A stretch of DNA of 64,000 nucleotides from Deltaproteobacteria bacterium (lineage in GTDB: Bacteria > Desulfobacterota > GWC2-55-46), in contig JACPGB010000024.1 of the NCBI GenBank assembly GCA_016182655.1, forward strand, positions 94,549 through 158,548, in the 5' to 3' direction. The translations under genes were made by a program, and so were the position numbers. This document shows, piece after piece, positions 1 through 64,000 of this stretch. Every line of letters starts with the position of its first letter. Position 1 is the stretch's first letter. The notes beneath the pieces are model-generated. The model made no database searches and was not told the DNA's origin. It saw only the letters and a list, made by a program, of their open reading frames with translations.

Positions 1-153
1 TCGAGGCGCCCTTACAAGGAGGCGTTCCCCCACGAGGCCGCCTGCAAGATAATAGACGGGGCAGAGGAGAGGTTCGACCCCGCCATATTCAAGGCCTTCC
101 ACGACTGCGGAGAGGCGTTCAGGAGGCTCTTCGACGAGAACCAGGAGGATTAG
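1..153 (+). CDS. HD-GYP domain protein, C-terminal end (partial)
   Basis: The first 50 codons of the window are open in frame 1 and end in TAG at 151-153. The peptide starts SRRPYKEAFPHEAACKII and continues with a FDPAIFKAF segment. HD-GYP cyclic-di-GMP phosphodiesterases end their catalytic domain this way: the RPYK motif is followed by a helix and then FDPxxxxxF. The gene begins before the window, so any receiver or sensor domain cannot be seen. The likely job is hydrolysis of cyclic-di-GMP in the cytoplasm. It is followed by a palindromic repeat and then a convergent gene. Assignment to HD-GYP is fairly sure; the full architecture is unknown. Confidence 0.75.
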   Translation, partial: SRRPYKEAFPHEAACKIIDGAEERFDPAIFKAFHDCGEAFRRLFDENQED

Positions 154-201
154 GAGGGTGTTTAGTCTTTTTTAGCCCTAATCTTGTGTAAAGACTTGAT
201 A

Positions 202-320
202 GGCTGTTCAAAAAGCTCCAGATGCGAGGCGTCGAGGAGCGAGAAGGGAGGCGTACTCTTTTTGTACGCCGCACTGACGAGCGACGAAGACAACAAAGCA
301 GATGGACTTTTTGAGCAGCC
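202..320. repeat. 119-bp palindromic dispersed repeat
   Basis: Long imperfect inverted repeat. The left end reads GGCTGTTCAAAAAGCTCCAG and the right end is the complementary GATGGACTTTTTGAGCAGCC. An inner palindrome around 247-271 (GGCGTAC then GTACGCC) surrounds CTTTTT. It fills the gap between two convergent genes and could terminate both transcripts. I recall similar GGCTGTTCAAAAAG elements as common in deltaproteobacterial genomes; that is memory, not a search. Confidence 0.75.
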
Positions 321-322
321 TT

Positions 323-1195
323 CTACCTTAACGACCACTCCTCCACCCACACAAAATCCGCGTCCTTCTCGGTAATCGATTCAAAAGCTATCCTCCTCGA
401 TTCCTCGGGGAGTATCACGACGGAAGTAAAGCGCGAGCGCCTCTCTATCTGCGAGGGGATGCCCCTCTTCCACGAGTGCCCGCCGCCGGCGAGGATCACC
501 ATCTTGAGGCCGGGGTTCACGTTAAGGTACTCTATCGCCTTCTTGGCCATGCCCGCGTCCCAGACCACCTGCGCCTCGCAGAAGTTCTTGAACGAGGAGT
601 CCTCCATCTCGTGCTCCTCCATCGCCCCTCTTATGAACTGCTCGTATTCCTGATCGATATCGCAGGTGAGTCCGGGCGGGAGCTCCGAGAGCTCCTCTGG
701 CCCGAGCGCGTCAAACCCGTTTTTGAAGACCTTGTGGATGACCTTCCTCGAGACGTTGAGTCCAACGAGGGGGATCTTCTTCTCTCTCGCGTAGATGAAG
801 ATGTCCTTGTAGAGCGGCCACGGCACCTGCCAGTTCCTTGCGTAGGCCTTCCGGAACTCGTCCTCTCCCATATCCCCGCCGACCCACCTGTCGAGGGAGG
901 ACTGGTCCTCGGCCCTGAACATCTCAAGCCCGACGGCGAACTCCGCCCCGGTCTCGTGAATAGCCTTTATGACGTTCAGCTGGAGCTCGTGGTGCTTAAG
1001 CTTGTTGTGGATCTCTCCCACCAGCACGATGTCGCGCCTCTTGATCTCGCCGATGAGCTCCGGGACGCCCACTTCGGACATCCCCGGGACCCTGAGGAAC
1101 ACCTGGTGCGTGCACCCGGCGGATACGGCAACCGCGACGAGGAGACAGACGAGCGCAAACGCTCTTCCGGCCCTGCTGGAAAGCGGTATTTTCAT
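323..1195 (-). CDS. ChaN-like haem-binding lipoprotein
   Basis: 290 aa, ATG start. An N-terminal hydrophobic stretch (about residues 11-27) ends in a lipobox VSAGC, so the protein should be lipid-anchored in the envelope. The body has the ChaN/DUF399 signature: DIVLVGEIHNKLKHHELQ near residue 55, FAVGLEMFRAEDQ near 85 and LAGGGHSWKRGIPSQIERR near 235. Family members such as Campylobacter ChaN bind haem and are linked to iron uptake. It lies downstream of citrate synthase on the same strand with a 77-bp gap holding a GC-rich palindrome (1211-1226), so co-transcription is possible. The substrate here is inferred from the family only. Confidence 0.85.
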   Translation of the reverse strand: MKIPLSSRAGRAFALVCLLVAVAVSAGCTHQVFLRVPGMSEVGVPELIGEIKRRDIVLVGEIHNKLKHHELQLNVIKAIHETGAEFAVGLEMFRAEDQSSLDRWVGGDMGEDEFRKAYARNWQVPWPLYKDIFIYAREKKIPLVGLNVSRKVIHKVFKNGFDALGPEELSELPPGLTCDIDQEYEQFIRGAMEEHEMEDSSFKNFCEAQVVWDAGMAKKAIEYLNVNPGLKMVILAGGGHSWKRGIPSQIERRSRFTSVVILPEESRRIAFESITEKDADFVWVEEWSLR

Positions 1196-1272
1196 TTCGG
1201 CCCCCTGCCTCTCCGGCGCGCCGGAGGGCGGTTTTTTCGGATTAAGATGGTATTGCGGGCGGCTGGCGGAGG

Positions 1273-2421
1273 CTATCTTTCCGCGACGGGTATGTACAGC
1301 CGCGCTCGAAGGCCCGTGTACTTCTGAGTGGGCCTGTAGATGCGGTTGGTCTTAAGCTGTTCCATCCAGTGCGCGAGCCAGCCCGCGACCCTGCCCATCG
1401 CGAATATCGGCGTGAAGAGCTCGGTGGGTATGCCTATGGCCTTGAAGACTATCCCGGAATAGAAGTCCACATTGGGGTGGAGCTGCTTGGCCTCGAGCTT
1501 TTCCTTCACGACGGCCTCGAGCTCCCTCGATATCTCGAGGGTATTGCGGTCTATCGCATTGTGTTCGGCGAGCTCCCGTATGAAGCCTTTCAAGACCTCG
1601 CCCCTCGGGTCCCTCGTCCTGTAGACCCTGTGGCCTATGCCCATTATCTTCTCTTTCTTTTCGAGCTTGCGCTCGATGTAGGGGCGGACATTCTCCTTCG
1701 ATCCTATCTCCTCTATCATGTGGACGACCTCCTCGTTCGCGCCTCCGTGAAGGGGGCCGGAGAGGGTCCCTATGGCCGAGGAGACTATCGTATACGGGTC
1801 GGCGAGTGTCGAGCCGACGACGCGCGCGCTGAAGGTGGAGGCGTTCATGGTGTGGTCCGCGTGGAGCGTCAGCATCGCGTCCATTATCTTCTCGACGAGT
1901 TTCGTCGGCTCGCATTCGAAGAGCATGTAGTAGAAGTTCGCGGCAAATGAGAGATCGTTCCTCGGCTGTATCGGCGCGTCCCCGTGCTTGAGCCTCTCGC
2001 ACGCGGCGACTATCGTCGGCATCTTCGCTATGAGTCTCACAGCCGACCAGTAGCGACTCTCGGCGTCGAGCGTGTCGCGCGCCGGATAGTACATCCCCAT
2101 GGCCGAGGTCACGGCCTGGAGGTAGTGCATCGGGTGCCCGTTCTCGGGCAGGTACTCCATCATGCGCAGTATCTTTAATTTAAGCCTCGTATGGAATGTG
2201 ATGTCGTTCCGCCACCGCTCGAGCTCGTCCTTCGCCGGGAGATGGCCGAAGATGAGGAGCCAGGCGACCTCGAGGAAGTCGCTTTTTTCAGCGAGCGTCT
2301 CGACCGTTATGCCCCTGTACTCGAGTATCCCCGCTTCTCCGTCTATGTAGCTTATCGCGGATTCGGCGGCCGGGATGCCTTCGAGGCCCGGGACCACTTC
2401 CATCAAGAGTTTTTCTTCCAT
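1273..2421 (-). CDS. gltA: Citrate synthase
   Basis: 382 aa. Condenses oxaloacetate and acetyl-CoA to citrate, first step of the oxidative TCA cycle. Visible signatures are GPLHGGANEEV (about residue 225), MGIGHRVYRTRDPRGE (about 265) with a catalytic His, and PNVDFYSG (about 315) with the catalytic Asp. The length fits the short bacterial type II-like enzymes. I start at ATG 2421 rather than the in-frame extension to 2592, because AAAGGAG lies just before it and the upstream codons run into intergenic repeats. A sigma70-like promoter lies 30-60 bp upstream. It is separate from the main TCA cluster at 19.8-42.7 kb. In lineages with a reversible cycle this enzyme can also cleave citrate, but nothing here tests that. 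Confidence 0.95.
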   Translation of the reverse strand: MEEKLLMEVVPGLEGIPAAESAISYIDGEAGILEYRGITVETLAEKSDFLEVAWLLIFGHLPAKDELERWRNDITFHTRLKLKILRMMEYLPENGHPMHYLQAVTSAMGMYYPARDTLDAESRYWSAVRLIAKMPTIVAACERLKHGDAPIQPRNDLSFAANFYYMLFECEPTKLVEKIMDAMLTLHADHTMNASTFSARVVGSTLADPYTIVSSAIGTLSGPLHGGANEEVVHMIEEIGSKENVRPYIERKLEKKEKIMGIGHRVYRTRDPRGEVLKGFIRELAEHNAIDRNTLEISRELEAVVKEKLEAKQLHPNVDFYSGIVFKAIGIPTELFTPIFAMGRVAGWLAHWMEQLKTNRIYRPTQKYTGLRARLYIPVAER

Positions 2422-2452
2422 GCCGGTTCGCTCCTTTTGAATGGCGGTTAAA

Positions 2453-2481
2453 AGCATACCATCATTTCGGAGCTTATGCAA
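2453..2481 (-). promoter_or_regulatory. Predicted sigma70 promoter of gltA
   Basis: On the minus strand TTGCAT (2481-2476) is followed after 17 bp by TATGCT (2458-2453). Transcription would begin roughly 25 bases before the gltA start. Consensus match only. Confidence 0.5.
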
Positions 2482-2548
2482 TTTTGGTCCTGGCCGGACA
2501 GGCAATCCCGTATCATTCGGCTTTGCCTCGGGGATGCTGGAGCGGCCG

Positions 2549-2865
2549 GATTTGAATCTGGCCGTGCGCCGAGCACCTGGCCGGACGGGCAAAGTTCATA
2601 TCGAAACCGCCTGTTTGCTCTTGCCCTTATTGCCTCCGAAGGAATTGGCCCCGCGCCGAGCGGTCCTCGCCGGACGGGCAATTCCGTATCCGAAGCTTAT
2701 AAGCAGGTAACGCCCAAGCGACCCGATTTGAAATTGGCCGTGCGCCAAGCACCCGGGCGGGCAGAACCGAATCCAGCGTTATACGCAAGTAACGCTCTAT
2801 CCGCCGATTTGAATCTGGCCGTACGCCGAGTACCCGGATTTGAGATTTGGCCGTGCGCCAAGCAC
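2549..2865. repeat. Degenerate direct repeats between csp and gltA
   Basis: The 504-bp gap 2422-2925 has no credible gene. It holds four irregular copies of a unit GATTTGAATCTGGCCGTGCG followed by CCGAGCACC, starting at 2549, 2725, 2806 and 2837. Copies 1 and 2 continue into GG(C/G)CGGGCAGA/AAGTT-like sequence. A second motif, GCCGGACGGGCAATTCCGTA and its variant near 2490, alternates with them. Spacing is irregular and copies differ at many bases, so this is decayed repetitive DNA rather than CRISPR. Related fragments recur near 14690-14815, 21728 and 27882. Confidence 0.7.
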
Positions 2866-2901
2866 AAAAAAAGGCCTTCGCCCCGGATGGGGGCGAAGGC
2901 C
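2866..2901 (-). terminator. Rho-independent terminator after csp
   Basis: A perfect 12-bp stem GGCCTTCGCCCC / GGGGCGAAGGCC (2873-2884 with 2890-2901) is followed on the minus strand by seven T (2872-2866). It sits 25 bp beyond the csp stop codon. Confidence 0.9.
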
Positions 2902-2925
2902 TTTATCGATTGCATCGTTAAGAGA

Positions 2926-3132
2926 TTACTGCTGTTGCGGGTTCACGTTTTCGGCCTTGAGCCCCTTCGGGCCCTTGGTGACCTCGAAGTCCACCCTCTG
3001 CCCTTCCCTCAGGGTCTTGAATCCGTTTCCCTGAATGGAAGAGTAGTGGACGAAGACGTCTTCGCCGGAGTCCTGCTCGATGAAACCGAAACCCTTCGAC
3101 TCGTTGAACCACTTTACTTTTCCTGAAGGCAT
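2926..3132 (-). CDS. Cold-shock protein, CspA family
   Basis: 68 aa, a single cold-shock domain that binds single-stranded RNA and DNA and acts as an RNA chaperone. RNP1 is KGFGFI (about residues 15-20) and RNP2 is VFVHYSSI (about 29-36); the C-terminal [13 protein letters not shown] is typical. The start at ATG 3132 gives the family's usual [11 protein letters not shown]-terminus and is preceded by GAAAGGAGG. A near-consensus promoter lies about 100 bp further up, leaving a leader of roughly 100 nt, as is common for csp mRNAs whose leaders act in thermoregulation. It is flanked by its own terminator, so it is monocistronic. Confidence 0.95.
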
Positions 3133-3237
3133 CTTGCACAACCTCCTTTCTGAAATGTTTTGATAAGTCATAGGGGTTGTGCACTTCAGGTCTAAGGCCT
3201 CGCGTACAAACCCGTCTACTAACTTATTTATTGAGTA

Positions 3238-3266
3238 AGTGTAATGGACGAACTAAATGTTGTCAA
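3238..3266 (-). promoter_or_regulatory. Sigma70 promoter of csp
   Basis: Minus strand TTGACA (3266-3261), 17-bp spacer, TACACT (3243-3238). Predicted start of transcription near 3231 leaves a leader of about 100 nt before the ATG at 3132. Confidence 0.7.
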
Positions 3267-3286
3267 GGCGGTTTTGAAGATTTTTT

Positions 3287-3880
3287 TCATCCCAGCGGAC
3301 CCATTGCGAGCCATGTTTTAAAGCGCTTCAAAGCCTCTGCCCTGTGGCTTATCGCGTTCTTCTCGGCGGGTGAAAGCTCGGCTACGGTCCTCTTGAGGCG
3401 CTCTATTTCAAAGACAGGGTCGTACCCGAACCCGTTCCCGCCGCGCGGAGTTTCCGCTATGCGCCCCTTAAGCTCCCCCTCGAAGACCTCCTCGCGCACT
3501 TTGTCCTTGTAGGCGAGCGCACAGACAAAACGCGCCGCCCTCTTCTCCGTCGCGACACCTTCGAGCTCGCCGAGGAGTTTACGGTAGTTGTCCTCGTCGG
3601 TCGCGTCCTCGCCCGCGTACCGCGCGGAAAATATTCCCGGCCTGCCGTCGAGGGCGTCCACAACCAAACCGGAATCGTCGGCGAGCGAAGGCAGTCCCGT
3701 CGCCTCGAATACCGCGCGCGCCTTTTTAAGGGCGTTCTCCCTGAAGGTCTTTCCGTCCTCGGGCGGGAGTTTTACGGAAGAGAAATCGGCAAGCGAGAGG
3801 ACATCTATATCCAGGCCCTTGAGGAGGTCTCCGAGCTCGCGAGCCTTACCCCTGTTCTTTGTGGCTATCACGAGCTTCAT
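3287..3880 (-). CDS. rdgB: XTP/dITP diphosphatase (RdgB/HAM1)
   Basis: 197 aa. Hydrolyses non-canonical purine triphosphates (dITP, XTP) to monophosphates, keeping them out of DNA. The opening [18 protein letters not shown] is the nucleotide-binding start of the family. [26 protein letters not shown] (about 65-90) carries the metal/substrate residues, and [11 protein letters not shown] (about 147) and [10 protein letters not shown] (about 180) complete the set. The ATG overlaps the stop of rph by four bases (ATGA), indicating translational coupling in the amidase-rph-rdgB operon. The rph-rdgB pairing is common in bacteria. Confidence 0.95.
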
Positions 3881-4614
3881 ATACCCTGCTTAAGCGCCCT
3901 TTTCTGATGCGCGACGAGCTCCATTATCCCTTTCTCGGCAAGGGAGAGCATCTTCCCGAGATCGTCCTTCGAGAACGCCTTATGCTCGGCGGTCCCCTGG
4001 ACTTCGACGAACCTCCCGGCCCCGGTCATTATGACGTTCATGTCGACCTCGGCCGTCGAGTCCTCCTCGTAGTTGAGGTCGAGGCATGGCGCGCCGTTCA
4101 CAACACCTACGCTTACTGCCGCGACACTATCGAGCACCGGTATCTCAGAGATGAGCCCCGCGTCCCTCAAAGACAGGAAAGTGTCATAGACTGCAACGTA
4201 AGCGCCTGTGATAGACGCGGTCCGGGTGCCGCCGTCGGCCTGTATCACGTCGCAGTCGACGTGCACCGTCCTCTCCCCGAACTTCGAGAGGTCGAAGACC
4301 GCCCGGAGGCTTCGCCCGATGAGCCGCTGTATCTCGTGCGTCCGTCCGCCGACCTTGCCCGTCGACGACTCCCTCTGTATCCTCTTCTTCACCGACCTCG
4401 GCAGCATCGCGTACTCGGCGGTGAGCCAGCCTTTTCCGGTGCCGGCGAGGAAGGGCGGGACCTTCTCCTCTACGGTCGCCGCGCAGATGACCTTGGTGTC
4501 CCCGGCCTCGAAGAGGACCGAGCCCTCGGCGAATTTCAGATACTCACGGGTGATACGCACGGGCCTGAGTTCGTCCGTAGCCCTGCCGTCAGTTCTTCCT
4601 TGTCCTTTTCCCAA
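3877..4614 (-). CDS. rph: Ribonuclease PH
   Basis: 245 aa. Phosphorolytic 3-prime to 5-prime exoribonuclease that trims tRNA precursors. The N-terminal [12 protein letters not shown] and later [29 protein letters not shown] and [18 protein letters not shown] are standard RNase PH motifs, and the length is normal. The reading frame starts with TTG at 4614, inside the last codons of the upstream amidase gene (26-bp overlap), with AAAGGA about nine bases upstream. The 3-prime end overlaps rdgB by ATGA. All three genes are therefore tightly packed in one transcript. Confidence 0.95.
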
Positions 4615-5386
4615 TGGATGTAACGTCCTTTCCGGGCGCCTTGGCCCCTGTCCCCGTGAAACCCATTATCCCGTCGACGATAGCCTCGGCTATGCGTCCC
4701 TGCTCTTTTTTGGATGTAAGCAATTTTTCCTCCGCCGGGTTCGAGATGAACCCTGACTCCACGAGTATCGCGGGCATGGTCGCGCCGACGAGCACCGTAA
4801 ACGGCGCCTGCTTCACGCCCCTGTTCTCCCTCCCCGAGTATTTCAACATGCTCAGATGGACGTTTTCAGCGAGCCGCGAGCTCTCGTGGTGCGCTTCCGT
4901 GTTGGCCAGATCGAGCAGTATCAGCTGGATATCGTCTCCGTCTGTCTTCGCCTCGGCTGTCTTTACTATCCTGTTCTCGAAGGCCGCGACCCTCCTGGCG
5001 TCGTCGTCGGTCGCGTCAAAGCTCAGGAAAAACGTCTCGAACCCCGAGGCCTCGCGGTTCACGGCGGCGTTAACGTGTATGGATACGAATAGGTCTGCCC
5101 CGTTCCTGTTCGCGAAGGCGGTCCTCTCCTCAAGCGGTATGAAGACGTCGCCCGTCCTCGTGAGGAGTACGGTCGACGGGATCCTTTCGTTCAGTATCTC
5201 GGCGACCTTGAGCGCGAGTGAGAGGACGACGTTTTTTTCCTCGGCGCCGCCCGGCCCCACGGCCCCGGTATCCTCGCCGCCGTGACCGGGGTCTATGACG
5301 ATGACCGGCCCCGCGGCAAAGGCCGGGTACGCAATCGGAAAAGCCGCCCAGAGCGCTATCAGAAAGATTGAAAGGCACTTACGCAT
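4589..5386 (-). CDS. N-acetylmuramoyl-L-alanine amidase (Amidase_3)
   Basis: 265 aa. Zinc amidase that cuts the lactyl-amide bond between glycan and stem peptide in the periplasm. The N-terminus has a signal peptide (about residues 1-25, FAAGPV cleavage region). [19 protein letters not shown] carries the first zinc His, a Glu follows at [18 protein letters not shown] the second His, and [15 protein letters not shown] the catalytic Glu. It has only the catalytic domain, without AMIN or SPOR modules. First gene of the amidase-rph-rdgB operon. Its promoter -10 box ends only seven bases before the ATG, which predicts a leaderless mRNA. Confidence 0.92.
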
Positions 5387-5392
5387 CCCCTT

Positions 5393-5421
5393 ATTTTAAG
5401 AGCACGGACAGGAGATGTCAA
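5393..5421 (-). promoter_or_regulatory. Sigma70 promoter of the amidase-rph-rdgB operon
   Basis: Minus strand TTGACA (5421-5416), 17-bp spacer, TAAAAT (5398-5393). The expected start of transcription falls on or next to the A of the amidase ATG at 5386. Confidence 0.7.
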
Positions 5422-5528
5422 CAATCATTGCCGGACGGATTTCGTACCGTGAATCTTTGCCTCGACACATCGGATGAACGGGTTTGACACTTACCGGTTA
5501 CCCTGCCATAGTTATAAGTGAGGTAACA

Positions 5529-6533
5529 GTGGCCGACTGGATCGAGTTCATAGCCCTTGCCGCCCTCATCGTCTTCGGAGGCTCAAGGCTGTCGAAGTAC
5601 GGGGACGTGATCGCGGAAAAGACCGGCATCGGCAGGGCGTGGACCGGGCTCATACTGCTCGCGTCCATCACGTCGCTCCCCGAACTCTTCACAGGCGTAA
5701 GCGCCGTGACCATTGCCGGGGTCCCGGATATCGCCGTCGGCGATGTAATGGGCGCGTGCGTATTCAACCTCATGACGCTCGCGCTCCTCGACCCCATGGA
5801 CAGGTCGAGCCCGCTGTTTTCCAAGATAGGGCAGACGCATGTGATGTCTGCCGGTTTCGGGATACTGATGCTCGGCGTGGTCTCGGTCTCCATCCTGCTT
5901 GAGAGCGCGGCCCCATCGGCTGTAAGCATCGGTATTTATACGCCGATCATAGCCGTAGCGTACATAGTGGGCATAAGGACCATCTATTACTACGAGAAGA
6001 AGTTCCTTGTAAAACTCGTCGAGGAGGCGGTTGAAAGGCTCAAGTACACGGAGATACCCCTTAAGCGGGCTATAATTCTCTACGCCGCTAACGGGCTTCT
6101 GGTGACGGTCGCGGCCGTATTCCTCCCGTTCGTGGCGGGAAGGCTCGCCGGGCAGACCGGGCTCGGCGCGAGCTTTTTCGGGACGTTCTTTGTCGCGATG
6201 GTAACGACGCTACCCGAGTTCGTGGTATCGTTCTCGGCGGTGAGGATAGGGGCGTACGACCTCGCCATAGGGAACCTCCTCGGCTCCAACATGTTTAATA
6301 TTGCCCTTCTTGCCGTAGATGATATACTCTACGCCGGAGGGCCGCTATTTTCGGATATTTCGAGCGCCCACGCGACGACCGGGCTCATGGCGATGGTCAT
6401 GACCTCTATCGTCCTCTTGTCCATCTCGTACAGGCCCGAGAGAAAGGCCGTCATGAGGTTCGGCTGGGACTCGCTCTCCATGCTCGCAATAGGCGCGCTC
6501 AACATGTATCTCATGTACCTCAAAACCGTTTGA
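5529..6533 (+). CDS. Sodium/calcium exchanger family (CaCA) membrane protein
   Basis: About 334 aa, multi-spanning inner-membrane antiporter. The two alpha-repeats that define the family are clear: SITSLPELFTGVSAV (about residue 45) and TTLPEFVVSFSAVRIGAYDLAIGNLLGSNMFNI-like sequence (about 225-255), each with the Pro-Glu pair and a following Gly-rich helix. A central hydrophilic loop near residue 155 carries KKFLVKLVEEAVERLKY. I prefer GTG 5529, preceded by GAGG at five bases and starting shortly before the first membrane helix, over TTG 5484. It is the first gene of the plus-strand osmoadaptation block, 20 bp before the phosphatase gene. Ions are not predictable beyond cation/H+ or Na+/Ca2+-type exchange. 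Confidence 0.85.
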   Translation: MADWIEFIALAALIVFGGSRLSKYGDVIAEKTGIGRAWTGLILLASITSLPELFTGVSAVTIAGVPDIAVGDVMGACVFNLMTLALLDPMDRSSPLFSKIGQTHVMSAGFGILMLGVVSVSILLESAAPSAVSIGIYTPIIAVAYIVGIRTIYYYEKKFLVKLVEEAVERLKYTEIPLKRAIILYAANGLLVTVAAVFLPFVAGRLAGQTGLGASFFGTFFVAMVTTLPEFVVSFSAVRIGAYDLAIGNLLGSNMFNIALLAVDDILYAGGPLFSDISSAHATTGLMAMVMTSIVLLSISYRPERKAVMRFGWDSLSMLAIGALNMYLMYLKTV

Positions 6534-6553
6534 TGATCCAGGAGAGACCGCGG

Positions 6554-7381
6554 ATGAAGCCTGTGATATTTACCGACCTTGACGGAACGCTCCTCGGGAA
6601 GCATGACTATTCATACAAGCCCGCCGGGCCGGCGCTCGCGCGTATCGCAAAGGCCGGCATACCCCTTATTTTCACATCGAGCAAGACCAAGGCCGAGGTC
6701 ATTGAGTTCCGCAGGCGACTGAACAACGCCCACCCTTTCATAGTCGAGAACGGCGGCGGGGTATTGATACCGGAGAATTACTTCCCCTTCGAGGTCGAGG
6801 GGGAGAAGGTCCCCGGTTATACTTTCATAAAGATAGGGAAACCCTACGAAGATGTGAAAAAGGGGCTCAACGCCGCGCGCGAAGGCGTACAGGCCGTCAT
6901 AAAGGGCTTCGGCGACCTGACCGTCGAGGAGCTCTCGACCCTGACCGGCCTTTCGATCGACGACTGCCGCCGCGCAAAAGACAGGGACTTCGACGAGCCG
7001 GTCTTTTTCAGGGGGACCGTCGAGTCCGAAAGGGAGTTCTTCATCCGCATCGAGGAGAACGGCCTCAAGTGGACGCGCGGCAGGTATTTCCATGTGCTCG
7101 GTCCGCACGACAAGGGCGACGGGGCCCGGATACTGAAAGATTGCTACAAAAGGCTCTATGACGGCATAGTGACCATATGCCTCGGCGACGGCTACAACGA
7201 CCTCTCTTTGCTACGCGAGGCCGACTACCCGGTGCTGATAATGAAGGACGACGGCGGGTTCGAGCAAATATACCTCGACGGGCTCATCAAGACCGATGCG
7301 CCGGGCCCCGAAGGCTGGAACAAGGCCGTGACCGGAATACTCGATTCGCTTGAGGCGTCCGAAAAGGGACCCAGGTGCTAA
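6554..7381 (+). CDS. HAD phosphatase, mannosyl-3-phosphoglycerate phosphatase family
   Basis: 275 aa. HAD motif I is FTDLDGTLLG at the N-terminus, motif II TSSKTKAE (about residue 40), and motif IV GDGYNDLSLL (about 220). The whole length matches the MPGP/YedP family, including FIVENGGGVLIPENYFPF after motif II. Known members remove the phosphate from mannosyl- or glucosyl-3-phosphoglycerate, the last step in making mannosylglycerate or related compatible solutes. ATG 6554 is chosen because AGGAGA lies eight bases upstream; ATG 6530 overlaps the previous stop. Two glycosyltransferase genes in the same block make solute synthesis, rather than general phosphatase activity, the best reading. The sugar is not decided by the sequence. 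Confidence 0.85.
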   Translation: MKPVIFTDLDGTLLGKHDYSYKPAGPALARIAKAGIPLIFTSSKTKAEVIEFRRRLNNAHPFIVENGGGVLIPENYFPFEVEGEKVPGYTFIKIGKPYEDVKKGLNAAREGVQAVIKGFGDLTVEELSTLTGLSIDDCRRAKDRDFDEPVFFRGTVESEREFFIRIEENGLKWTRGRYFHVLGPHDKGDGARILKDCYKRLYDGIVTICLGDGYNDLSLLREADYPVLIMKDDGGFEQIYLDGLIKTDAPGPEGWNKAVTGILDSLEASEKGPRC

Positions 7382-7471
7382 AACTCCCGCTATCCGCACA
7401 CTTAACCGCTCCGTAAGCTCTTTTTTCCCCGGCATCCCTTAACCCCGCTCAGCCGATACGAAAGGCCGACA

Positions 7472-8728
7472 ATGGCGCTTGACCCCTCACCAGCAACCGT
7501 TGAGGCGAAAGGCATGGGCGGCCTCACCGCCGAGATCGTCGTCGGCATACCGAGCTACAACAACTCGGCGACGATAAGCCGCGTGGTCGAGGCCGTCGAC
7601 GCAGGGCTCGGCAAGTACTTCCCGAACGAGCGCGCGGTCATCGTCAACTCCGACGGCGGCTCGAAGGACTCGACCCCCGAAGAGGTCCTCCACACGAGGG
7701 TCGACCACAGGGCGATATTCCTCACCCACAGGCTCTATCCCGTAAACCGCATCACGACGCCCTACCACGGCATCCCCGGAAAAGGGAGCGCCTTCAGGAC
7801 GATATTCCACCTCGCCGGGACATTGGGCGCCAAGGCCTGCTGTGTCGTGGACGCGGATCTGCGCTCCATCACCCCGGAGTGGATAGAGCTCCTCATCGCC
7901 CCGGTCCTTAAAGAGAACTACGACTTCGTAGCCCCCCTTTACTCCAGGCACAAGTACGACGGCACCATAACTAACTCCATTATATACCCGGTCACGCGCG
8001 CGCTCTACGGGACACGGATACGCCAGCCCATCGGCGGCGAGTTCGGCTTCTCGGGGAGGCTCGCCTCGCACTACCTCTCACAGAACGTCTGGGACTCGGA
8101 CGTCGCGCGCTTCGGCATAGACATCTGGATGACGACCGAGGCGATAGCGGGCGGCTTCAAGGTCTGCCAGTCGTATCTCGGCGCCAAGATACACGACCCC
8201 AAGGACCCCGGCGCTGACCTCAAGGACATGTTCACGCAGGTCGTGGGCTCGCTCATGTCGCTCACCGAGAAGCATTATGACGCGTGGAAAGGGTGCGCGG
8301 GGTCCTCGGACGTCCCGACCTTCGGTTTCAAGTACTCGGCGGGGGTAGAGCCCGTAAGGGTCAATATAGAAAGGATGATAAACGCATTCAGGGTCGGGGT
8401 AAAGAACCTGAAGGACGTCTGGGCAAAGGTCGTCGGGAAGGACGCAATCGCCGCATTCGAGGAGATCTCGAAGAAGGCAGGGACGCCGGAGTTTCATTTC
8501 CCGAGGGAGCTCTGGGTCAGGACCGTCTATGACTACCTCATGGCGTACCACCACAAAAAACTCCCCGACGACCACCTCCTCGGCTCCCTCGTCCCGCTCT
8601 ACTTCGGCAAGACCGCGTCTTTTTTCCTCGAGGCCGCCGAATACACCAATGAAGAGGCCGAGGCGGAGGTCGAAAGGACCGCGGAGGAATACGAAAACCG
8701 GAAAAAGTATCTCCTCGACGGATGGTAA
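7472..8728 (+). CDS. Glycosyltransferase, glucosyl-3-phosphoglycerate-synthase-like
   Basis: 418 aa, GT-A fold, soluble. EIVVGIPSYNNSATISRVVEA and VIVNSDGGSKDST form the nucleotide-sugar site, PGKGSAFRTIFHLA follows, and CCVVDADLRSITPEW (about 125) supplies the DxD-type metal site. QPIGGEFGFSGRLASHYL (about 190) and a long helical C-terminus resemble the GpgS/GT81 layout. By context it should transfer a hexose to 3-phosphoglycerate or to glucosyl-3-phosphoglycerate, with the adjacent phosphatase finishing the product. In Petrotoga a two-glycosyltransferase plus phosphatase route makes mannosylglucosylglycerate; the same logic would fit here, as inference. The next gene begins 15 bp downstream. 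Confidence 0.72.
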   Translation: MALDPSPATVEAKGMGGLTAEIVVGIPSYNNSATISRVVEAVDAGLGKYFPNERAVIVNSDGGSKDSTPEEVLHTRVDHRAIFLTHRLYPVNRITTPYHGIPGKGSAFRTIFHLAGTLGAKACCVVDADLRSITPEWIELLIAPVLKENYDFVAPLYSRHKYDGTITNSIIYPVTRALYGTRIRQPIGGEFGFSGRLASHYLSQNVWDSDVARFGIDIWMTTEAIAGGFKVCQSYLGAKIHDPKDPGADLKDMFTQVVGSLMSLTEKHYDAWKGCAGSSDVPTFGFKYSAGVEPVRVNIERMINAFRVGVKNLKDVWAKVVGKDAIAAFEEISKKAGTPEFHFPRELWVRTVYDYLMAYHHKKLPDDHLLGSLVPLYFGKTASFFLEAAEYTNEEAEAEVERTAEEYENRKKYLLDGW

Positions 8729-8743
8729 AAGGAGGTGAGCATA

Positions 8744-9439
8744 ATGGAGAGGCTTAAAAACGAGTTCATAGCCCACCTGAACGAGTTCATGGACAAGGCC
8801 GCTGACTTCATCCCGGACTTCATCGTGATGGTCGTGATACTCGCGGCGGGGCTCTTCGTTGCATGGGCCGTGAGACTTGCCATGACAAGGGTCTTCGCGG
8901 CCATAAAGTTCGACGACTGGGCAGACGAGACCGGCATCTCCTCTGCGCTCCACAACGCCGGGATACGAAAACCCCCGTCGGCGTTCATGATCCTCTCGGT
9001 CTACTGGCTGATAGTCGTCATGTTCTTCATGGCCGGGTTCGCTTCATTGGGACTCAAGGTGACGGACACGCTCGCCTCGCTGTTCTTTATGTATTTGCCG
9101 AGGTTCTTCTCCGCGGTCCTGATCGTCATATTCGGATACCTCTTCGCGGGGTTCGTCTCCAGGGCCGCGCTCCTGACGGCCGTAAACGCGGGGATCGAAT
9201 ACTCTAAGCTTGTCGCCGCGGCTGTCCGGATCTTTATCATCATACTCGTCTTCGCCATGGCGCTCGAACAGCTCTCGATCGCCCCGAGGATAGTATTCGC
9301 CGCGTTCTCCATATTCTTCGGCGGGATATCCCTCGGACTGGCCATCGCCTTCGGCTACGGCGGAAGGGAGATAGCGAAGAAGCTCCTCGAATATATCGTA
9401 AAAAAGGAGACCGAAAAGGACGACATAAACATGCTATGA
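8744..9439 (+). CDS. MscS-like conserved TM-helix membrane protein
   Basis: 231 aa with four or five predicted membrane spans. It holds two conserved TM-helix repeats, FIPDFIVMVVILAAGLFVAW near residue 25 and YLPRFFSAVLIVIFGYLFAG near 120, and a Gly/Ala-rich C-terminal helix GGISLGLAIAFGYGGREIAKK that looks like the pore helix of MscS. The cytoplasmic beta domain of MscS is absent. Start ATG 8744 has AAAGGAGG at eight bases; GTG 8735 lies inside that ribosome-binding site. A true MscS gene follows at 9513, so the two may form or modulate an osmotic release valve. Channel activity is inferred from the family only. Confidence 0.75.
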   Translation: MERLKNEFIAHLNEFMDKAADFIPDFIVMVVILAAGLFVAWAVRLAMTRVFAAIKFDDWADETGISSALHNAGIRKPPSAFMILSVYWLIVVMFFMAGFASLGLKVTDTLASLFFMYLPRFFSAVLIVIFGYLFAGFVSRAALLTAVNAGIEYSKLVAAAVRIFIIILVFAMALEQLSIAPRIVFAAFSIFFGGISLGLAIAFGYGGREIAKKLLEYIVKKETEKDDINML

Positions 9440-9512
9440 ATTTGATTTAGCGCCATCCTGATGGTAAAATCGAACGGCTGGCAAAATGCAAGCCCATCGG
9501 GAGGTGGCCTGA

Positions 9513-10556
9513 TTGCTGAATGAAGCAGGAAATCCGAGGGCGTTTCTAATAGCGTCCCTCGTATTCGCGCTCTGTCTCGCCGCCTTTTTCGTCATCCGGA
9601 GGCTCGCCTTCGGGTCTTTCTCGAAGTGGGCGGGGAAGACCGACACGAGGGCAGACGACATAGTCATAGACGCCGTCAGGCACCCGTCCGTCTACTGGGT
9701 GATAGCGTTAAGCCTGTACATCGCGCTGGACACCTCGGCGTTCCCGGCGAAGTACGTCGGGTACGGCCTCTCGGCCCTTTATGTCCTCATAGTCCTCTCC
9801 ATCACGCTCGCCGTCGCGAACATCAGCTCGGCCCTCGTCCAGAACGCGATGCGGAAGACGGCCGCGAACGTCCCTGTCTCGGGCCTGTCCCGCGCGGTCA
9901 TACGCGGCGTCATATTCGTACTCGGCTTTCTCGTAATACTCAACAACCTCGGTATCTCCATAACCCCGATACTCACGGCCCTGGGCGTGGGCGGCCTCGC
10001 GGTCGCGCTCGCGCTCCAGGACACGCTCTCGAACCTCTTTGCAGGGATGCACATCCTCGTCGAACAGCCTGTCAGGGTCGGGGATTTCATCAAACTGCAT
10101 ACAGGGGAAGAGGGGTTCGTCTCGGACATAGGCTGGAGGACGACGCGTTTAAGACAGCTTACCAACAACATCGTCATCATACCGAACAACAAGCTCGCCC
10201 AATCCACCATTACGAACTTCCATCTCCCGGATTTAAGGACCGCCCTCGCCATAAAGGTCGGGGTCGATTATTCCGCCGACGCCGACCGGGTGGAACAGGT
10301 CCTCCTTGAAGAGGCCAAAAATGCCGTGGGCTCGGTAAAAGGCGTGCTACCCGACCCTCCCCCCGTTGTACGGCTTACCGGGTTTGCCGAATCCGCCCTC
10401 GAGTTCACCGTCGCCTGCCAGCTCGCCGAGTACGTCGACCAGTTCGAGGCCCAGCACGAGCTCCGGAAGATGATACTTAAGAGGCTTAAATCCGAAAACA
10501 TCTCCATCCCCTTCCCCACGAGGACCGTGGAGCTCAAGGACAGGCGAGGGACTTAA
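9513..10556 (+). CDS. mscS: Small-conductance mechanosensitive channel (MscS family)
   Basis: 347 aa. Four N-terminal membrane spans, then the MscS pore helix and beta domain: ILTALGVGGLAVALALQDTL (about 155), NLFAGMHILVEQPVRVGDFI, EGFVSDIGWRTTRLRQLTNN and IIPNNKLAQSTITNF. This is a full canonical core in the inner membrane, releasing solutes on hypo-osmotic shock. The start is TTG 9513 with GGGAGG about ten bases upstream. It sits between the TM-helix protein and a GT81-like synthase, which ties solute release to solute synthesis in one gene block. Confidence 0.92.
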   Translation: MLNEAGNPRAFLIASLVFALCLAAFFVIRRLAFGSFSKWAGKTDTRADDIVIDAVRHPSVYWVIALSLYIALDTSAFPAKYVGYGLSALYVLIVLSITLAVANISSALVQNAMRKTAANVPVSGLSRAVIRGVIFVLGFLVILNNLGISITPILTALGVGGLAVALALQDTLSNLFAGMHILVEQPVRVGDFIKLHTGEEGFVSDIGWRTTRLRQLTNNIVIIPNNKLAQSTITNFHLPDLRTALAIKVGVDYSADADRVEQVLLEEAKNAVGSVKGVLPDPPPVVRLTGFAESALEFTVACQLAEYVDQFEAQHELRKMILKRLKSENISIPFPTRTVELKDRRGT

Positions 10557-10663
10557 GAACCACACCGCCTCCTTGACAGCCTACCTTCCCTCAATTACCC
10601 TCTAAAAAGACGAAGAAAAAGTTTTTTCATCTTTATAAGCGACCGGACCCGCTCGGGAGTCTT

Positions 10664-11875
10664 ATGGCTGACTTTTATCAGGCAGGGGCGATAACCACGC
10701 TCCACAGGATAGGACGGCCGAAGTCTGAAAAGCTCCTCGCCGAGCTCGAGCTCTACAGCAACGTCAGGCCGCTGGCGCTCGTGCTCCCGGCCCTCTATTC
10801 CGATGTCATGGGCGAGGCGATGAAGGGTATATGCGCGGAATTGAAGACCGCGCGGTTCGTAAAGGAAATAGTCCTTGCGCTCGGCCCTGCAACGGACCAC
10901 GAGTTCAGGACGGTCCGGGACTTCCTCACGATGCTCCCCCAGAAGGTGAGCATCGTGCACACCGGCGGCAAGCGCATAGGCGAACTCTACAGGACGCTCG
11001 CGGAGCACGGGGTATCCGCCGGAAGGGACGGCAAGGGACGCTCGGCCTGGACGAGCTACGGCTATGTCCTGTCACGTGCCGAGTGCCACGCCATAGCCCT
11101 CCACGACTGCGACATCATAACCTACTCGCTCGACCTCCTCGGCAGGCTCTGCTACCCGGTCCTGAACCCGACGCTCGATTATGTCTTCTGCAAGGGGTAT
11201 TACGCCCGGGCGTCGGACAGGCTCCACGGCAGGGTGACCCGCCTCTTCCTCACGCCGCTCGTCAGGGCTCTGCGGAAGATGACGTCGGACAATCCGTTCC
11301 TCGAGTTCCTCGACACATTCCGTTATCCGCTCTCGGGAGAGTTCTGCATGGTAACGGATCTCGCCCGCATAAACCGCATCCCGTGGGACTGGGGGCTCGA
11401 GGTCGGGGTGCTCGGCGAGGTCTACAGAAATTATTCGACAAAGAGGATATGCCAGGCCGACATAGCCGACAACTACGAGCACAAGCACCAGGGGCTCTCG
11501 GCCGAGGACCCCGAGAGGGGGCTCATGAAGATGAGCATAGACATAGCCAAGTCCTTGTTCAGGACGCTCGCCTCGGAGGGGATAGTCTTTACCGACGCCT
11601 TTTTCAAGACGCTTGTCGCGGCTTACCTGAAGATCGCCGAAGACTCGATAATAAGATACGAGGGGGACGCGGCGATAAACGGCCTCTCCTTCGACAGGCA
11701 CGAGGAGGCCATGGCCGTCGACGCCTTCACGAGGGCGATAGCAAAGGCCGCGGAGATAATCGAGACGAACCCATTGGGCGCGACGCTGATACCTAACTGG
11801 AACAGGGTAATATCGGCCATACCCGGGGTGCTGGAGAGGCTACGCGCGGCGGTCGAGGAGGACAACTCGCGTTAG
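10664..11875 (+). CDS. Glucosyl-3-phosphoglycerate synthase-like glycosyltransferase (GT81-like)
   Basis: 403 aa. The N-terminus MADFYQAGAITTLHRIGRP, then PLALVLPALYSDV, ALHDCDIITYSLDLLGRL (about 145, metal site), YPVLNPTLDYVFCKGYYAR, and FRYPLSGEFCMVTDLARINRIP (about 225) with DWGLEVGVLGEVYRNYS are a well-kept set in a family annotated as glucosyl-3-phosphoglycerate synthase or GT2/GT81. The reaction would be sugar-nucleotide plus 3-phosphoglycerate giving the phosphorylated osmolyte precursor, later dephosphorylated by the product at 6554. A 107-bp gap separates it from mscS, so it may have its own promoter. Donor sugar is unknown. Confidence 0.78.
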   Translation: MADFYQAGAITTLHRIGRPKSEKLLAELELYSNVRPLALVLPALYSDVMGEAMKGICAELKTARFVKEIVLALGPATDHEFRTVRDFLTMLPQKVSIVHTGGKRIGELYRTLAEHGVSAGRDGKGRSAWTSYGYVLSRAECHAIALHDCDIITYSLDLLGRLCYPVLNPTLDYVFCKGYYARASDRLHGRVTRLFLTPLVRALRKMTSDNPFLEFLDTFRYPLSGEFCMVTDLARINRIPWDWGLEVGVLGEVYRNYSTKRICQADIADNYEHKHQGLSAEDPERGLMKMSIDIAKSLFRTLASEGIVFTDAFFKTLVAAYLKIAEDSIIRYEGDAAINGLSFDRHEEAMAVDAFTRAIAKAAEIIETNPLGATLIPNWNRVISAIPGVLERLRAAVEEDNSR

Positions 11876-11896
11876 AAATGCCCCGCGATGCGTCTC

Positions 11897-13741
11897 TTAC
11901 GCCTCACCCCTCTCGATGGGAGGGGGTTCAGGGGGAGGATGGAGTCTTCCCGCCCCGGGCGGCTCCTTAATGAGGCCCTCGAAGACGGAGAGGAAATTCC
12001 CGTAGGAGAGCGGTTCGTCCTTGAGCCCCTCTATCGACCTTACTATGTCTTCAGAGAGCCTCCTCGTCTCTGCGTCTCCCGTGGCTACGGAATACTTCTG
12101 GAAAAGGTCGGCGGCCGCGGAGTTACCCGACGGGACGTCGTTATCGAAGAGGTCCCGCTCCCTGACGATGAGCCTCTCCTGGTCGTTCCCGGTATCGTAA
12201 AAAAGCCCCCGTGCCTCGTCATAAAAGAGCTCTTTTATGGATGAGACGAGTTCTCCGGTCTTCTCAAGCCATTCCGCTTCGCCCGTAGCTTCAAAGATAT
12301 CGAGGAGCCCGAGAGCGAAAAGGGCGTAGTCCTCGAGGTTCGCCTTGGTGAGAGCGCCGCCTTCGAGGTAGTACCTGAGTAACCTGCCGCTTGCGTCCCT
12401 CGACGAGGCCATTACGAACTCCGCGCTCCTTTTAGCCTCATCCGAGAGCGTCCTGTCCTTGAATATCCGGGAGGCCGATGCGAGCGCGCTTATCGCGAGC
12501 CCGTTCCACGCGGTTATTATCTTCCTGTCAATATCCGGCCTCTTCCGCGCTTCGCGCGCCTTGTATAGGTCTTTTTTAAGCTTTTTTACACGCTCCGGCA
12601 GTCCGTCCTTGTATTTGAGCGAATGGGCTATCCGGATGAGGCTTTTGCCTCCGAAGTTAGCGTCCTCGATGAGGTAGAAGTATTTCATGAACTCGTCGTG
12701 CTTGTCCCTCAGAACCGTTTTTATCTCGTCCTTTGTCCAGAGGTAAAAGACGCCCTCCTCGCCGTTTACGTCCGCGTCCTCGGCGGAATAGAAACCTCCG
12801 CTCTCATCCCGCATGTCCCGGAGCATGTACTCGATGGTATCGAGCGCCACGTCCTTAAAGAAGCTCAAGCCCGTCGTCTCGTACGCCGAGGCGTAGAGGG
12901 AGGACAAGAGCGCGTTGTCATAGAGCATCTTCTCGAAGTGCGGGACGTCCCACCTCTCGTCGACCGAATACCTGTGGAAGCCGCCGCCGACATGGTCGTA
13001 TATGCCGCCCTCGGCCATCGCCGAAAGAGACTTCTTCACCATGAGGAGCGCCTCCTCGTCCCCGGTCCTCTGGTGGAACTTAAGGAGAAATTTCAAGTAC
13101 ATCGAGTGCGGGAACTTCGTGCCCCTCCCGAACCCGCCGTTCACCGGGTCGAAAAAGAGCCGTCCGGCGTCGAATGCCTCGTCGGATATGTCCTCGTTCA
13201 GCTCTATCGGCGAGACCTCCGCCCCTTTTCTCAAGACCCCATCGATGTCGCTCGTGACGGAGGCTATCTTCTTCTTGTTCTTTTTGTACGCCAGCGACAC
13301 GGCGAGCAACACCTTCTTGAACGACGGCAGGCCGTAATTGTCGTCCGGCGGAAAATACGAGCCGCCGTAAAAGGGCGCGGCCTCGGGCGTGACGAAGACG
13401 GTAAGCGGCCACCCGGCGTGCCCCGTCATCGCCTGCACCGCCTTCATGTATAAACTGTCGAGCTCGGGCCTCTCCTCCCTGTCTATCTTTATGTTAACGA
13501 AATTCTCGTTCATTATCTTCGCGGTCTCGACGTCCTCGAAGGACTCCCTTTCCATGACGTGGCACCAATGGCAAGTGGAGTACCCGATGCTCAATATCAC
13601 CGGCTTGTCCTCTTTTTTGGCCCTTTCGAAGGCCTCATTCGACCACGGATACCAGTCCACGGGATTGGATGCGTGCTGTTTGAGGTACGGGCTCTTTTCG
13701 TGTTCGAGCCTGTTGGCGAAGTGCGCCGTCATCTTTGCCAT
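11897..13741 (-). CDS. DUF255 / YyaL-type thioredoxin-domain protein
   Basis: 614 aa. The N-terminal 160 residues form a thioredoxin-like domain opening with [21 protein letters not shown], with a redox-type STCHWCHVM motif (about 52-60). The rest is an alpha/alpha six-hairpin-like region carrying [44 protein letters not shown] and [13 protein letters not shown]. The family (YyaL, human SSP411/spermatogenesis-associated 20) is widespread, with no settled biochemical role. The start at ATG 13741 has AAAGGAG upstream; the frame stays open further up but that part antisenses the DJ-1 gene. The 3-prime end faces the GT81 gene with only 21 bp between. Confidence 0.88.
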
Positions 13742-13826
13742 GGAAGCTCCTTTCCTGTTAAGGCCCTGCTCCTCTCTAATCTTATCCCAAAAAAAACCGG
13801 GCGCAAGAAAAAGGGGCCCTTTTCTT

Positions 13827-13854
13827 TTGACAGGCGGGGAAACGGGTATATAAT
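13827..13854 (+). promoter_or_regulatory. Sigma70 promoter of the DJ-1 family gene
   Basis: TTGACA (13827-13832), 16-bp spacer, TATAAT (13849-13854). Transcription should begin near 13861, after the in-frame ATG at 13857, so translation must start at GTG 13890. Confidence 0.8.
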
Positions 13855-13889
13855 CAATGCGCCGCTGTTTTGTGATGGAGGTGGTCTGC

Positions 13890-14444
13890 GTGAAAAAAGT
13901 CCTTGTGACGCTTGCGCCGGGTTTCGAGGAGGTCGAGGCGTTGACGCCGGTCGACATCCTCCGGAGGGCCGGGGCGCATGTGGTGATAGCCGGGACTCTC
14001 AATGGCCCGATAGAGGGGCGGAACGGGATAAGGGTCGTGCCGGACGCAAGCCTCGACGACGCCCTCAAGGACGCGGGGTCTTTCGACATGATAGTGCTCC
14101 CGGGCGGGGCAGTCGGCGCGGAGAACCTCAAGAAAGACTCGAGGGTGAAAGGGCTTATTGCGGCGATCGACTCCAGGGGCGCGTTTGTGACCGCCATATG
14201 CGCGGCGCCTGCGGTCTTATCGGCCGCCGGGGTCCTCGACGGCAAAAGGGCGACGAGCCACCCGTCGGTCCGAAATGCGCTCGGAAGCGCCATTGTAACC
14301 GACGAGCGCGTAGTAGCCGACGGCAACATCATCACGAGCCAGGGGCCGGGCACCGCGATGGAATTTGCCTTCAGGCTTGTCGAAGCGCTGTTCGGCGCTG
14401 AAAAGGCCGAAGAGGTCAATAGGACGGTGCTGGCGAAGGTTTAG
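13890..14444 (+). CDS. DJ-1/PfpI family protein
   Basis: 184 aa, single DJ-1 domain. [22 protein letters not shown] places the conserved Glu at about residue 16, and [21 protein letters not shown] carries the nucleophile-elbow Cys (about 103). [10 protein letters not shown], and [18 protein letters not shown] near the C-terminus, complete the family pattern. Members act as glyoxalase/deglycase-type or redox-sensing enzymes; older annotation calls them ThiJ. GTG 13890 is chosen over ATG 13857 because GGAGGT lies seven bases before it and the promoter's -10 box ends at 13854. It is followed by a strong terminator hairpin. Confidence 0.9.
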
Positions 14445-14470
14445 TAAGGCAGATCTACACTTGTCATGTT

Positions 14471-14700
14471 TCCGATAGGCGGGGTTTTCCAACCCCGCCT
14501 GTTTTTGATCTCGGCGCGGAGACTTTTGTTTTTCATCCACCTTTTCCAAGGGGGACGGAGGGGATTATGGATCGTACAGTTTTGAAATAACCTCCCCTCA
14601 CCCCTCTTTAGGAAAGAGGGGTAGCGCGTGGGGGGAGTGCCAGCGTATCTGGAGACGACTATAATCTAAACACCCATCTGCCGTTGGGTGTGAACTTTGC
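14471..14700. repeat. Dispersed repeat, copy A
   Basis: The gap 14445-14812 has no gene. About 230 bp align by eye with 19553-19775: a GGCGGGGTT hairpin, a CCACCTTTTCC...GGGGGACGGAGGGGATTATGG segment, and a CTCACCCCTCTTTAGGAAAG hairpin. It ends in TCTGCCGTTGGGTGTGAACT. The rest of the gap (14690-14812) has GGCCAGGACTGCATGGCAAA and GTCCGGCCAGGAC motifs like those at 2490-2865. Confidence 0.75.
14478..14506 (+). terminator. Terminator after the DJ-1 gene
   Basis: Stem GGCGGGGTT / AACCCCGCC (14478-14486 with 14491-14499), TTCC loop, then TGTTTTT. The same hairpin occurs after the VOC gene at 19559. Confidence 0.85.
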
Positions 14701-14812
14701 CAGTCAGGCCAGGACTGCATGGCAAATGGCCAGAGTATCCAGAGCCTCCCGTGTCACCAAACCCTCATACTTTGGATATGAACTTCGCCCGTCCGGCCAG
14801 GACCCCGTCCGG

Positions 14813-16447
14813 CTAGGACTCAAAGAGCCCCTTCTGCTGAGGCCTTCTCGGGGCCGGCTTTTTGTCGAGCGTTATTTTCTTTAAAAACTCCGATGGTATC
14901 TCGCGGAGGAACGGCGATACCTTCGCCTCCCTTACCTCTCCGTAAACTCGCCTCTCTTTTGCGTGGATGAGGTATACTCTCGATAGCGCCCTTGTAAGCC
15001 CGACATAGAAAAGCCTCCTCTCCTCTTCGATATCTCCGTTGCCGTCCCTCGCTCTTAGCGGGACGAGCCCGTCTTCGCACCCGACGACGAATACGCTCCT
15101 CCACTCGAGCCCTTTTGCCGCGTGCATGGTCATGAGGTTGACCTTGTCCGCCTTTATGTCGAGGTTGTCCGGGGGTGAAAGGAGTAGCAATTCGTCAGCC
15201 AGGATTTTGAGCCCTTCGGCGCTGTCGTCACAGGTCTCAGAGGCATTCAAGGCTATTCCGGCGAGGTCCTCGTTGATTCCGGCCTCTTTCAGGGCCTTCT
15301 GGACCGTCTCTTTCAAGGAGCCGTCGAACGCCGTCGACCTTAAGACGGCCGCAAGCTCCGAAAGCCCCGGACCCGGAGGCGAGACAATATGGAAAGGGAT
15401 GGGCGACTTCTCGAACGCGTCTTGAAGAGAGTCTACCTGCCGGTTCGTCCTGTAGAGGACCACGAAGTCGGAAAAGCGCGCGTCTTCGGAGCCGCCGACC
15501 GTCAGGGACGAAAGCCCGCCCATGAGCCTCTCTATCTCCTGTACTACGAAAGACGCCTCAGCCGCTTCACCCCTGCATTCGACCTCGGTTATCTCGCCGC
15601 CGTCCGTGATCGCTGACGCGTCACTGCCCATCCTCCTCCCGTTTCTCCTGATGAGCGCGCTTGACGCCTCGGATATGACGCGGCCGGAGCGGTAATTTCT
15701 ATCGAGCCTTACGACCTCGGAGCCGGGAAAGTACTTTTCAAAATCAAGAAAGGCCTCGGCGCTCCCTCCCCTGAAGGAATATATCGCCTGGTCTGGGTCC
15801 CCTATGGCGAAGACGGAGGCGTCTTTCGCAAGCCCCCTTACAAGACGCGCCTGAACAGTGTTTATGTCCTGAAACTCGTCGACAAGGACATGTGTTTTGC
15901 CGGGCGCGGCCCCGTTCTCGATCGCCTCGACGGCCCTGGCAATAAGGTCGTCGAGGTCGAGCGCTCCTGTCTTTGCAAGCCCTTCATTATAAGAATCGAA
16001 TACGCCCTGAAACCCGGGCGGCATCGGACCGGCCCCGTTCTTTATGGCGGAGATAGTATCGAGCGTACCATCGGCGTCCTTTATTCCAGCGCCTTTCAAT
16101 ATTTCTTTCTGCTCAATGCGCGCGGCGAGCCTGAAGACAAGGCCGTTCTTTTTGAGGAACCGGAGCGCGAAGGAGTGGAATGTCGATATATCGAGCGAGC
16201 GCGGGTCGACGGACGAAAGGGCCTCTATCCTTTCCCTCATCTCTATCGCGGCCCTGTTCGTGAAGGTTATGGCGAGGAGGTCTCCGGGCCCGTACCCGTT
16301 TTGAAGGAGATAGGCGAAGCGGTGAGATAGGACGCGCGTCTTGCCGCTACCAGGCCCGGCGACAACGAGGATGTGCCGCGCAACGGATGCCGCGGCCCGC
16401 CTCTGGCCGTCGTCGAGCGCAAAGAGCAGGGAGGACGCGCCGCTCAT
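14813..16447 (-). CDS. UvrD/Rep-type DNA helicase
   Basis: 544 aa, shorter than UvrD (about 720). Motif I is VVAGPGSGKTRVL (about 28-40), Ia AITFTNRAAIEMRERI, II LVDEFQDINTVQ (about 187), III IGDPDQAIYSFRGG, IV YRTN, V VNLMTMHAAKGLEW (about 425) and VI RRLFYVGLTRA. It is therefore a complete superfamily 1A 3-prime to 5-prime helicase lacking the long C-terminal part of UvrD. A role in repair or fork clearance is likely but unassigned. ATG overlaps the stop of the upstream CDF transporter gene (ATGA), so the two are co-translated, with no obvious functional link. Confidence 0.9.
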   Translation of the reverse strand: MSGASSLLFALDDGQRRAAASVARHILVVAGPGSGKTRVLSHRFAYLLQNGYGPGDLLAITFTNRAAIEMRERIEALSSVDPRSLDISTFHSFALRFLKKNGLVFRLAARIEQKEILKGAGIKDADGTLDTISAIKNGAGPMPPGFQGVFDSYNEGLAKTGALDLDDLIARAVEAIENGAAPGKTHVLVDEFQDINTVQARLVRGLAKDASVFAIGDPDQAIYSFRGGSAEAFLDFEKYFPGSEVVRLDRNYRSGRVISEASSALIRRNGRRMGSDASAITDGGEITEVECRGEAAEASFVVQEIERLMGGLSSLTVGGSEDARFSDFVVLYRTNRQVDSLQDAFEKSPIPFHIVSPPGPGLSELAAVLRSTAFDGSLKETVQKALKEAGINEDLAGIALNASETCDDSAEGLKILADELLLLSPPDNLDIKADKVNLMTMHAAKGLEWRSVFVVGCEDGLVPLRARDGNGDIEEERRLFYVGLTRALSRVYLIHAKERRVYGEVREAKVSPFLREIPSEFLKKITLDKKPAPRRPQQKGLFES

Positions 16448-17295
16448 ACGGGGTCCAGGTGGACAAAGGCCTTATCTATCGACGGGATCGACTCTATCCT
16501 CCGCTCGACCTCCTCGCCTATGGCGTGGGACTCGAGCGTTGAGAGGTCCTTGTCCACCTCGATGTGTATCTCGACGTGGATGAAGTTCCCGACGTAATGG
16601 GCGCGGACAGTGTTTATGGCATGGACGCCCTTTTCCGCGAGCGCCGCCCGCTTTATCTCTTCCATGAGCGCTGGGGGAGGGGCCTGCCCCATAAGGTACG
16701 CGATGTTGTCCATCCCTATCCTGTAGCCTGTCCTGATTATCCAGAGGCTTATGACAAATGCGGCTACAGGGTCGAGAAATGCATACCCCAGTTTTGCTCC
16801 CGCGATGCCGACGAGCGCGGCCAAGGCCACGAATACGTCCATGAGCGAGTCGGTGGCGGTCGCAAGGAGCGCGGGACTATTGAAGAGCTTGCCGACCCTT
16901 TTGAAGTGCCACGACATGACCCACTTCACGGCCATCGTGATAACCGGGACCACAAGGGTGAATAAGCTTATCTCGGCCTTTGAGCCAGCCAAGACCCTCT
17001 CCACGGCCTCCCTTATGACCTCGAACCCGAGTATGCCCGCCAGCACCGCGATTATAAGCCCGGCTATGGGCTCTGCCCTGCTGTGGCCGAACGGGTGCCC
17101 ATCGTCGGCCTGCTTATCCGAGATCTTTACGCAGATGAAGGTCGCAATGGACGCCGCGATATCGTTTAAGGAATTCAGCGCGTCGGATATGAGGGCTATG
17201 GAGCCGGAGAGGAGGCCTGCGACGAGTTTCAACGCGAAGAGGCCGGTGTTGCCGAGTATATTTATGAGGGTCGCCCTGAAGGCTATCGGGTTCAT
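16444..17295 (-). CDS. Cation diffusion facilitator transporter
   Basis: About 283 aa. Six membrane spans in the N-terminal 200 residues and a C-terminal cytoplasmic CDF domain. SIALISDALNSLNDIAA carries the metal-site Asp pair in helix 2, and DDGHPFGHSRAEPIAGLI the conserved HP(F/Y)GH(S/G)RAE loop. ATATDSLMDVFVALAALVG has the second DxxxD-type site in helix 5. LVNTVRAHYVGNFIHVEIHI-like sequence forms the metal-sensing tail. It should export Zn, Mn, Fe or Co by proton antiport. ATG 17295 is preferred because the family begins just before helix 1; the frame extends to 17349. Confidence 0.9.
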   Translation of the reverse strand: MNPIAFRATLINILGNTGLFALKLVAGLLSGSIALISDALNSLNDIAASIATFICVKISDKQADDGHPFGHSRAEPIAGLIIAVLAGILGFEVIREAVERVLAGSKAEISLFTLVVPVITMAVKWVMSWHFKRVGKLFNSPALLATATDSLMDVFVALAALVGIAGAKLGYAFLDPVAAFVISLWIIRTGYRIGMDNIAYLMGQAPPPALMEEIKRAALAEKGVHAINTVRAHYVGNFIHVEIHIEVDKDLSTLESHAIGEEVERRIESIPSIDKAFVHLDPV

Positions 17296-17411
17296 GTCTT
17301 TACCTGCCTCTATTTCAAGGAGGCCACAGTTCGGGAGTATTCGCAACAAAGGACAAGGCCTATATTAACCCGAAACCCTCCGCTGTTCAACAGGCCAGGG
17401 GACGCCGTCAT

Positions 17412-18302
17412 CTACGGCGCGAGCACCTTCAAGCGCTTCTCCATCACCCTTATCTCCACTTCCCCCTTCCATATGAACGGCTCCCCGTCGAGTTCGACGG
17501 TCCACTCGCCCGCGCCCGAAAGGCGTATATGCCTTGCGGGGATGCGCCTTAAGTCCTTTGACCTCTCCACGCCGCCAAAGACGATCCTTCTCGCGAGCGC
17601 GAGCGACCGCCAAAGGTTCACGCGAGGCGCGGCGCAAAAGTCGAGCAACCCGTCGTCGAGCGAGGCCCCGGGCGCGATATAAGCACCCTTGCCGTACCTG
17701 TCGGCGTTTGCCGCCGTAAGGATCAAAGGGACGAGCTCGAAGGACTCATTGTCAGCCGAGACCTTTACGAGAGGGGGCCTGTAGCGCATGTATTCTATTA
17801 GCGCGATAGGCGCGTACGGCAGGACGCCGCGTATCCTCCTCGCTATGAACCCCCTGTCGTATGCCATGCTGAGACGCGCTTCGAGCGCGAAGGCGGCCGT
17901 GGAAAAGAAATACCTCCCGCAGGCGCACCCAGCGTCTATCTCCCTTACGCGCCCCTCTTTAAGGAGGCCGACGGCCTTCTTTACATCCCCCGTTATGCCG
18001 AGCGCCCCGGCAAGTCCGTTCCCGGAACCCATCGGTATTATCCCCAACGCCGTCCCTGTGCCGACGAGGATGGACGCGGCCTCGTTCACAGTCCCGTCCC
18101 CGCCCGAGACGAAGACGAAGTCGAATCCAAGCCTCGCCGCGTCTTTAGCAAGCTCGGCGACCGCCCCCTTCCTCTCCGAGACCTTTATGTCAAAGAGCCC
18201 CTGCCCTCCGAGGAAGACCTCCCGCGCCGCCGCGCTGACCCTCTCGACGATGCGCCCCCTCTTCGGACCGGCAGTGGGGTTTATTATGAACCTCGCCTTC
18301 AT
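17412..18302 (-). CDS. Diacylglycerol/lipid kinase family protein (YegS/BmrU-like)
   Basis: About 296 aa. FIINPTAGPKRG opens the catalytic domain, FVFVSGGDGTVNEAAS (about 58-73) is the DAGKc nucleotide loop, and GIIPMGSGNGLAGALGI follows. A beta-rich C-terminal domain continues to LDGEPF near the end. The enzyme phosphorylates a lipid or related alcohol at the membrane; the substrate is not evident. The start at ATG 18302 gives the usual family N-terminus MKARFIINP, but its ribosome-binding site is weak and GTG 18359 is an alternative. Divergent from the PEBP gene. Confidence 0.85.
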   Translation of the reverse strand: MKARFIINPTAGPKRGRIVERVSAAAREVFLGGQGLFDIKVSERKGAVAELAKDAARLGFDFVFVSGGDGTVNEAASILVGTGTALGIIPMGSGNGLAGALGITGDVKKAVGLLKEGRVREIDAGCACGRYFFSTAAFALEARLSMAYDRGFIARRIRGVLPYAPIALIEYMRYRPPLVKVSADNESFELVPLILTAANADRYGKGAYIAPGASLDDGLLDFCAAPRVNLWRSLALARRIVFGGVERSKDLRRIPARHIRLSGAGEWTVELDGEPFIWKGEVEIRVMEKRLKVLAP

Positions 18303-18378
18303 GGCAAGAGGATATCCCGTTTGGAAGGCGTTTTTCAAGATTTCCTCTTTGGGCCTCACAATTCTATTTTACGGGGGG

Positions 18379-18406
18379 TTGCGCAAATCCGATTTTAAGA
18401 TAGAAT
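18379..18406 (+). promoter_or_regulatory. Predicted sigma70 promoter of the PEBP gene
   Basis: TTGCGC (18379-18384), 16-bp spacer, TAGAAT (18401-18406), about 25 bp before the ATG at 18432. Confidence 0.5.
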
Positions 18407-18431
18407 TACAGGATTCAAAAAAACCGAGCGT

Positions 18432-18977
18432 ATGAAAACGAGACTCTCTCTCATAGTCAGTCTTGGACTGCTTCTCTCCATGCCATACCCCGCAACCGGA
18501 GGTGACGCCATGAATTTCGCCGTAAGGAGCACGGATTTTCAGGAAGGGAGCATCATCCCAAAGGCCTTCACCTGCGAGGGCAATGACACCTCCCCGGCCC
18601 TGCAATGGGAAGGTGCGCCGCCAGGCACAAAGAGCCTCGCGCTCATAGTCGAGGACCCTGACGCGCCCATGGGGACATTCATACATTGGGTGGTCTACGA
18701 CATACCCGCATCCTCAAAGTCCATCGAGCGCGGCGCTGGAAACGATTCAACGCTGCCGCCCGGCGCAAAGCACGGCTCGACCGGCTTCGGCGTAAACAGG
18801 TACGGCGGCCCATGTCCCCCGAAGGGGAACGGCTCTCACAGATACAATTTCATACTAAGGGCGCTCGACGTGGAGACGCTCGGCCTTAAGGCCGGCGCGA
18901 ACAGGGCAGAGGTAGAGCGAGCCATGCGCGGACACATACTCGCGGAGGCAAAGACGACAGGGGTCTATCAAAGGTAA
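18432..18977 (+). CDS. YbhB/YbcL family (PEBP, Raf-kinase-inhibitor-like) exported protein
   Basis: 181 aa with a signal peptide (about 1-24, SMPYPATGGDA). The mature part is a single PEBP domain: IIPKAFTCEGNDTSPALQW, LALIVEDPDAPMGTFIHWVVYDIP, GVNRYGGPCPPKGNGSHRYNF with the anion-binding His/Asp and GGPCPP loop, and a C-terminal GVYQR. The E. coli homologues YbhB and YbcL are a cytoplasmic and a periplasmic protein of unsettled function; the leader here argues for export. A small VOC gene follows 44 bp downstream on the same strand. Confidence 0.9.
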   Translation: MKTRLSLIVSLGLLLSMPYPATGGDAMNFAVRSTDFQEGSIIPKAFTCEGNDTSPALQWEGAPPGTKSLALIVEDPDAPMGTFIHWVVYDIPASSKSIERGAGNDSTLPPGAKHGSTGFGVNRYGGPCPPKGNGSHRYNFILRALDVETLGLKAGANRAEVERAMRGHILAEAKTTGVYQR

Positions 18978-19020
18978 TATCGCCGCTCCGCCGGCCTATT
19001 TGTGTCTGTGAGGAAAGCCC

Positions 19021-19506
19021 ATGCAAAAGATAACCCCGTGTCTGTGGTTCGACGACAATGCGGAAGAGGCGGCGCGCTTTTATGTCTCCGTTTTCAAGAA
19101 CTCGCGGATCAATGGCGTGACACGCTACGGAGAGGCAGGCGCCGGGGCGTCGGGAAGGCCGGAGGGCACGGTAATGACCGTTGAATTCGAGATAGAGGGA
19201 CAGGGGTTCACGGCTTTGAACGGCGGCCCTGTCTTCCAATTCTCGCCCGCCGTCTCATTCATGGTAGACTGCAAGACGCAGGCTGAGATAGACCGGCTCT
19301 GGGAGATGCTCTCCGAAGGCGGCGAGGAGATAGAATGCGGCTGGCTCAAGGACAGATACGGCGTCTCCTGGCAGATAGTCCCCGCAGTCCTGAGAGAGAT
19401 GCTGCAGGGCAGGGACCCGAAGAGGACCGAGAGGGTCATGGGGGCGTTGCTTAAGATGAAAAAACTCGATATCGACGGTTTAAGTAAGGCTTACGAGGGA
19501 CGATGA
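19021..19506 (+). CDS. VOC family protein (PhnB-like)
   Basis: 161 aa. Opens KITPCLWFDDNAEEAARFYVSVFKNSRI, the hallmark of the PhnB / 3-demethylubiquinone-9 methyltransferase-like branch of the vicinal oxygen chelate superfamily. VMTVEFEIEGQGFTALNGGP and LKDRYGVSWQIVP with the C-terminal Gln follow. These are metal-binding beta-alpha-beta-beta-beta proteins whose individual substrates are mostly unknown. Cytosolic, no signal. Probably read from the PEBP promoter and ended by the hairpin at 19559. Confidence 0.88.
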   Translation: MQKITPCLWFDDNAEEAARFYVSVFKNSRINGVTRYGEAGAGASGRPEGTVMTVEFEIEGQGFTALNGGPVFQFSPAVSFMVDCKTQAEIDRLWEMLSEGGEEIECGWLKDRYGVSWQIVPAVLREMLQGRDPKRTERVMGALLKMKKLDIDGLSKAYEGR

Positions 19507-19552
19507 ACCGGAGAAGCCTGCGGGTGTCCTTTAATACTTCCCGCATCAGACA

Positions 19553-19775
19553 GTGATAGGCGGGGTTTTCCAACCCCGCCTTTTTTGCCTCTGCGCGCGG
19601 AGGCATCTGTTTTTCATCCCCCTTTATAAAGGGGGACGGAGGGGGATTATGGATTGCGCTATTTTGGAATGATCTCCCCTCACCCCTCTTTAGAAAAGAG
19701 GGGGAGTGCGCGAGTGCAAGGGCGGGGTATCCAGCCTCTATGATCAGATCAAAACATCTATGCCGGAGTGAACTT
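19553..19775. repeat. Dispersed repeat, copy B
   Basis: Second copy of the element at 14471-14700, between the convergent VOC and sdhE genes. Shared blocks in the same order are the GGCGGGGTT hairpin, CCCCCTTTATAAAGGGGGAC, GGAGGGGGATTATGGAT, CTCCCCTCACCCCTCTTTAG and GGAGTGAACTTCG. Each sub-block is itself palindromic. Confidence 0.75.
19559..19586 (+). terminator. Terminator after the VOC gene
   Basis: Stem GGCGGGGTT / AACCCCGCC (19559-19567 with 19572-19580) followed directly by six T. Confidence 0.88.
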
Positions 19776-19782
19776 CGTCGGT

Positions 19783-20652
19783 CTATTTGAGTATCTTTTC
19801 AGGCGAGACGAGGTGGCGGGATAGGCCCATCTCCTCGGGGGTCAAGCCGATTGCGAGCCCGACGAGCTGTGAGAGGTGGAATACCGGCATCCCTATCTTC
19901 TGAGAGACCCGCTTTTCCGCAAGCCCCTGGTAGTTGTCCAGATTTATATGGCAGAACGGGCACGGGGTGACAAAGGCGTTCGCGCCCCTCTCCTTCCCGT
20001 CAATAAGCCTTGCGGCCGTCATCTTCTCGGCGGTCTCCGGGGCCACAAGGTCGACCTGGAAGCCGCAACACTTGGTCTTACCCCTGTACTGTACCGCCTC
20101 GCCCCCCAATGTCTCTATGACGGCGTCCAGCGACCACGGCTTTTCCGGGTCGTCGAACCCGAGCGCGTCGGACGGGCGGAGGCTGTGGCACCCGTAGAAC
20201 GGCGCGGCCTTTATCCAGTTTAGCGGCTTTACGACCTTCTTTTTGAGGTTGTCGAGCCCGTAGTCCCCGGCAAGCACCCAGAGGAGCTGTTTTATATTTA
20301 TGGTGCCGTTGTAGCGGAGCCCGGCGGTTGCGAGTATCTCGTTCGTTTTTTCGAGCAGTTTCGGGTTTGCCTTCAAGTCCCTGTTCGCTGTCGACATGAC
20401 CATGAGGCAGGTCGAGCAGATGGTCATTATGTCCATTTCCATCGCCTCGGCCTCGGCAAAGATGCGGGCGTTCAGCGCGAGATAGAGCTGGTAGTCGTAG
20501 TCGGTCAGCAATCCCGCTCCACAGCAGTTCGCCTTGGGCATGTCATGGAGCGCGATTCCGAGCCGTTTGCAGACGAGCCTCGTCGTCTCGTTCGACTCCT
20601 TCGTCATCTCCTGCGAGGCGCACCCCGGATAGTATGCGTATCTCAGTTCCAA
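19783..20652 (-). CDS. sdhE: Succinate dehydrogenase/fumarate reductase CCG-domain subunit (SdhE/HdrB-like)
   Basis: 289 aa. Two cysteine-rich CCG domains: YYPGCASQEM ... NCCGAGLLTDYDYQLYLALN ... CSTCLMVM in the first half, and FYGCHSLRPSD ... KCCGFQVDLV ... CPFCHINLDN in the second. Such proteins replace the membrane anchors of classical succinate dehydrogenase in the archaeal-type (E-type) complexes, where they bind the membrane through amphipathic helices and pass electrons to quinone. The ATG overlaps the end of sdhB by 10 bp, and no SdhC/SdhD-like gene is nearby. This supports a non-classical SdhABE complex. It is distinct from the HdrB at 38.5 kb. Confidence 0.85.
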   Translation of the reverse strand: MELRYAYYPGCASQEMTKESNETTRLVCKRLGIALHDMPKANCCGAGLLTDYDYQLYLALNARIFAEAEAMEMDIMTICSTCLMVMSTANRDLKANPKLLEKTNEILATAGLRYNGTINIKQLLWVLAGDYGLDNLKKKVVKPLNWIKAAPFYGCHSLRPSDALGFDDPEKPWSLDAVIETLGGEAVQYRGKTKCCGFQVDLVAPETAEKMTAARLIDGKERGANAFVTPCPFCHINLDNYQGLAEKRVSQKIGMPVFHLSQLVGLAIGLTPEEMGLSRHLVSPEKILK

Positions 20653-21635
20653 AAATACCCCTTCTTCGATTCCTTTTCTCTCTTTTCCTCTTTCGCGCGC
20701 CTTTCGGACTCCTCGTAGATCTTCTTCACCTCGTCGAGCTCCTCTATCTGCGCGAATATGTGCGGGCGCGGGAGTTTCCCGTGCTTCTCCATCCTGAGCC
20801 CGAACGGTATCATGCCCAGCGACCGGAGGAACCCGAGCGTCTTGAACGTCATCGCCGCCTCGTCCAGCCTGCCGAACCTCTCGACCGAGTCCTTCATCGC
20901 CTCGACGTGCTTGGCGCCGGGGTTGTCGGTTATCCCTTCCTTCATCGCGGCGGAGCGGAGCTCTTCTATGGCCTTAAGCGGCGCGACATCCTTGGGGCAG
21001 TACTGGGTGCAATGGACGCACCGGACGCAGTCCCACATCCCGTGGTCCTCGGAGAGCCTGTGGAGCCTCCTCCGGGCGTTGCCCTCCCGCACGTCCCCGA
21101 CTATCCTCCATGCCTTGGCGAGCGCGGCAGGGGCGATGAAGCGCTCGTCGATAGATAGCGCGTTGCACTCTCCGTTACAGCACCCGCACATGATGCACCT
21201 CTGGCTTCTATCCACCCGTTCCTCGTCCTCGGGGGTAACGGCCGGCGCGGATGCTCCTTCCGTTGGGGTGAGGTACGGGGCGACCTTCTCCATCTTCCGC
21301 CAGAAGGGGGCGAAATCCACGATGAGGTCTTTTAAAGGCGTGTGGTTCGCAAGCGGCTCTATAAGCATCTCACCGGCCTTTTTAAATTCCGGTATCACCT
21401 GCGTATTGCAGGCGAGCTTGGAAAAGCCGTTTATGGAGACCGCGCAAGAGCCGCAGATGGCGGACCTGCATGACTTCCTGAAGGAGAGTGTCGGGTCCTG
21501 CTCATCCGCGATCTTGAGCAAGGCCTCAAGCAAAGTCATCCCCTCCGGGACTTCCAGCATGTACGCCTGGATGTAGGGCTCAGGGGTCTCGGTGTCCGCC
21601 GGGTTATACCTTTTTATCTTGAATTTTATCTTCAT
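20643..21635 (-). CDS. sdhB: Succinate dehydrogenase/fumarate reductase iron-sulfur subunit
   Basis: 330 aa, about 90 longer than the E. coli subunit. The 2Fe-2S site is SCRSAICGSCAVSINGFSKLAC (about 55-76). Cluster ligands follow at CIMCGCCNGEC (about 148) and CVRCVHCTQYCPKDV (about 205). The last 80 residues are a charged helical extension ending KREKESKKGYFWN. It carries electrons from the flavin of SdhA to SdhE. The start ATG 21635 lies six bases after a palindromic repeat (21641-21852) that separates it from sdhA, with AAGAAGG as ribosome-binding site overlapping the repeat end. Confidence 0.92.
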   Translation of the reverse strand: MKIKFKIKRYNPADTETPEPYIQAYMLEVPEGMTLLEALLKIADEQDPTLSFRKSCRSAICGSCAVSINGFSKLACNTQVIPEFKKAGEMLIEPLANHTPLKDLIVDFAPFWRKMEKVAPYLTPTEGASAPAVTPEDEERVDRSQRCIMCGCCNGECNALSIDERFIAPAALAKAWRIVGDVREGNARRRLHRLSEDHGMWDCVRCVHCTQYCPKDVAPLKAIEELRSAAMKEGITDNPGAKHVEAMKDSVERFGRLDEAAMTFKTLGFLRSLGMIPFGLRMEKHGKLPRPHIFAQIEELDEVKKIYEESERRAKEEKREKESKKGYFWN

Positions 21636-21640
21636 GCCTT

Positions 21641-21852
21641 CTTATTCTCTCTTAGGTCCAATACACTGCGGCTTGCCGCGTTTCCCCCCTCCCCCTTGAC
21701 GGGGGAGGGCAGGGGCGGGGGTGAAGCGTGCCGGGCGGGCAAATTCGTAATAAACGGCAGGAGAATCTATTTACCCTGAGACTCCGTACCCGATTTGGCC
21801 CCGGTCGAAGCCACCCTCCCCTCTATCCCCTCCCGTCAAGGGAGGGGAGGTT
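21641..21852. repeat. MITE-like palindromic element C, copy 1 (sdhA-sdhB gap)
   Basis: Inverted arms CTCCCCCTTGACGGGGGAG (about 21688) and CTCCCGTCAAGGGAGGGGAG (about 21825) bracket a 90-bp interior with CGGGCAAATTCGTAAT and TACCCTGAGACTCCGTACCC. The outer right end TTATTCTCTCTTAGGTCCAA is shared with copies 2 and 3. The rest of the gap (21853-21985) holds a decayed TTGCG...GAAGCAA / GAGATTGCTCGC inverted pair. No gene is seen in 21636-21985. Confidence 0.8.
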
Positions 21853-21985
21853 TTTGTTGATACCCCGCAGTCTTTTCGTGGGGTAGTTCATTGTCGTCCT
21901 TGCGCGGGGCTCTTTCTTCGACGAAGCAACCGCAAGGGCCGATTTGCCGGAAGATGAGATTGCTCGCTACGCTCGCAGTGGCCTG

Positions 21986-23656
21986 CTAATACTTTCTCTC
22001 CTGCGGCTGAAACTTCGTTACAGTCACGGGCTTATACCCGAGTCTCATTTCATTGTCTTTAAGGGATACGAGCGTGTGCTTCAGCCAGTCCTTGTCGTTC
22101 CTCAAGGGGAAGTCGGTCCTGAAGTGCGAGCCTCGGGACTCCTCCCTCTCTATCGCGCCCAGGAGTATCGCTTCTGAGATCTTCAGCATCTGTCCGAGCT
22201 CCAGGACCTGCAAAAGCTCGTTGTTGTAATAGTCGCCGCAATCGGTAAGCGCGACCCCTTTGTATCTTTCCCTTACGGACCTTATCTTCCTGAGGCCTTC
22301 TTCGAGCCTCGCCCTGTCCCTGAATATGCCGGAGTGCTCTTCCATGACGCCTGCCATCTCCTCGCGAAGCGCCGCCGGGGACTCGCCAGAGTCCCTCTTC
22401 GTTATGTCCGCGACTTCAAAGGCGGCGTCCCGGAGGGCCGTCGGAGGGAACGGCAGTAGCCCGTTCGCGTCGCAAAAATTCGTGACGCCGATCCCCGCGC
22501 GCCTGCCGAAGACGATCGCCTCAAGGAGCGAGTTGCCTCCGAGCCTGTTCGCGCCGTGGACCGAGACGCACGCGCACTCTCCCGCGGCAAAGAGGCCGGG
22601 GATGTTCGTCGCGCCGTCGAAGTCCGTCCTTATGCCGCCCATCGAATAATGCGCTCCGGGCTTTACCGGTATGGGCTTTTCCACCGGGTCGACCCCGGCG
22701 AAGTTTATGGAAAGCGCCCTTATCTGCGGGAGCCTCTGATTTATTTTGTCCGCGCCCAAATGGCGAAGGTCCAGGAAGACGCAGCCGTCCACGCCCCTGC
22801 CCTCTTCTATCTCTGTCTGCTCGGCGCGGCTTACGACGTCACGGCTTGCGAGCTCCAATACCTTCGGAGCGTACTTCGACATGAACCTCTCGTTCTTCGA
22901 GTTAACAAGGTATCCGCCCTCGCCCCTGCACCCCTCTGTCATGAGTATGCCGGTGCGCTTCAATACGGTCGGATGGAACTGGACGAACTCCATGTCCATG
23001 AGCTCGGCCCCGGCGTCGAGCGCGAGCCCCATGCCGTCGCCGGTCGAGGAGAGCGCGTTGGTCGTGGTCCTGAATACCCTGCCGTACCCGCCCGTGGCCA
23101 CGAGGACGGCCTTCGAATGGAGCCGGTGGAGCTTGCCGGTCGATAGCTCTAACGCGATGACGCCCCTGGCGTGCCCGTCCTCGACGACAATCTTCACCAC
23201 ATGCCACTCGTCGTACAGGACTACCTCGTGCTTTACGAGCTGTTCGTACATGACATGGAGGAGCGAGTGGCCGGTCCTGTCCGCGAGATAGCATGTGCGG
23301 GGGTAGCCCGCGCCGCCGAACGGCCTCTGGGCAATGCGGCCTTCGGGGTCGCGGCTGAATATCGCCCCCATCTTCTCAAGCTCCATTATGTCGAACGGGG
23401 CCTCTTTGCAAAGTATCTCTATCGCGTCCTGGTCTCCGAGATAATCCGACCCCTTGACGGTGTCGAAGGCGTGGTTCTCCCACGAGTCGGTATCTTTAAG
23501 GGCCGCGTTTATGCCGCCCTGGGCCGCGACCGAATGGCTCCGGACCGGATAGATCTTGGAGACTATGGCGGCGTCGAGCCCGGCGCGGGAGGCCTCTATC
23601 GCGGCCCTCATTCCGGAGAGCCCGCCGCCGATTATGACGATGTCATGGATTACCAA
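21986..23656 (-). CDS. sdhA: Succinate dehydrogenase/fumarate reductase flavoprotein subunit
   Basis: 556 aa. Rossmann start [18 protein letters not shown] and the [15 protein letters not shown] segment (about 42-56), whose His is the covalent 8-alpha-histidyl FAD site of membrane-linked [36 protein letters not shown] carries catalytic residues, and [26 protein letters not shown] the FAD/substrate Arg-His region. TTG 23656 is the likely start with AAAAGGA upstream. It forms an operon with sdhB and sdhE and is preceded by the korC terminator at 23789-23827, so it needs its own promoter in 23657-23790. Together they interconvert succinate and fumarate at the membrane. Confidence 0.95.
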
Positions 23657-23788
23657 ACGGGTGTCCTTTTGGGTTCAGGGAGTTTCAACTCTGAAGCATA
23701 CCAGTTATGGGGACGCTCGTCAAATTTATGGGGAGCGGTTAAGGACCGGGATATACGGAAGAAAGGAAGAATGGAGGATGCGAGCGCG

Positions 23789-23827
23789 AAAAAAAAGCCA
23801 GGACAGCGCCGAAGGCGCTGTCCTGGC
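23789..23827 (-). terminator. Terminator of the sucCD-korDABC operon
   Basis: A 14-bp perfect stem GCCAGGACAGCGCC / GGCGCTGTCCTGGC (23797-23810 with 23814-23827), followed on the minus strand by eight T (23796-23789), 13 bp after the korC stop. Confidence 0.93.
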
Positions 23828-23839
23828 GGGTCTTTGGAT

Positions 23840-24385
23840 TTACTTAAGCGTCTTTGCCCTCTCGAAACCTATCTGCAACGCCTTCTTGTTGAGGTCGAGG
23901 AACGCGGCAGGGACGCGGGACAGCACCGCCTTTTCTATCGCCTCGTGGGTGACGACCCCGGTAAGCTCGGTTATCATGCCGAGCGAGATGATGTTCGCGA
24001 CTATGGTCTTGCCCAGCTCGTCCCTTGCGGCGCCGGTTATCGGGTACTTGAGGAGCCTGAACTTGCCCGTGGGGAGGACCTTTACCTCGTCGCTGTCGAC
24101 GAGGAGTATGCCGCCCTCCTTCACATCGCCGTGGTACTTGGTGCACGCCTCCTGGGTCATGGCGAGCATGCAGTCTATGGCCGTCGCCTTCGGGTAGTCT
24201 ATCATCTGATCGCTGATTATGACCTCGGCCTTCGATGCCCCACCCCTCGATTCAGGCCCGTACGACTGGGACTGCGCCGCGTTCCTGGTCCCGTAGATGG
24301 AAGCGGCCTCGGCCATGATTATTCCGGCGAGTATCATGCCCTGTCCGCCGGAGCCGCTGAAACGCAACTCGTATCTGTCGCTCAT
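23840..24385 (-). CDS. korC: 2-oxoglutarate:ferredoxin oxidoreductase, gamma subunit
   Basis: 181 aa. RFSGSGGQGMILAGIIMAEAA at the N-terminus is the gamma-domain signature of 2-oxoacid:acceptor oxidoreductases, with SQSYGPESRGGASKAEVIIS after it. LLVDSDEVKVLPTGKFRLLKYPIT marks the middle. It binds the alpha/beta pair and helps dock CoA. ATG 24385 has GGGAGG about eight bases upstream; an in-frame extension to 24460 reads through a palindromic repeat and is rejected. Last gene of the operon, 13 bp before the terminator hairpin. Confidence 0.93.
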   Translation of the reverse strand: MSDRYELRFSGSGGQGMILAGIIMAEAASIYGTRNAAQSQSYGPESRGGASKAEVIISDQMIDYPKATAIDCMLAMTQEACTKYHGDVKEGGILLVDSDEVKVLPTGKFRLLKYPITGAARDELGKTIVANIISLGMITELTGVVTHEAIEKAVLSRVPAAFLDLNKKALQIGFERAKTLK

Positions 24386-24431
24386 ATTTGAAAGCCTCCC
24401 GACTCTTGGATACTGTTTTAATGTAAACTTT

Positions 24432-24483
24432 GAATCCCCCTCACCCTCCGCCCTCTCCACAAGTGGAGAGGGGACTAAAAGAC
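24432..24483. repeat. Palindromic repeat E, copy 1 (korB-korC gap)
   Basis: CCCTCACCCTCCGCCCTCTC, then a CTCTCCACAAGTGGAGAG palindrome and GGGGACTAAAAGAC. It is the inverted counterpart of 35029-35080. Confidence 0.75.
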
Positions 24484-24488
24484 TCGGG

Positions 24489-25346
24489 TCACTTCGCCTT
24501 CGCCTTCTCCATGACGATGCTTTCGTACTGCTCGCAGTACTCGGGCTTCTCTATCTTGTGGAGGACGCCGCGGAGGAACTTGCCCTCGAGTTTCTCCGGC
24601 GGGAGCTTGTCCGCCTGCTTCACGTTGACCGTATTGTCCTTCTCGATCACTTCCATCATGTGGGTCGCGCTCTTGAACTTGTTGGCCCTGCCGAAGTAGG
24701 TCGGGCAGGCGTCGATGATGTCCACGACCGAGGTCCCCTTGTGCATGATCGCCTCGTGTATCGTCTTCTCGAGCTCAAGCGTGTGATAGGCGGTCCCGCG
24801 CGCGACGAACGAAGCCCCCGAGGCCTTGGCCATCTCGCAGGCGTCGAACGGGGGCTCGATCGACCCGTACCTGCTCGTCGTCGCCTGGGAGCCCATAGGG
24901 GTCGTCGGCGAGTACTGGCCGCCGGTCATGCCGTATGTGGCATTCGTGAAGACCAGCACGGTAAGATCTATGTTTCTCCTGCAGGTGTGTATAAAGTGGT
25001 TGCCGCCGATGGCGAGCGCGTCTCCGTCGCCGGTGACGACTATCACCTTGAGCTTCGGGTTCGCGAACTTGACGCCGGTGGCAAAGGACAAGGCCCTGCC
25101 GTGGAGCGTGTGCATGGTGTTGAAATCCACATACCCCGGGGTCCTCGAAGAGCACCCTATGCCGGAGATGACGCAGATGTCGTTCTTGTCGAAGCCGGTC
25201 TTGTCTATGGCGCGGAGCATGGCTTTGAGCACTATGCCGTGGCCGCAGCCCGGGCACCATATGTGCGGGAGCTTGTTCGGCCTCAAATACTTGTTATAGT
25301 CAAAAGGTACGCTTACCTTTTCCTTCTTCTCGGCTGGGACCGACAT
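24489..25346 (-). CDS. korB: 2-oxoglutarate:ferredoxin oxidoreductase, beta subunit
   Basis: 285 aa. Thiamine-diphosphate subunit. HIWCPGCGHGIVLKAML (about 28) holds cluster-ligating Cys, and ISGIGCSSRTPGYVDFNTMHTLHGRAL the active-site region. VIVVTGDGDALAIGGNHF (about 102) is the TPP-binding GDG motif, and FTNATYGMTGGQYSPTTP closes it. The size fits four-subunit KOR enzymes. The complex oxidises 2-oxoglutarate to succinyl-CoA with ferredoxin, or carboxylates succinyl-CoA in reverse. The gene lies 25 bp after korA and 103 bp before korC, with a palindromic repeat in that second gap. Confidence 0.94.
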   Translation of the reverse strand: MSVPAEKKEKVSVPFDYNKYLRPNKLPHIWCPGCGHGIVLKAMLRAIDKTGFDKNDICVISGIGCSSRTPGYVDFNTMHTLHGRALSFATGVKFANPKLKVIVVTGDGDALAIGGNHFIHTCRRNIDLTVLVFTNATYGMTGGQYSPTTPMGSQATTSRYGSIEPPFDACEMAKASGASFVARGTAYHTLELEKTIHEAIMHKGTSVVDIIDACPTYFGRANKFKSATHMMEVIEKDNTVNVKQADKLPPEKLEGKFLRGVLHKIEKPEYCEQYESIVMEKAKAK

Positions 25347-25371
25347 GTCAAAAACCTCCGTATGGAGTATC

Positions 25372-26505
25372 TTATTTGTACTTCTTTATCGCGTCGAGTA
25401 TCTGCATGGGCGTAATCGGCTCGCCGTCGACCCTGTTTACGCCGACGACCTCGCACGTGGCGCCAGAGACCCTCTCGACCTCGAGTATCATCTGCCCGAG
25501 GTTAAGCTCCGGAACGATTATCGCCTTTACCCTCTTCGCGAGCTCTCTTACGGCCTTGTCCGGGAACGGCCAAATGGTCAGGGGGCGGATAAGCCCGGCC
25601 TTTATACCGGCCTTCCTCGCCTCGAGCACCGCAAACCTCGCGGAGCGGGCGGTGGAACCGATGGTAAAGACCGCGACCTCGGCGTCGTCGAGCATGAGCT
25701 CGTCGTTCTTCCAGATCTCTTCCTTGTGGTTCTCAATCTTGGCCATTATGCGCTCGTTGTTAGCGCCTATCTGCTTGGAATCGTTCGTGGGGAAGCCGTC
25801 CTGCTTGTGGTTCAGGCCCGTCACATGGAAGCGGTAGCCCGCGCCGAAGGGCGCAAGGGGCGCCACCTCGTACTTATCGTCATAGGGCAAGTAGTCCTCG
25901 GGCTTGCAATCGGGCCTCATTCTGTCGATTATCTCGAGGTCTCCGGGTGCCGGGATGGTTATCGGCTCCCTCATGTGTCCGACTATCTCATCATATAACA
26001 CGACTACAGGGGTCCTGAACCTCTCGGCGAGGTTGAAGGCCCTGACCGTCTCCGTAAGTATCTCCTGGACATAGGCCGGGGTGACTGAGATCGCCGGGTG
26101 GTCTCCGTGGGTCCCCCACTTCGCCTGCATGATGTCGGATTGCGAGGGCCCGGTCGGATACCCGGTCGACGGGCCGCCCCTCATGACGTTCACGATGACG
26201 AGCGGTATCTCAGCGAGGCAGGCGTATCCCAGGCACTCCTGCTTAAGCGAGAACCCCGGGCCGGATGTCGCGGTCATGGATTTGAGCCCCGCGAGAGACC
26301 CGCCTATGGCCGCGGCTATGCCGCCTATCTCGTCTTCCATCTGGATGAACTTGCCGCCGATCTTAGGGAGCCGTACGGACAGGCCTTCGGCGACCTCGGT
26401 CGAGGGGGTTATCGGGTAGCCGGCGAAGAACTTGCAACCGGCGTAGAGCGCGCCCTCGACGCACGCCTCGTTTCCCTGTAGGAACTTCTTTTTCCTGTCT
26501 GCCAT
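25372..26505 (-). CDS. korA: 2-oxoglutarate:ferredoxin oxidoreductase, alpha subunit
   Basis: 377 aa. FLQGNEACVEGALYAGCKFFAGYPITPSTEVAEGL starts the pyrimidine-binding domain. FIQMEDEIGGIAAAIGGSLAG carries the Glu that activates thiamine diphosphate. SLKQECLGYACLAEIPLVIVNVMRGGPSTGYPT is typical of KOR rather than pyruvate enzymes, as is the order D-A-B-C. ATG 26505 is preceded by AGAGGGT at the usual distance; the frame remains open to 26700 but that stretch antisenses korD. 2-oxoglutarate specificity is supported by the sucCD neighbours rather than by any single residue. Confidence 0.93.
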   Translation of the reverse strand: MADRKKKFLQGNEACVEGALYAGCKFFAGYPITPSTEVAEGLSVRLPKIGGKFIQMEDEIGGIAAAIGGSLAGLKSMTATSGPGFSLKQECLGYACLAEIPLVIVNVMRGGPSTGYPTGPSQSDIMQAKWGTHGDHPAISVTPAYVQEILTETVRAFNLAERFRTPVVVLYDEIVGHMREPITIPAPGDLEIIDRMRPDCKPEDYLPYDDKYEVAPLAPFGAGYRFHVTGLNHKQDGFPTNDSKQIGANNERIMAKIENHKEEIWKNDELMLDDAEVAVFTIGSTARSARFAVLEARKAGIKAGLIRPLTIWPFPDKAVRELAKRVKAIIVPELNLGQMILEVERVSGATCEVVGVNRVDGEPITPMQILDAIKKYK

Positions 26506-26555
26506 TATGGACCCTCTTTTTGTATTTTGGGGGAGTATCGGTTCAAAATCCGGAC

Positions 26556-26759
26556 TTAACCGAAGACCTGTATGGCGAAGTCCGGGCACCGGAGATCGCA
26601 GAGCTGGCACCTCGTGCAGGCCTCGAGGTTCTTTACGGCCACGCAGGTGCCCTTCATCTCGAGGACGTCCGTCGGGCAGAAGTCCACGCAGATACTGCAC
26701 CCCTTGCAGAACTTTTCGTTGATGACTATATTCGGCAGTTTTTTCGCCGCGTCAGCCAT
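26556..26759 (-). CDS. korD: 2-oxoglutarate:ferredoxin oxidoreductase, delta (ferredoxin) subunit
   Basis: 67 aa. Two 4Fe-4S binding motifs, CKGCSICVDFCPTDVL (about 18-33) and CTRCQLCDLRCPDFAI (about 48-63), form a bacterial-type dicluster ferredoxin domain that shuttles electrons between the TPP site and free ferredoxin. GGAGGT precedes ATG 26759. It lies 50 bp upstream of korA and 128 bp downstream of sucD. Confidence 0.93.
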   Translation of the reverse strand: MADAAKKLPNIVINEKFCKGCSICVDFCPTDVLEMKGTCVAVKNLEACTRCQLCDLRCPDFAIQVFG

Positions 26760-26887
26760 AAGACCTCCGTTGTATGCTAATGAGCGGTAGTAAGGATTCC
26801 GGAAAACGCGCCGCACCCGACAAACCCCGCCGGGCGGGAAAAACCCTTTTACCACAAGCGCTTTAAGCAGTCAATTCCTTTATAATA

Positions 26888-27763
26888 TCATATTTTTTGA
26901 AGCACTTCCACGATGGTTTTCCCGATGTCCGCGGTAGACCTCGTGACCCTTATCCCCGCCGCCTCCATCGCCTTCATCTTCTCGTCAGCCGTGCCCTTGC
27001 CGCCTGATATTATCGCCCCGGCATGTCCCATCCTCTTGCCCTTGGGCGCGGTCACACCCGCGATGTAGCCGACGACCGGCTTCGTGACGTTCTTCTTTAT
27101 GAACGTCGCGGCCTCTTCCTCTGCGCTTCCGCCTATCTCGCCTATCATGACGATAGCGCTCGTGTCAGGGTCTTTCTGGAAAAGGTCGAGGACATCGATG
27201 AAGTTGGTGCCGTTCACCGGGTCGCCGCCTATGCCGACGCAGGTGGATTGTCCGAGACCCAGCCTCGTCAACTGGTCGACCGCCTCGTAAGTGAGGGTGC
27301 CGGACCTCGATACGACGCCGATGTTCCCCTGCTTGTGTATGTGGCCGGGCATGATGCCTATCTTGCACTCGCCCGGGGTGATGACGCCGGGGCAGTTGGG
27401 GCCGACGAGCCGGGAGTTTCTGCCTTCCATGAACCTTCTCACCTTTACCATGTCGATGACCGGAATACCCTCTGTGATGCAGATGACGAGGCCGATGCCT
27501 GCGTCGACCGCCTCCATTATCGCGTCAGCCGCGAATGGGGCCGGGACATATATGACTGACGCGTCCGCGCCGGTCTTTCTTACGGCCTCTTCGACCGTGT
27601 CGAATACCGGGATGTCGTCGACCTTTGTGCCGCCCTTGCCCGGTGTGACGCCGCCGACCATCTTCGTGCCGTAGGCTACCATCTGGCGGGAGTGGAAGGT
27701 CCCCTGCTCGCCGGTTATGCCCTGGCAGATTACTTTCGTATTCTTATTGACCAATATGCTCAT
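26888..27763 (-). CDS. sucD: Succinate-CoA ligase (ADP-forming), alpha subunit
   Basis: 291 aa. [30 protein letters not shown] is the CoA-binding fold, [22 protein letters not shown] the middle motif, and [20 protein letters not shown] carries the phosphorylated active-site His (about 240). Converts succinyl-CoA to succinate with ATP formation, or the reverse. ATG 27763 has GGAGG at eight bases. A palindromic element (27790-28008) separates it from sucC, so the two subunits are not tightly coupled in translation. Confidence 0.95.
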
Positions 27764-27789
27764 TCCAGAAACCTCCGGAGGTTTTGTTT

Positions 27790-28008
27790 TCTTTATTCTC
27801 TCAATGTCCAATACCCACGCGGCTGCCGCGCTTTTCTCCCTCCCCCTTTTACGGTGGAGGGCAGGGGTGGGGGTGAAGCCCTTGCCAGGCGGGCAAATTC
27901 GTAATGAACGGGCAAGAGGATCTATTTACCCTGAGACTCCGTACCCGACTTTGGCCCCGGTCGAAGCCACCCTCCCCTCAATCCCCTCCCGTCGAGGGAG
28001 GGGAGGTT
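27790..28008. repeat. MITE-like palindromic element C, copy 2 (sucC-sucD gap)
   Basis: Close copy of 21641-21852, same orientation and interior: TTATTCTCTC end, CTCCCTCCCCCTTTTACGG arm, CGGGCAAATTCGTAATGAAC, TACCCTGAGACTCCGTACCC, and CCTCCCGTCGAGGGAGGGGA arm. It lies about 25 bp upstream of the sucD start. Confidence 0.8.
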
Positions 28009-28031
28009 AAAACTGAACGCCCATTAGCCAC

Positions 28032-29201
28032 TTACTTCTGAGAGGCTACCACCTTTTGCGCCGCCTCGTCCATCCGTTCGGCCGTGATGATGTTCAAGCC
28101 GGACTCGGCCAGCAACTTTCTGCCCTGCTCGACGTTCGTGCCCTGCAATCTCACCACGAGCGGGACCTTTATGCCGACTTCCTTCGCCGCCGCGATGATG
28201 CCCTCGGCGATGATGTCGCACCTCATGATGCCGCCGAAGATGTTCACAAGCACGGCCTTTACCTTCTCGTCCGACATGATGAGCTTGAACGCCGCCGTGA
28301 CCTGCTCCTTATTGGCTCCGCCGCCCACATCGAGGAAGTTCGCCGGAAATCCGCCGGAGAGCTTTATCATGTCCATCGTCGCCATGGCAAGGCCCGCGCC
28401 GTTGACCATGCAGCCGATCGTGCCGTCGAGCGCGACATAGTTCAAGTTGAAGCGCGAGGCCGCGACCTCTTTAGGGTCCTCTTCGTCAAGGTCCCTCATG
28501 CCCTCTATGTCCTTGTGCCTGAAGAGGGCGTTATCGTCAAAAGACATCTTGGCGTCGAGCGCGATGATGTCTCCGCCCTTTGTGACGACGAGCGGATTTA
28601 TCTCGGCCATCGAGCAGTCGGAGGCTACGAACGCGCTGTAGAGGCCCGTCATGAACTTCACGGCCTTGCCTACGAGGGCCTTGTCAATACCCAGCCCGAA
28701 GGCGAGCTTCCTCGCCTGAAAGGCCTGGAGGCCGACCGCCGGGTCTATGAATTCTTTCAATATCTTCTCAGGAGACCTCGCCGCGACCTCTTCTATCTCG
28801 ACGCCGCCCTCGGAAGAGGCCATTATCGCCACCCTCTGCGTGCTTCTATCCACGACGAAGCCAAGGTAGAGCTCTCTCGCTATTCCACAGCCCTCCTCAA
28901 CGTAGACCTTCTTCACTTCCTTGCCCTGCGGCCCGGTCTGGTGGGTGACGAGTATCTTGCCCAAAAGCTCCCTTGCGATATTGGCCGCCTCGTCCTTGGA
29001 CTTTGCGAGCTTTACGCCGCCCGCCTTGCCCCTGCCGCCGGCGTGTATCTGGGCCTTCACCACGCACACGCCGTTCGACTCGTTCAGAAACTCCCTTGCC
29101 GCCTCTTCGGCCTCCGCGGGCGTGAACGCAATTTTCCCCTTGGGCACTGCCACCCCGTACTTGGCAAGTATCTGCTTTGCCTGGTACTCATGGATGTTCA
29201 T
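28032..29201 (-). CDS. sucC: Succinate-CoA ligase (ADP-forming), beta subunit
   Basis: 389 aa. Begins [20 protein letters not shown] as almost all SucC do. The ATP-grasp region includes [22 protein letters not shown] and [14 protein letters not shown]. The C-terminal domain has [19 protein letters not shown] and [28 protein letters not shown] precedes ATG 29201. First gene of the sucC-sucD-korDABC operon, whose upstream boundary is the terminator at 29342-29370. The promoter must lie in 29202-29341, but I see no convincing boxes. Confidence 0.95.
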
Positions 29202-29341
29202 TAAGAAGACCTCCGAAAGATATTTGAGCAACCTGAAATAAAAAAACACGGGTGCCGCGAAGAGGGACACTAAAAAAGCCCCTCAAGACCACGGCCCCCT
29301 GAATTTGCGAATAAATCTGACAAGCCCCCGGACGGGGAAAG

Positions 29342-29370
29342 AAAAAAAGGCGGAAGCGAGCGCTTCCGCC
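29342..29370 (-). terminator. Terminator after the fumarate-reductase-like flavoprotein gene
   Basis: Palindrome GGCGGAAGCG / CGCTTCCGCC (29349-29358 with 29361-29370), followed on the minus strand by seven T (29348-29342). It closes the mdh-to-flavoprotein gene run, 11 bp after the stop. Confidence 0.88.
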
Positions 29371-29381
29371 TTCAAAAAAGA

Positions 29382-31031
29382 CTAAACTATCTGCCTCGCC
29401 TTGACATGGTCCGGCGCGTAATCGGGGAGCAGTATAGGGCTTACTCCCGCGTTCCTTATGCCTGCCCCTTCTATCTCTTTGTTGAAGTCCTCGACATGCT
29501 TCAAGCTAAGTGTGCCGCCCGTCTTCGCGGACTTGGCGTACTCGGCGGCCTTCAACCCGGCTCTCCTGCCGAATACGAGGACATCGAGGAGCGAGTTGCC
29601 CATGAGCCTGTTCCTGCCGTGGACGCCCCCGGCGACCTCTCCGGCGGAAAAGAGCCCGTCTATGCCGGTCCTCGACCACTCGTCAATCTGTATGCCGCCG
29701 TTCTGGTAGTGGAGCGTCGGGTATATGAGCATCGGGACCTTGCTTATGTCGATGTCGTATCTCTTGAACTGTATGTACTTTGCCGGGAGCTCCTTCCTTA
29801 CCGTGCCCTCCCCGTGGAGGAGGTCTATCATCGGGGAGTCCAGCCACACGCCGAACCTGCCGGTGGGCGTCACGATGCCCTTGCCGATGTCGAGGCACTC
29901 CCTTATGACGCAGGCGGACTCAACGTCCCTCGGTTCCAGCGGGAAGCAGAACTGCTCGCCGTCGACGTTAAGCAACTGTGCGCCGAGTCCCCTTACCTTC
30001 TCCGTAATAAGCAACCCGACGTTCTGCTCCGGGAATATCGCGCCTGTCGGGTGGTACTGGGTGGAGTCGAGGTCCTTCAATCTAGCCCCTGCCCTGTAGG
30101 CCATGACGATGCCGTCGGCGGTCGCGCCGTAGTGGTTCGTCGTGGGGAAGCCCTGTATGTGGAGGCGTCCGAAGCCGCCGGTCGCGACGACCACGGCCTT
30201 TGCGCGGACGACATAATATTCCTTTGTCTCCAGATTATAGAGGACCGCTCCGGCGGCCTTGCCTGTGGAATCCAGTATGAGCTCGACGGCGGGCGAGAAC
30301 TCGAGCATCTTTATGTCGTTGTCGCGGTTCCGGGCCTCATCGCGTAAGACCCTCATTATCTCGGCGCCGGTCATGTCCCCGGACGAATGCATCCTCTTCC
30401 TGCATGTGCCGCCGCCGTGCCTGACCTTCATCCTGCCCGAGGGGTCCTTGTCGAACATCATGCCTAAGTCTTCGAGCCAGTTTATGATAAGGGGCGCGTC
30501 GTTCGTGAGCGCCGCGGCGAGCGCCGGGGCGTTCGAAAAATGCCCGCCGCCTATGACATCGAGATAATGGAAGTAGGGGGAGTCGCCCTCCTGGGTAGCG
30601 CCCTGTATGCCGCCCTCCGCCATGACTGTGTTGGAATCCCCGTGCCTGAGCTTCGTCGATACAAGCACCTTAAGCCCGAGCTCCTGCGCTACGAGCGCCG
30701 CGGCCGTGCCGGCGCCGCCCGCGCCTATGACGAGGAGGTCTGTCTCGTAGTCGGCCTTTTTGAGGTCCACGGCCCTGGTGTTAAGGCGCGACCTGGACTC
30801 TATAAGGGAAGCCACCTCTTCGGGTAGCTCCATGCCCTTATTTGGGCCTACGAGGAGCTTCCTCCTGCCGTCGCTCTTGTAGTCTGGGTGGTATTTTTTC
30901 AACCACTGTTGCCTCTGCTCCATGGTGAGCGCGGGGAAGTGCTCGCCCTTCCGCGCCTTCTCGACCCTCGCGGGCCTGGTAGCCTCGGCTTTTTTTATCA
31001 GTTCGGCTAGAACCGTTGTATATCCGCTCAT
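29382..31031 (-). CDS. Soluble-type fumarate reductase-like flavoprotein
   Basis: 549 aa. An unusual N-terminal extension of about 95 residues (PARVEKARKGEHFPALTMEQ, WLKKYHPDYKSDGRRKLL) precedes the FAD domain LLVIGAGGAGTAAALVAQEL. At the site where SDH has its flavinylated His, this protein reads HGDSNTVMAEGGIQGA, so FAD should be non-covalent. Catalytic segments YHPTGAIFPEQNVGLLITEKVRG and GVHGRNRLMGNSLLDVLVFGRR are kept. This argues for fumarate reduction coupled to the Hdr/Flx proteins upstream, in the manner of thiol:fumarate or NADH-dependent soluble fumarate reductases. L-aspartate oxidase is an alternative but lacks this partner set. GGAGG precedes ATG 31031. Confidence 0.8.
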   Translation of the reverse strand: MSGYTTVLAELIKKAEATRPARVEKARKGEHFPALTMEQRQQWLKKYHPDYKSDGRRKLLVGPNKGMELPEEVASLIESRSRLNTRAVDLKKADYETDLLVIGAGGAGTAAALVAQELGLKVLVSTKLRHGDSNTVMAEGGIQGATQEGDSPYFHYLDVIGGGHFSNAPALAAALTNDAPLIINWLEDLGMMFDKDPSGRMKVRHGGGTCRKRMHSSGDMTGAEIMRVLRDEARNRDNDIKMLEFSPAVELILDSTGKAAGAVLYNLETKEYYVVRAKAVVVATGGFGRLHIQGFPTTNHYGATADGIVMAYRAGARLKDLDSTQYHPTGAIFPEQNVGLLITEKVRGLGAQLLNVDGEQFCFPLEPRDVESACVIRECLDIGKGIVTPTGRFGVWLDSPMIDLLHGEGTVRKELPAKYIQFKRYDIDISKVPMLIYPTLHYQNGGIQIDEWSRTGIDGLFSAGEVAGGVHGRNRLMGNSLLDVLVFGRRAGLKAAEYAKSAKTGGTLSLKHVEDFNKEIEGAGIRNAGVSPILLPDYAPDHVKARQIV

Positions 31032-31081
31032 CTTTCCTCCACTCTGGACCAAATACAGCTTTAAAGAACTTTTAAACCCTC

Positions 31082-31227
31082 TTGTCATTGCGAGCGAAGC
31101 GAAGCAATCTCATCTTTTAGCTTTTCAAAAACCCTTGAGATTGCTTCGTCGCGCTCGGCGCGAATCTATGACAGCAGACTTACATTGCAGAGCCGCTTGA
31201 TACGAGGACCGCTCCTCGCAATGACAA
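31082..31227. repeat. Palindromic element D, gene-less copy
   Basis: Left arm TTGTCATTGCGAGCGAAGCG + AAGCAATCTCA (31082-31112). An internal complementary arm TGAGATTGCTTCGTCGCGC starts near 31136, and the right end is CTCCTCGCAATGACAA (31212-31227). It occupies the gap between the FeS protein gene and the flavoprotein gene. The same ends flank the GIY-YIG gene at 39892-40262. Confidence 0.82.
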
Positions 31228-31232
31228 TACCC

Positions 31233-32018
31233 CTAAAGATTTTTAGTTTCCTTCGGCATCCACTTGCCAGACTCGGCCAAATCCGGCTCCCTCTCGCGCT
31301 CGACGTAGAGCTTCTTTACGTCCTCCTGCTTCATGGACATGAGCTCCTCGAGCATCTTCTCGTACTTGCCGCTCCTTACCTCTGCGACCCTCTTTTTCAC
31401 ATGGGCGGCCTTGGGCAGGATGTACTTGCCGTATACTCTGCGGACGAACATCGCGGCCGTGAACTGGGATATCTGGGCCGGGCACCTGGAGGCGCAAAGC
31501 CCGCACATGACGCAGTCAAAGCTCTTTATGGCCGCGCCCTTAAGGTCGCCCCTCTTCATGAGGGCGATATAGTCCATGACGTCTATGTCCATTGGGCAGG
31601 TCCTGGTGCAGGTGCCGCACCCGACGCACTTGAATACCTCGGGGTAGAGCCTGCGGAGTTCCTCGTGGGGCGCTCCATGCATCTTCTCAAGGTCGTAGCC
31701 GGGCCTGTTCGCCGGGAAGAACGGCAACTGCATGATGATCATGTTCGGCTCGGCGACAGTCTGGCAGGCGAGGCCGGAGCGGAGCCTGTAGTCGCCGATG
31801 TAGCGGTAGAACGTGCCGCACGCGCCGCATATGCCGCCCCTGCACCCGCACCCGCGCACATATGAATAGCCCGCGTACTCGACGGCCTTCATGATGGTGA
31901 GTGTTTCAGGCACCATGTACTCGCGCCCCATGATGTATATGGGGATCATCTTCGCGCCTTCCGGCGGGATGGTCTTGTCGCCTGTCGCGAGCGTCTTTAA
32001 TTTTTTCTCTTCTGCCAT
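31233..32018 (-). CDS. Fumarate-reductase-like iron-sulfur protein (2Fe-2S plus two 4Fe-4S)
   Basis: 261 aa. An N-terminal plant-type 2Fe-2S domain has CGCRGGICGACGTF plus a distant Cys in LRSGLACQTV. Two 4Fe-4S motifs follow: CVGCGTCTRTCPMDIDVMD (about 135) and CVMCGLCASRCPAQI (about 172). This is the SdhB/FrdB/TfrB layout without a CCG domain. It should take electrons from the Hdr/Flx part and hand them to the flavoprotein encoded next, or the reverse. A palindromic element of 146 bp separates the two genes. A charged 70-residue C-terminal tail (EEKKLK-like composition at both ends) has no recognised domain. Confidence 0.8.
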   Translation of the reverse strand: MAEEKKLKTLATGDKTIPPEGAKMIPIYIMGREYMVPETLTIMKAVEYAGYSYVRGCGCRGGICGACGTFYRYIGDYRLRSGLACQTVAEPNMIIMQLPFFPANRPGYDLEKMHGAPHEELRRLYPEVFKCVGCGTCTRTCPMDIDVMDYIALMKRGDLKGAAIKSFDCVMCGLCASRCPAQISQFTAAMFVRRVYGKYILPKAAHVKKRVAEVRSGKYEKMLEELMSMKQEDVKKLYVEREREPDLAESGKWMPKETKNL

Positions 32019-32076
32019 GGCTGTCTCCAGGATTATGCTTTAGGGCGAAATAAAAGTAAATACTTCTCCTTGGGCC

Positions 32077-32913
32077 TTAAAAATCGTTGTACATCCTCTT
32101 TACTTCAGCGGCGGTGTATACGGGGCCTTCCTTGCAGACATATATGTCGCCGACGTTGCACCTGCCGCATTTGCCGACCCCGCACTTCATCTTGTTCTCA
32201 AGGGTCGTATAGACATTGTCATCGGAGAAACCGAGCTTTTCCAGGGCTTTCAGTACGAATTTTATCATAATGGGCGGCCCGCAGGTGACGGCGACGGTGT
32301 TTTCCGCCTTTGGCGCGGCCTCTTCCAGTACCGTCGGCACGAAACCGACCTTGCCCTTCCAGTCTTCCGTCTGCCCGCCGGGGTCGACCGCCTGTATAAG
32401 CCTTACGTCGTTCCTGTCTTCCCAGTGCTGTAGCTCGTTCTTGTATACGAGGTCGGCTACCGTCCTCGCGCCGTATACGACCGTGATGTCGCCGAACTCC
32501 TCGCGCCTGTCGAGGCAGTTCCATATTACCGAGCGGACCGGCGGAAGCCCTATGCCACCCGCGATGAATACGAGGTTCTTGCCCTTCCACTCATCCACCG
32601 GGAAGAAGTTCCCGTAAGGGCCGCGAAAGCCCATCGTGTCTCCTATCGACAATTCCGAAAGCCCGCCCGTGACCCTGCCCGACCTCCTGAAGGTGCACTG
32701 TATGTAGCCCTTTCTGGTCGGGGCGGATGCTATGCAGAAGGTCGATTCGCCGAGCCCGAAGGCCGAGTAAAGCCCGAACTGGCCGGTCTTGAAGTCGAAG
32801 GACTCGCGTAGTGCCTTGTCCTTGAATACCAGTCTAAAAGACCGGACGTCAGGGGCCTCTTCGTATATGTCCTCGATGGTGACGAGGTGGGGGAGGTATA
32901 TGTTGTTGCTCAT
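32077..32913 (-). CDS. flxA: FAD/NAD(P)-binding oxidoreductase subunit (FlxA/AsrB/hydrogenase gamma-like)
   Basis: 278 aa. A ferredoxin-NADP reductase-type FAD domain (VRSFRLVFKDKAL, TFCIASAPTRKGYIQCTFR, GDTMGFRGPYGNFFPVDEW) is followed by the NAD(P) domain (VFIAGGIGLPPVRSVIWNC). A C-terminal 2Fe-2S motif KCGVGKCGRCNVGDIYVC closes the protein. This is the dihydroorotate-dehydrogenase electron-transfer subunit layout found in FlxA, AsrB and NAD(P)-reducing hydrogenases. It is the expected NAD(P)H entry point to the Flx-Hdr complex. ATG 32913 is seven bases beyond a palindromic element; the frame extends to 32967 but through repeat DNA. Confidence 0.83.
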   Translation of the reverse strand: MSNNIYLPHLVTIEDIYEEAPDVRSFRLVFKDKALRESFDFKTGQFGLYSAFGLGESTFCIASAPTRKGYIQCTFRRSGRVTGGLSELSIGDTMGFRGPYGNFFPVDEWKGKNLVFIAGGIGLPPVRSVIWNCLDRREEFGDITVVYGARTVADLVYKNELQHWEDRNDVRLIQAVDPGGQTEDWKGKVGFVPTVLEEAAPKAENTVAVTCGPPIMIKFVLKALEKLGFSDDNVYTTLENKMKCGVGKCGRCNVGDIYVCKEGPVYTAAEVKRMYNDF

Positions 32914-32919
32914 GTCCTG

Positions 32920-33060
32920 ACCTTTATTATCTCTTTGGGGTCTAATACCCGCGGCTTGCCGCATCATTTAAACCTCCTCCCCCTTGACGGGGGAGGCAGG
33001 GTGGGGGTGAAAGATATCCACCCTCCCCTCAATCCCCTCCCGTCAAGGGAGGGGAAGTTG
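32920..33060. repeat. MITE-like palindromic element C, copy 3 (flxB-flxA gap)
   Basis: Short form: arms CTCCCCCTTGACGGGGGAG and CCTCCCGTCAAGGGAGGGGA lie only about 30 bp apart, without the 90-bp interior of copies 1 and 2. The CTTTATTATCTCTTTGGGGT + CTAATACCCGCGGCTTGCCGC end is kept and abuts the flxA start. Confidence 0.8.
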
Positions 33061-33075
33061 TACTCAGAAGCTTGC

Positions 33076-34086
33076 CTATTTGGAGAACTCTTCCATGACT
33101 TCTGTTATGTCCAATCTGACCGGGCAGACCCTTATGCACCTGCCGCAGCCCACGCACCCCTTTGAGGCGAACTTCTCAGGGTAATAGTTGAACTTGCACA
33201 TGAAGCGGTTACGCCACCTCTGGTACTGGTAGTGGCGCGGGTTGTGGCCGCTCGCGTGGAGGGTGAATGTGTCGAACTGGCAGGCGTCCCAGTTCTTCCG
33301 CCTCTCCCCCGCAAAGGCCGTGCCTTCGTCCGTTATGTCGAAACAGTGGCATGTGGGGCATACGAATGTGCAGGCCCCGCACCCTATGCACTTCCTCGTG
33401 AGCCTGCCCCATACCTGGTCGTCGTAGTGGCTCTTGTCTTTGAGCCTCGCGCTTATCTTCTTTAAATCTATGGTCCCGATCTTCTCCGGGATAAAGAGCG
33501 CCTTCGCCTTGGCGCTCCCTTCAGAGAACGCGGAGGCGTGCTTCTCGATAAACGCCCTGCCCTTGTCCGTTACCGCCTCGACGATGTAATCGCCGGACTC
33601 CGTCTCTTTCAAATAAATGTCGGAGCCGGTCTTTGTCTCGGGCGAGAGCTCGACCGTCGTGCAGAAGCATACGTCGTCTGCCTTTGTGCAGGCGACGGTT
33701 ATGACCACGAGGGCATCCTCCCTCTTCGTGTAGAACTCGTCTATGTAGTCCCAGGTGAATATCGCGCGGAGCGACGAGAGAGAAACCGCCTCGCATGGCC
33801 TTGCGCCGAAGACGATTGTCTCCTGCGGGGCTACATCCCTGCCTTTCAGGTCCACGCCGTGCTTCCCGATGGTAAAGTCTGCCACGACCTCGGTCTGCGG
33901 GAATACGAGCTCCTTGTACGAGTTCCTGGCGACTATGTAATCGGTTACTACCTCTTCGGCCTTGGTAACGGGCTTAAAGACCACCTGCCGGGCGTCGAGC
34001 GCGGGCGCGATGAATTGTCCGCCTTTGGCGTTCACCGAGGCGATGAGCCTGCCCAAATCCTCTTTTTTCAAGATCCTGTCAGCCAT
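33076..34086 (-). CDS. flxB: 4Fe-4S dicluster protein (FlxB/AsrA/hydrogenase beta-like)
   Basis: 336 aa. The N-terminal 220 residues match the AsrA/hydrogenase-beta domain: VVFKPVTKAEEVVTDY, PQTEVVADFTIGKHG, ETIVFGARPCEAVSLSSLRAIF and VVITVACTKADDVCFCTTVEL. The C-terminus has CIGCGACTFVCPTCHCFDI and CVGCGRCIRVCPVRLDI 4Fe-4S motifs. It should relay electrons between the FAD subunit FlxA and the Hdr part. It lies 15 bp downstream of flxC. Confidence 0.82.
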   Translation of the reverse strand: MADRILKKEDLGRLIASVNAKGGQFIAPALDARQVVFKPVTKAEEVVTDYIVARNSYKELVFPQTEVVADFTIGKHGVDLKGRDVAPQETIVFGARPCEAVSLSSLRAIFTWDYIDEFYTKREDALVVITVACTKADDVCFCTTVELSPETKTGSDIYLKETESGDYIVEAVTDKGRAFIEKHASAFSEGSAKAKALFIPEKIGTIDLKKISARLKDKSHYDDQVWGRLTRKCIGCGACTFVCPTCHCFDITDEGTAFAGERRKNWDACQFDTFTLHASGHNPRHYQYQRWRNRFMCKFNYYPEKFASKGCVGCGRCIRVCPVRLDITEVMEEFSK

Positions 34087-34101
34087 ATATCTTCCGGAAC
34101 C

Positions 34102-34995
34102 CTATTTTATGAAGTTGTCCTTGTCGTCCGGGGAGAAGACTATCATCGGAGGATGGGTCTTCTCGTCATAGCCCGAGCGGAAGTCGAAGGCGTCCTTTAC
34201 GACCTGTATCATCTTCTGGTTGACGAGGTTCAAGGGGATGTTCACCGGGCACGCCCTCTCGCACTCGCCGCAGAACGTGCACCTGCCCACGAGGTGCATG
34301 GCGCGAGTAAGGTTCCAGGATAAGTTCCCCCTCGGGTGTGCCGACGTCTCTATCCACTGCGGCATGTTCTTTTCGGTTATGCACCTCTCGCAGTAGCAGA
34401 GCGAGCATACCTGCCTGCAGGCGTAGCACTTTATACAGCGCGAGAACTCGTTTATCCAGAAGGCCCACTTGCCGGCCTGGTCTTTCGCGTCTATCGCCTT
34501 TATCTTGTCGAATACCATGCCTGTCGGCGTCTCGGGCGGGGTGAAAGACGACTTCTCTCCCACGACGAAGTCCGCGAGATGGGGGTTCCTTACATCGCAG
34601 TTGTGGCACTTCGTCGGCATTATCTCGGGCTTCAATTCGCCCTTCCAGAGCTCCTGCCTGTAGACTGTGCCCTCGCAGGTCATTCCTATGATGTAGACGT
34701 CGTCGCGCTTGAACTGGGCCTCGGTTATGAGGACGACGATATTTTTTATGTCACAGCCCTTGGCGACTATCGCGGGCTTCCCAAGGGCCTGTATGTCCTT
34801 GAACTTCCTCGTAAGGTAGACCGATAAATTGTTGACGCAAAGCGGGTTCCATACGAGCCTGTCCGCTTCGGCCGCGTCCGTTATAAAGACCGGCGTGGTC
34901 TTTGTCCTCTGCCTGTTCCAGCCGTAGCCTATTACGACCTTTACCTCGCCGGACTCCAGGAGCTCTTTCGCCTTTTTTCTAAGTATCTCTTCCAT
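34102..34995 (-). CDS. flxC: 4Fe-4S dicluster protein (FlxC-like, FrhB-type N-terminus)
   Basis: 297 aa. The first half resembles the coenzyme F420 hydrogenase beta N-terminal fold (VVIGYGWNRQRTKTTPVFIT, KPAIVAKGCDIKNIVVLITE, DVYIIGMTCEGTVYRQ), with an extra CHNCDVRNP pair. Cysteine clusters follow at CIKCYACRQVCSLCYCERC (about 195) and CTFCGECERACPVNIPL (about 250). It should form the FeS bridge of the Flx module. The upstream gap to the small 73-aa gene holds palindromic repeat E. Similarity to FlxC of Desulfovibrio is by layout and position, not alignment. Confidence 0.75.
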   Translation of the reverse strand: MEEILRKKAKELLESGEVKVVIGYGWNRQRTKTTPVFITDAAEADRLVWNPLCVNNLSVYLTRKFKDIQALGKPAIVAKGCDIKNIVVLITEAQFKRDDVYIIGMTCEGTVYRQELWKGELKPEIMPTKCHNCDVRNPHLADFVVGEKSSFTPPETPTGMVFDKIKAIDAKDQAGKWAFWINEFSRCIKCYACRQVCSLCYCERCITEKNMPQWIETSAHPRGNLSWNLTRAMHLVGRCTFCGECERACPVNIPLNLVNQKMIQVVKDAFDFRSGYDEKTHPPMIVFSPDDKDNFIK

Positions 34996-35028
34996 AACGC
35001 CCTTATATCAGGAATTCCCTGTAGCTTG

Positions 35029-35080
35029 TCTTTTAGTCCCCTCTCCCCTTGTGGGAGAGGGCGGAGGGTGAGGGGGTCCG
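35029..35080. repeat. Palindromic repeat E, copy 2
   Basis: GTCTTTTAGTCCCCTCTCCC, then CTTGTGGGAGAGGGCGGAG and GGTGAGGGGG. It matches 24432-24483 in inverted orientation and lies between flxC and the small gene. Confidence 0.75.
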
Positions 35081-35086
35081 TCCCCA

Positions 35087-35308
35087 TCAATCCACCGGCA
35101 CCTTGAACTTCAAACACTTTACTGGCTTCAACTGTATGTTCGCCGCGCCCACTTCCCTTATGCGTCTCGTCACCGCGTCTTTCAAGGCCCTTACGGTATC
35201 TTCGGAGTCCATCCCCTTGACCTCTATCCCCGCCTCGGGACAGCTCGCCCTGTATGTCCCGTCCTCTTCCTCCACAAGCACCGCGCTGACAGAGACCTCG
35301 TTCGCCAT
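35087..35308 (-). CDS. Small HicB-like protein of unknown function in the flx-hdr operon
   Basis: 73 aa. The pattern VLVEEEDGTYRASCPEAGIEVKGMDSEDTVRALKDAVTRRI is like the small HicB-type alpha/beta fold (a strand, a Cys-Pro turn, a strand, and a helix with regular Leu/Ala). No HicA partner or DNA-binding tail is visible. ATG 35308 has GGTGAGGA upstream and lies 12 bp after the flxD stop, so it is part of the operon. The single Cys is at about residue 23. I do not know a function; an assembly or regulatory role for the complex is only a guess. Confidence 0.7.
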   Translation of the reverse strand: MANEVSVSAVLVEEEDGTYRASCPEAGIEVKGMDSEDTVRALKDAVTRRIREVGAANIQLKPVKCLKFKVPVD

Positions 35309-35320
35309 TCCTCACCCCTT

Positions 35321-35785
35321 TTATTCAGCCGCCTTTTCCTTTAAACCCTTGTACTCCATGAAAGGCCCGAGGGCCTTTATCTCGTCCGTTATCTTGTTGA
35401 TGAGGTCTACCCACTTTATCGCTTCGGACGCCGATACCCACGAAAAATGGAGCCGCCTCATGTCTATGCCCGTGAATTCCATAAGATGCTTGAAGCCTAT
35501 CCAGCGCCTCCGCGCGTGGTAGTTGCCGGTCGTATAGTGGCAGTCGCCGGGGTGGCACCCGGAGACCAGCACCCCATCGGCCCCGTTCTCGAATGCCTTT
35601 ATGATGAAGAGCGGGTCGATCCTCCCGGTGCAGGGGAGCTTTATGATGCGGACATTCGGCCTGTACTCCATCCTGCTCGTGCCAGCGAGGTCCGCGCCCG
35701 CGTAGGTGCACCAGTTGCAGACGAAGGCCATTATCTTCGGCTCGAAGCCGCCTGTTGGTTCCGTATGTGTATTGTGTTCCGTCAT
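35321..35785 (-). CDS. flxD: Hydrogenase iron-sulfur subunit (MvhD/FlxD family)
   Basis: 154 aa. IMAFVCNWCTYAGADLAGTSRM near the N-terminus, VRIIKLPCTGRIDPLFIIKAFENGADGVLVSGCHPGDCHY in the middle and RRRWIGFKHLMEFTGID after it are the classic MvhD pattern, with Cys residues binding a 2Fe-2S cluster. In methanogens MvhD links a hydrogenase to HdrA; in Flx systems FlxD links NADH dehydrogenase proteins to HdrABC. No hydrogenase genes are present here, so the Flx reading fits. A DUF559 gene and repeats separate it from hdrA. Confidence 0.92.
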   Translation of the reverse strand: MTEHNTHTEPTGGFEPKIMAFVCNWCTYAGADLAGTSRMEYRPNVRIIKLPCTGRIDPLFIIKAFENGADGVLVSGCHPGDCHYTTGNYHARRRWIGFKHLMEFTGIDMRRLHFSWVSASEAIKWVDLINKITDEIKALGPFMEYKGLKEKAAE

Positions 35786-35814
35786 CTCTAAACCTGACTT
35801 TTTGGTTTTGCCCT

Positions 35815-35851
35815 TAACCCCTCTTTTCTAAAGAGGGGTGCGGGGAGATTA
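35815..35851. repeat. Palindromic repeat B at the 3-prime end of the DUF559 gene
   Basis: CCCCTCTTTTCTAAAGAGGGG hairpin followed by TGCGGGGAGATTA. The stop codon of the DUF559 gene (TAA on the minus strand) is the first codon of this repeat. Confidence 0.8.
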
Positions 35852-36205
35852 CATCTTTTCGTGTATCTTCTCTATTACAGCCTCGATATTCAACAAGACA
35901 TCGATATCGGAAAACCTCAAGACCGAGAGCCCGTTGCTTCTCAAGGAGGCGTCTCTCACCTCGTCTTTTTTAGCGCCTTCTTCCTTATAATGCTCTCCTC
36001 CGTCTATCTCAATAACCAGCTTTGCCTTCGGGCAGTAAAAATCGACGATATAATTTCCTATTATCCTCTGCCTGTATACCTGAACTCCCTTGAGTTGCTT
36101 CCCTCTGATCCTCGACCAGACGAGCCTTTCGGCATCGGTCATGTTCGTTCTAAGCTTTTGCGACAGCCTCTTGAGCCTGGGATTATAAACGAGCATCTTA
36201 CCCAT
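35849..36205 (-). CDS. DUF559 solitary endonuclease-like protein
   Basis: 118 aa. NMTDAERLVWSRIRGKQLKG and QRIIGNYIVDFYCPKAKLVIEIDGGEHY are the DUF559 core, related to the very-short-patch-repair endonuclease fold; the V-D-F...E-I-D-G-G residues match a PD-(D/E)xK-like metal site. ASLRSNGLSVLRFSDIDVL closes the domain. It interrupts an otherwise continuous hdr-flx operon and lies between B-family palindromes on both sides, with its stop codon inside one. That suggests it arrived with the repeats. No methyltransferase is nearby, so it is not a standard Vsr repair gene. Function unknown. Confidence 0.85.
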   Translation of the reverse strand: MGKMLVYNPRLKRLSQKLRTNMTDAERLVWSRIRGKQLKGVQVYRQRIIGNYIVDFYCPKAKLVIEIDGGEHYKEEGAKKDEVRDASLRSNGLSVLRFSDIDVLLNIEAVIEKIHEKM

Positions 36206-36249
36206 AATCCCGGCCCCGTTTAGATAGATAAAAGGAGGAACAAACTTTC

Positions 36250-36485
36250 ATAATCCCCCTCAATCCCCCTTTAGAAAAGGGGGAGCAAACATCGAGCCTT
36301 TCATCCCCTCTTTCCTAAAGAGGGGTGAGGGGAGATTATCGAATATGCATTCTCCCTCTGCCTGTCCAACGGGATTTGCTATTTAAACCTCGGAATCCCC
36401 CACTTAAAGTCCTCATGCAAGGGGGAGCAAAACACCCTGCCTTTTATCCCCCTCTTTTCTAAAGAGGGGTGAGGGGAGATTATCC
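36250..36485. repeat. Palindromic repeat B, two tandem composite units
   Basis: The 301-bp gap 36206-36506 has no gene. Unit 1 (36250-36342) runs from TAATCCCCCTCAATCCCCCT through an AAAAGGGGGAGCAAAC hairpin to CCCCTCTTTCCTAAAGAGGGG and GAGGGGAGATTATC. Unit 2 (36392-36485) repeats this with GGAATCCCCCACTTAAAG, CAAGGGGGAGCAAAAC and CCCTCTTTTCTAAAGAGGGG. The two ends of each unit are inverted copies of each other. Confidence 0.8.
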
Positions 36486-36506
36486 GTCAATCCTCCTCAA
36501 AAAACA

Positions 36507-38480
36507 TCAGAACGAATTTATCGCCGCAAAGACCTGTTCGTCGGTATATCCGCGGAGATCAATAGACTTCGACCTGCACGCCGCCACGCACACTCCGCAC
36601 CCCTGGCACACGCCCTCGTTCACCCTCGCGAGCCACTTAACTATGTTCCCCTGCCTGTCCTTTACCGACTCCCGCTCTATCGCCGAGTACGGGCAGGCGG
36701 TGAGACAGTCCCAACACGCGTTGCAGGTGGCCTTGTTTACGACCGATGTTATCGGCTCCCTCGCCATCTCGTCTGCGGAGAAGAGCGAGAGCGCCTTGGC
36801 CGCGGCGGCAGAGCCCTGCGCGACGGACTCCGGTATGTCCATCGGCCCCATGCATGTGCCAGCGAGGAATATGCCGGCGGTCACGGTCTCGACGGGTCTT
36901 AGCTTCGGGTGGTACTCGTTGTAGAACTTGTATTTGTCGTACCCGATGCCGAGCTTCTGGGCGAGCGTATCAGCGCCTTCTCTCGAAACTATGGCGGTGG
37001 CAAGCACGACCATGTCTGCCTCTATCTCGACCTGACTTCCGGAGAGCGTGTCCGCGCCCTGGACCATCACCTTGCCGTCCCGCTCGTAAACCCTGGAGAC
37101 GCGGCCACGGAGATACATCGCGTCGTCGTGCTCTATCGCCTTCCTTACGAACTCCTCGTACCTCTTTCCGCCTGAGCGGATGTCCATGTAGAAGACGAAC
37201 GACTGGCCGTCGTGGACCTTGTGCTTATATAACATCGTGTGCTTGGCCGTGTACATGCAACAGACCTTTGAGCAGTAGGAGACGCCCTTCTTCTCGTCCC
37301 TTGAGCCCACGCACTGTATGAAGACGACGTTCTTCGGCACCTTGCCGTCGGAGGGCCGCCTTATCTCGCCGCCCGTTGGGCCCGAGGACGACGCAAGCCG
37401 CTCGAACTGCATGCCGCTTATGACGTCCTTTATCCTGCCGTAGCCGTACTCCCCGAACCTCTCGTTCGGCATGAGCTGGTAGCCGGTGGCCACGACTATC
37501 GCGCCGACCTCTTCGGTCACGATCTTGTCTTCCATCTTGAAGTCTATGCACTTCGGGCCGCAGACTATCGCGCAAGCGCCGCACTTGTCCTTCTGAATCT
37601 TGGGGCAGTTTGGGGCGTCTATCACGGGCACGTTCGGCACCGACTGCGGGAAAGGCGTATATATTATCTTCCTCTTCGTCAAGCCGAGCTCGAACCCGCT
37701 CTCGGTCTTGAACGGGCACTTCTCCATGCACTCGCCGCAACCCGTGCACCGCTCCTCATCGACGAACTTCGACTTCCTTCTTATCTGGACCGTGAAGTTG
37801 CCGATGTAGCCGTCGACCTTCTCGACCTCCGAGTATGTGAGGAGGGTAATATTCTCATTGAGCTCGGCCTCGACCATCTTCGGCGTGAGTATACACTGCG
37901 AGCAGTCCATCGTGGGGAAGGTCTCGGAAAGCCTCGCCATGTTGCCGCCGATGGACGGCTCCTTCTCGACGAGTATGACTTCGCGTCCGCCCTCGGCTAT
38001 GTCGAGCGCGGCCTGGATGCCCGCGATGCCGCCGCCAATGACGAGCGCGCGCTTCTTTATCGGTATCTTTATCTTTTTCAGAGGCTTGTTTTTTTTGAGC
38101 CTCTCTATCGTCATCCTGGTCAGGTCGATGGATTTGACCGTGCCCACGGCCTTGGTCTTGTCGTGGTGGACCCAGGAGCACTGCTCGCGGATGTTCGTTA
38201 CCTCGCACTGGTAGGGGTTCAGCCCGGCGGCCTCGGCCGCCTTCCTGAAGGTCTTCTCGTGCATGTGCGGCGAGCAGGCGGAAACTATTATGCCGTCGAG
38301 CTTGTTGTCCTTTATAGCCTGCTTCAGCATGTCCTGGCCCGGAGACGAGCACATGAACTTGTAGTCGCAGGTGAATACGACGCCCGGGAGCTTCTTCATC
38401 TCCTCGGCGACCTTCTTGGTGTCGACGGTAGCCGCTATGTTATTTCCGCACTGGCAGACGAATACGCCTATTCTCGGCAT
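36507..38480 (-). CDS. hdrA: Heterodisulfide reductase-like subunit A (HdrA)
   Basis: 657 aa. The N-terminal FVCQCGNNIAATVD domain, then the FAD-binding domain VIGGGIAGIQAALDIAEGGREVILVEKEPSIGG (about 148-180), SETFPTMDCSQCILTPKM, and 4Fe-4S motifs CTGCGECMEKCP and CGACAIVCGPKCIDF. The second half has the FAD-domain return, VKTFLAGTCMGPMDIPESV-like sequence, and C-terminal ferredoxin motifs CNACWDCLTACPYSAI and CQGCGVCVAACRSKSI. HdrA holds the flavin thought to bifurcate electrons. It lies 10 bp from hdrB. It should split electrons from the Flx side between ferredoxin and the HdrB or fumarate branch. Confidence 0.93.
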   Translation of the reverse strand: MPRIGVFVCQCGNNIAATVDTKKVAEEMKKLPGVVFTCDYKFMCSSPGQDMLKQAIKDNKLDGIIVSACSPHMHEKTFRKAAEAAGLNPYQCEVTNIREQCSWVHHDKTKAVGTVKSIDLTRMTIERLKKNKPLKKIKIPIKKRALVIGGGIAGIQAALDIAEGGREVILVEKEPSIGGNMARLSETFPTMDCSQCILTPKMVEAELNENITLLTYSEVEKVDGYIGNFTVQIRRKSKFVDEERCTGCGECMEKCPFKTESGFELGLTKRKIIYTPFPQSVPNVPVIDAPNCPKIQKDKCGACAIVCGPKCIDFKMEDKIVTEEVGAIVVATGYQLMPNERFGEYGYGRIKDVISGMQFERLASSSGPTGGEIRRPSDGKVPKNVVFIQCVGSRDEKKGVSYCSKVCCMYTAKHTMLYKHKVHDGQSFVFYMDIRSGGKRYEEFVRKAIEHDDAMYLRGRVSRVYERDGKVMVQGADTLSGSQVEIEADMVVLATAIVSREGADTLAQKLGIGYDKYKFYNEYHPKLRPVETVTAGIFLAGTCMGPMDIPESVAQGSAAAAKALSLFSADEMAREPITSVVNKATCNACWDCLTACPYSAIERESVKDRQGNIVKWLARVNEGVCQGCGVCVAACRSKSIDLRGYTDEQVFAAINSF

Positions 38481-38489
38481 AAGACCTCT

Positions 38490-39359
38490 TTAAACTATCC
38501 CCTTCTTCTTAAGAAGGGGCATAACGTCAGTAACGTTCTTCTCGAACCCGAGGGTCTCTATCGGCTGGCCCAAGGCGAGCCCGAGCGCCTGCGTAAAGTA
38601 TATGACGGGAACGCCGGTGTACCCCGGCGTCCGGGAAGCGACCTTGTCCTGGCTCTTCTCCAGATTATACTGGCAGAGCGGACAGCTCGTGACGATGAGC
38701 TCCGCGCCGGAGCCGACGGCCGAGGTCATGACATTGCCGGAGAGCTTTGTCACCACCTCTTCGTTGTTCATGGCAAGGTGAGCGCCGCAACACTCTATCC
38801 TGTTCGGGAACTCTACAGGCTCGGCCCCGAGCGCCTTGAGTAGATTCTCGAACACGGTCGGCCTCTCGGCGTTGTCTATTCCCATGTCCTCGAACGGGCG
38901 GAGCAGCATGCATCCGTAGTAAGCGCCCGTCTTGATGCCGGTTAGCGGCCTCTTTACTGCCGCCTTTACCTTATCGAATCCGATTTTGTCGCGTAGCACC
39001 TCGAGGAAGTGAAGGACATTCACTGCCCCGTCGTACTCTTCCTCTATGAAGCCGTTAATGGTCGAGCGCTTTTCCCTGTTGTCGCGCATCACCTTGTTCG
39101 TCCTCTTGAGGACGTTGTAGCAAACGGAGCACAGGGTCGTTAAGGTATCGCCCTCTTTCCCGGCATTCGACAATACCTTTGCCGGGGCCGAGAGGGCTAT
39201 GAGGTTGTCGGGGGTAAGGGGGAAGGTCGCGCCACAGCAGTTCCACTGCTTGAGTTCCGCCATCTCGAAACCGATCTCGAGGGCGGAAGAGCGCGCGGAC
39301 TCGTCAAAGCTCTTTGCGAATGTATTGAGCGTACAGCCTGGATAATAGGGTATTTTCAT
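38490..39359 (-). CDS. hdrB: Heterodisulfide reductase-like subunit B (HdrB)
   Basis: 289 aa. IPYYPGCTLN at the start and two CCG domains: WNCCGATFPLTPDN with CSVCYNVLKR, and YYGCMLLRPFED with IECCGAHLAMNNEE and CPLCQYNLEK. These bind the non-cubane FeS centres that reduce disulfides in methanogens; in bacteria the acceptor is unknown. I use ATG 39359; TTG 39368 is also possible because AAAGG lies at the right distance from it. The gene is separate from the CCG protein SdhE at 19.8 kb. Its partner HdrC begins 103 bp upstream. Confidence 0.93.
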   Translation of the reverse strand: MKIPYYPGCTLNTFAKSFDESARSSALEIGFEMAELKQWNCCGATFPLTPDNLIALSAPAKVLSNAGKEGDTLTTLCSVCYNVLKRTNKVMRDNREKRSTINGFIEEEYDGAVNVLHFLEVLRDKIGFDKVKAAVKRPLTGIKTGAYYGCMLLRPFEDMGIDNAERPTVFENLLKALGAEPVEFPNRIECCGAHLAMNNEEVVTKLSGNVMTSAVGSGAELIVTSCPLCQYNLEKSQDKVASRTPGYTGVPVIYFTQALGLALGQPIETLGFEKNVTDVMPLLKKKGIV

Positions 39360-39462
39360 CGGGAGCAACCAAAACCTTTATCTATTCAGATTCCGCCTTA
39401 AAAGAGTCTCTTCACTGGAGGGGTGTACCGGGGGGTCGGCCCGCTTCTCTTTTAAGTAACCG

Positions 39463-39870
39463 CTAACTTACGAGCTTCCTGAAACCGCAAACTATCGCCT
39501 GCTGTGGCGCCTTCTCGAGGAAGGGTATCGGTATTTCCTTTATCTTCTCAAAGTCCTCGCCTTTTCTCAAAACGGTCTGTCTCAGGCCCTCGAGCACCGC
39601 CGCGACCGAACAGCCCTTGGGGCAACGGGAGTAACACTGAAGGCACCCGACGCAAACCCACATCGAGTTAGCCTTCATGACTTCTTCGATCTTGCCGAGC
39701 TGGAGGAACCTCATCACCTGGCTCGGCGCAATATCCATCTCGAACGAGACCGGGCACCCGCCGGAGCAGTTGCCGCACTGGTAGCACTTCTTCAAGTCCT
39801 CGCCGCTGATGCGCTGGAGCTGGTGGATGGAGGCGCTCTCTATTTCTTCCTTGGCAAGCTTTATCTTCAT
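39463..39870 (-). CDS. hdrC: Heterodisulfide reductase-like subunit C (HdrC)
   Basis: 135 aa. Two 4Fe-4S motifs, CYQCGNCSGGCPVSFEMD (about 29-46) and CVGCLQCYSRCPKGCSV (about 73-89), in the short helical HdrC fold. It carries electrons from HdrA to HdrB. The gene opens the hdrCBA set. Upstream of its start, on the transcription side, lies the repeat element holding the GIY-YIG gene, which separates it from fumB. Confidence 0.93.
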   Translation of the reverse strand: MKIKLAKEEIESASIHQLQRISGEDLKKCYQCGNCSGGCPVSFEMDIAPSQVMRFLQLGKIEEVMKANSMWVCVGCLQCYSRCPKGCSVAAVLEGLRQTVLRKGEDFEKIKEIPIPFLEKAPQQAIVCGFRKLVS

Positions 39871-39891
39871 GGGGTCCCTGGGTTAGTACAG

Positions 39892-40262
39892 TTGTCATTG
39901 CGAGCGCAGCGAAGCAATCTCAGAGCTCTTCGTATAAGTCGACCCAATCCGCATTCATGCTACTTACTAATTTCTTTTTCTGTAGCCTTGAACCGCCTTT
40001 TATCTGTTTCTCTCTCGTTATTGCGCCATCAATACTGCCTGTTGTCTCGTAATAAACCAGCTTGCCTATATTGTACTTCTTAGTAAATCCGTCAATCAGT
40101 TTTTCCTTATGCTCATAGACCCGCCGTTTCAGGTCATGTGTGACGCCGGTATAAAGGACATTATTCCATTTGTTCGTCATTATATAGACATAATATTGTC
40201 TATCTTCTGGCATCCGCTACCGCTTGAGATTGCTTCGTCGCTTTCGCTCCTCGCAATGACAA
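39892..40262. repeat. Palindromic element D carrying a GIY-YIG gene
   Basis: Left end TTGTCATTGCGAGCGCAGCG + AAGCAATCTCA (39892-39922); right end TGAGATTGCTTCGTCGC ... CTCCTCGCAATGACAA (40225-40262). The ends are inverted copies and match those of the gene-less element at 31082-31227. The interior is the nuclease gene. Confidence 0.85.
39920..40213 (-). CDS. Small solitary GIY-YIG endonuclease-like protein
   Basis: 97 aa, a single GIY-YIG domain. YYVYIMTNKWNNVLYTGVTHD carries the YIM...YTG motif, LKRRVYEHKEK the catalytic Arg and conserved Tyr/His region, and GFTKKYNIGKLVYYETTGSID then AITREKQIKGGSR the metal-binding Glu. The C-terminus NADWVDLYEEL is followed by a stop that lies in the left arm of the flanking palindrome. 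It is transcribed with the operon but unrelated to it. Relatives (UPF0213-like/YhbQ) have no firm function; small GIY-YIG domains in mobile introns are homing nucleases. Base composition is more AT-rich than the neighbours. Confidence 0.87.
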   Translation of the reverse strand: MPEDRQYYVYIMTNKWNNVLYTGVTHDLKRRVYEHKEKLIDGFTKKYNIGKLVYYETTGSIDGAITREKQIKGGSRLQKKKLVSSMNADWVDLYEEL

Positions 40263-40275
40263 ACAAAACCCGAAC

Positions 40276-40836
40276 CTAACCCACCCTCCTGTACTTCTTG
40301 ACGCCCTCTTCAAAGAGGTCGCCGCCGAAGGCGTCGTTCACGACTATCGCCGGGAAGTCCACGACCTCAAGCCTCCGTATCGCCTCGGGGCCAAGATCAT
40401 CATACGCTATCACTTCAGCCTTCTTGATCGAGCGCGCGATCAACGCCGCCGCCCCGCCGACCGCCGCCATGTACACGGCCTTGTGCTTCTTTGTGGCGTC
40501 GAGCACTTCCTGCGACCTCTGCCCCTTGCCTATCATGCCCTTCAATCCCAGTTCTATGAGCCTCGGCGTGTAGGCGTCCATCCTGCCGCTCGTCGTAGGC
40601 CCTGCCGAGCCGATGACCGCGCCGGGCTTTGCGGGGGTGGGCCCGACATAGTAGATGAACTGGCCTTTGATGTCGAAGGGCAGGGCTCTTCCCTCGTCAA
40701 GAAGCGCGATGAGCCTCTTGTGCGCCGCGTCCCGGGCCGTGTAGATGACCCCGGTGATAAGTACCTTGTCCCCTGCCCGGAGCTTTTCGATTACGGCATC
40801 CGTTAGAGGGGGAGCTATTTTAACCGGCTCAGACAT
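40276..40836 (-). CDS. fumB: Fumarate hydratase class I, beta subunit
   Basis: 186 aa. LRAGDKVLITGVIYTARDAAHKRL at the N-terminus, YYVGPTPAKPGAVIGSAGPTTSGRMD (about 65-90) and VDFPAIVVNDAFGGDLFEE near the end define the C-terminal-domain subunit of two-part iron-sulfur fumarases. It hydrates fumarate to malate with the alpha subunit encoded 59 bp upstream. Tartrate dehydratase is a paralogous possibility, but the mdh neighbour favours fumarase. The symbol denotes the beta subunit, not E. coli FumB. Confidence 0.9.
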   Translation of the reverse strand: MSEPVKIAPPLTDAVIEKLRAGDKVLITGVIYTARDAAHKRLIALLDEGRALPFDIKGQFIYYVGPTPAKPGAVIGSAGPTTSGRMDAYTPRLIELGLKGMIGKGQRSQEVLDATKKHKAVYMAAVGGAAALIARSIKKAEVIAYDDLGPEAIRRLEVVDFPAIVVNDAFGGDLFEEGVKKYRRVG

Positions 40837-40895
40837 CGTCTCAACACCTTATTAGATATTAGCGTGGTCCCAGTATCGGGCCACGGGGACAAGGA

Positions 40896-41732
40896 CTAAA
40901 TAGTCGCTTCCTTGTGCCTGTCCGCATGGCACTGAATATTCACCGCCACGGGCAGGCTTGCTATATGGCACGGGTAAGTCTCTATGTGTACAGCCAGCGC
41001 CGTCGTTGTGCCTCCGAAGCCCATCGGGCCTATGCCAAGCGCGTTGATGGAATTCAAAAGTTCCTTCTCAAGCGCATCAAACTCATTGTCCGGGTTCGGC
41101 GTGCCGACCGGCCGGAGAAGAGCCTTCTTGGCAAGCAGGGCCGACTTATCAAACGACCCGCCGACCCCAACGCCTACGACTATCGGGGGGCACGGGTTCC
41201 CGCCGCCGACCGATACCGTCTCTATTACAAAGCTCTTGATCCCCTCTACGCCTTCGGCTGGCTTCAACATCTTAAGCCTGCTCATGTTCTCGCTACCCGC
41301 GCCCTTGGGGGCTATCTTTATCTTTATCTTGTCGCCTTCGACGAGCGTCGTGTGCACGATAGCAGGGGTGTTGTCCCCGGTGTTCGTCCTCTTTAAAGGA
41401 TGGCAGACGGACTTCCTCAGATACCCGTCCTTGTACCCCTGCCTTACGCCTTCGTTGATGGCTTCCTCAAGGGAGGATTCGAGCTGCACTTCCCTCCCTA
41501 TCTCGACAAAGAAGACCGCGATCCCCGTGTCCTGGCACATGGGCAGGTGCTCCCTGCCAGCGATCTCGAAGTTGTTGATTATCTGTTCGAGGACCTCCTT
41601 GCCGAGCGGGGACTCTTCAGAGCCTGCCGCTGCCTTGACCGCCGCTACGACATCGGGCTCCAGATCGCACGCCGCGCTTATGCAAAGCGCGCGGACGGTC
41701 TTCGTTATCTCTTCTGCGGATACCTTTCTCAA
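40896..41732 (-). CDS. fumA: Fumarate hydratase class I, alpha subunit
   Basis: 278 aa. PMCQDTGIAVFFVEIG (about 63) has the first FeS-ligand Cys, VCHPLKRTNTGDNTPAIVHTTLVEG and APKGAGSENMSRLKML are core motifs, and GNPCPPIVVGVGVGGSFDKSALLAKKALLRP (about 180) carries another Cys. GIGPMGFGGTTTALAVHIETYPCHIASLPVAV closes the domain. Oxygen-sensitive 4Fe-4S enzyme, in keeping with anaerobic metabolism. TTG 41732 is the likely start, with AAGGGG upstream and only 11 bp after mdh. Confidence 0.92.
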   Translation of the reverse strand: MRKVSAEEITKTVRALCISAACDLEPDVVAAVKAAAGSEESPLGKEVLEQIINNFEIAGREHLPMCQDTGIAVFFVEIGREVQLESSLEEAINEGVRQGYKDGYLRKSVCHPLKRTNTGDNTPAIVHTTLVEGDKIKIKIAPKGAGSENMSRLKMLKPAEGVEGIKSFVIETVSVGGGNPCPPIVVGVGVGGSFDKSALLAKKALLRPVGTPNPDNEFDALEKELLNSINALGIGPMGFGGTTTALAVHIETYPCHIASLPVAVNIQCHADRHKEATI

Positions 41733-41743
41733 AACAAAACCCC

Positions 41744-42673
41744 TTATAGCTTCAGATCGTCTATGAGCGCCTTTACGGCCGAGACCGACGCGTTGAACGC
41801 GGCCCTCTCATTCTCATCGAGCTTTATCTCTATTATCTTTTCCACGCCGTTGCCGCCTATGACGGCCGGAACGCCTATGAACATGCCCTTTACGCCGTAC
41901 TGCCCGTCGCAGTATACGGCGGATGGGATGACCCTCTTCTTATCCTTAATGATAGCCTCGCACATCTCGACGACCGCGGCCGATGGCGCGTAATATGCCG
42001 ACCCGGTCTTGAGGAGAGCGACTATCTCGCCGCCCGCCTTCTTGGTGCGGGCCATGATGGCGTCGACCTTTTCGGCCGGCAACAACTGCGTTACCGGAAT
42101 CCCTGAGACCGTCGCGTAGTTCTTCAAAGGCACCATCTCGTCGGCATGTCCGCCTATGACCATCGCGTGGACATCCTGCATCGAGACCCCGAGCTCCATT
42201 GCGATAAACGAACGCATCCTGCTTCCATCGAGCGCCCCCGAAAGGCCCATTATCCTGTTGCTCGGGAGCCCGCTGACCTTCCACGCGGCATATACCATCA
42301 CATCGAGCGGGTTCGTGACTATCAAAAGGTGCGCGTCCGGCGAGTGCTTTACTATCCCCTCGACGACGGTCTTCAATATGCCGACATTCGTGTTGATGAG
42401 GTCGCTCCGGGACATGCCCGGCTTTCTCGGTATGCCCGCGGTGATGATGACGACGTCCGAGCCCGCTGTGTCGGCGTAGTCGTTCGTGCCCTTTACGAAG
42501 GAGTCGAACTTCTCTATCGGCGCGGCCTCCATGAGGTCGAGGGATTTCCCCTGCGGAACACCCTCGATTATGTCGAGGAGGACCACATCCCCGAGCTCCT
42601 TGATGGCCACCCAGAGGGCCGCACTCGCCCCGACGTGTCCGGCGCCGACTACCGTTATCTTTTTACGGGCCAA
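41744..42673 (-). CDS. mdh: Malate dehydrogenase (LDH-like)
   Basis: 309 aa. NAD-binding start KITVVGAGHVGASAALWVA, then VVIITAGIPRKPGMSRSDLINTN with substrate Arg residues, VTNPLDVMVYAAWKVSG, and VIGGHADEMVPLKNYA with the catalytic His. The Asp-rich VVLLDIIEG after strand 2 points to NAD over NADP. Interconverts malate and oxaloacetate. The start is TTG 42673 with GGGAGG five to six bases away. First gene of the 13-kb run; its promoter seems to lie 400 bp upstream, leaving a long structured leader. Confidence 0.95.
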   Translation of the reverse strand: MARKKITVVGAGHVGASAALWVAIKELGDVVLLDIIEGVPQGKSLDLMEAAPIEKFDSFVKGTNDYADTAGSDVVIITAGIPRKPGMSRSDLINTNVGILKTVVEGIVKHSPDAHLLIVTNPLDVMVYAAWKVSGLPSNRIMGLSGALDGSRMRSFIAMELGVSMQDVHAMVIGGHADEMVPLKNYATVSGIPVTQLLPAEKVDAIMARTKKAGGEIVALLKTGSAYYAPSAAVVEMCEAIIKDKKRVIPSAVYCDGQYGVKGMFIGVPAVIGGNGVEKIIEIKLDENERAAFNASVSAVKALIDDLKL

Positions 42674-42706
42674 TTTGACCTCCCTGGAACCGGATATCTT
42701 TCTGAA

Positions 42707-42847
42707 GGCTACATCTAAAAATTGTTATTTTTCCTGATCCCTGCGTCAGGCCGGAAATAAAAATGCTCACATATTACATATATGCTGCGCTTTTTATTTC
42801 CGCCCTTCCTTGACCTCAGAAAAAATTCCTAATTTTTAGAAGTAGCC
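42707..42847. repeat. Nested AT-rich inverted repeat upstream of mdh
   Basis: Outer arms 42707-42723 (GGCTACATCTAAAAATT) and 42831-42847 pair at 16 of 17 positions. Inner arms CGGAAATAAAAA (42752-42763) and TTTTTATTTCCG (42791-42802) pair perfectly. A CCTGA...TCAGG hairpin sits between the left arms. The 27-nt apical loop is AT-rich. Confidence 0.75.
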
Positions 42848-43065
42848 TAAATCTTTTTATTGCGAGGGCCGAAACTTCCGGCCTGAAAGAGACAAGACCC
42901 AGAGGCGGTTAATTCGCGCCTCGGGGTTGAGAGTACATGCTATACTTGCAACAGGCTTGAGTTGACCTGAGACAGGACGGGCTACCCATGCATATGTTGC
43001 TCCGTGCCCTCCCCATGCGCCCGAAAAGGCCGCAAGACTCCGCACGAGCAGTGTAGTGCCTGTTA

Positions 43066-43082
43066 TTGTATACAGTATACAA
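43066..43082. promoter_or_regulatory. Operator-like palindrome in the mdh promoter
   Basis: TTGTATAC-A-GTATACAA, perfect 8-bp arms with one central base. It contains the predicted -10 box of the minus-strand promoter, so a bound repressor would block it. The form resembles GntR-type operators; that is inference. Confidence 0.6.
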
Positions 43083-43100
43083 AAAAGACCGGGCTGTCAA
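43074..43100 (-). promoter_or_regulatory. Predicted promoter of the mdh-fum-hdr-flx operon
   Basis: Minus strand TTGACA (43100-43095), 15-bp spacer, TATACT (43079-43074). The spacer is short, but both boxes are close to consensus. The next gene on this strand is mdh, about 390 bp away. Confidence 0.5.
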
Positions 43101-43233
43101 GCTAATTCTAAGTACCTCGCCTTACAGGTCTTTTGCCGTTTTTCAGGGCAAAAACAGCCCTTAATCCCTTATTTTAAATGGGAATTCCCGGTTTAAGGAG
43201 GGGGCCTGCAAAGGGGACTTGGGCTAAAAAGGC

Positions 43234-43261
43234 TTGCAATAAGCCTGCCTGTATGTTAAGT
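43234..43261 (+). promoter_or_regulatory. Possible promoter of the tRNA-Pro/tRNA-Arg pair
   Basis: TTGCAA (43234-43239), 16-bp spacer, TTAAGT (43256-43261), ending 15 bp before tRNA-Pro. Weak -10 match. Confidence 0.35.
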
Positions 43262-43275
43262 AAATCTATTCAATA

Positions 43276-43352
<77 letters not shown>

Positions 43353-43365
43353 GTTTTACTTTAAT

Positions 43366-43442
43366 GCGCCTGTAGCTCAGTCGGATAGAGCAACTGCCTT
43401 CTAAGCAGTGGGCCACTGGTTCGAATCCAGTCAGGCGCGCCA
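43366..43442 (+). tRNA. tRNA-Arg (anticodon TCT)
   Basis: 77 nt. Acceptor GCGCCTG pairs with CAGGCGC. Anticodon stem ACTGC/GCAGT with loop CTTCTAA giving TCT (reads AGA and, by wobble, AGG). T arm CTGGTTCGAATCCAG. CCA is encoded and a T-run follows. A related 3-prime fragment lies at 44033-44061. Confidence 0.97.
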
Positions 43443-43542
43443 GTTTTTTTCCCGTAATACCGCCAACCTGTGTAGCTTTTGCTACAGATTTGTGCCTCTC
43501 CGCGCTGATATACTTACGCAAAAAGACTCAAGAGAGGTTCGG

Positions 43543-44016
43543 ATGAAAAAGGTTTCGTCGGTGCTCGCCCTGGCAGTAATGACGCTGTTCTTCGCTTCTT
43601 CGACGGCGAAATCGGAGATCAACATAAACATCGGCATAAAAGTGCCGCCTGTTATCGCTGTGAAGGCGCCTCCCGCCGTGGTCGTCATACCGGGGACTTA
43701 CATATACTTTGCCCCTGATGTCGATGACGACGCGTTCTTCTATCGCGGCTATTGGTGGAGGACACACAAGGGCAGATGGTACAGGGCGGCAGAGTTAGGC
43801 GACCCGTGGATAGCCATAGGCATCGGAAAGGTCCCCCGGGTGCTCTTAAAGCTCCCTCCTGACTACAGGAAAGTCCCGCCCGGCCATGAAAAGATACCTT
43901 ACGGCCAGCTCAAAAAGCACTGGCAGGTGTGGGAAAAGGAGCGCAAGTGGGAGCGGGCGAATGACATAAAGGAAGAGGAGCGGGGAAAGGGGAAGGGCAA
44001 AGGCAAGGGGCGTTAG
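43543..44016 (+). CDS. Exported basic protein of unknown function
   Basis: 157 aa. Signal peptide MKKVSSVLALAVMTLFFASSTAKS. The mature part has a Val/Pro-rich segment (IGIKVPPVIAVKAPPAVVVIPG), then YIYFAPDVDDDAFFYRGYWWRTHKGRWYRA. LPPDYRKVPPGHEKIPYGQLKKHWQVWEKERKWE follows, with a Lys/Gly tail KGKGKGKGR. I know this as a recurring type of short exported protein in deltaproteobacterial genomes, without an assigned role. ATG 43543 with AGAGAGG upstream is preferred; the frame stays open through tRNA-Arg, which cannot be coding. It is enclosed by tRNA-Arg and a tRNA 3-prime remnant. Confidence 0.75.
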   Translation: MKKVSSVLALAVMTLFFASSTAKSEININIGIKVPPVIAVKAPPAVVVIPGTYIYFAPDVDDDAFFYRGYWWRTHKGRWYRAAELGDPWIAIGIGKVPRVLLKLPPDYRKVPPGHEKIPYGQLKKHWQVWEKERKWERANDIKEEERGKGKGKGKGR

Positions 44017-44032
44017 GGAAGAACGGCGGGCT

Positions 44033-44061
44033 GTGGGTTCGAATCCCTCCAGACGCGCCAG
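44033..44061 (+). other. tRNA 3-prime remnant (T arm and acceptor strand)
   Basis: GTGGGTTCGAATCCCTCC followed by AGACGCGCCAG matches the T arm, acceptor 3-prime strand and CCA of tRNA-Arg at 43415-43443 with a few changes (CAGACGC for CAGGCGC). No matching 5-prime acceptor or anticodon arm exists upstream, where the previous gene ends. It is a remnant or an attachment-site-like duplication. Confidence 0.75.
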
Positions 44062-44119
44062 ATTTCGGTTTTAAAAAAAACCTTCCTCATTATTAATTTC
44101 TTTTCTCGTTAATCCTAAA

Positions 44120-44148
44120 TTGTCACATCTCACGATATAATTTATATT
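44120..44148 (+). promoter_or_regulatory. Predicted promoter of the AT-rich lipoprotein gene
   Basis: TTGTCA (44120-44125), 17-bp spacer, TATATT (44143-44148). Confidence 0.5.
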
Positions 44149-44228
44149 TTTAGTGAAACTAAGTTGATTTTATTTCTTTATTATGTTATTTGGTATTGCG
44201 AACAGACATTCGGGAGGTGCGCATCCTT

Positions 44229-44672
44229 ATGAAACATGCGTTTAGGTTTATTTCGACAATAACATTATTTTTCTTCACTATTTTCATTGCTGGTTGTGCT
44301 GGAAGAACTCCAAATCCAGCGCAGGAGTATCAGTATGGTGACGAATCAAAATCATGCGATTATATAAAAGCAGAGCTCATATCAATGAAATCAGATATAA
44401 ACAATAAAATGATCGCTCAAAAAAATACTGGGACAGCAAATGCCATTCTATTCGTCACTGGCTTTTTATTTCTTTGGCCGCTATGGCTCGCCATGGATAT
44501 ATCGCAAGCTAATGAGATAGAAGCAACGGCGCTTAGCAAGAGACACAATACGTTGCTACGAATATCTAATGATAAAAAATGCGACATTCCAGTTGAGGAA
44601 ATCAAGATCGAAAAACCTAAGCCGGTTGAAAATAAAGAAACAAAGGAATCTTGGCAGTCCGACAGCATATAG
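44229..44672 (+). CDS. Small AT-rich lipoprotein of unknown function
   Basis: 147 aa. Lipoprotein signal (FRFISTITLFFFTIFIAGC, lipobox IAGC). It is followed by a helical region with SCDYIKAELISMKSDINNKM, one hydrophobic span AILFVTGFLFLWPLWLAMDIS (about 75-95) and a charged tail rich in Lys, Glu and Pro. The coding strand is much richer in A and T than its neighbours and uses codons such as AAA, ATA and TTA freely, a sign of foreign origin. ATG 44229 has GGGAGG at a rather long distance. No domain recognised; the topology suggests an envelope protein. Confidence 0.72.
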   Translation: MKHAFRFISTITLFFFTIFIAGCAGRTPNPAQEYQYGDESKSCDYIKAELISMKSDINNKMIAQKNTGTANAILFVTGFLFLWPLWLAMDISQANEIEATALSKRHNTLLRISNDKKCDIPVEEIKIEKPKPVENKETKESWQSDSI

Positions 44673-44687
44673 ACCAAAATTGAATAA

Positions 44688-44721
44688 ACAAAAACTAACG
44701 CCAGGCTTTCGGCCTGGCGTT
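44688..44721 (-). terminator. Terminator after the cytochrome c gene
   Basis: Stem AACGCCAGGC / GCCTGGCGTT (44697-44706 with 44712-44721), followed on the minus strand by TAGTTTTTGTTT. It may also stop the convergent lipoprotein transcript. Confidence 0.8.
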
Positions 44722-44745
44722 CCCATTTCCACTCAAAGTAAATCC

Positions 44746-45078
44746 CTACTTCGCCGCGAGCGTCCTCAAGTGATCCGTCACGGCCTTTACCTCGTCCTCG
44801 GCAAGCGTCTGTTTGGGCATGCCGAGCGCGAACTGTTTGTACTTCTTCGCCGCGCCCTCCCTGCCCTTGGTTATGACTTCCGATATCTCGGCGTCCTTGG
44901 CGGTCTTCATGTATTCGCTACCCTTGAACGCCGGGGCCATGGCGGTCCCCTGCCCGTCCGCGCCGTGGCACGCCGCGCACTTGGACTTATAAATTGCCGC
45001 GCCGTCGGCCGCGAAGGCCGCGCCTGAGAGAAAAAGAGCCGCACCCAGCGCCAGGCTTCCAACAATAATCTTTTTCAT
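44746..45078 (-). CDS. Small periplasmic c-type cytochrome
   Basis: 110 aa. Signal peptide ending GAAFAADG, then one haem site CAACH (about 34-38) in YKSKCAACHGADGQG. A distal Met is probably in FALGMPKQTL (about 90), and a closing helix is EDEVKAVTDHLRTLA. This is a class I cytochrome c (c5/c551 type) for periplasmic electron transfer. ATG 45078 follows GGGGGTGG; GTG 45084 is also in frame. Monocistronic with its own terminator. Confidence 0.93.
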   Translation of the reverse strand: MKKIIVGSLALGAALFLSGAAFAADGAAIYKSKCAACHGADGQGTAMAPAFKGSEYMKTAKDAEISEVITKGREGAAKKYKQFALGMPKQTLAEDEVKAVTDHLRTLAAK

Positions 45079-45187
45079 ATCCACCCCCGCTTTATTTTGT
45101 TGGATACGGAAACCGGTTTATCTATTAATTTTACCAGATTCCGGTGGATATGCCGCGGGGCTTTGCTTTTTCGGGCGCAATAGGGGC

Positions 45188-45219
45188 AAAAAAACCGGGG
45201 CCGCCCAAAGGGCGGCCCC
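45188..45219 (-). terminator. Terminator after the large lipoprotein gene
   Basis: Stem GGGGCCGCCC / GGGCGGCCCC (45197-45206 with 45210-45219), AAA loop on the plus strand, followed on the minus strand by a T-run (45194-45188). Confidence 0.88.
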
Positions 45220-45243
45220 GCCTGAGGCTGGAAAACAGGCCCG

Positions 45244-46824
45244 TCAGGGATGCGCAGGGCCGGTATACGCTCCGGTATATGCGGGCGCTGTCGGCGCGCT
45301 TATGCCCCTGTCCGCGATCGTCTCGCACATCGTCCTGCCGGTCGCGGCCGGATACAGGTCGAAAAGGAGCCCGGTCGTCACCGGGTCGGTCACGACGTTC
45401 GTCGCCGCGGTCTCGTTAGTCAGGTCCCCGTCAAGGTCCCTGTCGTAACTGAACGAACCGGAGCCGTCGTATGTGCAGGCGTTAGTCGGCGCGTAGGTGA
45501 TGTCGCTCGCCCCCGCGTTCGTCGGCTCCACAAGGCCCGTCGTCGTATTGAGCGTCACGTGCTGTCTCTGCGCGTAGTTCGACATCGTATGCGTAAAGCC
45601 GGGACCCGCCCAACTGCAGTAGAAGCCGTCTATGCACTCGTCCGACACCGTCACGGGCTCGCCGAAGCCGAACCACGCCTCTCCGGTCAAGGGCGAGGTA
45701 TTGTTCACGCCTATGTTGAATACGCGGCTGTTCGAGTCGTTCGGGCCTGCCTGCCACCTGTACGAATACTGCCCGGCGAGCGTGGATGAGTCGAAGTTGG
45801 CGGTGAATATGCTGAAGTTGTTGCCCCAGCCGGTTGCGTAAGTCGGGTATTTATAGGACGGGTCGACGAGTCCGTCGCTCCCAACGCCCGCGGAGCCGTG
45901 GCCGCAGAAGTACCCTAACCTCGACTGGAGGTCGACGTCGGTCCCGGAGGTATCGTAAACGAGCGAGCCGTTAAGCGTAACGTCAGAGCTCGAGCAGTTG
46001 CCGCCCGTAAAGGAATCGTCGGCGACATAAGTGAACCTGCCCCTGCCTCCCGTGGAAGTGTCCTCGTGGCTGAGCTGGACCGAGATATCATGCGGGGTCG
46101 AGGTCGAGGGGTCCGTGTAGACGAAGTCGAGGTCGTACACCCAGACGGTCCCCGTCGAGTCGAGCGTGATGGTAGCGGTGTTGAATACGACGTTAACCGC
46201 CGATATCGGCGTCGCGAGCGTCGTAAGATCGACGCTTGTGCCCGCCGCCGGGGGCCAGGATCCGTTGACGTTGGCCGTGCATACCATCGAGGCCACACTC
46301 GTCATCGCGGCCATGGTCTGGAAGCTCACGCCCTCCATCTGGGAGTTCAATTCAGCCGCGGCGCAGGCCTCTCCGGTAGATTCGGTCTCGTTCCATATCC
46401 CCGTGTCGCCCGAGGGGAGCTGGCCGCTGTTCGGTATGGACCCGTCCGGGTGGTCCGAGTAATTCATGGTCGGGCCGTAGCACTCCGCCCTCGAGGGCTT
46501 GGCGAGGAACGACTGCGGGTCGAATGTGCAGGAAGCCATCGTTGTGCCGGAGAGTATCGCGCTTATCTCGGAGGTGATCGAGGAATACCCTGACGTGAAC
46601 GCCTTTGCGGAGGATTTTACGCCCGCCCCTGACGAGACAAGCTCGAAAGGCGACGAGACCGCAAGTGTTGTGGGGAACGCGTCCGTGACCTCGGCTGTCG
46701 GGGCCGTGGTCTCTTCTGCGCCGCTGGTGCCGGTGCCGCCGTCCCCGCCCCCGCTACAGCCGTTAATGGCAAGAGCGCAAGTGATCGAAAGGAAAAACAA
46801 CAACGCCTTTTCCATACGCCTCAT
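45244..46824 (-). CDS. Large secreted lipoprotein of unknown function
   Basis: 526 aa. MRRMEKALLFFLSITCALAINGC is a lipoprotein signal (lipobox INGC). A Gly/Ser/Thr-rich linker SGGGDGGTGTSGAEETTAPT follows, then a long beta-rich region high in Ser, Thr, Gly, Asn and aromatic residues, with at least ten Cys that could form disulfides (CTFDPQ, AECYGP, CTANV, CSSSD, CGHG, ECIDGFYCSW, CTYDG, MCETIAD). No catalytic motif or repeat recognised. GGAGG precedes ATG 46824. Likely displayed on the outer membrane. Neighbouring cytochrome c is separate, with its own terminator. Confidence 0.78.
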   Translation of the reverse strand: MRRMEKALLFFLSITCALAINGCSGGGDGGTGTSGAEETTAPTAEVTDAFPTTLAVSSPFELVSSGAGVKSSAKAFTSGYSSITSEISAILSGTTMASCTFDPQSFLAKPSRAECYGPTMNYSDHPDGSIPNSGQLPSGDTGIWNETESTGEACAAAELNSQMEGVSFQTMAAMTSVASMVCTANVNGSWPPAAGTSVDLTTLATPISAVNVVFNTATITLDSTGTVWVYDLDFVYTDPSTSTPHDISVQLSHEDTSTGGRGRFTYVADDSFTGGNCSSSDVTLNGSLVYDTSGTDVDLQSRLGYFCGHGSAGVGSDGLVDPSYKYPTYATGWGNNFSIFTANFDSSTLAGQYSYRWQAGPNDSNSRVFNIGVNNTSPLTGEAWFGFGEPVTVSDECIDGFYCSWAGPGFTHTMSNYAQRQHVTLNTTTGLVEPTNAGASDITYAPTNACTYDGSGSFSYDRDLDGDLTNETAATNVVTDPVTTGLLFDLYPAATGRTMCETIADRGISAPTAPAYTGAYTGPAHP

Positions 46825-47113
46825 AACAAACCTCCTTCGGTTTTCGTCCCGTTGTCTTGTTGCGGGACCGGGCCGCGCCGTCACGGCCCGCTCATCAAAG
46901 GTGAACGGATATTTTCATGCAACTTACCAGAAATGAAGGAAAAAGGCAAGAGGCAGGTATTGAAAACGAGTTTCAAAATTGGCAAGGACGCAGTCAAAAA
47001 CGCCATCCTCCGTCCCTCCCCCCTAAAGCCCGATGGACGCGCCCTTGATGTTATTCTTCGACGGAAAACGGAAAATATTTAGCGTTTAATCGGGCAGGGC
47101 CGATCGCAGGGAG

Positions 47114-50100
47114 TCAAAGCTCGATGAACGCCCCGAGCGCGGGGTAGTAGATCCCTTTTTTGACGGCGCCTCCGTAAGCCTTGAGGAGCTCCGCGTACCT
47201 CTCGACCTGCGGCGCGTACCTCTTTTTTTCGTTCTGAAGGAACTCGTCCAGCGAGCCGCCCTCGTGGACGCCGGTCTTGTAATCGATGACCCAGCGCACA
47301 CCGCTATCGACGAACGACCTGTCTATGACGGCGTGGATGACTTCGCCATCGACTATACCCGAGACGGGCCACTCGACCCTGCCCTCCTCGCGCCTTCCGA
47401 GTATCCATTGCCCCCGCTCATCCATTATTGCCTTCGAGAGTATGCCGGTTGCGCGCGCCGCGAGACGGCGCGCCTCGCTCGCCGGGACGCCGAGGGTCCG
47501 GAGCATCAGGACCATCCTCGTCGACTCCCCCCTCAAGCGCCTCTCATCCCACCCCTCCAGTGACGCGCGGGCAATTTCGCACAAATACCGGTGGACGACG
47601 GTGCCGAGGTGTTTTACGGACTCGCCCGCCCAGTAGAACTCGGGCTCAGGCGGCGCGGTTACTTTAAGCGTCGGAAGGGCAGAGGCGAGCGGAGGCGCGC
47701 TCTCGGGTCTTACCCACGAAAGGGGGAGCCTCTTCAAGGACCGCCTGACGGGTGCATCGGCCTCTTTCGTCTCCGCGCCTACTATCGTATCGAGCCCGAT
47801 GGCGTGGTCGATGACGGACAGGAGCGACCTCTTGTCCGGCAGAAGAGTCCCATCTTTCCGGTCAACGTTCAGGTGTCCGGAGAGATAGAGCCTCTTCCTC
47901 GCGCGCGTGGCCGCCACATAGAAGACCCTCTTCTCCTCATGCGCAGACTTCTCGCGGTTTATTTTCTTCAGGAAATCGTATATGGGGCTCTCTGTCCCGT
48001 TCTTTCTCTCGATTGGCGCAAGGAGGAGGTCGTCCCCCCTCTCCATCCAGAGTAGCAGTCTCTTCTCGTCTCCCTTTGCGTACCTCCCGAGACCCGGCAG
48101 GATAACGTGGTCGAACTCAAGCCCCTTGGCCTTGTGTATGGTCATGAGGTCTACATTGGCGTCATGGGGGCCGGACCCGGCGTAGAGCCTTGAGAGCCTG
48201 TCATCGAGCTTTTTCAAGGGGTCGAGCGCTCCGGCGACGGTCATATCATCGAGAAGAGTCAAAAACTCTTCGGCGTCCTCCATCCCGGACTCGTCCTCCA
48301 CGCACGCCGGGCCGCCGAGGTCTATCCAGAGCCCTTCCAACACCTCCCTTGGCGCGGCCCTCCCCCAGAGGGGAAGGGCCGTCGAGAGTTTCTCCTTTAC
48401 CCGCAAGACCCTCTCGCGCCCCTCTATTGAAAGCCTCTCCAACCTTTCACCGTCGTTGATGAGCGACAAGACCGGGCTCGCGCCGTCGTTCATGCAGAGC
48501 GCGTGCATGTCAAGGAGAGACACGGCGCACCACGGGGCGCGGAGTATCGAGAGCCACGCGACCCGGTCGTACGGGTGGTTGAGAGCGCGGAGCAACATCG
48601 AGAGGTCGCGCACCACCACGCGCTCCGAGAGCGGGTCAAAGGCCTCGGCCCTGAATGGAATGCCCTCTGCCTTGAGAAGGACGATAATATCGTCAAGGTG
48701 CTTCCGGGACCTGCATAGGATTGCGATCGACTCAGTTCTGTCTATCGATTTTATTATTGAGACGACCCGCCCGGCCTCCTGCGCGTCGTTCCTGCCCTCG
48801 TAAAGGGCCGCCTCGACCGAGCCATCGCCCCTCTTGATCGCGACCGACGGCGCATACGAGACCGCGCCGGTGAAGACGTCCTCGGTTGACGGAAAGGCCG
48901 GGCCGAACGCGCCGTTCACCCACTCCACGACGCTGTCAAACGACCTGAAGTTGGCCTTGAGCTGTAAGGGATGTAGCCTTACATCCCCCACTCCCCGTTC
49001 CTTCGCCTCGATAAAGAGCCCTACCTGCGCCTCCCTGAAGAGGTATATCGACTGCATCGGGTCTCCGACGACAAAGAGCGTCCTGCCGTCGTTATCCGTC
49101 CAGCCGCGCGTGAGCGCTTTTAGAAGCCCCAATTGGGTCGCCGATGTATCCTGATACTCATCGACCAGTATGTGCCTGAGCCTCATGTCAAGCATGAGCA
49201 TGAGGTCCGAGGGCGCGTCTTCCGCGCCGAGAGCCTCTATCGCCGCCATCGAGATCGCCTGAAAGTCAACGGCCCCTTCTTCCGCGAAGACCTCAGTCAG
49301 ATTGGATTCGGCAATCGGCAGGAGTAGCATGAGCGCGTCGAGTATCTCCCACTCGTCGTTGTCGTAGGCGGGGTCGGGAAGCGACCTTATCATCACGAGC
49401 GCATCGATAAACGGGGAGTCCCCGGCGCGTGCCTCAAGGAATCCCACCAGGCCGTCTTTCAGGCCAAGCCATTCCTTTTTCTTCTCGAACGGGAAGCCCG
49501 TGGTCTTATTGTACTGGCTTCTAAACTTGGCGTTTTTTTCCTTTGTCAACAAGAACTCGGAGAATCCTCGCCAGACCGGGAGCGATTCAATAGAGGCCTC
49601 CGGGAGCGTCTTTATACCTGCGAGCGCCCTTATATTCACATTCTTGCCGTCTTCCGGCATGTGTACGGAAGCGTAGCGCGCGGCGGCGAATACGGCGTTA
49701 AAGTCCCTTCCATCGAGGGCCGCCCTTATTTCCGTCAAGACATGGACCACGAGCCTTTCAAGAGACCCTTCGAGCACGGCCTTCAACTCCTCTTCCCCTG
49801 CCCCGCGCCTTACGTGGCGGAGCCACTGGTCGCGTCTGCCGAGCATTATGACGAGCCTTTTGGTCAGCGCGGCTACGGAGTTATCCAAATGGCTGAGCGC
49901 CTTCCTGACAGCCTCTCCGGCAAGACCTTCGTCTTCCGCCATGAGCACCGTCCTCTTCGCCGCCTCCTCGTAGAGCTCTGCCGGGTTCTCGGCGACATTC
50001 AAGAGCCCGCCCATGCGGGATAACATGGGGGTCAGCCTCACAAGGGACGAACAGAGCGAGTCTATGGTCTGGACCTTGAGCCTTCCGGGGTTATTGACGA

Positions 50101-50425
50101 GGTCCCAATTGAGGGCGCGGTCGCGCTCGAGCGCCTTCTTCGCGAGCTTAAGCGTCTCGGCCTCGTGGGGCTCCCCGGGCTCGGCGCCCTCTTCGGCCTT
50201 TCTTATGGCGGAGATAACGCGCCTCTGCATCTCTCCGGCGGCCTTTCGGGTGAACGTGAGCGCGAGTATCTCCTCGGGCTTGTCCACCGTCGCGAGGAGA
50301 GTCAAAAACCTCTGCATGAGGAGCTCGGTCTTGCCCGACCCGGCAGGGGCCTGGACAAGGAATGAGCGCGTGGGGTCGAGCGCCTCTGCTCTTGCGTCCC
50401 TGTCTACGAGCATCTCATTCGCCAT
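47114..50425 (-). CDS. AddA/RecB-like helicase-nuclease
   Basis: 1103 aa. N-terminal SF1A helicase: FLVQAPAGSGKTELLMQRFL (motif I, about 22-41), EILALTFTRKAAGEMQRRV (Ia), HILVDEYQDTSATQLGLLKAL (II), LFVVGDPMQSIYLFREA (III), VDLMTIHKAKGLEFDHVILPG (V) and KRVFYVAATRARKRLYLSG (VI). The C-terminal 170 residues carry a RecB-type nuclease: HLGTVVHRYL, then IHAVIDRSFVDSGVRWVIDYKTG with the D...DYK metal motif, and QVERYAELLKAYGG. It should resect double-strand breaks with the product of the next gene. Start ATG 50425 after GGGAGGGAG, overlapping the partner gene's end by 11 bp. Confidence 0.9.
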   Translation of the reverse strand: MANEMLVDRDARAEALDPTRSFLVQAPAGSGKTELLMQRFLTLLATVDKPEEILALTFTRKAAGEMQRRVISAIRKAEEGAEPGEPHEAETLKLAKKALERDRALNWDLVNNPGRLKVQTIDSLCSSLVRLTPMLSRMGGLLNVAENPAELYEEAAKRTVLMAEDEGLAGEAVRKALSHLDNSVAALTKRLVIMLGRRDQWLRHVRRGAGEEELKAVLEGSLERLVVHVLTEIRAALDGRDFNAVFAAARYASVHMPEDGKNVNIRALAGIKTLPEASIESLPVWRGFSEFLLTKEKNAKFRSQYNKTTGFPFEKKKEWLGLKDGLVGFLEARAGDSPFIDALVMIRSLPDPAYDNDEWEILDALMLLLPIAESNLTEVFAEEGAVDFQAISMAAIEALGAEDAPSDLMLMLDMRLRHILVDEYQDTSATQLGLLKALTRGWTDNDGRTLFVVGDPMQSIYLFREAQVGLFIEAKERGVGDVRLHPLQLKANFRSFDSVVEWVNGAFGPAFPSTEDVFTGAVSYAPSVAIKRGDGSVEAALYEGRNDAQEAGRVVSIIKSIDRTESIAILCRSRKHLDDIIVLLKAEGIPFRAEAFDPLSERVVVRDLSMLLRALNHPYDRVAWLSILRAPWCAVSLLDMHALCMNDGASPVLSLINDGERLERLSIEGRERVLRVKEKLSTALPLWGRAAPREVLEGLWIDLGGPACVEDESGMEDAEEFLTLLDDMTVAGALDPLKKLDDRLSRLYAGSGPHDANVDLMTIHKAKGLEFDHVILPGLGRYAKGDEKRLLLWMERGDDLLLAPIERKNGTESPIYDFLKKINREKSAHEEKRVFYVAATRARKRLYLSGHLNVDRKDGTLLPDKRSLLSVIDHAIGLDTIVGAETKEADAPVRRSLKRLPLSWVRPESAPPLASALPTLKVTAPPEPEFYWAGESVKHLGTVVHRYLCEIARASLEGWDERRLRGESTRMVLMLRTLGVPASEARRLAARATGILSKAIMDERGQWILGRREEGRVEWPVSGIVDGEVIHAVIDRSFVDSGVRWVIDYKTGVHEGGSLDEFLQNEKKRYAPQVERYAELLKAYGGAVKKGIYYPALGAFIEL

Positions 50426-53090
50426 CACTCTCTCCCTCCCCTTCGCCTTCTTCAACTAACGCGCGCGGCGCTCCTGTCTCGGCTATCCGGCATAGCGCGG
50501 AGAGCTCGCACCGCGTGCACGGGTCGGCCTTGCCGTTCGCGCCCGGATTCGGGTCCACTGCCACGACCCCTTCGACGAACCCCCTGGCGAGGTCTTCGAT
50601 CACGGTCTTCCAGAACTCGATCAGCCCTGCCCAGTCCTTCTCGGGCCAGGCCTTTGCCCTGATGGAGTCTTTATCAAAGCCCTTTATGCCGGGGAGGATA
50701 TTATCCGCGCTTGACACGCCGACGAACTTGCACTCGCCCGGCACAAGCCTCGCGAAGCACACGGCCCCGCACCTCCCGGCCATGCTGTATATGAGTAGCT
50801 GTGGGTCGAGCGGCCTCGCAGTCGACCAATCGTTCCTGTTGACCGCGCCGGTCTTGTAATCGACGACGACGTCGTTTCCACAGGCATCGTCTATCCTGTC
50901 TATGCGCCCCTTTATTTTAAGCCCCGAGAGTATAAACTCGGTCTCCATCTCAACGGCCTTTACCCGGAAAGACTCCCTCTTCGCCTCGACCTTCGCCCAG
51001 TCGAGGAGGAGGGCCTCCAACCTCTGCCGCTCCATCTCGAGGAATTTGTCGGATAAGGGCGCGACGTCCACGCCCTTTATCGCCTCGCGTGAGATGTCTC
51101 TTACGATCGCATCCAGCTCCTTTTTCTCTATCGCGGCATTAAGCCCCTCCGACCCCTTGAGCCTCTCCCAGAAGGCGCGCATCGCCTCGTGCAAAATCGA
51201 CCCGCGCTTCATGGGGTCTATCCCGAGCTCCATTTCCGGAATTTCAACGGCCTTCAACCTGTGGACGGCAAAGGCCCGGAACGGGCAGATGGAAAAGTCC
51301 TTGATTATGGCCGTCCCGCCGGAGAGAGAGAGTAATTCCGCCTCTTCCACCGGGATAACAGCCGGGTCTTCATATTCTTCTTTCAAAGCGTCCAAACGGA
51401 CGGTGTCCTTAAGCCTCGCGGACGATTGGATGACCGACTCGTCCGCCTCGCCGAGCCCTTTAAGAAGCGGGCTTACTTCGCACTCTTTATCATCCGCGAC
51501 CTTCGGGAAGCTCGCCTGTATGGACGGCGCGCTCCTTAAGACCCGCTCCAGCGTCCTTCTCGCGAATTCGAGCTCGCGTTCGTGAGAGGATAAAGGGAGG
51601 TTATGCTCTTTTTGCAGAAAAAGCGGTATGAACGGGTTCGGCGCCGGGGCCTGGGGGAGCGAGAACTCGTCGGCCCCCATGAGCCAGATATGGTCGAACT
51701 TGAGCCCGGCCGACTCAAGGATGCCCATCACCTCGACCCTGCAGTCCGGGACCTCTCTCTGATGGATGGTAACTGACGCTAGGCGCGTAAGCCTTGCGAC
51801 GGCCTCTTTAAAAGTCATTTGCCCGAGCACCTCATCAAGGGTCGAGAGCTCTTCCAGGAGCCTGTTCAGCGCCGAGAGCGACTGGTGCTCGGAGCTCCCG
51901 AGCTTCACGCCCTTAAGCCAGGTCTCTTTCAAAAGAGAGCCGAAGAGGAGCGCCCATTTGGACGGCGCGTCCTTTGATTGGTGCGCCCTCAATAAGGTGA
52001 TCCACCTCTCTACCCGCGCAGTTCCGCGCCCTGCCCTCTCAAGCCGCGCCCTCAAGTCAAAGAGGTTCGCCTTCAGAAGGTTGTCTTTCTTGAGAGCGGC
52101 GTCGATTGCGGCTAAGGAGAGTCTTTCATCAACAGATGATGCGAAGTACGGGGAGAGGATGACCGAAGAGAGCTTGTGCAGGTCCTCGTCCTTTAATCCT
52201 ATGGACAGGATATCGAGCGCGGATTTTACGAGCGGGTCGTTGTACAAGGGGATGCCGAGCGAGATGTTGAAGACCTCGTGGACCTCCGAGCCTGGAAGTA
52301 CCGAAGGAGGGTTCAATTCAGAAGCGAACTCCCTTACTATCACACCCCTGTATTTTCTCAGGTCCGGCACTATGACGCCGATGGTCGAGTCCTCGGGGAG
52401 CGTCCTTATCCAGCGCGCGGCCTCGACTGCCTCGCTCTTTTCATCACCCATCGGGCGTATGGTGACCGTGCCTTTCGGCGATGTATCGTCGCCGGGCCAG
52501 AAGACAAGGTCGGAGCCGGCGGCCTTGAGGGCCGAGATGAAGCGGGCTTCCGTCGGAGTGAATTCGTCGAAACCGGCTATTACAAGCCTCTTGGGCGCGT
52601 CCGCGCGTCCTGCCCTTAAAGATCTTACGACCTCGTCGAAAAGGGCAGACGGTTCTGTAAAGCCGAGCCTTTCGACCTCGCCGTCGTATATGGCGGCCCA
52701 TCTTTTAAGGGCGCGGGCCTCATCGGTCAGATAAATATCGTCGGCAGGGAGCCTTATCCCGTATTCCTTGAGGAGCGCATAAGCCTCAAATGACGCGCTC
52801 GCCACACCCTCCGGGTTGAGGAGGGCCGGGCCCTTAAGTCCGTCCTCCTCGACTATCCTTCCCCAGAGCGCGCCTGCCCTCGTGCCTGAAAGGAGAGGTT
52901 TGTCGGGTCTGGATTCCTCCCGGAGCCTTGCGGCAAAGGAGCTTAAGGGGAGGACGAGCGGGGTCTCCCACGTCCTGGCCCCCTCGTTTTTCATGAGGGA
53001 GTCGTAGGCGCGCTGGATCCTTCGAGCAAGCCTGTTATTGACCGTGACCGTGACAGCGCCGCTTTTTATGAGGCCGAGAATGGTTTTCAT
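50415..53090 (-). CDS. AddB-like PD-(D/E)xK nuclease (probable DNA repair protein)
   Basis: 891 aa. Belongs to the group often named probable DNA repair protein that pairs with an AddA-like helicase. The N-terminal part is a degenerate helicase (no intact Walker A; SLMKNEGARTWETPLVLPLSSFAARL). The C-terminus has the nuclease: IKGRIDRIDDACGNDVVVDYKTG, then QLLIYSMAGRCG. Cysteines at FSICPFRAFA and CTRCELSALC probably bind a 4Fe-4S cluster as in AddB. ATG 53090 has a poor ribosome-binding site; the frame extends to 53144. Transcribed first, then the AddA-like gene, with an 11-bp overlap. Confidence 0.87.
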   Translation of the reverse strand: MKTILGLIKSGAVTVTVNNRLARRIQRAYDSLMKNEGARTWETPLVLPLSSFAARLREESRPDKPLLSGTRAGALWGRIVEEDGLKGPALLNPEGVASASFEAYALLKEYGIRLPADDIYLTDEARALKRWAAIYDGEVERLGFTEPSALFDEVVRSLRAGRADAPKRLVIAGFDEFTPTEARFISALKAAGSDLVFWPGDDTSPKGTVTIRPMGDEKSEAVEAARWIRTLPEDSTIGVIVPDLRKYRGVIVREFASELNPPSVLPGSEVHEVFNISLGIPLYNDPLVKSALDILSIGLKDEDLHKLSSVILSPYFASSVDERLSLAAIDAALKKDNLLKANLFDLRARLERAGRGTARVERWITLLRAHQSKDAPSKWALLFGSLLKETWLKGVKLGSSEHQSLSALNRLLEELSTLDEVLGQMTFKEAVARLTRLASVTIHQREVPDCRVEVMGILESAGLKFDHIWLMGADEFSLPQAPAPNPFIPLFLQKEHNLPLSSHERELEFARRTLERVLRSAPSIQASFPKVADDKECEVSPLLKGLGEADESVIQSSARLKDTVRLDALKEEYEDPAVIPVEEAELLSLSGGTAIIKDFSICPFRAFAVHRLKAVEIPEMELGIDPMKRGSILHEAMRAFWERLKGSEGLNAAIEKKELDAIVRDISREAIKGVDVAPLSDKFLEMERQRLEALLLDWAKVEAKRESFRVKAVEMETEFILSGLKIKGRIDRIDDACGNDVVVDYKTGAVNRNDWSTARPLDPQLLIYSMAGRCGAVCFARLVPGECKFVGVSSADNILPGIKGFDKDSIRAKAWPEKDWAGLIEFWKTVIEDLARGFVEGVVAVDPNPGANGKADPCTRCELSALCRIAETGAPRALVEEGEGEGESDGE

Positions 53091-53160
53091 AGTATGGGTG
53101 TAGAGGTAAGTACCATGATAACCCGCAAGCGGGGCTGAAAACAAGCATCCCCTTTTTCAC

Positions 53161-53189
53161 AAAATTTGTCTTTTTATTTGACAAATTTT
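53161..53189. promoter_or_regulatory. Operator-like palindrome upstream of fic
   Basis: AAAATTTGTC-N9-GACAAATTTT, perfect 10-bp arms. The right arm contains the predicted -35 box of the fic promoter, so it is well placed for repression. Confidence 0.65.
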
Positions 53190-53206
53190 GCAACATTTGC
53201 TACCCT
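53178..53206 (+). promoter_or_regulatory. Predicted promoter of fic
   Basis: TTGACA (53178-53183), 17-bp spacer, TACCCT (53201-53206). Strong -35, weak -10; -35 overlaps the palindrome at 53161-53189. Confidence 0.45.
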
Positions 53207-53242
53207 TTATTTGTCGTTCTAAAAATACAAATGGAGAAACAA

Positions 53243-54397
53243 ATGGATAGGTACAGGCATATTTCATTTCGCAAAGAATGGGAAATAAGACTAGAATGTG
53301 CATATATGCTTGGCGAATGCGATGCATACATTAATGCATTGACCGATATACCTTTAAAACCAGCTGATAGGACAAGATTACTTACTGTTTCATTAATAAA
53401 AGGCGCACAGGCAACCACTGCCATTGAAGGAAATACTCTCACTGACGAAGAGATAGAAAAAGTGCAAGAAGGATGGAAATTACCTCCAAGTAAAGAATAC
53501 CAAGAGATTGAAGTTAGGAATATTATCAATGCTTTTAATGAACTCTTGCATGAAATTGCACAGGAAGGAAGAGAACAATTAATAACGCCAGAATTAGTCA
53601 AAAGGTTCCATCGCATGATCGGCAAGGATCTTGGTAGCCATTTTGACGCAATTCCCGGGAAGTTCAGGGATGATAGTCGGGTTGTTGGGAGGTATTTAGC
53701 TCCTGACCACCGGAGTGTCCCAGACCTTATGTCGCAACTTTGCAAATGGTTGAGGGAAGAATTTCATTATGATAAAGGCCAAAAACTTCCAGATGCAGTC
53801 ATACAGGCAATAATTACTCATGTGTATATAGAATGGATTCATCCCTTTGGTGATGGAAATGGAAGGACAGGACGGCTATTGGAATTCTATATTTTATTGA
53901 GGGCTGGCTTGCCAAGTATTGTTTCTCATATCTTGTCAAATTTTTACAATCAGACAAGACAAGAATATTACCGGCAATTTGACAACGCCAGAAATAAAAG
54001 GGATTTAACAGAATTCATTGAATATGCCGTAAGAGGATTTAAAGACGGTCTTAAGGAGGCCCTGAAAGTTATCCAAGATGGACAATTTATCATATTTTGG
54101 CACAACTATATTCATGAGACTTTCGCTGACTTGAAATATACAAAAAGAGAGGTATTCAAAAGAAAAAGAGAATTGATGCTTGGCATGCCGATTAATAAAG
54201 GGTTTGATGTTGACGAAATAACCTTAATAACCCCACAAATTGCGAAGAAGTATGCGACTTTAAATCGAGCAACCATATTAAGGGATTTAAAAGAACTTCA
54301 AGAAATCAACCTAATAATTAAAGAGGGCAGAAAATATACAGCTAACATACAACTTCTAAAATCTATGATGCCAATAAAAAAAGCGAAAGATATATAA
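53243..54397 (+). CDS. Fic family protein with C-terminal winged-helix region
   Basis: 384 aa. The Fic core motif is HPFGDGNGRTGRL (about 210), with its His, Phe, Asp and Arg all intact, so AMP transfer (or related nucleotidylation of a target hydroxyl) should be possible. An N-terminal TTAIEGNTLTDEE (about 65) fits the inhibitory (S/T)xxxE(G/N) helix of class II Fic proteins. The C-terminus ITPQIAKKYATLNRATILRDLKELQEINLI looks like a winged helix that may bind DNA. The gene is strikingly AT-rich against its surroundings. ATG 53243 follows GGAG; ATG 53231 lacks a site. No antitoxin gene is adjacent. Confidence 0.9.
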   Translation: MDRYRHISFRKEWEIRLECAYMLGECDAYINALTDIPLKPADRTRLLTVSLIKGAQATTAIEGNTLTDEEIEKVQEGWKLPPSKEYQEIEVRNIINAFNELLHEIAQEGREQLITPELVKRFHRMIGKDLGSHFDAIPGKFRDDSRVVGRYLAPDHRSVPDLMSQLCKWLREEFHYDKGQKLPDAVIQAIITHVYIEWIHPFGDGNGRTGRLLEFYILLRAGLPSIVSHILSNFYNQTRQEYYRQFDNARNKRDLTEFIEYAVRGFKDGLKEALKVIQDGQFIIFWHNYIHETFADLKYTKREVFKRKRELMLGMPINKGFDVDEITLITPQIAKKYATLNRATILRDLKELQEINLIIKEGRKYTANIQLLKSMMPIKKAKDI

Positions 54398-54444
54398 AAC
54401 CCCCGAGGTAAAAAGTCGCGCGCCTAATCCATCGGGATTTGTTA

Positions 54445-54473
54445 TTGACACAAAAACCGCCTCTGTGTTAAAA
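54445..54473 (+). promoter_or_regulatory. Promoter of tRNA-His
   Basis: TTGACA (54445-54450), 17-bp spacer, TTAAAA (54468-54473), ending 22 bp before the tRNA. Confidence 0.6.
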
Positions 54474-54495
54474 AAATAAGGATAACTTCTCCGAT

Positions 54496-54572
54496 GGTGG
54501 GCGTAGCTCAACGGTTAGAGCGCTGGACTGTGACTCCGGAGGCTGGGGGTTCGAGACCCCTCGTCCACCCCA
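54496..54572 (+). tRNA. tRNA-His (anticodon GTG)
   Basis: 77 nt including the extra 5-prime G (-1) that marks tRNA-His and pairs with C73. Acceptor GTGGGCG pairs with CGTCCAC. Anticodon loop CTGTGAC gives GTG. T arm GGGGGTTCGAGACCCC. CCA is encoded. Confidence 0.97.
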
Positions 54573-54721
54573 TTTTTTCCCTTTCACCCGACCCGGCCCA
54601 GATCCGGCCTATCTCCGAAAGCGGCCATTCCCAGCGCGTACCGGCATTACCCGGCGTAGAGAGCCGTCCATCGCAGGTCCGGTTTCCACTGGAAAAACAC
54701 GCGCGGGTATGGTAACATTAA

Positions 54722-57250
<2,529 letters not shown>

Positions 57251-57255
57251 AAGAC

Positions 57256-57285
57256 TTGCGGCCCCCTCTCCTGAGGGGGCCGCAA
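57256..57285 (+). terminator. Hairpin after gyrB
   Basis: 13-bp stem TTGCGGCCCCCTC / GAGGGGGCCGCAA (57256-57268 with 57273-57285). No T-run on the plus strand, so it may act as an mRNA-stabilising or Rho-assisted end. Confidence 0.65.
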
Positions 57286-57369
57286 AACAATACGCCCGCC
57301 CGGACGGGCCTCGCTTACAATTATCCGCCCGGAGAGCAAGTATCAAAAACCATTTATTGAAGGATACCC

Positions 57370-58188
57370 ATGAACAAGAAAGCGCAGAGGATAGGATTAT
57401 ATATCGACGTCGCAAACATCACGCGTAACGGCGGCTACGGGATGCGGTTCGACGTACTCCGCGACTTCGCCTGCAGGGACAACGGCGAGCCGATAAGGCT
57501 TAACGCATATGTCGCCTATGACGACGACCGGGCGCGGACCGACCACGAGTACCGGGACCGCACCTTCAACTTCCACTCGACACTCCGCGACTACGGCTAC
57601 AAGGTCATCGAGAAGACCGTTTCCTGGTACGTGGACGAGTCCGGCAACCGCTTCGGCAAGGCAAACGCCGACCTCGACATGGCCGTCGACGCCCTTCTGC
57701 AGTCCGAGAACCTCGATAAGGTCATGATGGCGACCGGCGACGGCGACTTCATACAGGTCGTGCGCGCCCTCCAGAACAAGGGTTGCAGGGTCGAGGACGT
57801 GGCCTTCACGAACGTCTCTTCCAACCTGAAACGCGAAGTCGACCTCTTCATGTCCGGTTATCTCATACCGAACCTCCTGCCTATAAAAGGCGACCCGGAC
57901 AAGCTATGGGGAGACCCCGGCTCAAAGGTCCGGGGGATCTGCTACACCTTCAACCGCTCGAAGAACTTCGGGTTCATGAGGTTCCTCCAGCGCATCGGCC
58001 CAGGGCTCTGGATAACCGACACGAGGCGGCAGGACTCGCCGTACGGCACGGCTTTCGCCCACGAGTCGGCCTTCGCCCCCGGCATAGACATCGGGTCGCT
58101 CCCGAGCAGGGAGCTTATCTTCGAGTTCGACCTCGTCCAGGGGGACAAGGGCCTGCAGGCGACGAACATCGTAAAAATTCACCCCTGA
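57370..58188 (+). CDS. NYN-domain ribonuclease fused to a cold-shock-like domain
   Basis: 272 aa. Residues 1-165 form a NYN/LabA (PIN-like) domain: RIGLYIDVANITRNGGYG with the first Asp, ANADLDMAVDALLQ with the second acidic pair, and VMMATGDGDFIQVVRALQNKG with GDGDF. Residues 185-272 resemble a cold-shock domain: VRGICYTFNRSKNFGFMRFL in place of the GxVKWFNxxKGFGFI motif, FAHESAFAPG for VFVHxSAI, and FEFDLVQGDKGLQATNI. The protein should cut and hold RNA. Standalone gene, start ATG 57370 after AAGGA; the next gene lies 30 bp downstream. Confidence 0.82.
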   Translation: MNKKAQRIGLYIDVANITRNGGYGMRFDVLRDFACRDNGEPIRLNAYVAYDDDRARTDHEYRDRTFNFHSTLRDYGYKVIEKTVSWYVDESGNRFGKANADLDMAVDALLQSENLDKVMMATGDGDFIQVVRALQNKGCRVEDVAFTNVSSNLKREVDLFMSGYLIPNLLPIKGDPDKLWGDPGSKVRGICYTFNRSKNFGFMRFLQRIGPGLWITDTRRQDSPYGTAFAHESAFAPGIDIGSLPSRELIFEFDLVQGDKGLQATNIVKIHP

Positions 58189-58218
58189 CCCGGTGCGCCG
58201 GTTGCCGACATCCGATAG

Positions 58219-59598
58219 ATGAACACACCTTCGAGCCTTCCGAGGGAGACCGCGCTCGGCGGTCTCCTCAAAACCCTTTTCGCGGAACTTGAAAGAAGCG
58301 GGTTGCCTTACTGCGTCTGCGGCAACTACGAAGGCCTCCCCGAATACACCTCTCACGATGTCGACATCTGGACGAGCGACGTAGCCGCCTTCGAGGCGGC
58401 CCTCTACGCCTCCGCCCAAAAGTGCGGCCTCATGCTCTATCTCCGAAACCGGCTGGCCAACGGCTCGAACAACTTCTTCTATAAAACTCACCCCGAGATA
58501 GAGTTCGTGCATATAGATGTAATGTCGGAGTGCTCCTGGGCGTCCTTTGTCCCGATAGTCCGCTCCAGAACGATCGGCGAGGGGCGCGTCAAATACCGGG
58601 GCTTCTATGTGGCGGAGCCGGTGGTAGAGTCCGCCATGCACCTCCTGTATCCGCTCCTCCACGCCGGAAAGGTAAAGGACAAGTACCGGGAGAAGATATT
58701 TTCATTAAGGGACAACGCGCGTTTTGCTCTCATCGTCGAAGAGGCGGTGGGAAAGGACGGGGCCGCTGAGCTACGCGCGAAAATATCCCGCAGGGACTGG
58801 AAAGGGATAGAGAAAGACGCTGTTCGCTTAAGGCTTAAGACCTTTCTCAATTCGCTCGCAAAAGACAACATCCGGGTGGCGAAGGCATTCCTGTCCTTTG
58901 CCTGGACAAATGTCGCGCGCCTCTTCTCTCCCTCCGGGCTCTTCATAGTCGTAATGGGGCCTGACGGGTGCGGCAAGACTACGCTCTCTGGAAGGCTCCT
59001 CGAAAAATTCGGCGACTGCTTCACCTCCGGCAAGCTAAAAAAATTCTACTGGCGGCCGTTCCTGTTGCCGCGCATTGCGGATCTCTCGCCTTTCAGGAAA
59101 AATAAAAAGCCAAAGAATGATTCGGAGGACGTGGGGCTTCGCACGGTAGACATGTCACCGAGGGCGCGGCTCTCGTACCTCCTTAAATTCCTCTACTACT
59201 GGGCGGACTTCGTCACGGGCAGGCTCAGGTACCAGTCTGCGTGGTCGAGGGGCGGCCTCGTCTTCTTCGACAGGTACTACTACGACCACATGGTCTACCC
59301 GGAGAGGTTCGGCTTCTCTGTGCCCAAGTCCCTCATGAGGGCGCTCGGACGCCTCATACCCGACCCGGACCTGAAGTTCTACCTCCACGCGCCGCCTAAA
59401 AGGCTCCTTGAAAGAAAACAGGAGCTACCTGCCGAAGAGATAATGAGACAGCAGGAGGAGTACCAGCGGCTTATCTCGTCCCTCAAGGGCGGGCATACAA
59501 TCGACACGAGCAGGACGATCGAGGAGACCGAGCAGGAGATAATGCGGATATGCGCCTCGTTCATGGCTAATAGGCTCAAGCGGGGCAGGAATGGATAG
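58219..59598 (+). CDS. Nucleotidyltransferase-like and thymidylate-kinase-like fusion
   Basis: 459 aa. N-terminal half: LPYCVCGNYEGLPEYTSHDVDIWTSD looks like a small nucleotidyltransferase fold (G...DVD metal residues), followed by helical sequence. C-terminal half: LFIVVMGPDGCGKTTLSGRLLEKF (P-loop, about 250), VFFDRYYYDHMVYPERF (DRYYxD) and PDLKFYLHAPPKRLLERKQELP, as in thymidylate kinase. Similar fusions occur in glycan clusters with phosphotransferases and O-antigen ligases, as here. The real substrate is unknown, perhaps a sugar or lipid-linked intermediate. Confidence 0.7.
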   Translation: MNTPSSLPRETALGGLLKTLFAELERSGLPYCVCGNYEGLPEYTSHDVDIWTSDVAAFEAALYASAQKCGLMLYLRNRLANGSNNFFYKTHPEIEFVHIDVMSECSWASFVPIVRSRTIGEGRVKYRGFYVAEPVVESAMHLLYPLLHAGKVKDKYREKIFSLRDNARFALIVEEAVGKDGAAELRAKISRRDWKGIEKDAVRLRLKTFLNSLAKDNIRVAKAFLSFAWTNVARLFSPSGLFIVVMGPDGCGKTTLSGRLLEKFGDCFTSGKLKKFYWRPFLLPRIADLSPFRKNKKPKNDSEDVGLRTVDMSPRARLSYLLKFLYYWADFVTGRLRYQSAWSRGGLVFFDRYYYDHMVYPERFGFSVPKSLMRALGRLIPDPDLKFYLHAPPKRLLERKQELPAEEIMRQQEEYQRLISSLKGGHTIDTSRTIEETEQEIMRICASFMANRLKRGRNG

Positions 59599-59735
59599 GA
59601 GGCTCGGGGGATGCCTTTATCTCGCGCCCGCCGGCGACCTGACGGCCGTAACAGACGCCGGGCTCTCCTCCCTTATCGGCCTGCCCCGGTCCGCAAAAGA
59701 GGCTCTCGAAAGCGGGCCTCTCGATGGTATCGTCC
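59591..59735 (+). pseudogene. Probable N-terminal part of the APH-like gene, shifted frame
   Basis: Open frame from ATG 59591 (overlapping the previous stop), encoding MDRRLGGCLYLAP ... ALESGPLDGIVP before diverging into non-conserved sequence that ends at 59812. The last residues read naturally into HIVMPSFSNPRWILPND of the next frame if one base were absent near 59735. This suggests one gene split by a frameshift or a sequencing error. Confidence 0.5.
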
Positions 59736-60893
59736 CACATAGTCATGCCCTCGTTTTCGAACCCCCGGTGGATCCTCCCGAACGACAAGAATCTCATACG
59801 GAATTGTGGTAATATAGTCAAACCCTCGTCCCTTAAGGCAAAGACGGCGTGGCGGGTCACTCAGGCGCTGAATATCGCCGGGAGGCCCGAGCTCGTATTC
59901 CCTGACCGGATAGTGGTCGCGGTACGCGCGGGCTCCAAAAACCCGGTCGGCGTCCTTAAGAGCTTTCTTTCGAAGGTCATGGACAACGACGGGATAGACA
60001 TCGTCCTGTACACGGGCGCGAACGGCTATTACTACCAGAAGTTCACGGCCCAGATAATGGAGCGCTCTCGCGGGACTATCGCGTACGCTAAGATCGGCTC
60101 GACCGATCAGGCCCGCAAGAGGGTCGAGGACGAGTCCCGGGCGCTGAAAGAGCTCGATGCATTGAGGCTAACGCGCATGAAGACCCCTGCGCATGTATTT
60201 TACGGAACTATGAACGGCACGGGAGACGCCGTACTCTTGCAGACGCCCCCTCCCCCGGGTTTCTCGGATGTGGAAAGGGGGCTGGATGAGCGGCACATAG
60301 GCGCGCTCTCCGAGCTTTTTGAAAAAACGAGGCATGGTGTCAAAGGCTCCGATGTCCTTGCGCGCGCGGAAGCGGCGTTAAAGACGCTCCCGGGCGAGCG
60401 CGGGAACCGCAAAAAGCTTTTCGATGCCGTTGAAAGGGGCCTCTCAAAGCTTTGCCCCGCGCTCGAAGGCAAAGAATTGCGCTTCGGCCTCTCTCACGGT
60501 GACTTTACGCCGTGGAACATCTACCTCAAGGGTACGGAGATGTTCGTCTTCGACTGGGAGCTCGCGAAAATAAGGGCGCCGCTATGGGACGCGTACAACT
60601 TCATCGTACACAGCGAGCACCTCATCTTCGGCAAGGGCGCAAAAGAGATATTCGCGCTTCTCAAGGGCGAGCGGTACTCGAGACTTACAGGGCTCTACGG
60701 AGAGAAGACAGGGCTCGGCGCGCATGACGCCCGCGTACTCCTGCCGCTTTACCTTACGGAAGTACTGCTCTATTACATCGATTTAGTGTCCAAGTACGAG
60801 TTAGAAGGGACAAAAGAGGGGATAGAGGGCGAGGTGGCTCTGATGATCTCGGAGCTCCTCCGTCTCGCGCTCGCCGACATCGGGAATGCCTGA
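59724..60893 (+). CDS. Aminoglycoside-phosphotransferase-like kinase, N-terminus probably frameshifted
   Basis: 389 aa as read from ATG 59724, which has no ribosome-binding site. IVMPSFSNPRWILPNDKNLI and SSLKAKTAWRVTQALNIAGR form an N-terminal domain seen in phosphotransferase-like proteins of polysaccharide clusters. The kinase part has GTIAYAKIGSTDQARKRVEDESRAL (Lys/Glu for ATP), FGLSHGDFTPWNIYLKGTEMFVFDWELAK (HGDxxxxN and DWE). Target unknown, probably a sugar. The stop overlaps the O-antigen ligase start by eight bases. The true gene likely begins at 59591 in another frame. Confidence 0.72.
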   Translation: MVSSHIVMPSFSNPRWILPNDKNLIRNCGNIVKPSSLKAKTAWRVTQALNIAGRPELVFPDRIVVAVRAGSKNPVGVLKSFLSKVMDNDGIDIVLYTGANGYYYQKFTAQIMERSRGTIAYAKIGSTDQARKRVEDESRALKELDALRLTRMKTPAHVFYGTMNGTGDAVLLQTPPPPGFSDVERGLDERHIGALSELFEKTRHGVKGSDVLARAEAALKTLPGERGNRKKLFDAVERGLSKLCPALEGKELRFGLSHGDFTPWNIYLKGTEMFVFDWELAKIRAPLWDAYNFIVHSEHLIFGKGAKEIFALLKGERYSRLTGLYGEKTGLGAHDARVLLPLYLTEVLLYYIDLVSKYELEGTKEGIEGEVALMISELLRLALADIGNA

Positions 60894-62433
60894 AAACACC
60901 TGGACCAATTCATCCGAGACGCGCGGCTTGAACCCGTATGTCGTCGCGGGGGCCGTAGCGGCCGTGGCGCTCTCGTTCGCAATAGGGCTCCTCATAACCG
61001 TGAAGCCCGTGGCAGGGGCCGCGCTCGCCTTCGCAGTCGCCTTCCCCGTGGTCTACAAGTTCCGCAAGGCCTTTATCATGGGTTATGCCGCGTACCTCCC
61101 TTTCGAGGAGCTCTTCCTCAAGTACGCGCCCGACCAGCTCTACCCGCTCTTCAGGTACGGGGCCGAAGGCACGATATTCCTCCTCTTCGTCGTCGTGGTC
61201 GGGGAGAACCTGCTCCGCGGCAGGGGCTGGCGGAGGACTCCGCTCGATCTGCCCATATTCATGCTCGCGGGCGCGGTGCTGGCTTCCACGGTGTTCAACT
61301 CAGTGCCGCCGACCGTCGCGGCCCTCGGCGTAAAGAGCGTCTTTCGGTATGTCTTCCTCTTTTTCATAATCACGCAATCCGATTACACGAGAAAGGACTT
61401 GAAGCTCTTTCTCTCTATATTCATCGCAAGCGGCGTCCTCCAGATATTCGCGGGACTCGTGCAGGTGGTCGGCGGGGAGGCCGTATACGACTTTTTCAGG
61501 CCGAAGGACGTCGTCGTCGGGGACAAGATACTTAAGACCCAGGACATAACCTTGAGCTCCGAGGGCCTCCGGGTCTGCGGGACGCTCCTGCGGTACGGCG
61601 TATTCGGAAACTACATAGCGTTGCTCCTCTGCCTCCCGCTCGCGAGGCGCTATGTCGGCAAGGACAAGGGACTCGTCACGACCGCGATAATCCTCCTCGG
61701 CGTAACGGTGCTCGTTGCGAGCTTTTCAAGGAAGGGCTGGATAGCCATGTATCTGGCGTTCATCTACATGAACTGGCTATGCGGCAAAAAGGTCAAGACC
61801 GCGGCGCTCCTCGGCCTCCCCATCCTCGGCGTGCCGGTCCTGCTCATCTATTACGGGTTCGCCCAGGCGCTCACGCAGGAGACGACGACAAACCCGATAA
61901 TGAGGCTCGTCGAGATGTTCTCGCCGGACTACCTCTCGCACACGCTCGAGCGGACGCGCCTCTACATCCTCACCTATGTCACCTACAGGATAGCGCGGGA
62001 CTTTTTCTGGTTCGGCGTCGGTCCCGGCCTCATCGGGAGCGATGTCACCGGCACCGCCGGGGGCACGACCGCCCTCGTCGAGGTCGACCGCATCTCGGGT
62101 CTTGATTTCGCGGATGAGCGGCTCGCGCTTCTTACGGATGTTGGCTTCGTCAACATCTTCGCCCAGATAGGCTTCTTCGGCATCCTTGCAGTGGTCATCC
62201 TGCTCGCGAGGTTCATGAAACAGGGCAAAAAGCTCTTTTTGACGAGGACTGACAACGAGACGCGGACCGTCGCCCTCATGTTCCTCGGTTTTACCGTGAT
62301 AATGATAGTCGAGAGCTTTTTCGGCTCGCCCTTGACCTACAGGGCGGTGAGCTTCTACTTCTGGCTCTTTGCCGGACTGCTCTTCTCAAAGGGTATGGCG
62401 GAGGACCCCGCCCCCGGAAAGGCCTCAGCATGA
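60886..62433 (+). CDS. O-antigen ligase/polymerase family membrane protein
   Basis: 515 aa with about 11 to 12 predicted spans. VAGAVAAVALSFAIGLLITV near the start, a large periplasmic loop, and the ligase-type RLCGTLLRYGVFGNYIALLLCLPL / TTAIILLGVTVLVASFSRKGWIAMYLAF region (FSRKGW in place of the common SRSAW) fit the Wzy_C/WaaL group. ARDFFWFGVGPGLIGSDVTG and FVNIFAQIGFFGILAVVILL complete the pattern. It would polymerise or attach glycan at the periplasmic face. Overlaps the upstream kinase gene by 8 bp and the methyltransferase gene by ATGA. Confidence 0.85.
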   Translation: MPENTWTNSSETRGLNPYVVAGAVAAVALSFAIGLLITVKPVAGAALAFAVAFPVVYKFRKAFIMGYAAYLPFEELFLKYAPDQLYPLFRYGAEGTIFLLFVVVVGENLLRGRGWRRTPLDLPIFMLAGAVLASTVFNSVPPTVAALGVKSVFRYVFLFFIITQSDYTRKDLKLFLSIFIASGVLQIFAGLVQVVGGEAVYDFFRPKDVVVGDKILKTQDITLSSEGLRVCGTLLRYGVFGNYIALLLCLPLARRYVGKDKGLVTTAIILLGVTVLVASFSRKGWIAMYLAFIYMNWLCGKKVKTAALLGLPILGVPVLLIYYGFAQALTQETTTNPIMRLVEMFSPDYLSHTLERTRLYILTYVTYRIARDFFWFGVGPGLIGSDVTGTAGGTTALVEVDRISGLDFADERLALLTDVGFVNIFAQIGFFGILAVVILLARFMKQGKKLFLTRTDNETRTVALMFLGFTVIMIVESFFGSPLTYRAVSFYFWLFAGLLFSKGMAEDPAPGKASA

Positions 62434-63161
62434 GCATCTCGGACTTCCACAGGAAGGACTACACCAAAATAAACACGACCCTCCATGTCGAGGACAGCCC
62501 CTGGAAGATAGAAAAGGTAAGGAGGCTCATCAAAGGCAGAGTCTCCCCCAGGGTCATCTGCGACATCGGGTGCGGGGCCGGGCTTATCGCCAAGGGAATG
62601 GCCGAGGCCTACCCGAAGGCGAAGGTCATCGGGCTCGACATCTCCCTCGACATGCTCGGGGCCGCGAGGAAAAATAATACCGGGGCAGACTTCGTCAATG
62701 CCCGGATAGAAGCTCTCCCCATTGGCGAGGGAAGAGCAGACATCGTGATGCTCATGGATGTCCTTGAGCACCTCGAAGACCCCGGAAAGGTCTTAGGGGC
62801 CTTGAGCGCGGTCGCCAGACACCTCGTCATAAAGGTGCCTCTCGAGGACTCGCTCTGGTACTGGGCCAACGACAAGACCGGGCGCTACACGAGAGAGGAC
62901 AACCGGCGTAAGCTCGGGCACATACAGTACTTCAAGATGAGCTCGCTTGCGGAGCTCTTGAGAGGCGCTGGCTTCGAGGTCGTCGCCTACGAGATAATAT
63001 CCCAGAATGTCGACAACCCGGACAACCCCCACATCTCCAAGCTCGGAAAGGTAATAAACCCGGTGAGGGTCCTCACCTACAAGGTCTCGAAGACGCTCTT
63101 CGCCAGGGTCTTTAACGGCTCAGTAATACTGCTTGCGGGGAACACCCGCCTCAAGGGCTGA
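62430..63161 (+). CDS. Class I SAM-dependent methyltransferase
   Basis: 243 aa. VICDIGCGAGLIAKGMAEAYPKAKVIGLDISLDMLGAAR is SAM motif I and the acidic strand-2 end. VNARIEALPIGEGRADIVMLMDVLEHLEDPGKVLGAL is the motif II region of Methyltransf_11/UbiE-like proteins. The C-terminal part (EDNRRKLGHIQYFKMSSLAELLRGAGFEVV) is usual for glycan-cluster methyltransferases. Probably methylates a sugar or lipid carrier product. Starts in ATGA overlap with the ligase gene and shares one base with the next start. Confidence 0.88.
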   Translation: MSISDFHRKDYTKINTTLHVEDSPWKIEKVRRLIKGRVSPRVICDIGCGAGLIAKGMAEAYPKAKVIGLDISLDMLGAARKNNTGADFVNARIEALPIGEGRADIVMLMDVLEHLEDPGKVLGALSAVARHLVIKVPLEDSLWYWANDKTGRYTREDNRRKLGHIQYFKMSSLAELLRGAGFEVVAYEIISQNVDNPDNPHISKLGKVINPVRVLTYKVSKTLFARVFNGSVILLAGNTRLKG

Positions 63162-64000
63162 TGAAGGGATATTTTACGAGCAGGTTCAGGCGGGCCTTTT
63201 CATCCCCCACGAGGGTAAAGGGCTTCTACGCCATAATGGACAAGGGGGTCGTCGGCCTCTTCGGCGTGGTATTCGGCATCCTCATAATACGCCAGTTGCC
63301 GAAGGAGGAGTTCGGCGCGTTTTTACTCTCGGAGTCCTTCAGGGTGATACTCGTCTCGTCGATCGACGTCGCAGTCGGGCAGGCGATAATAAAGTACATC
63401 TCGGAGAGGGGGGAGGCCGACACCCCCGCTATACTCTTCAACTCGCTCGTCTTCAAGGCCGCGCTCTGGGCGGCGTCGACCGTAGTACTTATCATCCTCT
63501 CGTTCTTCGCATCCGATTGGTTCGGGGGCGCGGGCCTGGGCGAGCTCCTCCGGCTCCTGCCCGTTCTCATGGTCTCGATGCTCCTTAACAACCAGCCGAA
63601 ACAGTATCTGACCGCGAGGCTCGAGATCGCCGGCGTATTCGCGCTGGACTTGTCCCTCTTCGCCATATTCCTCATAGGGTTTTACATCTTTAGCTCTTCG
63701 CTCACGACCGCCGGAAGCGTGATACTGCTCCTGTCCGCCGTCTACCTCATAAACTCCGTGCAGGGCTGGATAAGGATATTCGGGAGGGTCTCGCTCTCCG
63801 CCCGTATCGAGGGGGAGTGGATGAAGAAGATATTTTTCTTCTCGAAGCACGCGCTCCTCAACAACATAGGGATGAACGTATACAACCAGTCGAACCCGGT
63901 GATAATCGGGCTCCTCATGGACGCGACGGCCGTCGCCGTATTCGGCGCGGCGATGGTCTTCATACAGTTCTTCTACATGATGGGCGAGGCGTTCAACATG
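63161..64000 (+). CDS. Polysaccharide flippase (Wzx/MATE-like), partial
   Basis: At least 280 aa, running off the window. Opens MKGYFTSRFRRAFSSPTRVK, then repeated membrane spans (GVVGLFGVVFGILIIRQLPKEEFGAFLL). NNQPKQYLTARLEIAGVFALD, and FFSKHALLNNIGMNVYNQSNPVIIGLLMDATAVAVFGAAM with its Asn-rich helix, follow. This is the oligosaccharide-flippase pattern, moving lipid-linked repeat units across the inner membrane. ATG overlaps the previous stop by one base. It places the 58-64 kb genes in one surface-glycan operon. Confidence 0.87.
   Translation, partial: MKGYFTSRFRRAFSSPTRVKGFYAIMDKGVVGLFGVVFGILIIRQLPKEEFGAFLLSESFRVILVSSIDVAVGQAIIKYISERGEADTPAILFNSLVFKAALWAASTVVLIILSFFASDWFGGAGLGELLRLLPVLMVSMLLNNQPKQYLTARLEIAGVFALDLSLFAIFLIGFYIFSSSLTTAGSVILLLSAVYLINSVQGWIRIFGRVSLSARIEGEWMKKIFFFSKHALLNNIGMNVYNQSNPVIIGLLMDATAVAVFGAAMVFIQFFYMMGEAFNM

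Follow-up and report, generated by a model that had tools for sequence, protein, structure and literature searches.

The window, a 64,000-nucleotide stretch of contig JACPGB010000024.1 from a Deltaproteobacteria bacterium, carries on its minus strand the gene order mdh-fumAB-hdrCBA-flxDCBA-frdBA-sucCD-korDABC-sdhABE, as read from open reading frames (ORFs) and family searches (Table 1). All of the hdr, flx, frd, sucCD, kor, fumAB and mdh genes named in the first-pass annotation are present, on one strand and with the order and span it gave. TCA genes flank the hdr-flx-frd block on both sides, and within the block frdBA adjoins flxA, not hdrB. Judging from the sequence, frdA probably starts at 31031 (MSGY..., the start common to relatives) rather than at 31088, and the true start of korA probably lies near residue 66 of its ORF. 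FlxC was assigned by sub-cut-off matches and by its position beside flxB and flxD, as in relatives. The small gene once placed between flxD and flxC is probably not a gene: the GTG ORF at this position overlaps flxC by 55 nt, returned no match in family searches and was matched in 3 of 55 loci from relatives' contigs, all three from close relatives. The first-pass annotation passed over two small ORFs, DUF559 between hdrA and flxD and an endonuclease-like one between fumB and hdrC; for the latter, the label "GIY-YIG" is our own interpretation.

Table 1. Features of the cluster in the window; "above" and "below" refer to the cut-off of the model named.
Feature	Position	Strand	Evidence
mdh, malate dehydrogenase	41744..42673	-	TIGR01763 460 bits, above
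fumA-type fumarate hydratase alpha	40896..41732	-	NF004885 437 bits, above
fumB-type fumarate hydratase beta	40276..40836	-	NF005310 290 bits, above
endonuclease-like ORF between fumB and hdrC	39920-40213		TIGR01453 20.5 bits, far below (56)
hdrC	39463..39870	-	TIGR03290 E 2.6e-19, below equivalog cut-off; 5odc_C E 1.5e-15
hdrB	38490..39368	-	NF042965 (SdhE) 189 bits, TIGR03288 (HdrB) 167 bits, both below; 8rvu_b 150 bits
hdrA, bifurcating-type flavoprotein	36507..38480	-	NF040770 781 bits, below (1100); 5odc_A 656 bits over residues 2-654
DUF559 ORF between hdrA and flxD	35849-36205		family search
flxD (MvhD/FlpD-like)	35321..35785	-	PF02662 175 bits, above
GTG ORF between flxD and flxC	34941-35315
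flxC-like iron-sulfur protein	34102..34995	-	five weak Pfam matches (Fer4 types, FrhB_FdhB_C), all below
flxB (HydB/AsrA-like)	33076..34086	-	PF17179 111 bits, above; NF040829 E 5e-41, below
flxA, FAD/NAD(P)-binding electron-input subunit	32077..32967	-	PF00175 71 bits and PF10418 35 bits, above
frdB	31233..32018	-	PF13187 38 bits, above; motifs; alignment, n=20; E. coli comparison
frdA, 549 aa	29382..31031	-	PF00890 252 bits; alignment, n=19; E. coli comparison; structure model
sucC, succinyl-CoA synthetase beta	28032..29270	-	NF001913 591 bits, above
sucD, succinyl-CoA synthetase alpha	26888..27811	-	NF004230 499 bits, above
korD-like ferredoxin ORF, two 4Fe-4S motifs	26556..26855	-	ORF sequence inspected by eye
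korA, 2-oxoacid:acceptor oxidoreductase alpha	25372..26700	-	NF006412 566 bits, above, from residue 69
korB, beta subunit	24489..25346	-	NF007207 343 bits, just below (364)
korC, gamma subunit	23840..24460	-	NF006323 201 bits, below (235)
sdhA, second, canonical succinate dehydrogenase	21986..23656	-	TIGR01812 778 bits, above
sdhB	20643..21635	-	TIGR00384 218 bits, above
sdhE-like (HdrB-type) anchor	19783..20652	-	NF042965 240 bits, below; both CCG motifs, as in HdrB

The FlxABCD-HdrABC gene set is complete, with all Hdr matches below model cut-offs. HdrA is full length, contains the flavin and iron-sulfur domains, and keeps E356 and K409 of the solved HdrA 5odc (chain positions counted in the alignment), two residues that we take to lie near the flavin. 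HdrC has two CX2CX2CX3C motifs in 135 aa, as against 184 aa in the solved methanogen HdrC, and both CCG cluster motifs (C...CC...CXXC) of HdrB are intact. FrdB (261 aa) combines a [2Fe-2S]-type Cys set with two CX2CX2CX3C motifs, giving three cluster sites; none of its 13 Cys form an adjacent CC pair, and it therefore has no CCG motif. Its structure model is poor (pTM 0.48), and SdhB/FrdB is absent among the 50 fold matches listed for it.

FrdA retains the five dicarboxylate-site residues of E. coli FrdA (the catalytic H232, E245, R287, H355 and R390, mature numbering), which are identical in 19 of 19 aligned sequences. Asn replaces the FAD-linking His in all 19; this His is present in membrane-bound Frd/Sdh members and is not known from L-aspartate oxidase. 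The alignment (n=19) and the structure model both show FrdA extended by about 93 residues at its N-terminus; as a whole, the model agrees only moderately with the Sdh/Frd fold (TM-score up to 0.60). When FrdA is aligned to its E. coli counterpart and to the window's SdhA, the match ends before the C-terminal helical domain, which FrdA lacks. We compared the pair with the NCBIfam models NF004900 and NF004898 for methanogen thiol:fumarate reductase TfrAB: FrdA scored 326 bits with the TfrA model (curated cut-off 718) and FrdB 33 bits with the TfrB model (curated cut-off 385). Weak TfrB matches (30–33 bits) were spread over FrdB (positions 183–206), HdrC (117–229) and HdrB (262–471), suggesting that one methanogen TfrB chain may combine functions divided here among the three proteins.

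Of 395 genomes from the window's phylum, 103 have a relative of FrdA, as do 54 of 391 from Clostridia and 43 of 227 from Asgard archaea; in most cases its gene adjoins hdr genes. In the contigs of relatives with at least 8 kb upstream, frdB, hdrA and flxD stand beside frdA at 25 of 25 loci and flxA at 22; these loci come mostly from near relatives and are therefore not independent. All 14 Clostridia loci examined hold frdB, hdrABC and flxABCD. By comparison, hdrA is absent from all eight control loci of SdhA/NadB-like paralogs, a small set of stretches between 5 and 19 kb long, identified only by similarity and excluding a ninth locus, L200, that overlaps the frd cluster itself. Since the 25 and the 14 loci all combine frdA with frdB and hdrA, and the control loci lack hdrA, chance does not explain the arrangement. 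Distance correlations between subunits were also seen, which shared descent alone could produce. The association is looser outside the window's class: of 36 phylum loci with 8 kb or more upstream, 15 lack hdrA. Five of these (L141, L145, L146, L148, L166) have hdrCB only, another (L164) has a multihaem cytochrome, ferredoxin-like proteins and a molybdopterin protein nearby, and two (L170, L171) have no frdB. A frdB-less copy of the frdA family lies beside an acyl-CoA ligase and an HMGL-like protein (L138), and the three most distant relatives examined (L174–L176, 46–50% identity) have no hdr genes.

A donor survey of 20 Asgard loci, from the 43 genomes with a FrdA match, revealed a constant hdrCB-frdBA block with an upstream module of either flx (NADH) or mvh (H2) type. 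The genes frdB and frdA occur in 20 of 20 loci and hdrC, hdrB and hdrA in 19, the exception (L216) having frdBA without hdr genes. Seven loci carry all four flx genes, seven carry mvhD, G and A of the NiFe hydrogenase type, and six have neither full set. On the best FrdA tree, built from 18 chosen rows, at least four changes between flx and mvh are needed, with four forks open.

We infer the physical complex, its electron path, bifurcation, substrate and direction as follows. The operon probably specifies one soluble complex, FlxABCD-HdrABC-FrdBA, in which flavin-based electron bifurcation drives the reduction of fumarate. FlxA would oxidise NAD(P)H, and FlxB, FlxC and FlxD would relay the electrons to the HdrA flavin. 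There, one electron of each pair would pass to ferredoxin at low potential. The other would run along HdrC, the HdrB CCG clusters and FrdB in turn and reach the FAD held non-covalently by FrdA, which would convert fumarate to succinate. The net reaction, 2 NADH + fumarate + 2 oxidised ferredoxin -> 2 NAD+ + succinate + 2 reduced ferredoxin, would release about 33 to 49 kJ/mol (-33 to -49 kJ/mol) with potentials of -320 mV for NAD, +33 mV for fumarate and -420 to -500 mV for ferredoxin. Favourable fumarate reduction thus probably funds the production of a very strong reductant, which could serve the neighbouring 2-oxoglutarate:ferredoxin oxidoreductase (KOR) or Rnf. Hdr-Flx-driven fumarate reduction, as proposed in the first-pass annotation, is the best reading because of the wide synteny, the intact catalytic residues, the varied donors on one hdrCB-frdBA block and the absence of a DsrC match in this genome; its novelty is the part that did not hold.

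The likeliest alternative, which we still consider unlikely, assumes two enzymes in one regulon: Flx-Hdr would use NADH to reduce a DsrC-like protein or a small disulfide and would make reduced ferredoxin, while FrdBA would reduce fumarate with another donor. Both CCG motifs that disulfide chemistry would call for are intact in HdrB, some Frd relatives lack hdrA, and DsrC of D. vulgaris interacts with Flx-Hdr (PMC10504309). However, this genome has no DsrC match (of the 20 genomes in this search, 17 gave none and two gave one above the cut-off), and hdrCB-frdBA stays intact despite changes of the donor module and is present even without hdrA. The window's SdhE-like protein carries the same CCG motifs, which are therefore no proof of disulfide chemistry. 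In TfrB the CCG domain is the thiol-oxidising part, and FrdB lacks this domain. It is quite unlikely that the enzyme is a non-bifurcating NADH:fumarate reductase, in which Hdr would merely conduct electrons from FlxA to FrdB and ferredoxin would not be reduced. Relatives that carry hdrCB without hdrA, or that have cytochromes, suggest that Frd can be wired without bifurcation, and the known soluble NADH-dependent fumarate reductase of Hydrogenobacter offers a precedent; against this, HdrA is full length, resembles HdrA from solved structures of bifurcating complexes and retains the two near-flavin residues, and the kor genes of the same cluster encode an enzyme that needs or makes reduced ferredoxin.

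A reductive TCA half-cycle, as put forward in the first-pass annotation, is only one possible setting for the complex. The genome encodes citrate synthase, has four COX1-family matches above the cut-off and none above it for ATP-citrate lyase (one model used), making an oxidative cycle plausible together with KOR. The canonical SdhA-SdhB-SdhE set downstream of korC (19783–23656), with the FAD-linking His in SdhA, must also be accounted for by any interpretation. Even so, reverse operation of the complex, yielding NADH from succinate and KOR-derived reduced ferredoxin, is very improbable: it would run some 33–49 kJ/mol uphill under standard conditions with the above potentials, and SdhABE is of a kind able to oxidise succinate. 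Equally improbable, and compatible with bifurcation, is another 2-enoate or aspartate as the FrdA substrate, for although L-aspartate oxidase models score near fumarate reductase models (270 vs 326 bits) and frdB-less family copies such as L138 exist, all five dicarboxylate-site residues are as in E. coli FrdA, fumarase, malate dehydrogenase and succinyl-CoA synthetase adjoin, and a separate paralog in the genome (33% identity) could be NadB.

On the broader scale, we tentatively entertain, at somewhat less than even confidence, a single family of soluble, electron-bifurcating fumarate reductases spanning the window's phylum, Clostridia and Asgard archaea. Its members would share a fixed HdrCB-FrdBA core and the FrdA hallmarks of an N-terminal extension and non-covalent FAD, with exchangeable and repeatedly swapped electron inputs: NADH via Flx, H2 via Mvh hydrogenase, and others, possibly 2-oxoacids where korABC stands between hdrA and frdB. 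Bifurcation that yields reduced ferredoxin would then have in fumarate a high-potential acceptor of general use. If the proposed mechanism is right, fumarate reduction directly funds reduced ferredoxin in the cytoplasm, membrane-free, making a partial reverse TCA cycle and succinate production cheaper.

Two known enzymes share parts of this design. Methanogen TfrAB is soluble and has an FrdA-type flavoprotein; its electron chain includes HdrB- and HdrC-like parts, with CoM/CoB thiols as donor. The window's system resembles it but probably draws its electrons from NADH and has the HdrB part as a separate protein. Type E succinate dehydrogenase (MFR SdhABE) is quinone-linked and likewise places an FrdB-type subunit beside an HdrB-like CCG subunit, but it has the FAD-linking His that the window's FrdA lacks, and is a separate set in the same window.

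The arrangement, which the first-pass annotation did not know as described, has precedents in print, and the coupling idea is already published for other microbes; gene blocks of related type, with varied inputs, occur in many bacteria and in Asgard archaea. The passages proposing the coupling describe no enzyme assay for it, and our survey supplies many genomes, a recurrent HdrCB-FrdBA core and natural donor variation. The "succinate operon" of Pseudoclostridium thermosuccinogenes comprises fumarate hydratase, Flx-Hdr (seven genes, judging by the range of locus tags) and a pair of genes for fumarate reductase, with fumarate reduction coupled to ferredoxin reduction as an assumption and a 2019 preprint by Koendjbiharie and van Kranenburg cited for the system (PMC7282089). 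By gene content the window is alike in clustering frdBA, hdrABC and flxABCD, but it adds mdh, sucCD, kor and a second SdhABE, and its genome has COX1-type oxidases, whereas P. thermosuccinogenes is described as a succinate-producing fermenter. Rubin-Blum et al. (2019) suggest a complex from flxABCD-hdrABC interspersed with tfrAB and korABCD (PMC6315080); such genes belong to the rTCA clusters found in tubeworm symbionts and in Thioflavicoccus mobilis (PMC6315080, PMC11636981). These clusters, as described there, also place Flx-Hdr, KOR and a soluble fumarate reductase among TCA genes, but their owners have ATP-citrate lyase, for which the window's genome gave no match above the cut-off. Finally, the Cloacimonadota "Celaenobacter" is described as having a cluster of Mvh-Hdr, thiol:fumarate reductase and OGOR (PMC8542988); as in the window, Hdr, fumarate reductase, OGOR, fumarate hydratase and succinyl-CoA synthetase stand together, the "Celaenobacter" cluster being H2-linked through Mvh and that of the window NADH-linked through Flx.

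The cluster is transcribed from the minus strand in the order mdh-fumA-fumB-hdrC-hdrB-hdrA-flxD-flxC-flxB-flxA-frdB-frdA-sucC-sucD, a korD-like ferredoxin ORF, korA-korB-korC and sdhA-sdhB-sdhE. The first-pass annotation had placed hdrCBA-flxDCBA-frdBA between fumAB-mdh and sucCD-korDABC on one strand, and this arrangement was borne out; the small gene that it counted between flxD and flxC was rejected as a part of the system after family searches and comparison with the loci of relatives.

Positions of individual features in the window
Feature	Position	Location	Remark
Citrate synthase gene	1273-2592
31-nt repeat, first copy	31082-31112	frdB-frdA gap	97% identical to second copy
Small gene	34941-35315	between flxD and flxC	rejected as system part
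Repeats near DUF559 gene	35818, 36305, 36449
DUF559 gene	35849-36205	hdrA-flxD gap	restriction-endonuclease-like
31-nt repeat, second copy	39892-39922	end of endonuclease-like ORF
Endonuclease-like ORF	39920-40213	fumB-hdrC gap	weak match
546-aa ORF	45244-46884		lipoprotein-like start
Helicase and nuclease pair	47114-53144

ORFs related to the endonuclease-like one occur in 6 of the 55 loci of the near-relative contig set, some of them elsewhere near the operon; this pattern looks as if such ORFs were mobile. The DUF559 gene, with similar repeats nearby, has matches in 3 of these 55 loci, in two of them within the hdrB-hdrA gap instead. A UvrD-type helicase, which also matches a nuclease family weakly, adjoins a PD-(D/E)XK nuclease protein; we read the pair as AddAB-like. 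The 546-aa ORF had no match in NCBIfam (E 1e-3) or Pfam (E 1e-5).

HdrA matched the solved HdrA of 5odc with 656 bits across residues 2-654. Both CCG motifs are present in HdrB, two 4Fe-4S motifs in HdrC and FAD/NAD domains in FlxA, while FlxC was named from below-cut-off family matches and gene position. DsrC was rejected as a missing electron acceptor, no match to it being found in the source genome (2.9 Mb in 60 contigs, completeness 97.6%).

The nearest named records of FrdA come from the Deltaproteobacteria MAGs NC_groundwater_1708 (98%, partial) and GWB2_55_19 (97%). FrdA comprises 549 residues counted from 31031, a start common to its relatives. Each of the five catalytic residues of E. 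coli FrdA recurs in 19 of 19 aligned sequences, and the FAD-linking His is Asn in every one of them. Aligned with the E. coli protein, FrdA lacks the C-terminal helical domain; its N-terminal extension (residues 1 to ~93), absent from E. coli FrdA, may serve in docking, and the structure model gave pLDDT block means of 75-93 across the first 100 residues. A fold search with the whole model returned succinate dehydrogenases and fumarate reductases as best matches (TM-score up to 0.60), and the first 50 included L-aspartate oxidase as well; assignment as NadB was rejected on family-model scores and the residue comparison with E. coli FrdA. FrdB carries two CX2CX2CX3C motifs beside its [2Fe-2S]-type Cys set and, by alignment and motif reading, no CCG domain; its structure model (pTM 0.48) and the corresponding fold search gave little. 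The FrdA (n=19) and FrdB (n=20) alignments excluded short sequences, some near copies and sequences whose frame was lost in ORF finding (FrdA of neighbourhoods L056, L080 and L083; FrdB of L046, L083 and L091). FrdA-family copies with no frdB match were seen in L138, L170, L171 and L177, the one in L138 adjoining an AMP-dependent acyl-CoA ligase and an HMGL-like protein.

At E 1e-60, FrdA relatives were found in 67 of 117 near-relative genomes (source genome counted) and, by manual count, in 27 of 30 genomes of the window's own family. With a threshold of E 1e-90, they were present in 103/395 genomes drawn from the phylum, own class included, 54/391 drawn from class Clostridia and 43/227 of Heimdallarchaeum's phylum, here termed Asgard archaea. 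An FrdA-family tree comprised 80 rows and left 18 forks open.

The first-pass annotation had proposed a search for conserved gene order, and frdB and hdrA stand beside frdA in 25/25 loci of the near-relative contig set and 14/14 Clostridia loci that extend 8 kb or more upstream. The former, mostly from near relatives (25 of the 53 with a scorable frdA, out of 55), also contained flxD in 25, hdrB-like genes in 22, flxA in 22 and hdrC in 20. The Clostridia loci had all of these in 14/14; 'hdrB'-like counts throughout include best matches to the window's SdhE. In one Clostridia locus, L178, frdBA precedes the hdr-flx genes instead of following them. Outside the window's class, the conservation held for frdB (34 of 36 loci with such room, out of 46) but only partly for the remainder: hdrC 29, hdrB-like 26, hdrA 21, flxD 16 and flxA 1. 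A small control of SdhA/NadB-like paralogs had hdrA in 0 of 8 loci. The 60 neighbourhoods from the phylum outside the class (46) and Clostridia (14), as well as 20 from Asgard archaea, were chosen non-randomly for contig room and diversity; MAG contigs can be mis-binned, and several gene names come from models below the curated cut-off. Conserved synteny falls short of proving a complex, and the one proposed here is a prediction from genes. Distance correlations between subunits (36 hand-picked loci, 34-36 per pair) are accounted for by shared descent too.

The Asgard loci, with frdB in 20/20 and hdrA, hdrB and hdrC in 19 each, contained two kinds of donor module: all four flx genes (NADH donor) together in 7/20, and mvhD, G and A (H2 donor) together in another 7/20. 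Gene order was flxDCBA-hdrA-hdrCB in the former and hdrA-mvhDGA-hdrCB in the latter, and all 14 had hdrC-hdrB-frdB-frdA downstream of the donor module, with kor genes upstream in 10. The mvh hydrogenase was named from PF01058 and PF00374 in L091 and elsewhere by similarity to L091. Among individual loci, L210 has two hdrA, the flx locus L207 also has an mvhA match at its edge, five with neither full set (L208, L211-L213, L219) retain hdrCB-frdBA and an hdrA match, and in L216 frdBA stands alone, with no hdr genes. Built on 18 hand-picked rows, excluding L207 and any locus where neither the flx nor the mvh set is complete, the best FrdA tree gave 4 flx/mvh changes, a count that may be lower because 4 forks are open; an earlier 26-row tree, with L207 scored as flx, gave 5.

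Six phylum loci (L136, L140, L162, L165, L167, L168) share the order hdrCBA-korAB(C)-frdBA, and no flxABC was found in them; L168 has a flxD match downstream. Some other loci encode a ~1010-aa protein with HdrA similarity together with flxD, hdrCB alone, or cytochrome/molybdopterin surroundings. Around frdBA of L164, a Pfam run showed a multihaem cytochrome and a molybdopterin oxidoreductase along with ferredoxin-like proteins, and no hdrA is present; the layout of L161 resembles it (domains read in L164 only), and frdBA of both is perhaps a respiratory version. Since donor modules differ around the same frdBA, electron entry varies and the exit, FrdBA, is constant. Judged from sequence, this pattern would be the strongest sign here for electron transfer from Hdr to Frd. 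As entry varies, bifurcation need not hold for every member.

Bifurcation with fumarate as acceptor runs ~33-49 kJ downhill per 2 NADH, taking potentials of -320 mV for NAD, +33 mV for fumarate and -420 to -500 mV for ferredoxin, and its reverse runs uphill. The source genome had no match over the cut-off of PF24948, the one ATP-citrate lyase model tried, and none to CooS-type CODH, a context therefore rejected; it encodes RnfC and has four COX1-family matches over cut-off. Thus, there is no ground for labelling it an rTCA autotroph. The organism is likely facultative, oxidising through SdhABE and employing Flx-Hdr-Frd in the reductive branch that leads from oxaloacetate to 2-oxoglutarate. The oxidative cycle may also run in reverse, with citrate synthase.

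The first-pass annotation did not know this coupling as described, yet similar coupling has already been proposed in print (PMC6315080, PMC7282089). Rubin-Blum et al. (2019) noted korABCD and tfrAB (thiol:fumarate reductase, TFR) interspersed with flxABCD-hdrABC and suggested a complex (PMC6315080); expression data for a tfrAB-containing cluster show tfrAB behaving unlike the remainder (PMC11636981). For the P. thermosuccinogenes operon, coupling to ferredoxin reduction was assumed, and a preprint of 2019 about a novel fumarate reductase is cited (PMC7282089). This species is stated to be amenable to genetics (PMC9044749). An Mvh-Hdr-TFR-OGOR cluster, OGOR being 2-oxoglutarate:ferredoxin oxidoreductase, is on record (PMC8542988), and the Asgard thiol:fumarate reductase and Hdr-Mvh were treated as alternative CoM/CoB partners, not one complex (PMC9723677). 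The excerpts available of these papers report no assay of a Flx-Hdr-Frd enzyme, and a search of open papers for the phrase 'bifurcating fumarate reductase' returned none. The window therefore represents a further case of a coupling proposed in print and biochemically unproven in those excerpts. What appears to be new, with no description found in the open-access papers searched, is the swapping of flx and mvh around one FrdA family across bacteria and Asgard archaea.

Follow-up and report, generated by a model that had tools for sequence, protein, structure and literature searches.

The DUF559 gene described here encodes a protein of 118 residues and lies in a 64,000-nucleotide stretch of DNA (the window) on contig 31 (C31) of a 2.9 Mb draft genome (G000). 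It is carried on the minus strand between its downstream neighbor flxD and its upstream neighbor, an HdrA-like gene, and is surrounded by short hairpins:

35039..35074, minus strand: triplex hairpin of the Box C type (CCCTCACCC / CCCTCTCCC), also in this operon (detector)
35321..35785, minus strand: flxD, FlpD/MvhD-like subunit (PF02662, E 5e-52)
35817..35850, minus strand: right-end (3') triplex hairpin, TAATCTCCCC tail and stem CCCCTCTTT..AAAGAGGGG, holding the DUF559 stop codon (detector and sequence)
35849..36205, minus strand: DUF559 gene, YcjD-like, predicted Vsr-fold endonuclease (PF04480, E 2.7e-33)
36252..36284, plus strand: left-end (5') triplex hairpin of the partner type, tail AATCCCCCT, stem TCCCCCTTT (detector)
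36305..36337, minus strand: additional right-type triplex hairpin, AATCTCCCC / CCCCTCTTT (detector)
36395..36428, plus strand: degenerate left-type triplex hairpin (AATCCCCCAC...GCAAGGGGGAGC), read from the sequence and under the detector threshold
36449..36481, minus strand: additional right-type triplex hairpin, AATCTCCCC / CCCCTCTTT (detector)
36507..38480, minus strand: HdrA-like subunit (profile match)

An initial annotation had placed the gene amid hairpins of a family it called B, with the form CCCCTCTTT-NNN-AAAGAGGGG and GAGGGGAGATTA-type tails, and these are found at 35818, 36305, and 36449. It had also noted that the stop codon doubles as the first codon of one copy, and the TAA is indeed the complement of TTA at 35849-35851, within the tail of the right hairpin. 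The two tandem copies said to lie behind the gene are present (36305 and 36449, the latter a 144 bp direct repeat of the former), but because the gene is on the minus strand they are upstream of it. Likewise, the gene is flanked on both sides, but not by the same hairpin: the 5' copy, which had been overlooked, is an inverted sister type (AATCCCCCTCAATCCCCCTTTAGAAAAGGGGGA) that reads CCCCCTTT..AAAGGGGG with its tail GGGGGATTA pointing at the DUF559 gene. The order along the gene is thus left hairpin (36252-36284), DUF559, and the TAATCTCCCC tail with the right hairpin (35817-35850), the two flanking hairpins being inverted and inward-facing. An uninterrupted flxD-hdrA junction had been proposed as a check, and in several relatives (G002, G010, and others) only a plain gap of 15-171 bp, without DUF559, separates the two genes. 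Most relatives lack the gene at this position; it is present in G004 and G026, and the gap holds hairpins only in G009, G013, G020, G016, and G029. At the relatives' loci L112, L113, L116, L119, L123, L130, and L138, the gap holds a different dispersed element of ~110-150 bp with the structure CCAGATGC..AGGAAGGGCAAGGG..TGTATGTGAGGATT..GCCCTGACA..GCAGATGGGCGTTTA.

The window protein scores 114.5 bits against PF04480 (curated cut-off 20.6), which places it in the DUF559/YcjD family; YcjD was assigned to the PD-(D/E)XK nucleases by earlier work. Its predicted model (pLDDT 88) matches 3hrl (NGO0050) with a Z score of 15.0, the homing endonuclease I-Bth0305I, its second-best PDB match, with 11.2, and Vsr with 10.2, and a sequence search returned 3hrl at E 3e-32 and 3r3p at E 1e-3. 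Residues E26, D55, E66, D68, H72, D81, and R84 are invariant in alignments A1 and A2. On the basis of the model and the alignments, the protein is predicted to be a Vsr-like PD-(D/E)XK nuclease with catalytic-type residues intact.

Each repeat element consists of a 9-bp hairpin and a tail which, rather than being the arbitrary sequence it had been taken for, mirrors the pyrimidine arm of the stem, with A standing in for T at some positions (AATCTCCCC/CCCCTCTTT; CCCTCACCC/CCCTCTCCC; AATCCACCC/CCCTCCTTT). A stem-plus-mirror-tail detector, by which the mirror tails are perfect over 9 nt, finds 18 elements in the window versus 0 in three shuffles, and the genome contains ~30 copies of the window hairpin at ≤1 mismatch, with 0 for a reversed-pattern control. 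Among 179 gene-adjacent hairpins picked by stem alone, the stem-tail mirror match was 0.85; permuting the tails gave 0.70, with 0.73 as the highest value in 1000 permutations. Each of the 17 inverted pairs on C31 (17/17) joins two different end types, 10 of the pairs being tail-in and 7 tail-out. Holder et al. (2015) described an intrastrand triplex motif (TM) that includes E. coli Box C and in which a type A and a type B element form inverted pairs (PMC4666352). The window repeat, with its hairpin, mirror tail, and two-type pairing, is this published Box C / intrastrand triplex motif; the palindromes noted by the initial annotation are real, but the known motif went unrecognized. In MG1655, Box C is present in 23 copies, all intergenic and variable across strains, and the E. 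coli copies include one in the ycjD-fabI interval; a mobility gene near the motifs was not found in that work (PMC4666352). Published work has shown triplex formation in solution for the motif of E. coli alone, and describes triplex motifs as sites of instability. That the hairpins might be plain operon terminators had been raised as an objection, but an inverted, inward-facing pair is unlike a terminator, and one paper reports that such motifs have no promoter or terminator activity. A third triplex family on C31, CCCTCCCCT/TCCCCTCCC with CCCCCACCC/CCCTCCCCC, is present in ~20 copies on the contig; the genome has no DUF559 gene that belongs to it, making it possibly an orphan family.

The host genome holds a second DUF559 gene (L002), and hairpins of another family stand on both sides of it. 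Scanning GTDB genomes with the window protein returned 80 loci from many phyla, 76 of them with enough flanking sequence. An element lies within 200 bp on the left at 47/76 loci, on the right at 42/76, and on both sides at 30/76, versus 1/173 on both sides and 18/173 on any side for control open reading frames from the same contigs. The nearest left element faces the DUF559 gene in 46 of 47 cases and the nearest right element in 31 of 42. In a second set of 59 loci from the host's own phylum, for which flanks were not used in selection, 53 have an element within 200 bp and 15 have one on both sides; of 47 left elements, 44 point toward the gene. The detector finds one side only in 38 of these 53, and the commonest arrangement is a single hairpin just 5' of the DUF559 start codon. 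The objection that DUF559 genes elsewhere would lack the hairpins therefore failed, as most of them have one. A simple flanking inverted-repeat score was rejected as a measure because it overlooks hetero-type ends and undercounts. In Clostridia (L107-L109, L089, L095, L096, and L102), DUF559 is flanked on one or both sides by CACCTCATCCG, a variable hairpin, and CCTTCCCCTCAAGGGGAAGG, a related element in which a further hairpin separates tail from stem; the detector misses this type, and L107-L109 were recognized by eye.

Hairpin type follows the protein. Mapped onto a tree of 91 DUF559 proteins, the type of the 5' element (TT-ending versus C-only stems) requires 3 changes versus 30 when labels are shuffled, and 0 of 500 shuffles were as low as 3. 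Small clades share exact motifs (e.g., TCCCCACCC/CCCTCCCCT), and in one genome (G278) at least 5 DUF559 paralogs differ in hairpin type, each having its own. In 395 genomes of the host's phylum (tables transcribed by hand), at least 5 TT-type elements occur in 48/101 genomes with a strong DUF559 match (E below about 1e-9, a cut set by eye) versus 21/294 without one (OR 11.8, p 8e-18; within-family permutation p ≤ 5e-5), and the reversed pattern is almost absent. In the 21 of 69 genomes that have at least 5 hairpins and no strong match, the gene may have been lost, it may be missing from draft genomes, or the hairpins may be spread otherwise. The family search gave no E. coli match although YcjD is a DUF559 protein, so the presence calls are imperfect. 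By linkage, inward orientation, co-divergence, and co-occurrence, DUF559 is the partner gene of the TM hairpins. Our search of openly accessible papers found none linking DUF559 or GIY-YIG proteins to palindromes.

In E. coli, ycjD is present in 3365/5426 complete genomes, between sapF and fabI, and adjoins degenerate as well as intact copies of Box C. Box C-like copies per genome number 1-3 in Nissle and similar strains, 12 in O157:H7, and 14-26 in many others. These counts suggestively track the presence of ycjD, and the low-count strains appear to be lineages without it.

Several genomes indicate what is dispersed as a unit. G103 carries two DUF559 genes that are separated by 5 kb and share 75% identity across ~594 bp; this homology starts and stops exactly at the outer edges of the 5' and 3' hairpins, respectively, with unrelated flanks. 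G298 has three copies that are 95-100% alike with different 3' flanks and that sit at contig ends, as repeats do, and the G278 paralogs have 403-485 bp in common around the gene and hairpin. Gene-less pairs look like deletion derivatives, since the 17 pairs on C31 all combine two types as the gene-bearing unit does. Over ~80 kb of synteny between G000 and G003, the hairpins are absent from the orthologous gaps; no base-exact boundaries were obtained from this comparison, the intergenic DNA being too diverged or filled by other repeats. In E. coli, strains differ in whether they have a hairpin pair at phnP-yjdP and gabP-gabT, which could reflect either gain or loss, and the glnP-glnH hairpin is nearly fixed and uninformative on this point. 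A second apparent ycjD place in ETEC6 proved to be merely an IS1 insertion. Neither a target-site duplication (the ends are inverted) nor a clean, base-exact empty site or recent transposition was found in the relatives or at the E. coli sites.

The initial annotation had drawn a parallel to a nearby GIY-YIG gene between inverted palindromes, and this arrangement is as described:

39896..39920, plus strand: short-type CATTGCGAGCGCAGCGAAGCAATCT end of the GIY-YIG unit (C31:134444-134468)
39920..40213, minus strand: GIY-YIG nuclease gene (PF01541, E 1.5e-13)
40227..40258, minus strand: long-type CATTGCGAGGAGCGAAAGCGACGAAGCAATCT end of the GIY-YIG unit (C31:134775-134806)

The gene thus has a short CATTGCGAG...CAATCT palindrome at one end and a long one at the other, a heterotypic, inverted pair. 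This palindrome has 41 copies in the genome, including at least 8 gene-less short-plus-long pairs. Among small GIY-YIG genes of relatives, 8/21 have a CATTGCGAG-type inverted palindrome on both sides, versus 0/10 UvrC controls, and other small GIY-YIG genes of the relatives have different inverted palindromes. The arrangement recurs at the relatives' loci L245, L247-L250, L253, and L254. Of the earlier proposal that small nucleases spread palindromic DNA or protect it, the nuclease-palindrome link is supported and general; of the two putative activities, we favor spreading because homologous units end at the hairpins.

Taken together, the data make it fairly probable that the left hairpin, the DUF559 gene, and the right hairpin form one mobile-element-like unit in which DUF559 is the dedicated nuclease of the hairpins. 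The same observations bear on other roles. DUF559 could be a resident guardian that resolves or nicks a replication-blocking hairpin or triplex, with the hairpins spread otherwise and hairpin-rich genomes needing the enzyme. Co-occurrence and co-divergence would be expected in that case too, triplex motifs are reported instability sites, and Vsr-type enzymes are repair nucleases. We consider this unlikely, as it leaves unexplained the position of the gene inside an inward-facing pair, the stop codon within a hairpin tail, and the paralog homology that ends at the outer edges of the hairpins, and many hairpin-rich genomes have no DUF559. The single hairpin just 5' of the start codon, the commonest layout, is what would be seen if the adjacent hairpin were an operator or attenuator by which DUF559 regulates itself, the dispersed copies being old decoys or unrelated terminators. 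Two-sided inverted pairs at 30/76 loci, tens to hundreds of dispersed copies distant from the gene, and the reported lack of promoter or terminator activity make such autoregulation distinctly improbable. Since target-site duplication and recent transposition were not found, a guarding or regulatory role retains some probability.

The resemblance of the predicted DUF559 fold to Vsr raises a role in very-short-patch repair of deaminated 5-methylcytosine, to which adjacency of the repeats would be incidental. One paper proposes this role for Caulobacter VsrA, a DUF559 protein without which a methyltransferase mutant no longer shows its DNA damage response. In the window, no methyltransferase lies beside the DUF559 gene, and the hairpin linkage far exceeds that of the control, so we regard this role as very unlikely. 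Least probable, and hardly to be expected, is that RAYT transposases spread the hairpins with DUF559 as a passenger. The host genome does have three RAYT-like Y1_Tnp genes (L027, L028, and L029, on contigs 53, 10, and 23), but each is bordered by its own palindrome family of another kind, one of the GTAG type (GTAGGTTGGGTTAGCGGAGCGTAACCCAAC); a B-type hairpin occurs near only one of the three, about 90 bp away, and hairpin type tracks the DUF559 tree.

If DUF559 does act as the dedicated nuclease of its own hairpins, the protein would recognize hairpins of its type by their stem-loop and mirror tail, probably on a strand exposed at a replication fork or in a cruciform, and would nick or cut there. 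Repair or replication could then place a copy of the two hairpins at a new site, whether or not the gene goes along. Gene-less pairs and single hairpins would be non-autonomous derivatives and stand to DUF559 as REPINs and REPs stand to RAYT transposases. We infer recognition, cleavage, the single-strand substrate, the copying route, and transposition from the arrangement of the genes and repeats. The chances appear evenly balanced that such units make up a hitherto unrecognized class of short mobile elements found throughout bacteria, with a Vsr-like DUF559 protein copying its own triplex-forming hairpins. If true, this would explain Box C in E. coli; Box C/triplex repeats are widespread in bacteria and have so far lacked an agent, the main paper reporting none (PMC4666352). 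A linked, conserved nuclease (YcjD of E. coli K-12) makes the origin and instability of these repeats directly testable in a laboratory strain and offers a candidate function for DUF559, a large family of unknown function. This link also suggests that partnerships between a nuclease and a palindrome have repeated origins, in proteins of unrelated folds.

Among known systems, Box C / PIT / TM elements (PMC4666352) share with the window element the C-rich hairpin with mirror tail, the intergenic location, and the A/B inverted pairs, but were described without a mobility gene, whereas here DUF559 is the linked nuclease. YcjD of E. coli and NGO0050 of N. gonorrhoeae (PDB 3hrl) belong to the same DUF559 family as the window protein; the function of YcjD is unknown, and its tie to a repeat family is made only here. 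I-Bth0305I (PDB 3r3p, EDxHD) is the closest solved structure of known function and shares the Vsr-like fold, but it is titled a mobile-intron homing endonuclease, while DUF559 is free-standing and tied to hairpins. Compared with classical IS elements and MITEs, the unit has inverted ends, and a duplication was not found in the relatives or in E. coli. The closest likeness is to REP/REPIN sequences and their RAYT (TnpA-REP) genes, the "REPtrons", in which a nuclease gene is flanked by its own short palindromes, gene-less inverted pairs are dispersed, and each enzyme has one family (PMC2817692, PMC3116915, PMC3733652). The DUF559 gene is likewise flanked by its own dispersed palindromes, and the Y1_Tnp genes of the host genome act as an internal parallel, with one palindrome family per nuclease. 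RAYTs are HUH tyrosine enzymes whose REPs carry GTAG, whereas this unit has a PD-(D/E)XK protein and an AATC/CACC-type mirror tail; its gene is DUF559, with the Y1_Tnp genes elsewhere, and the foot of its palindrome is AATCTCCCC or AATCCCCCT. Membership among RAYTs or REPtrons was therefore rejected, the HUH enzyme and GTAG being absent. By analogy, the DUF559 unit would work most like a REPtron, and the best reading is of a REPtron-like element in which a DUF559 nuclease may replace the HUH transposase.
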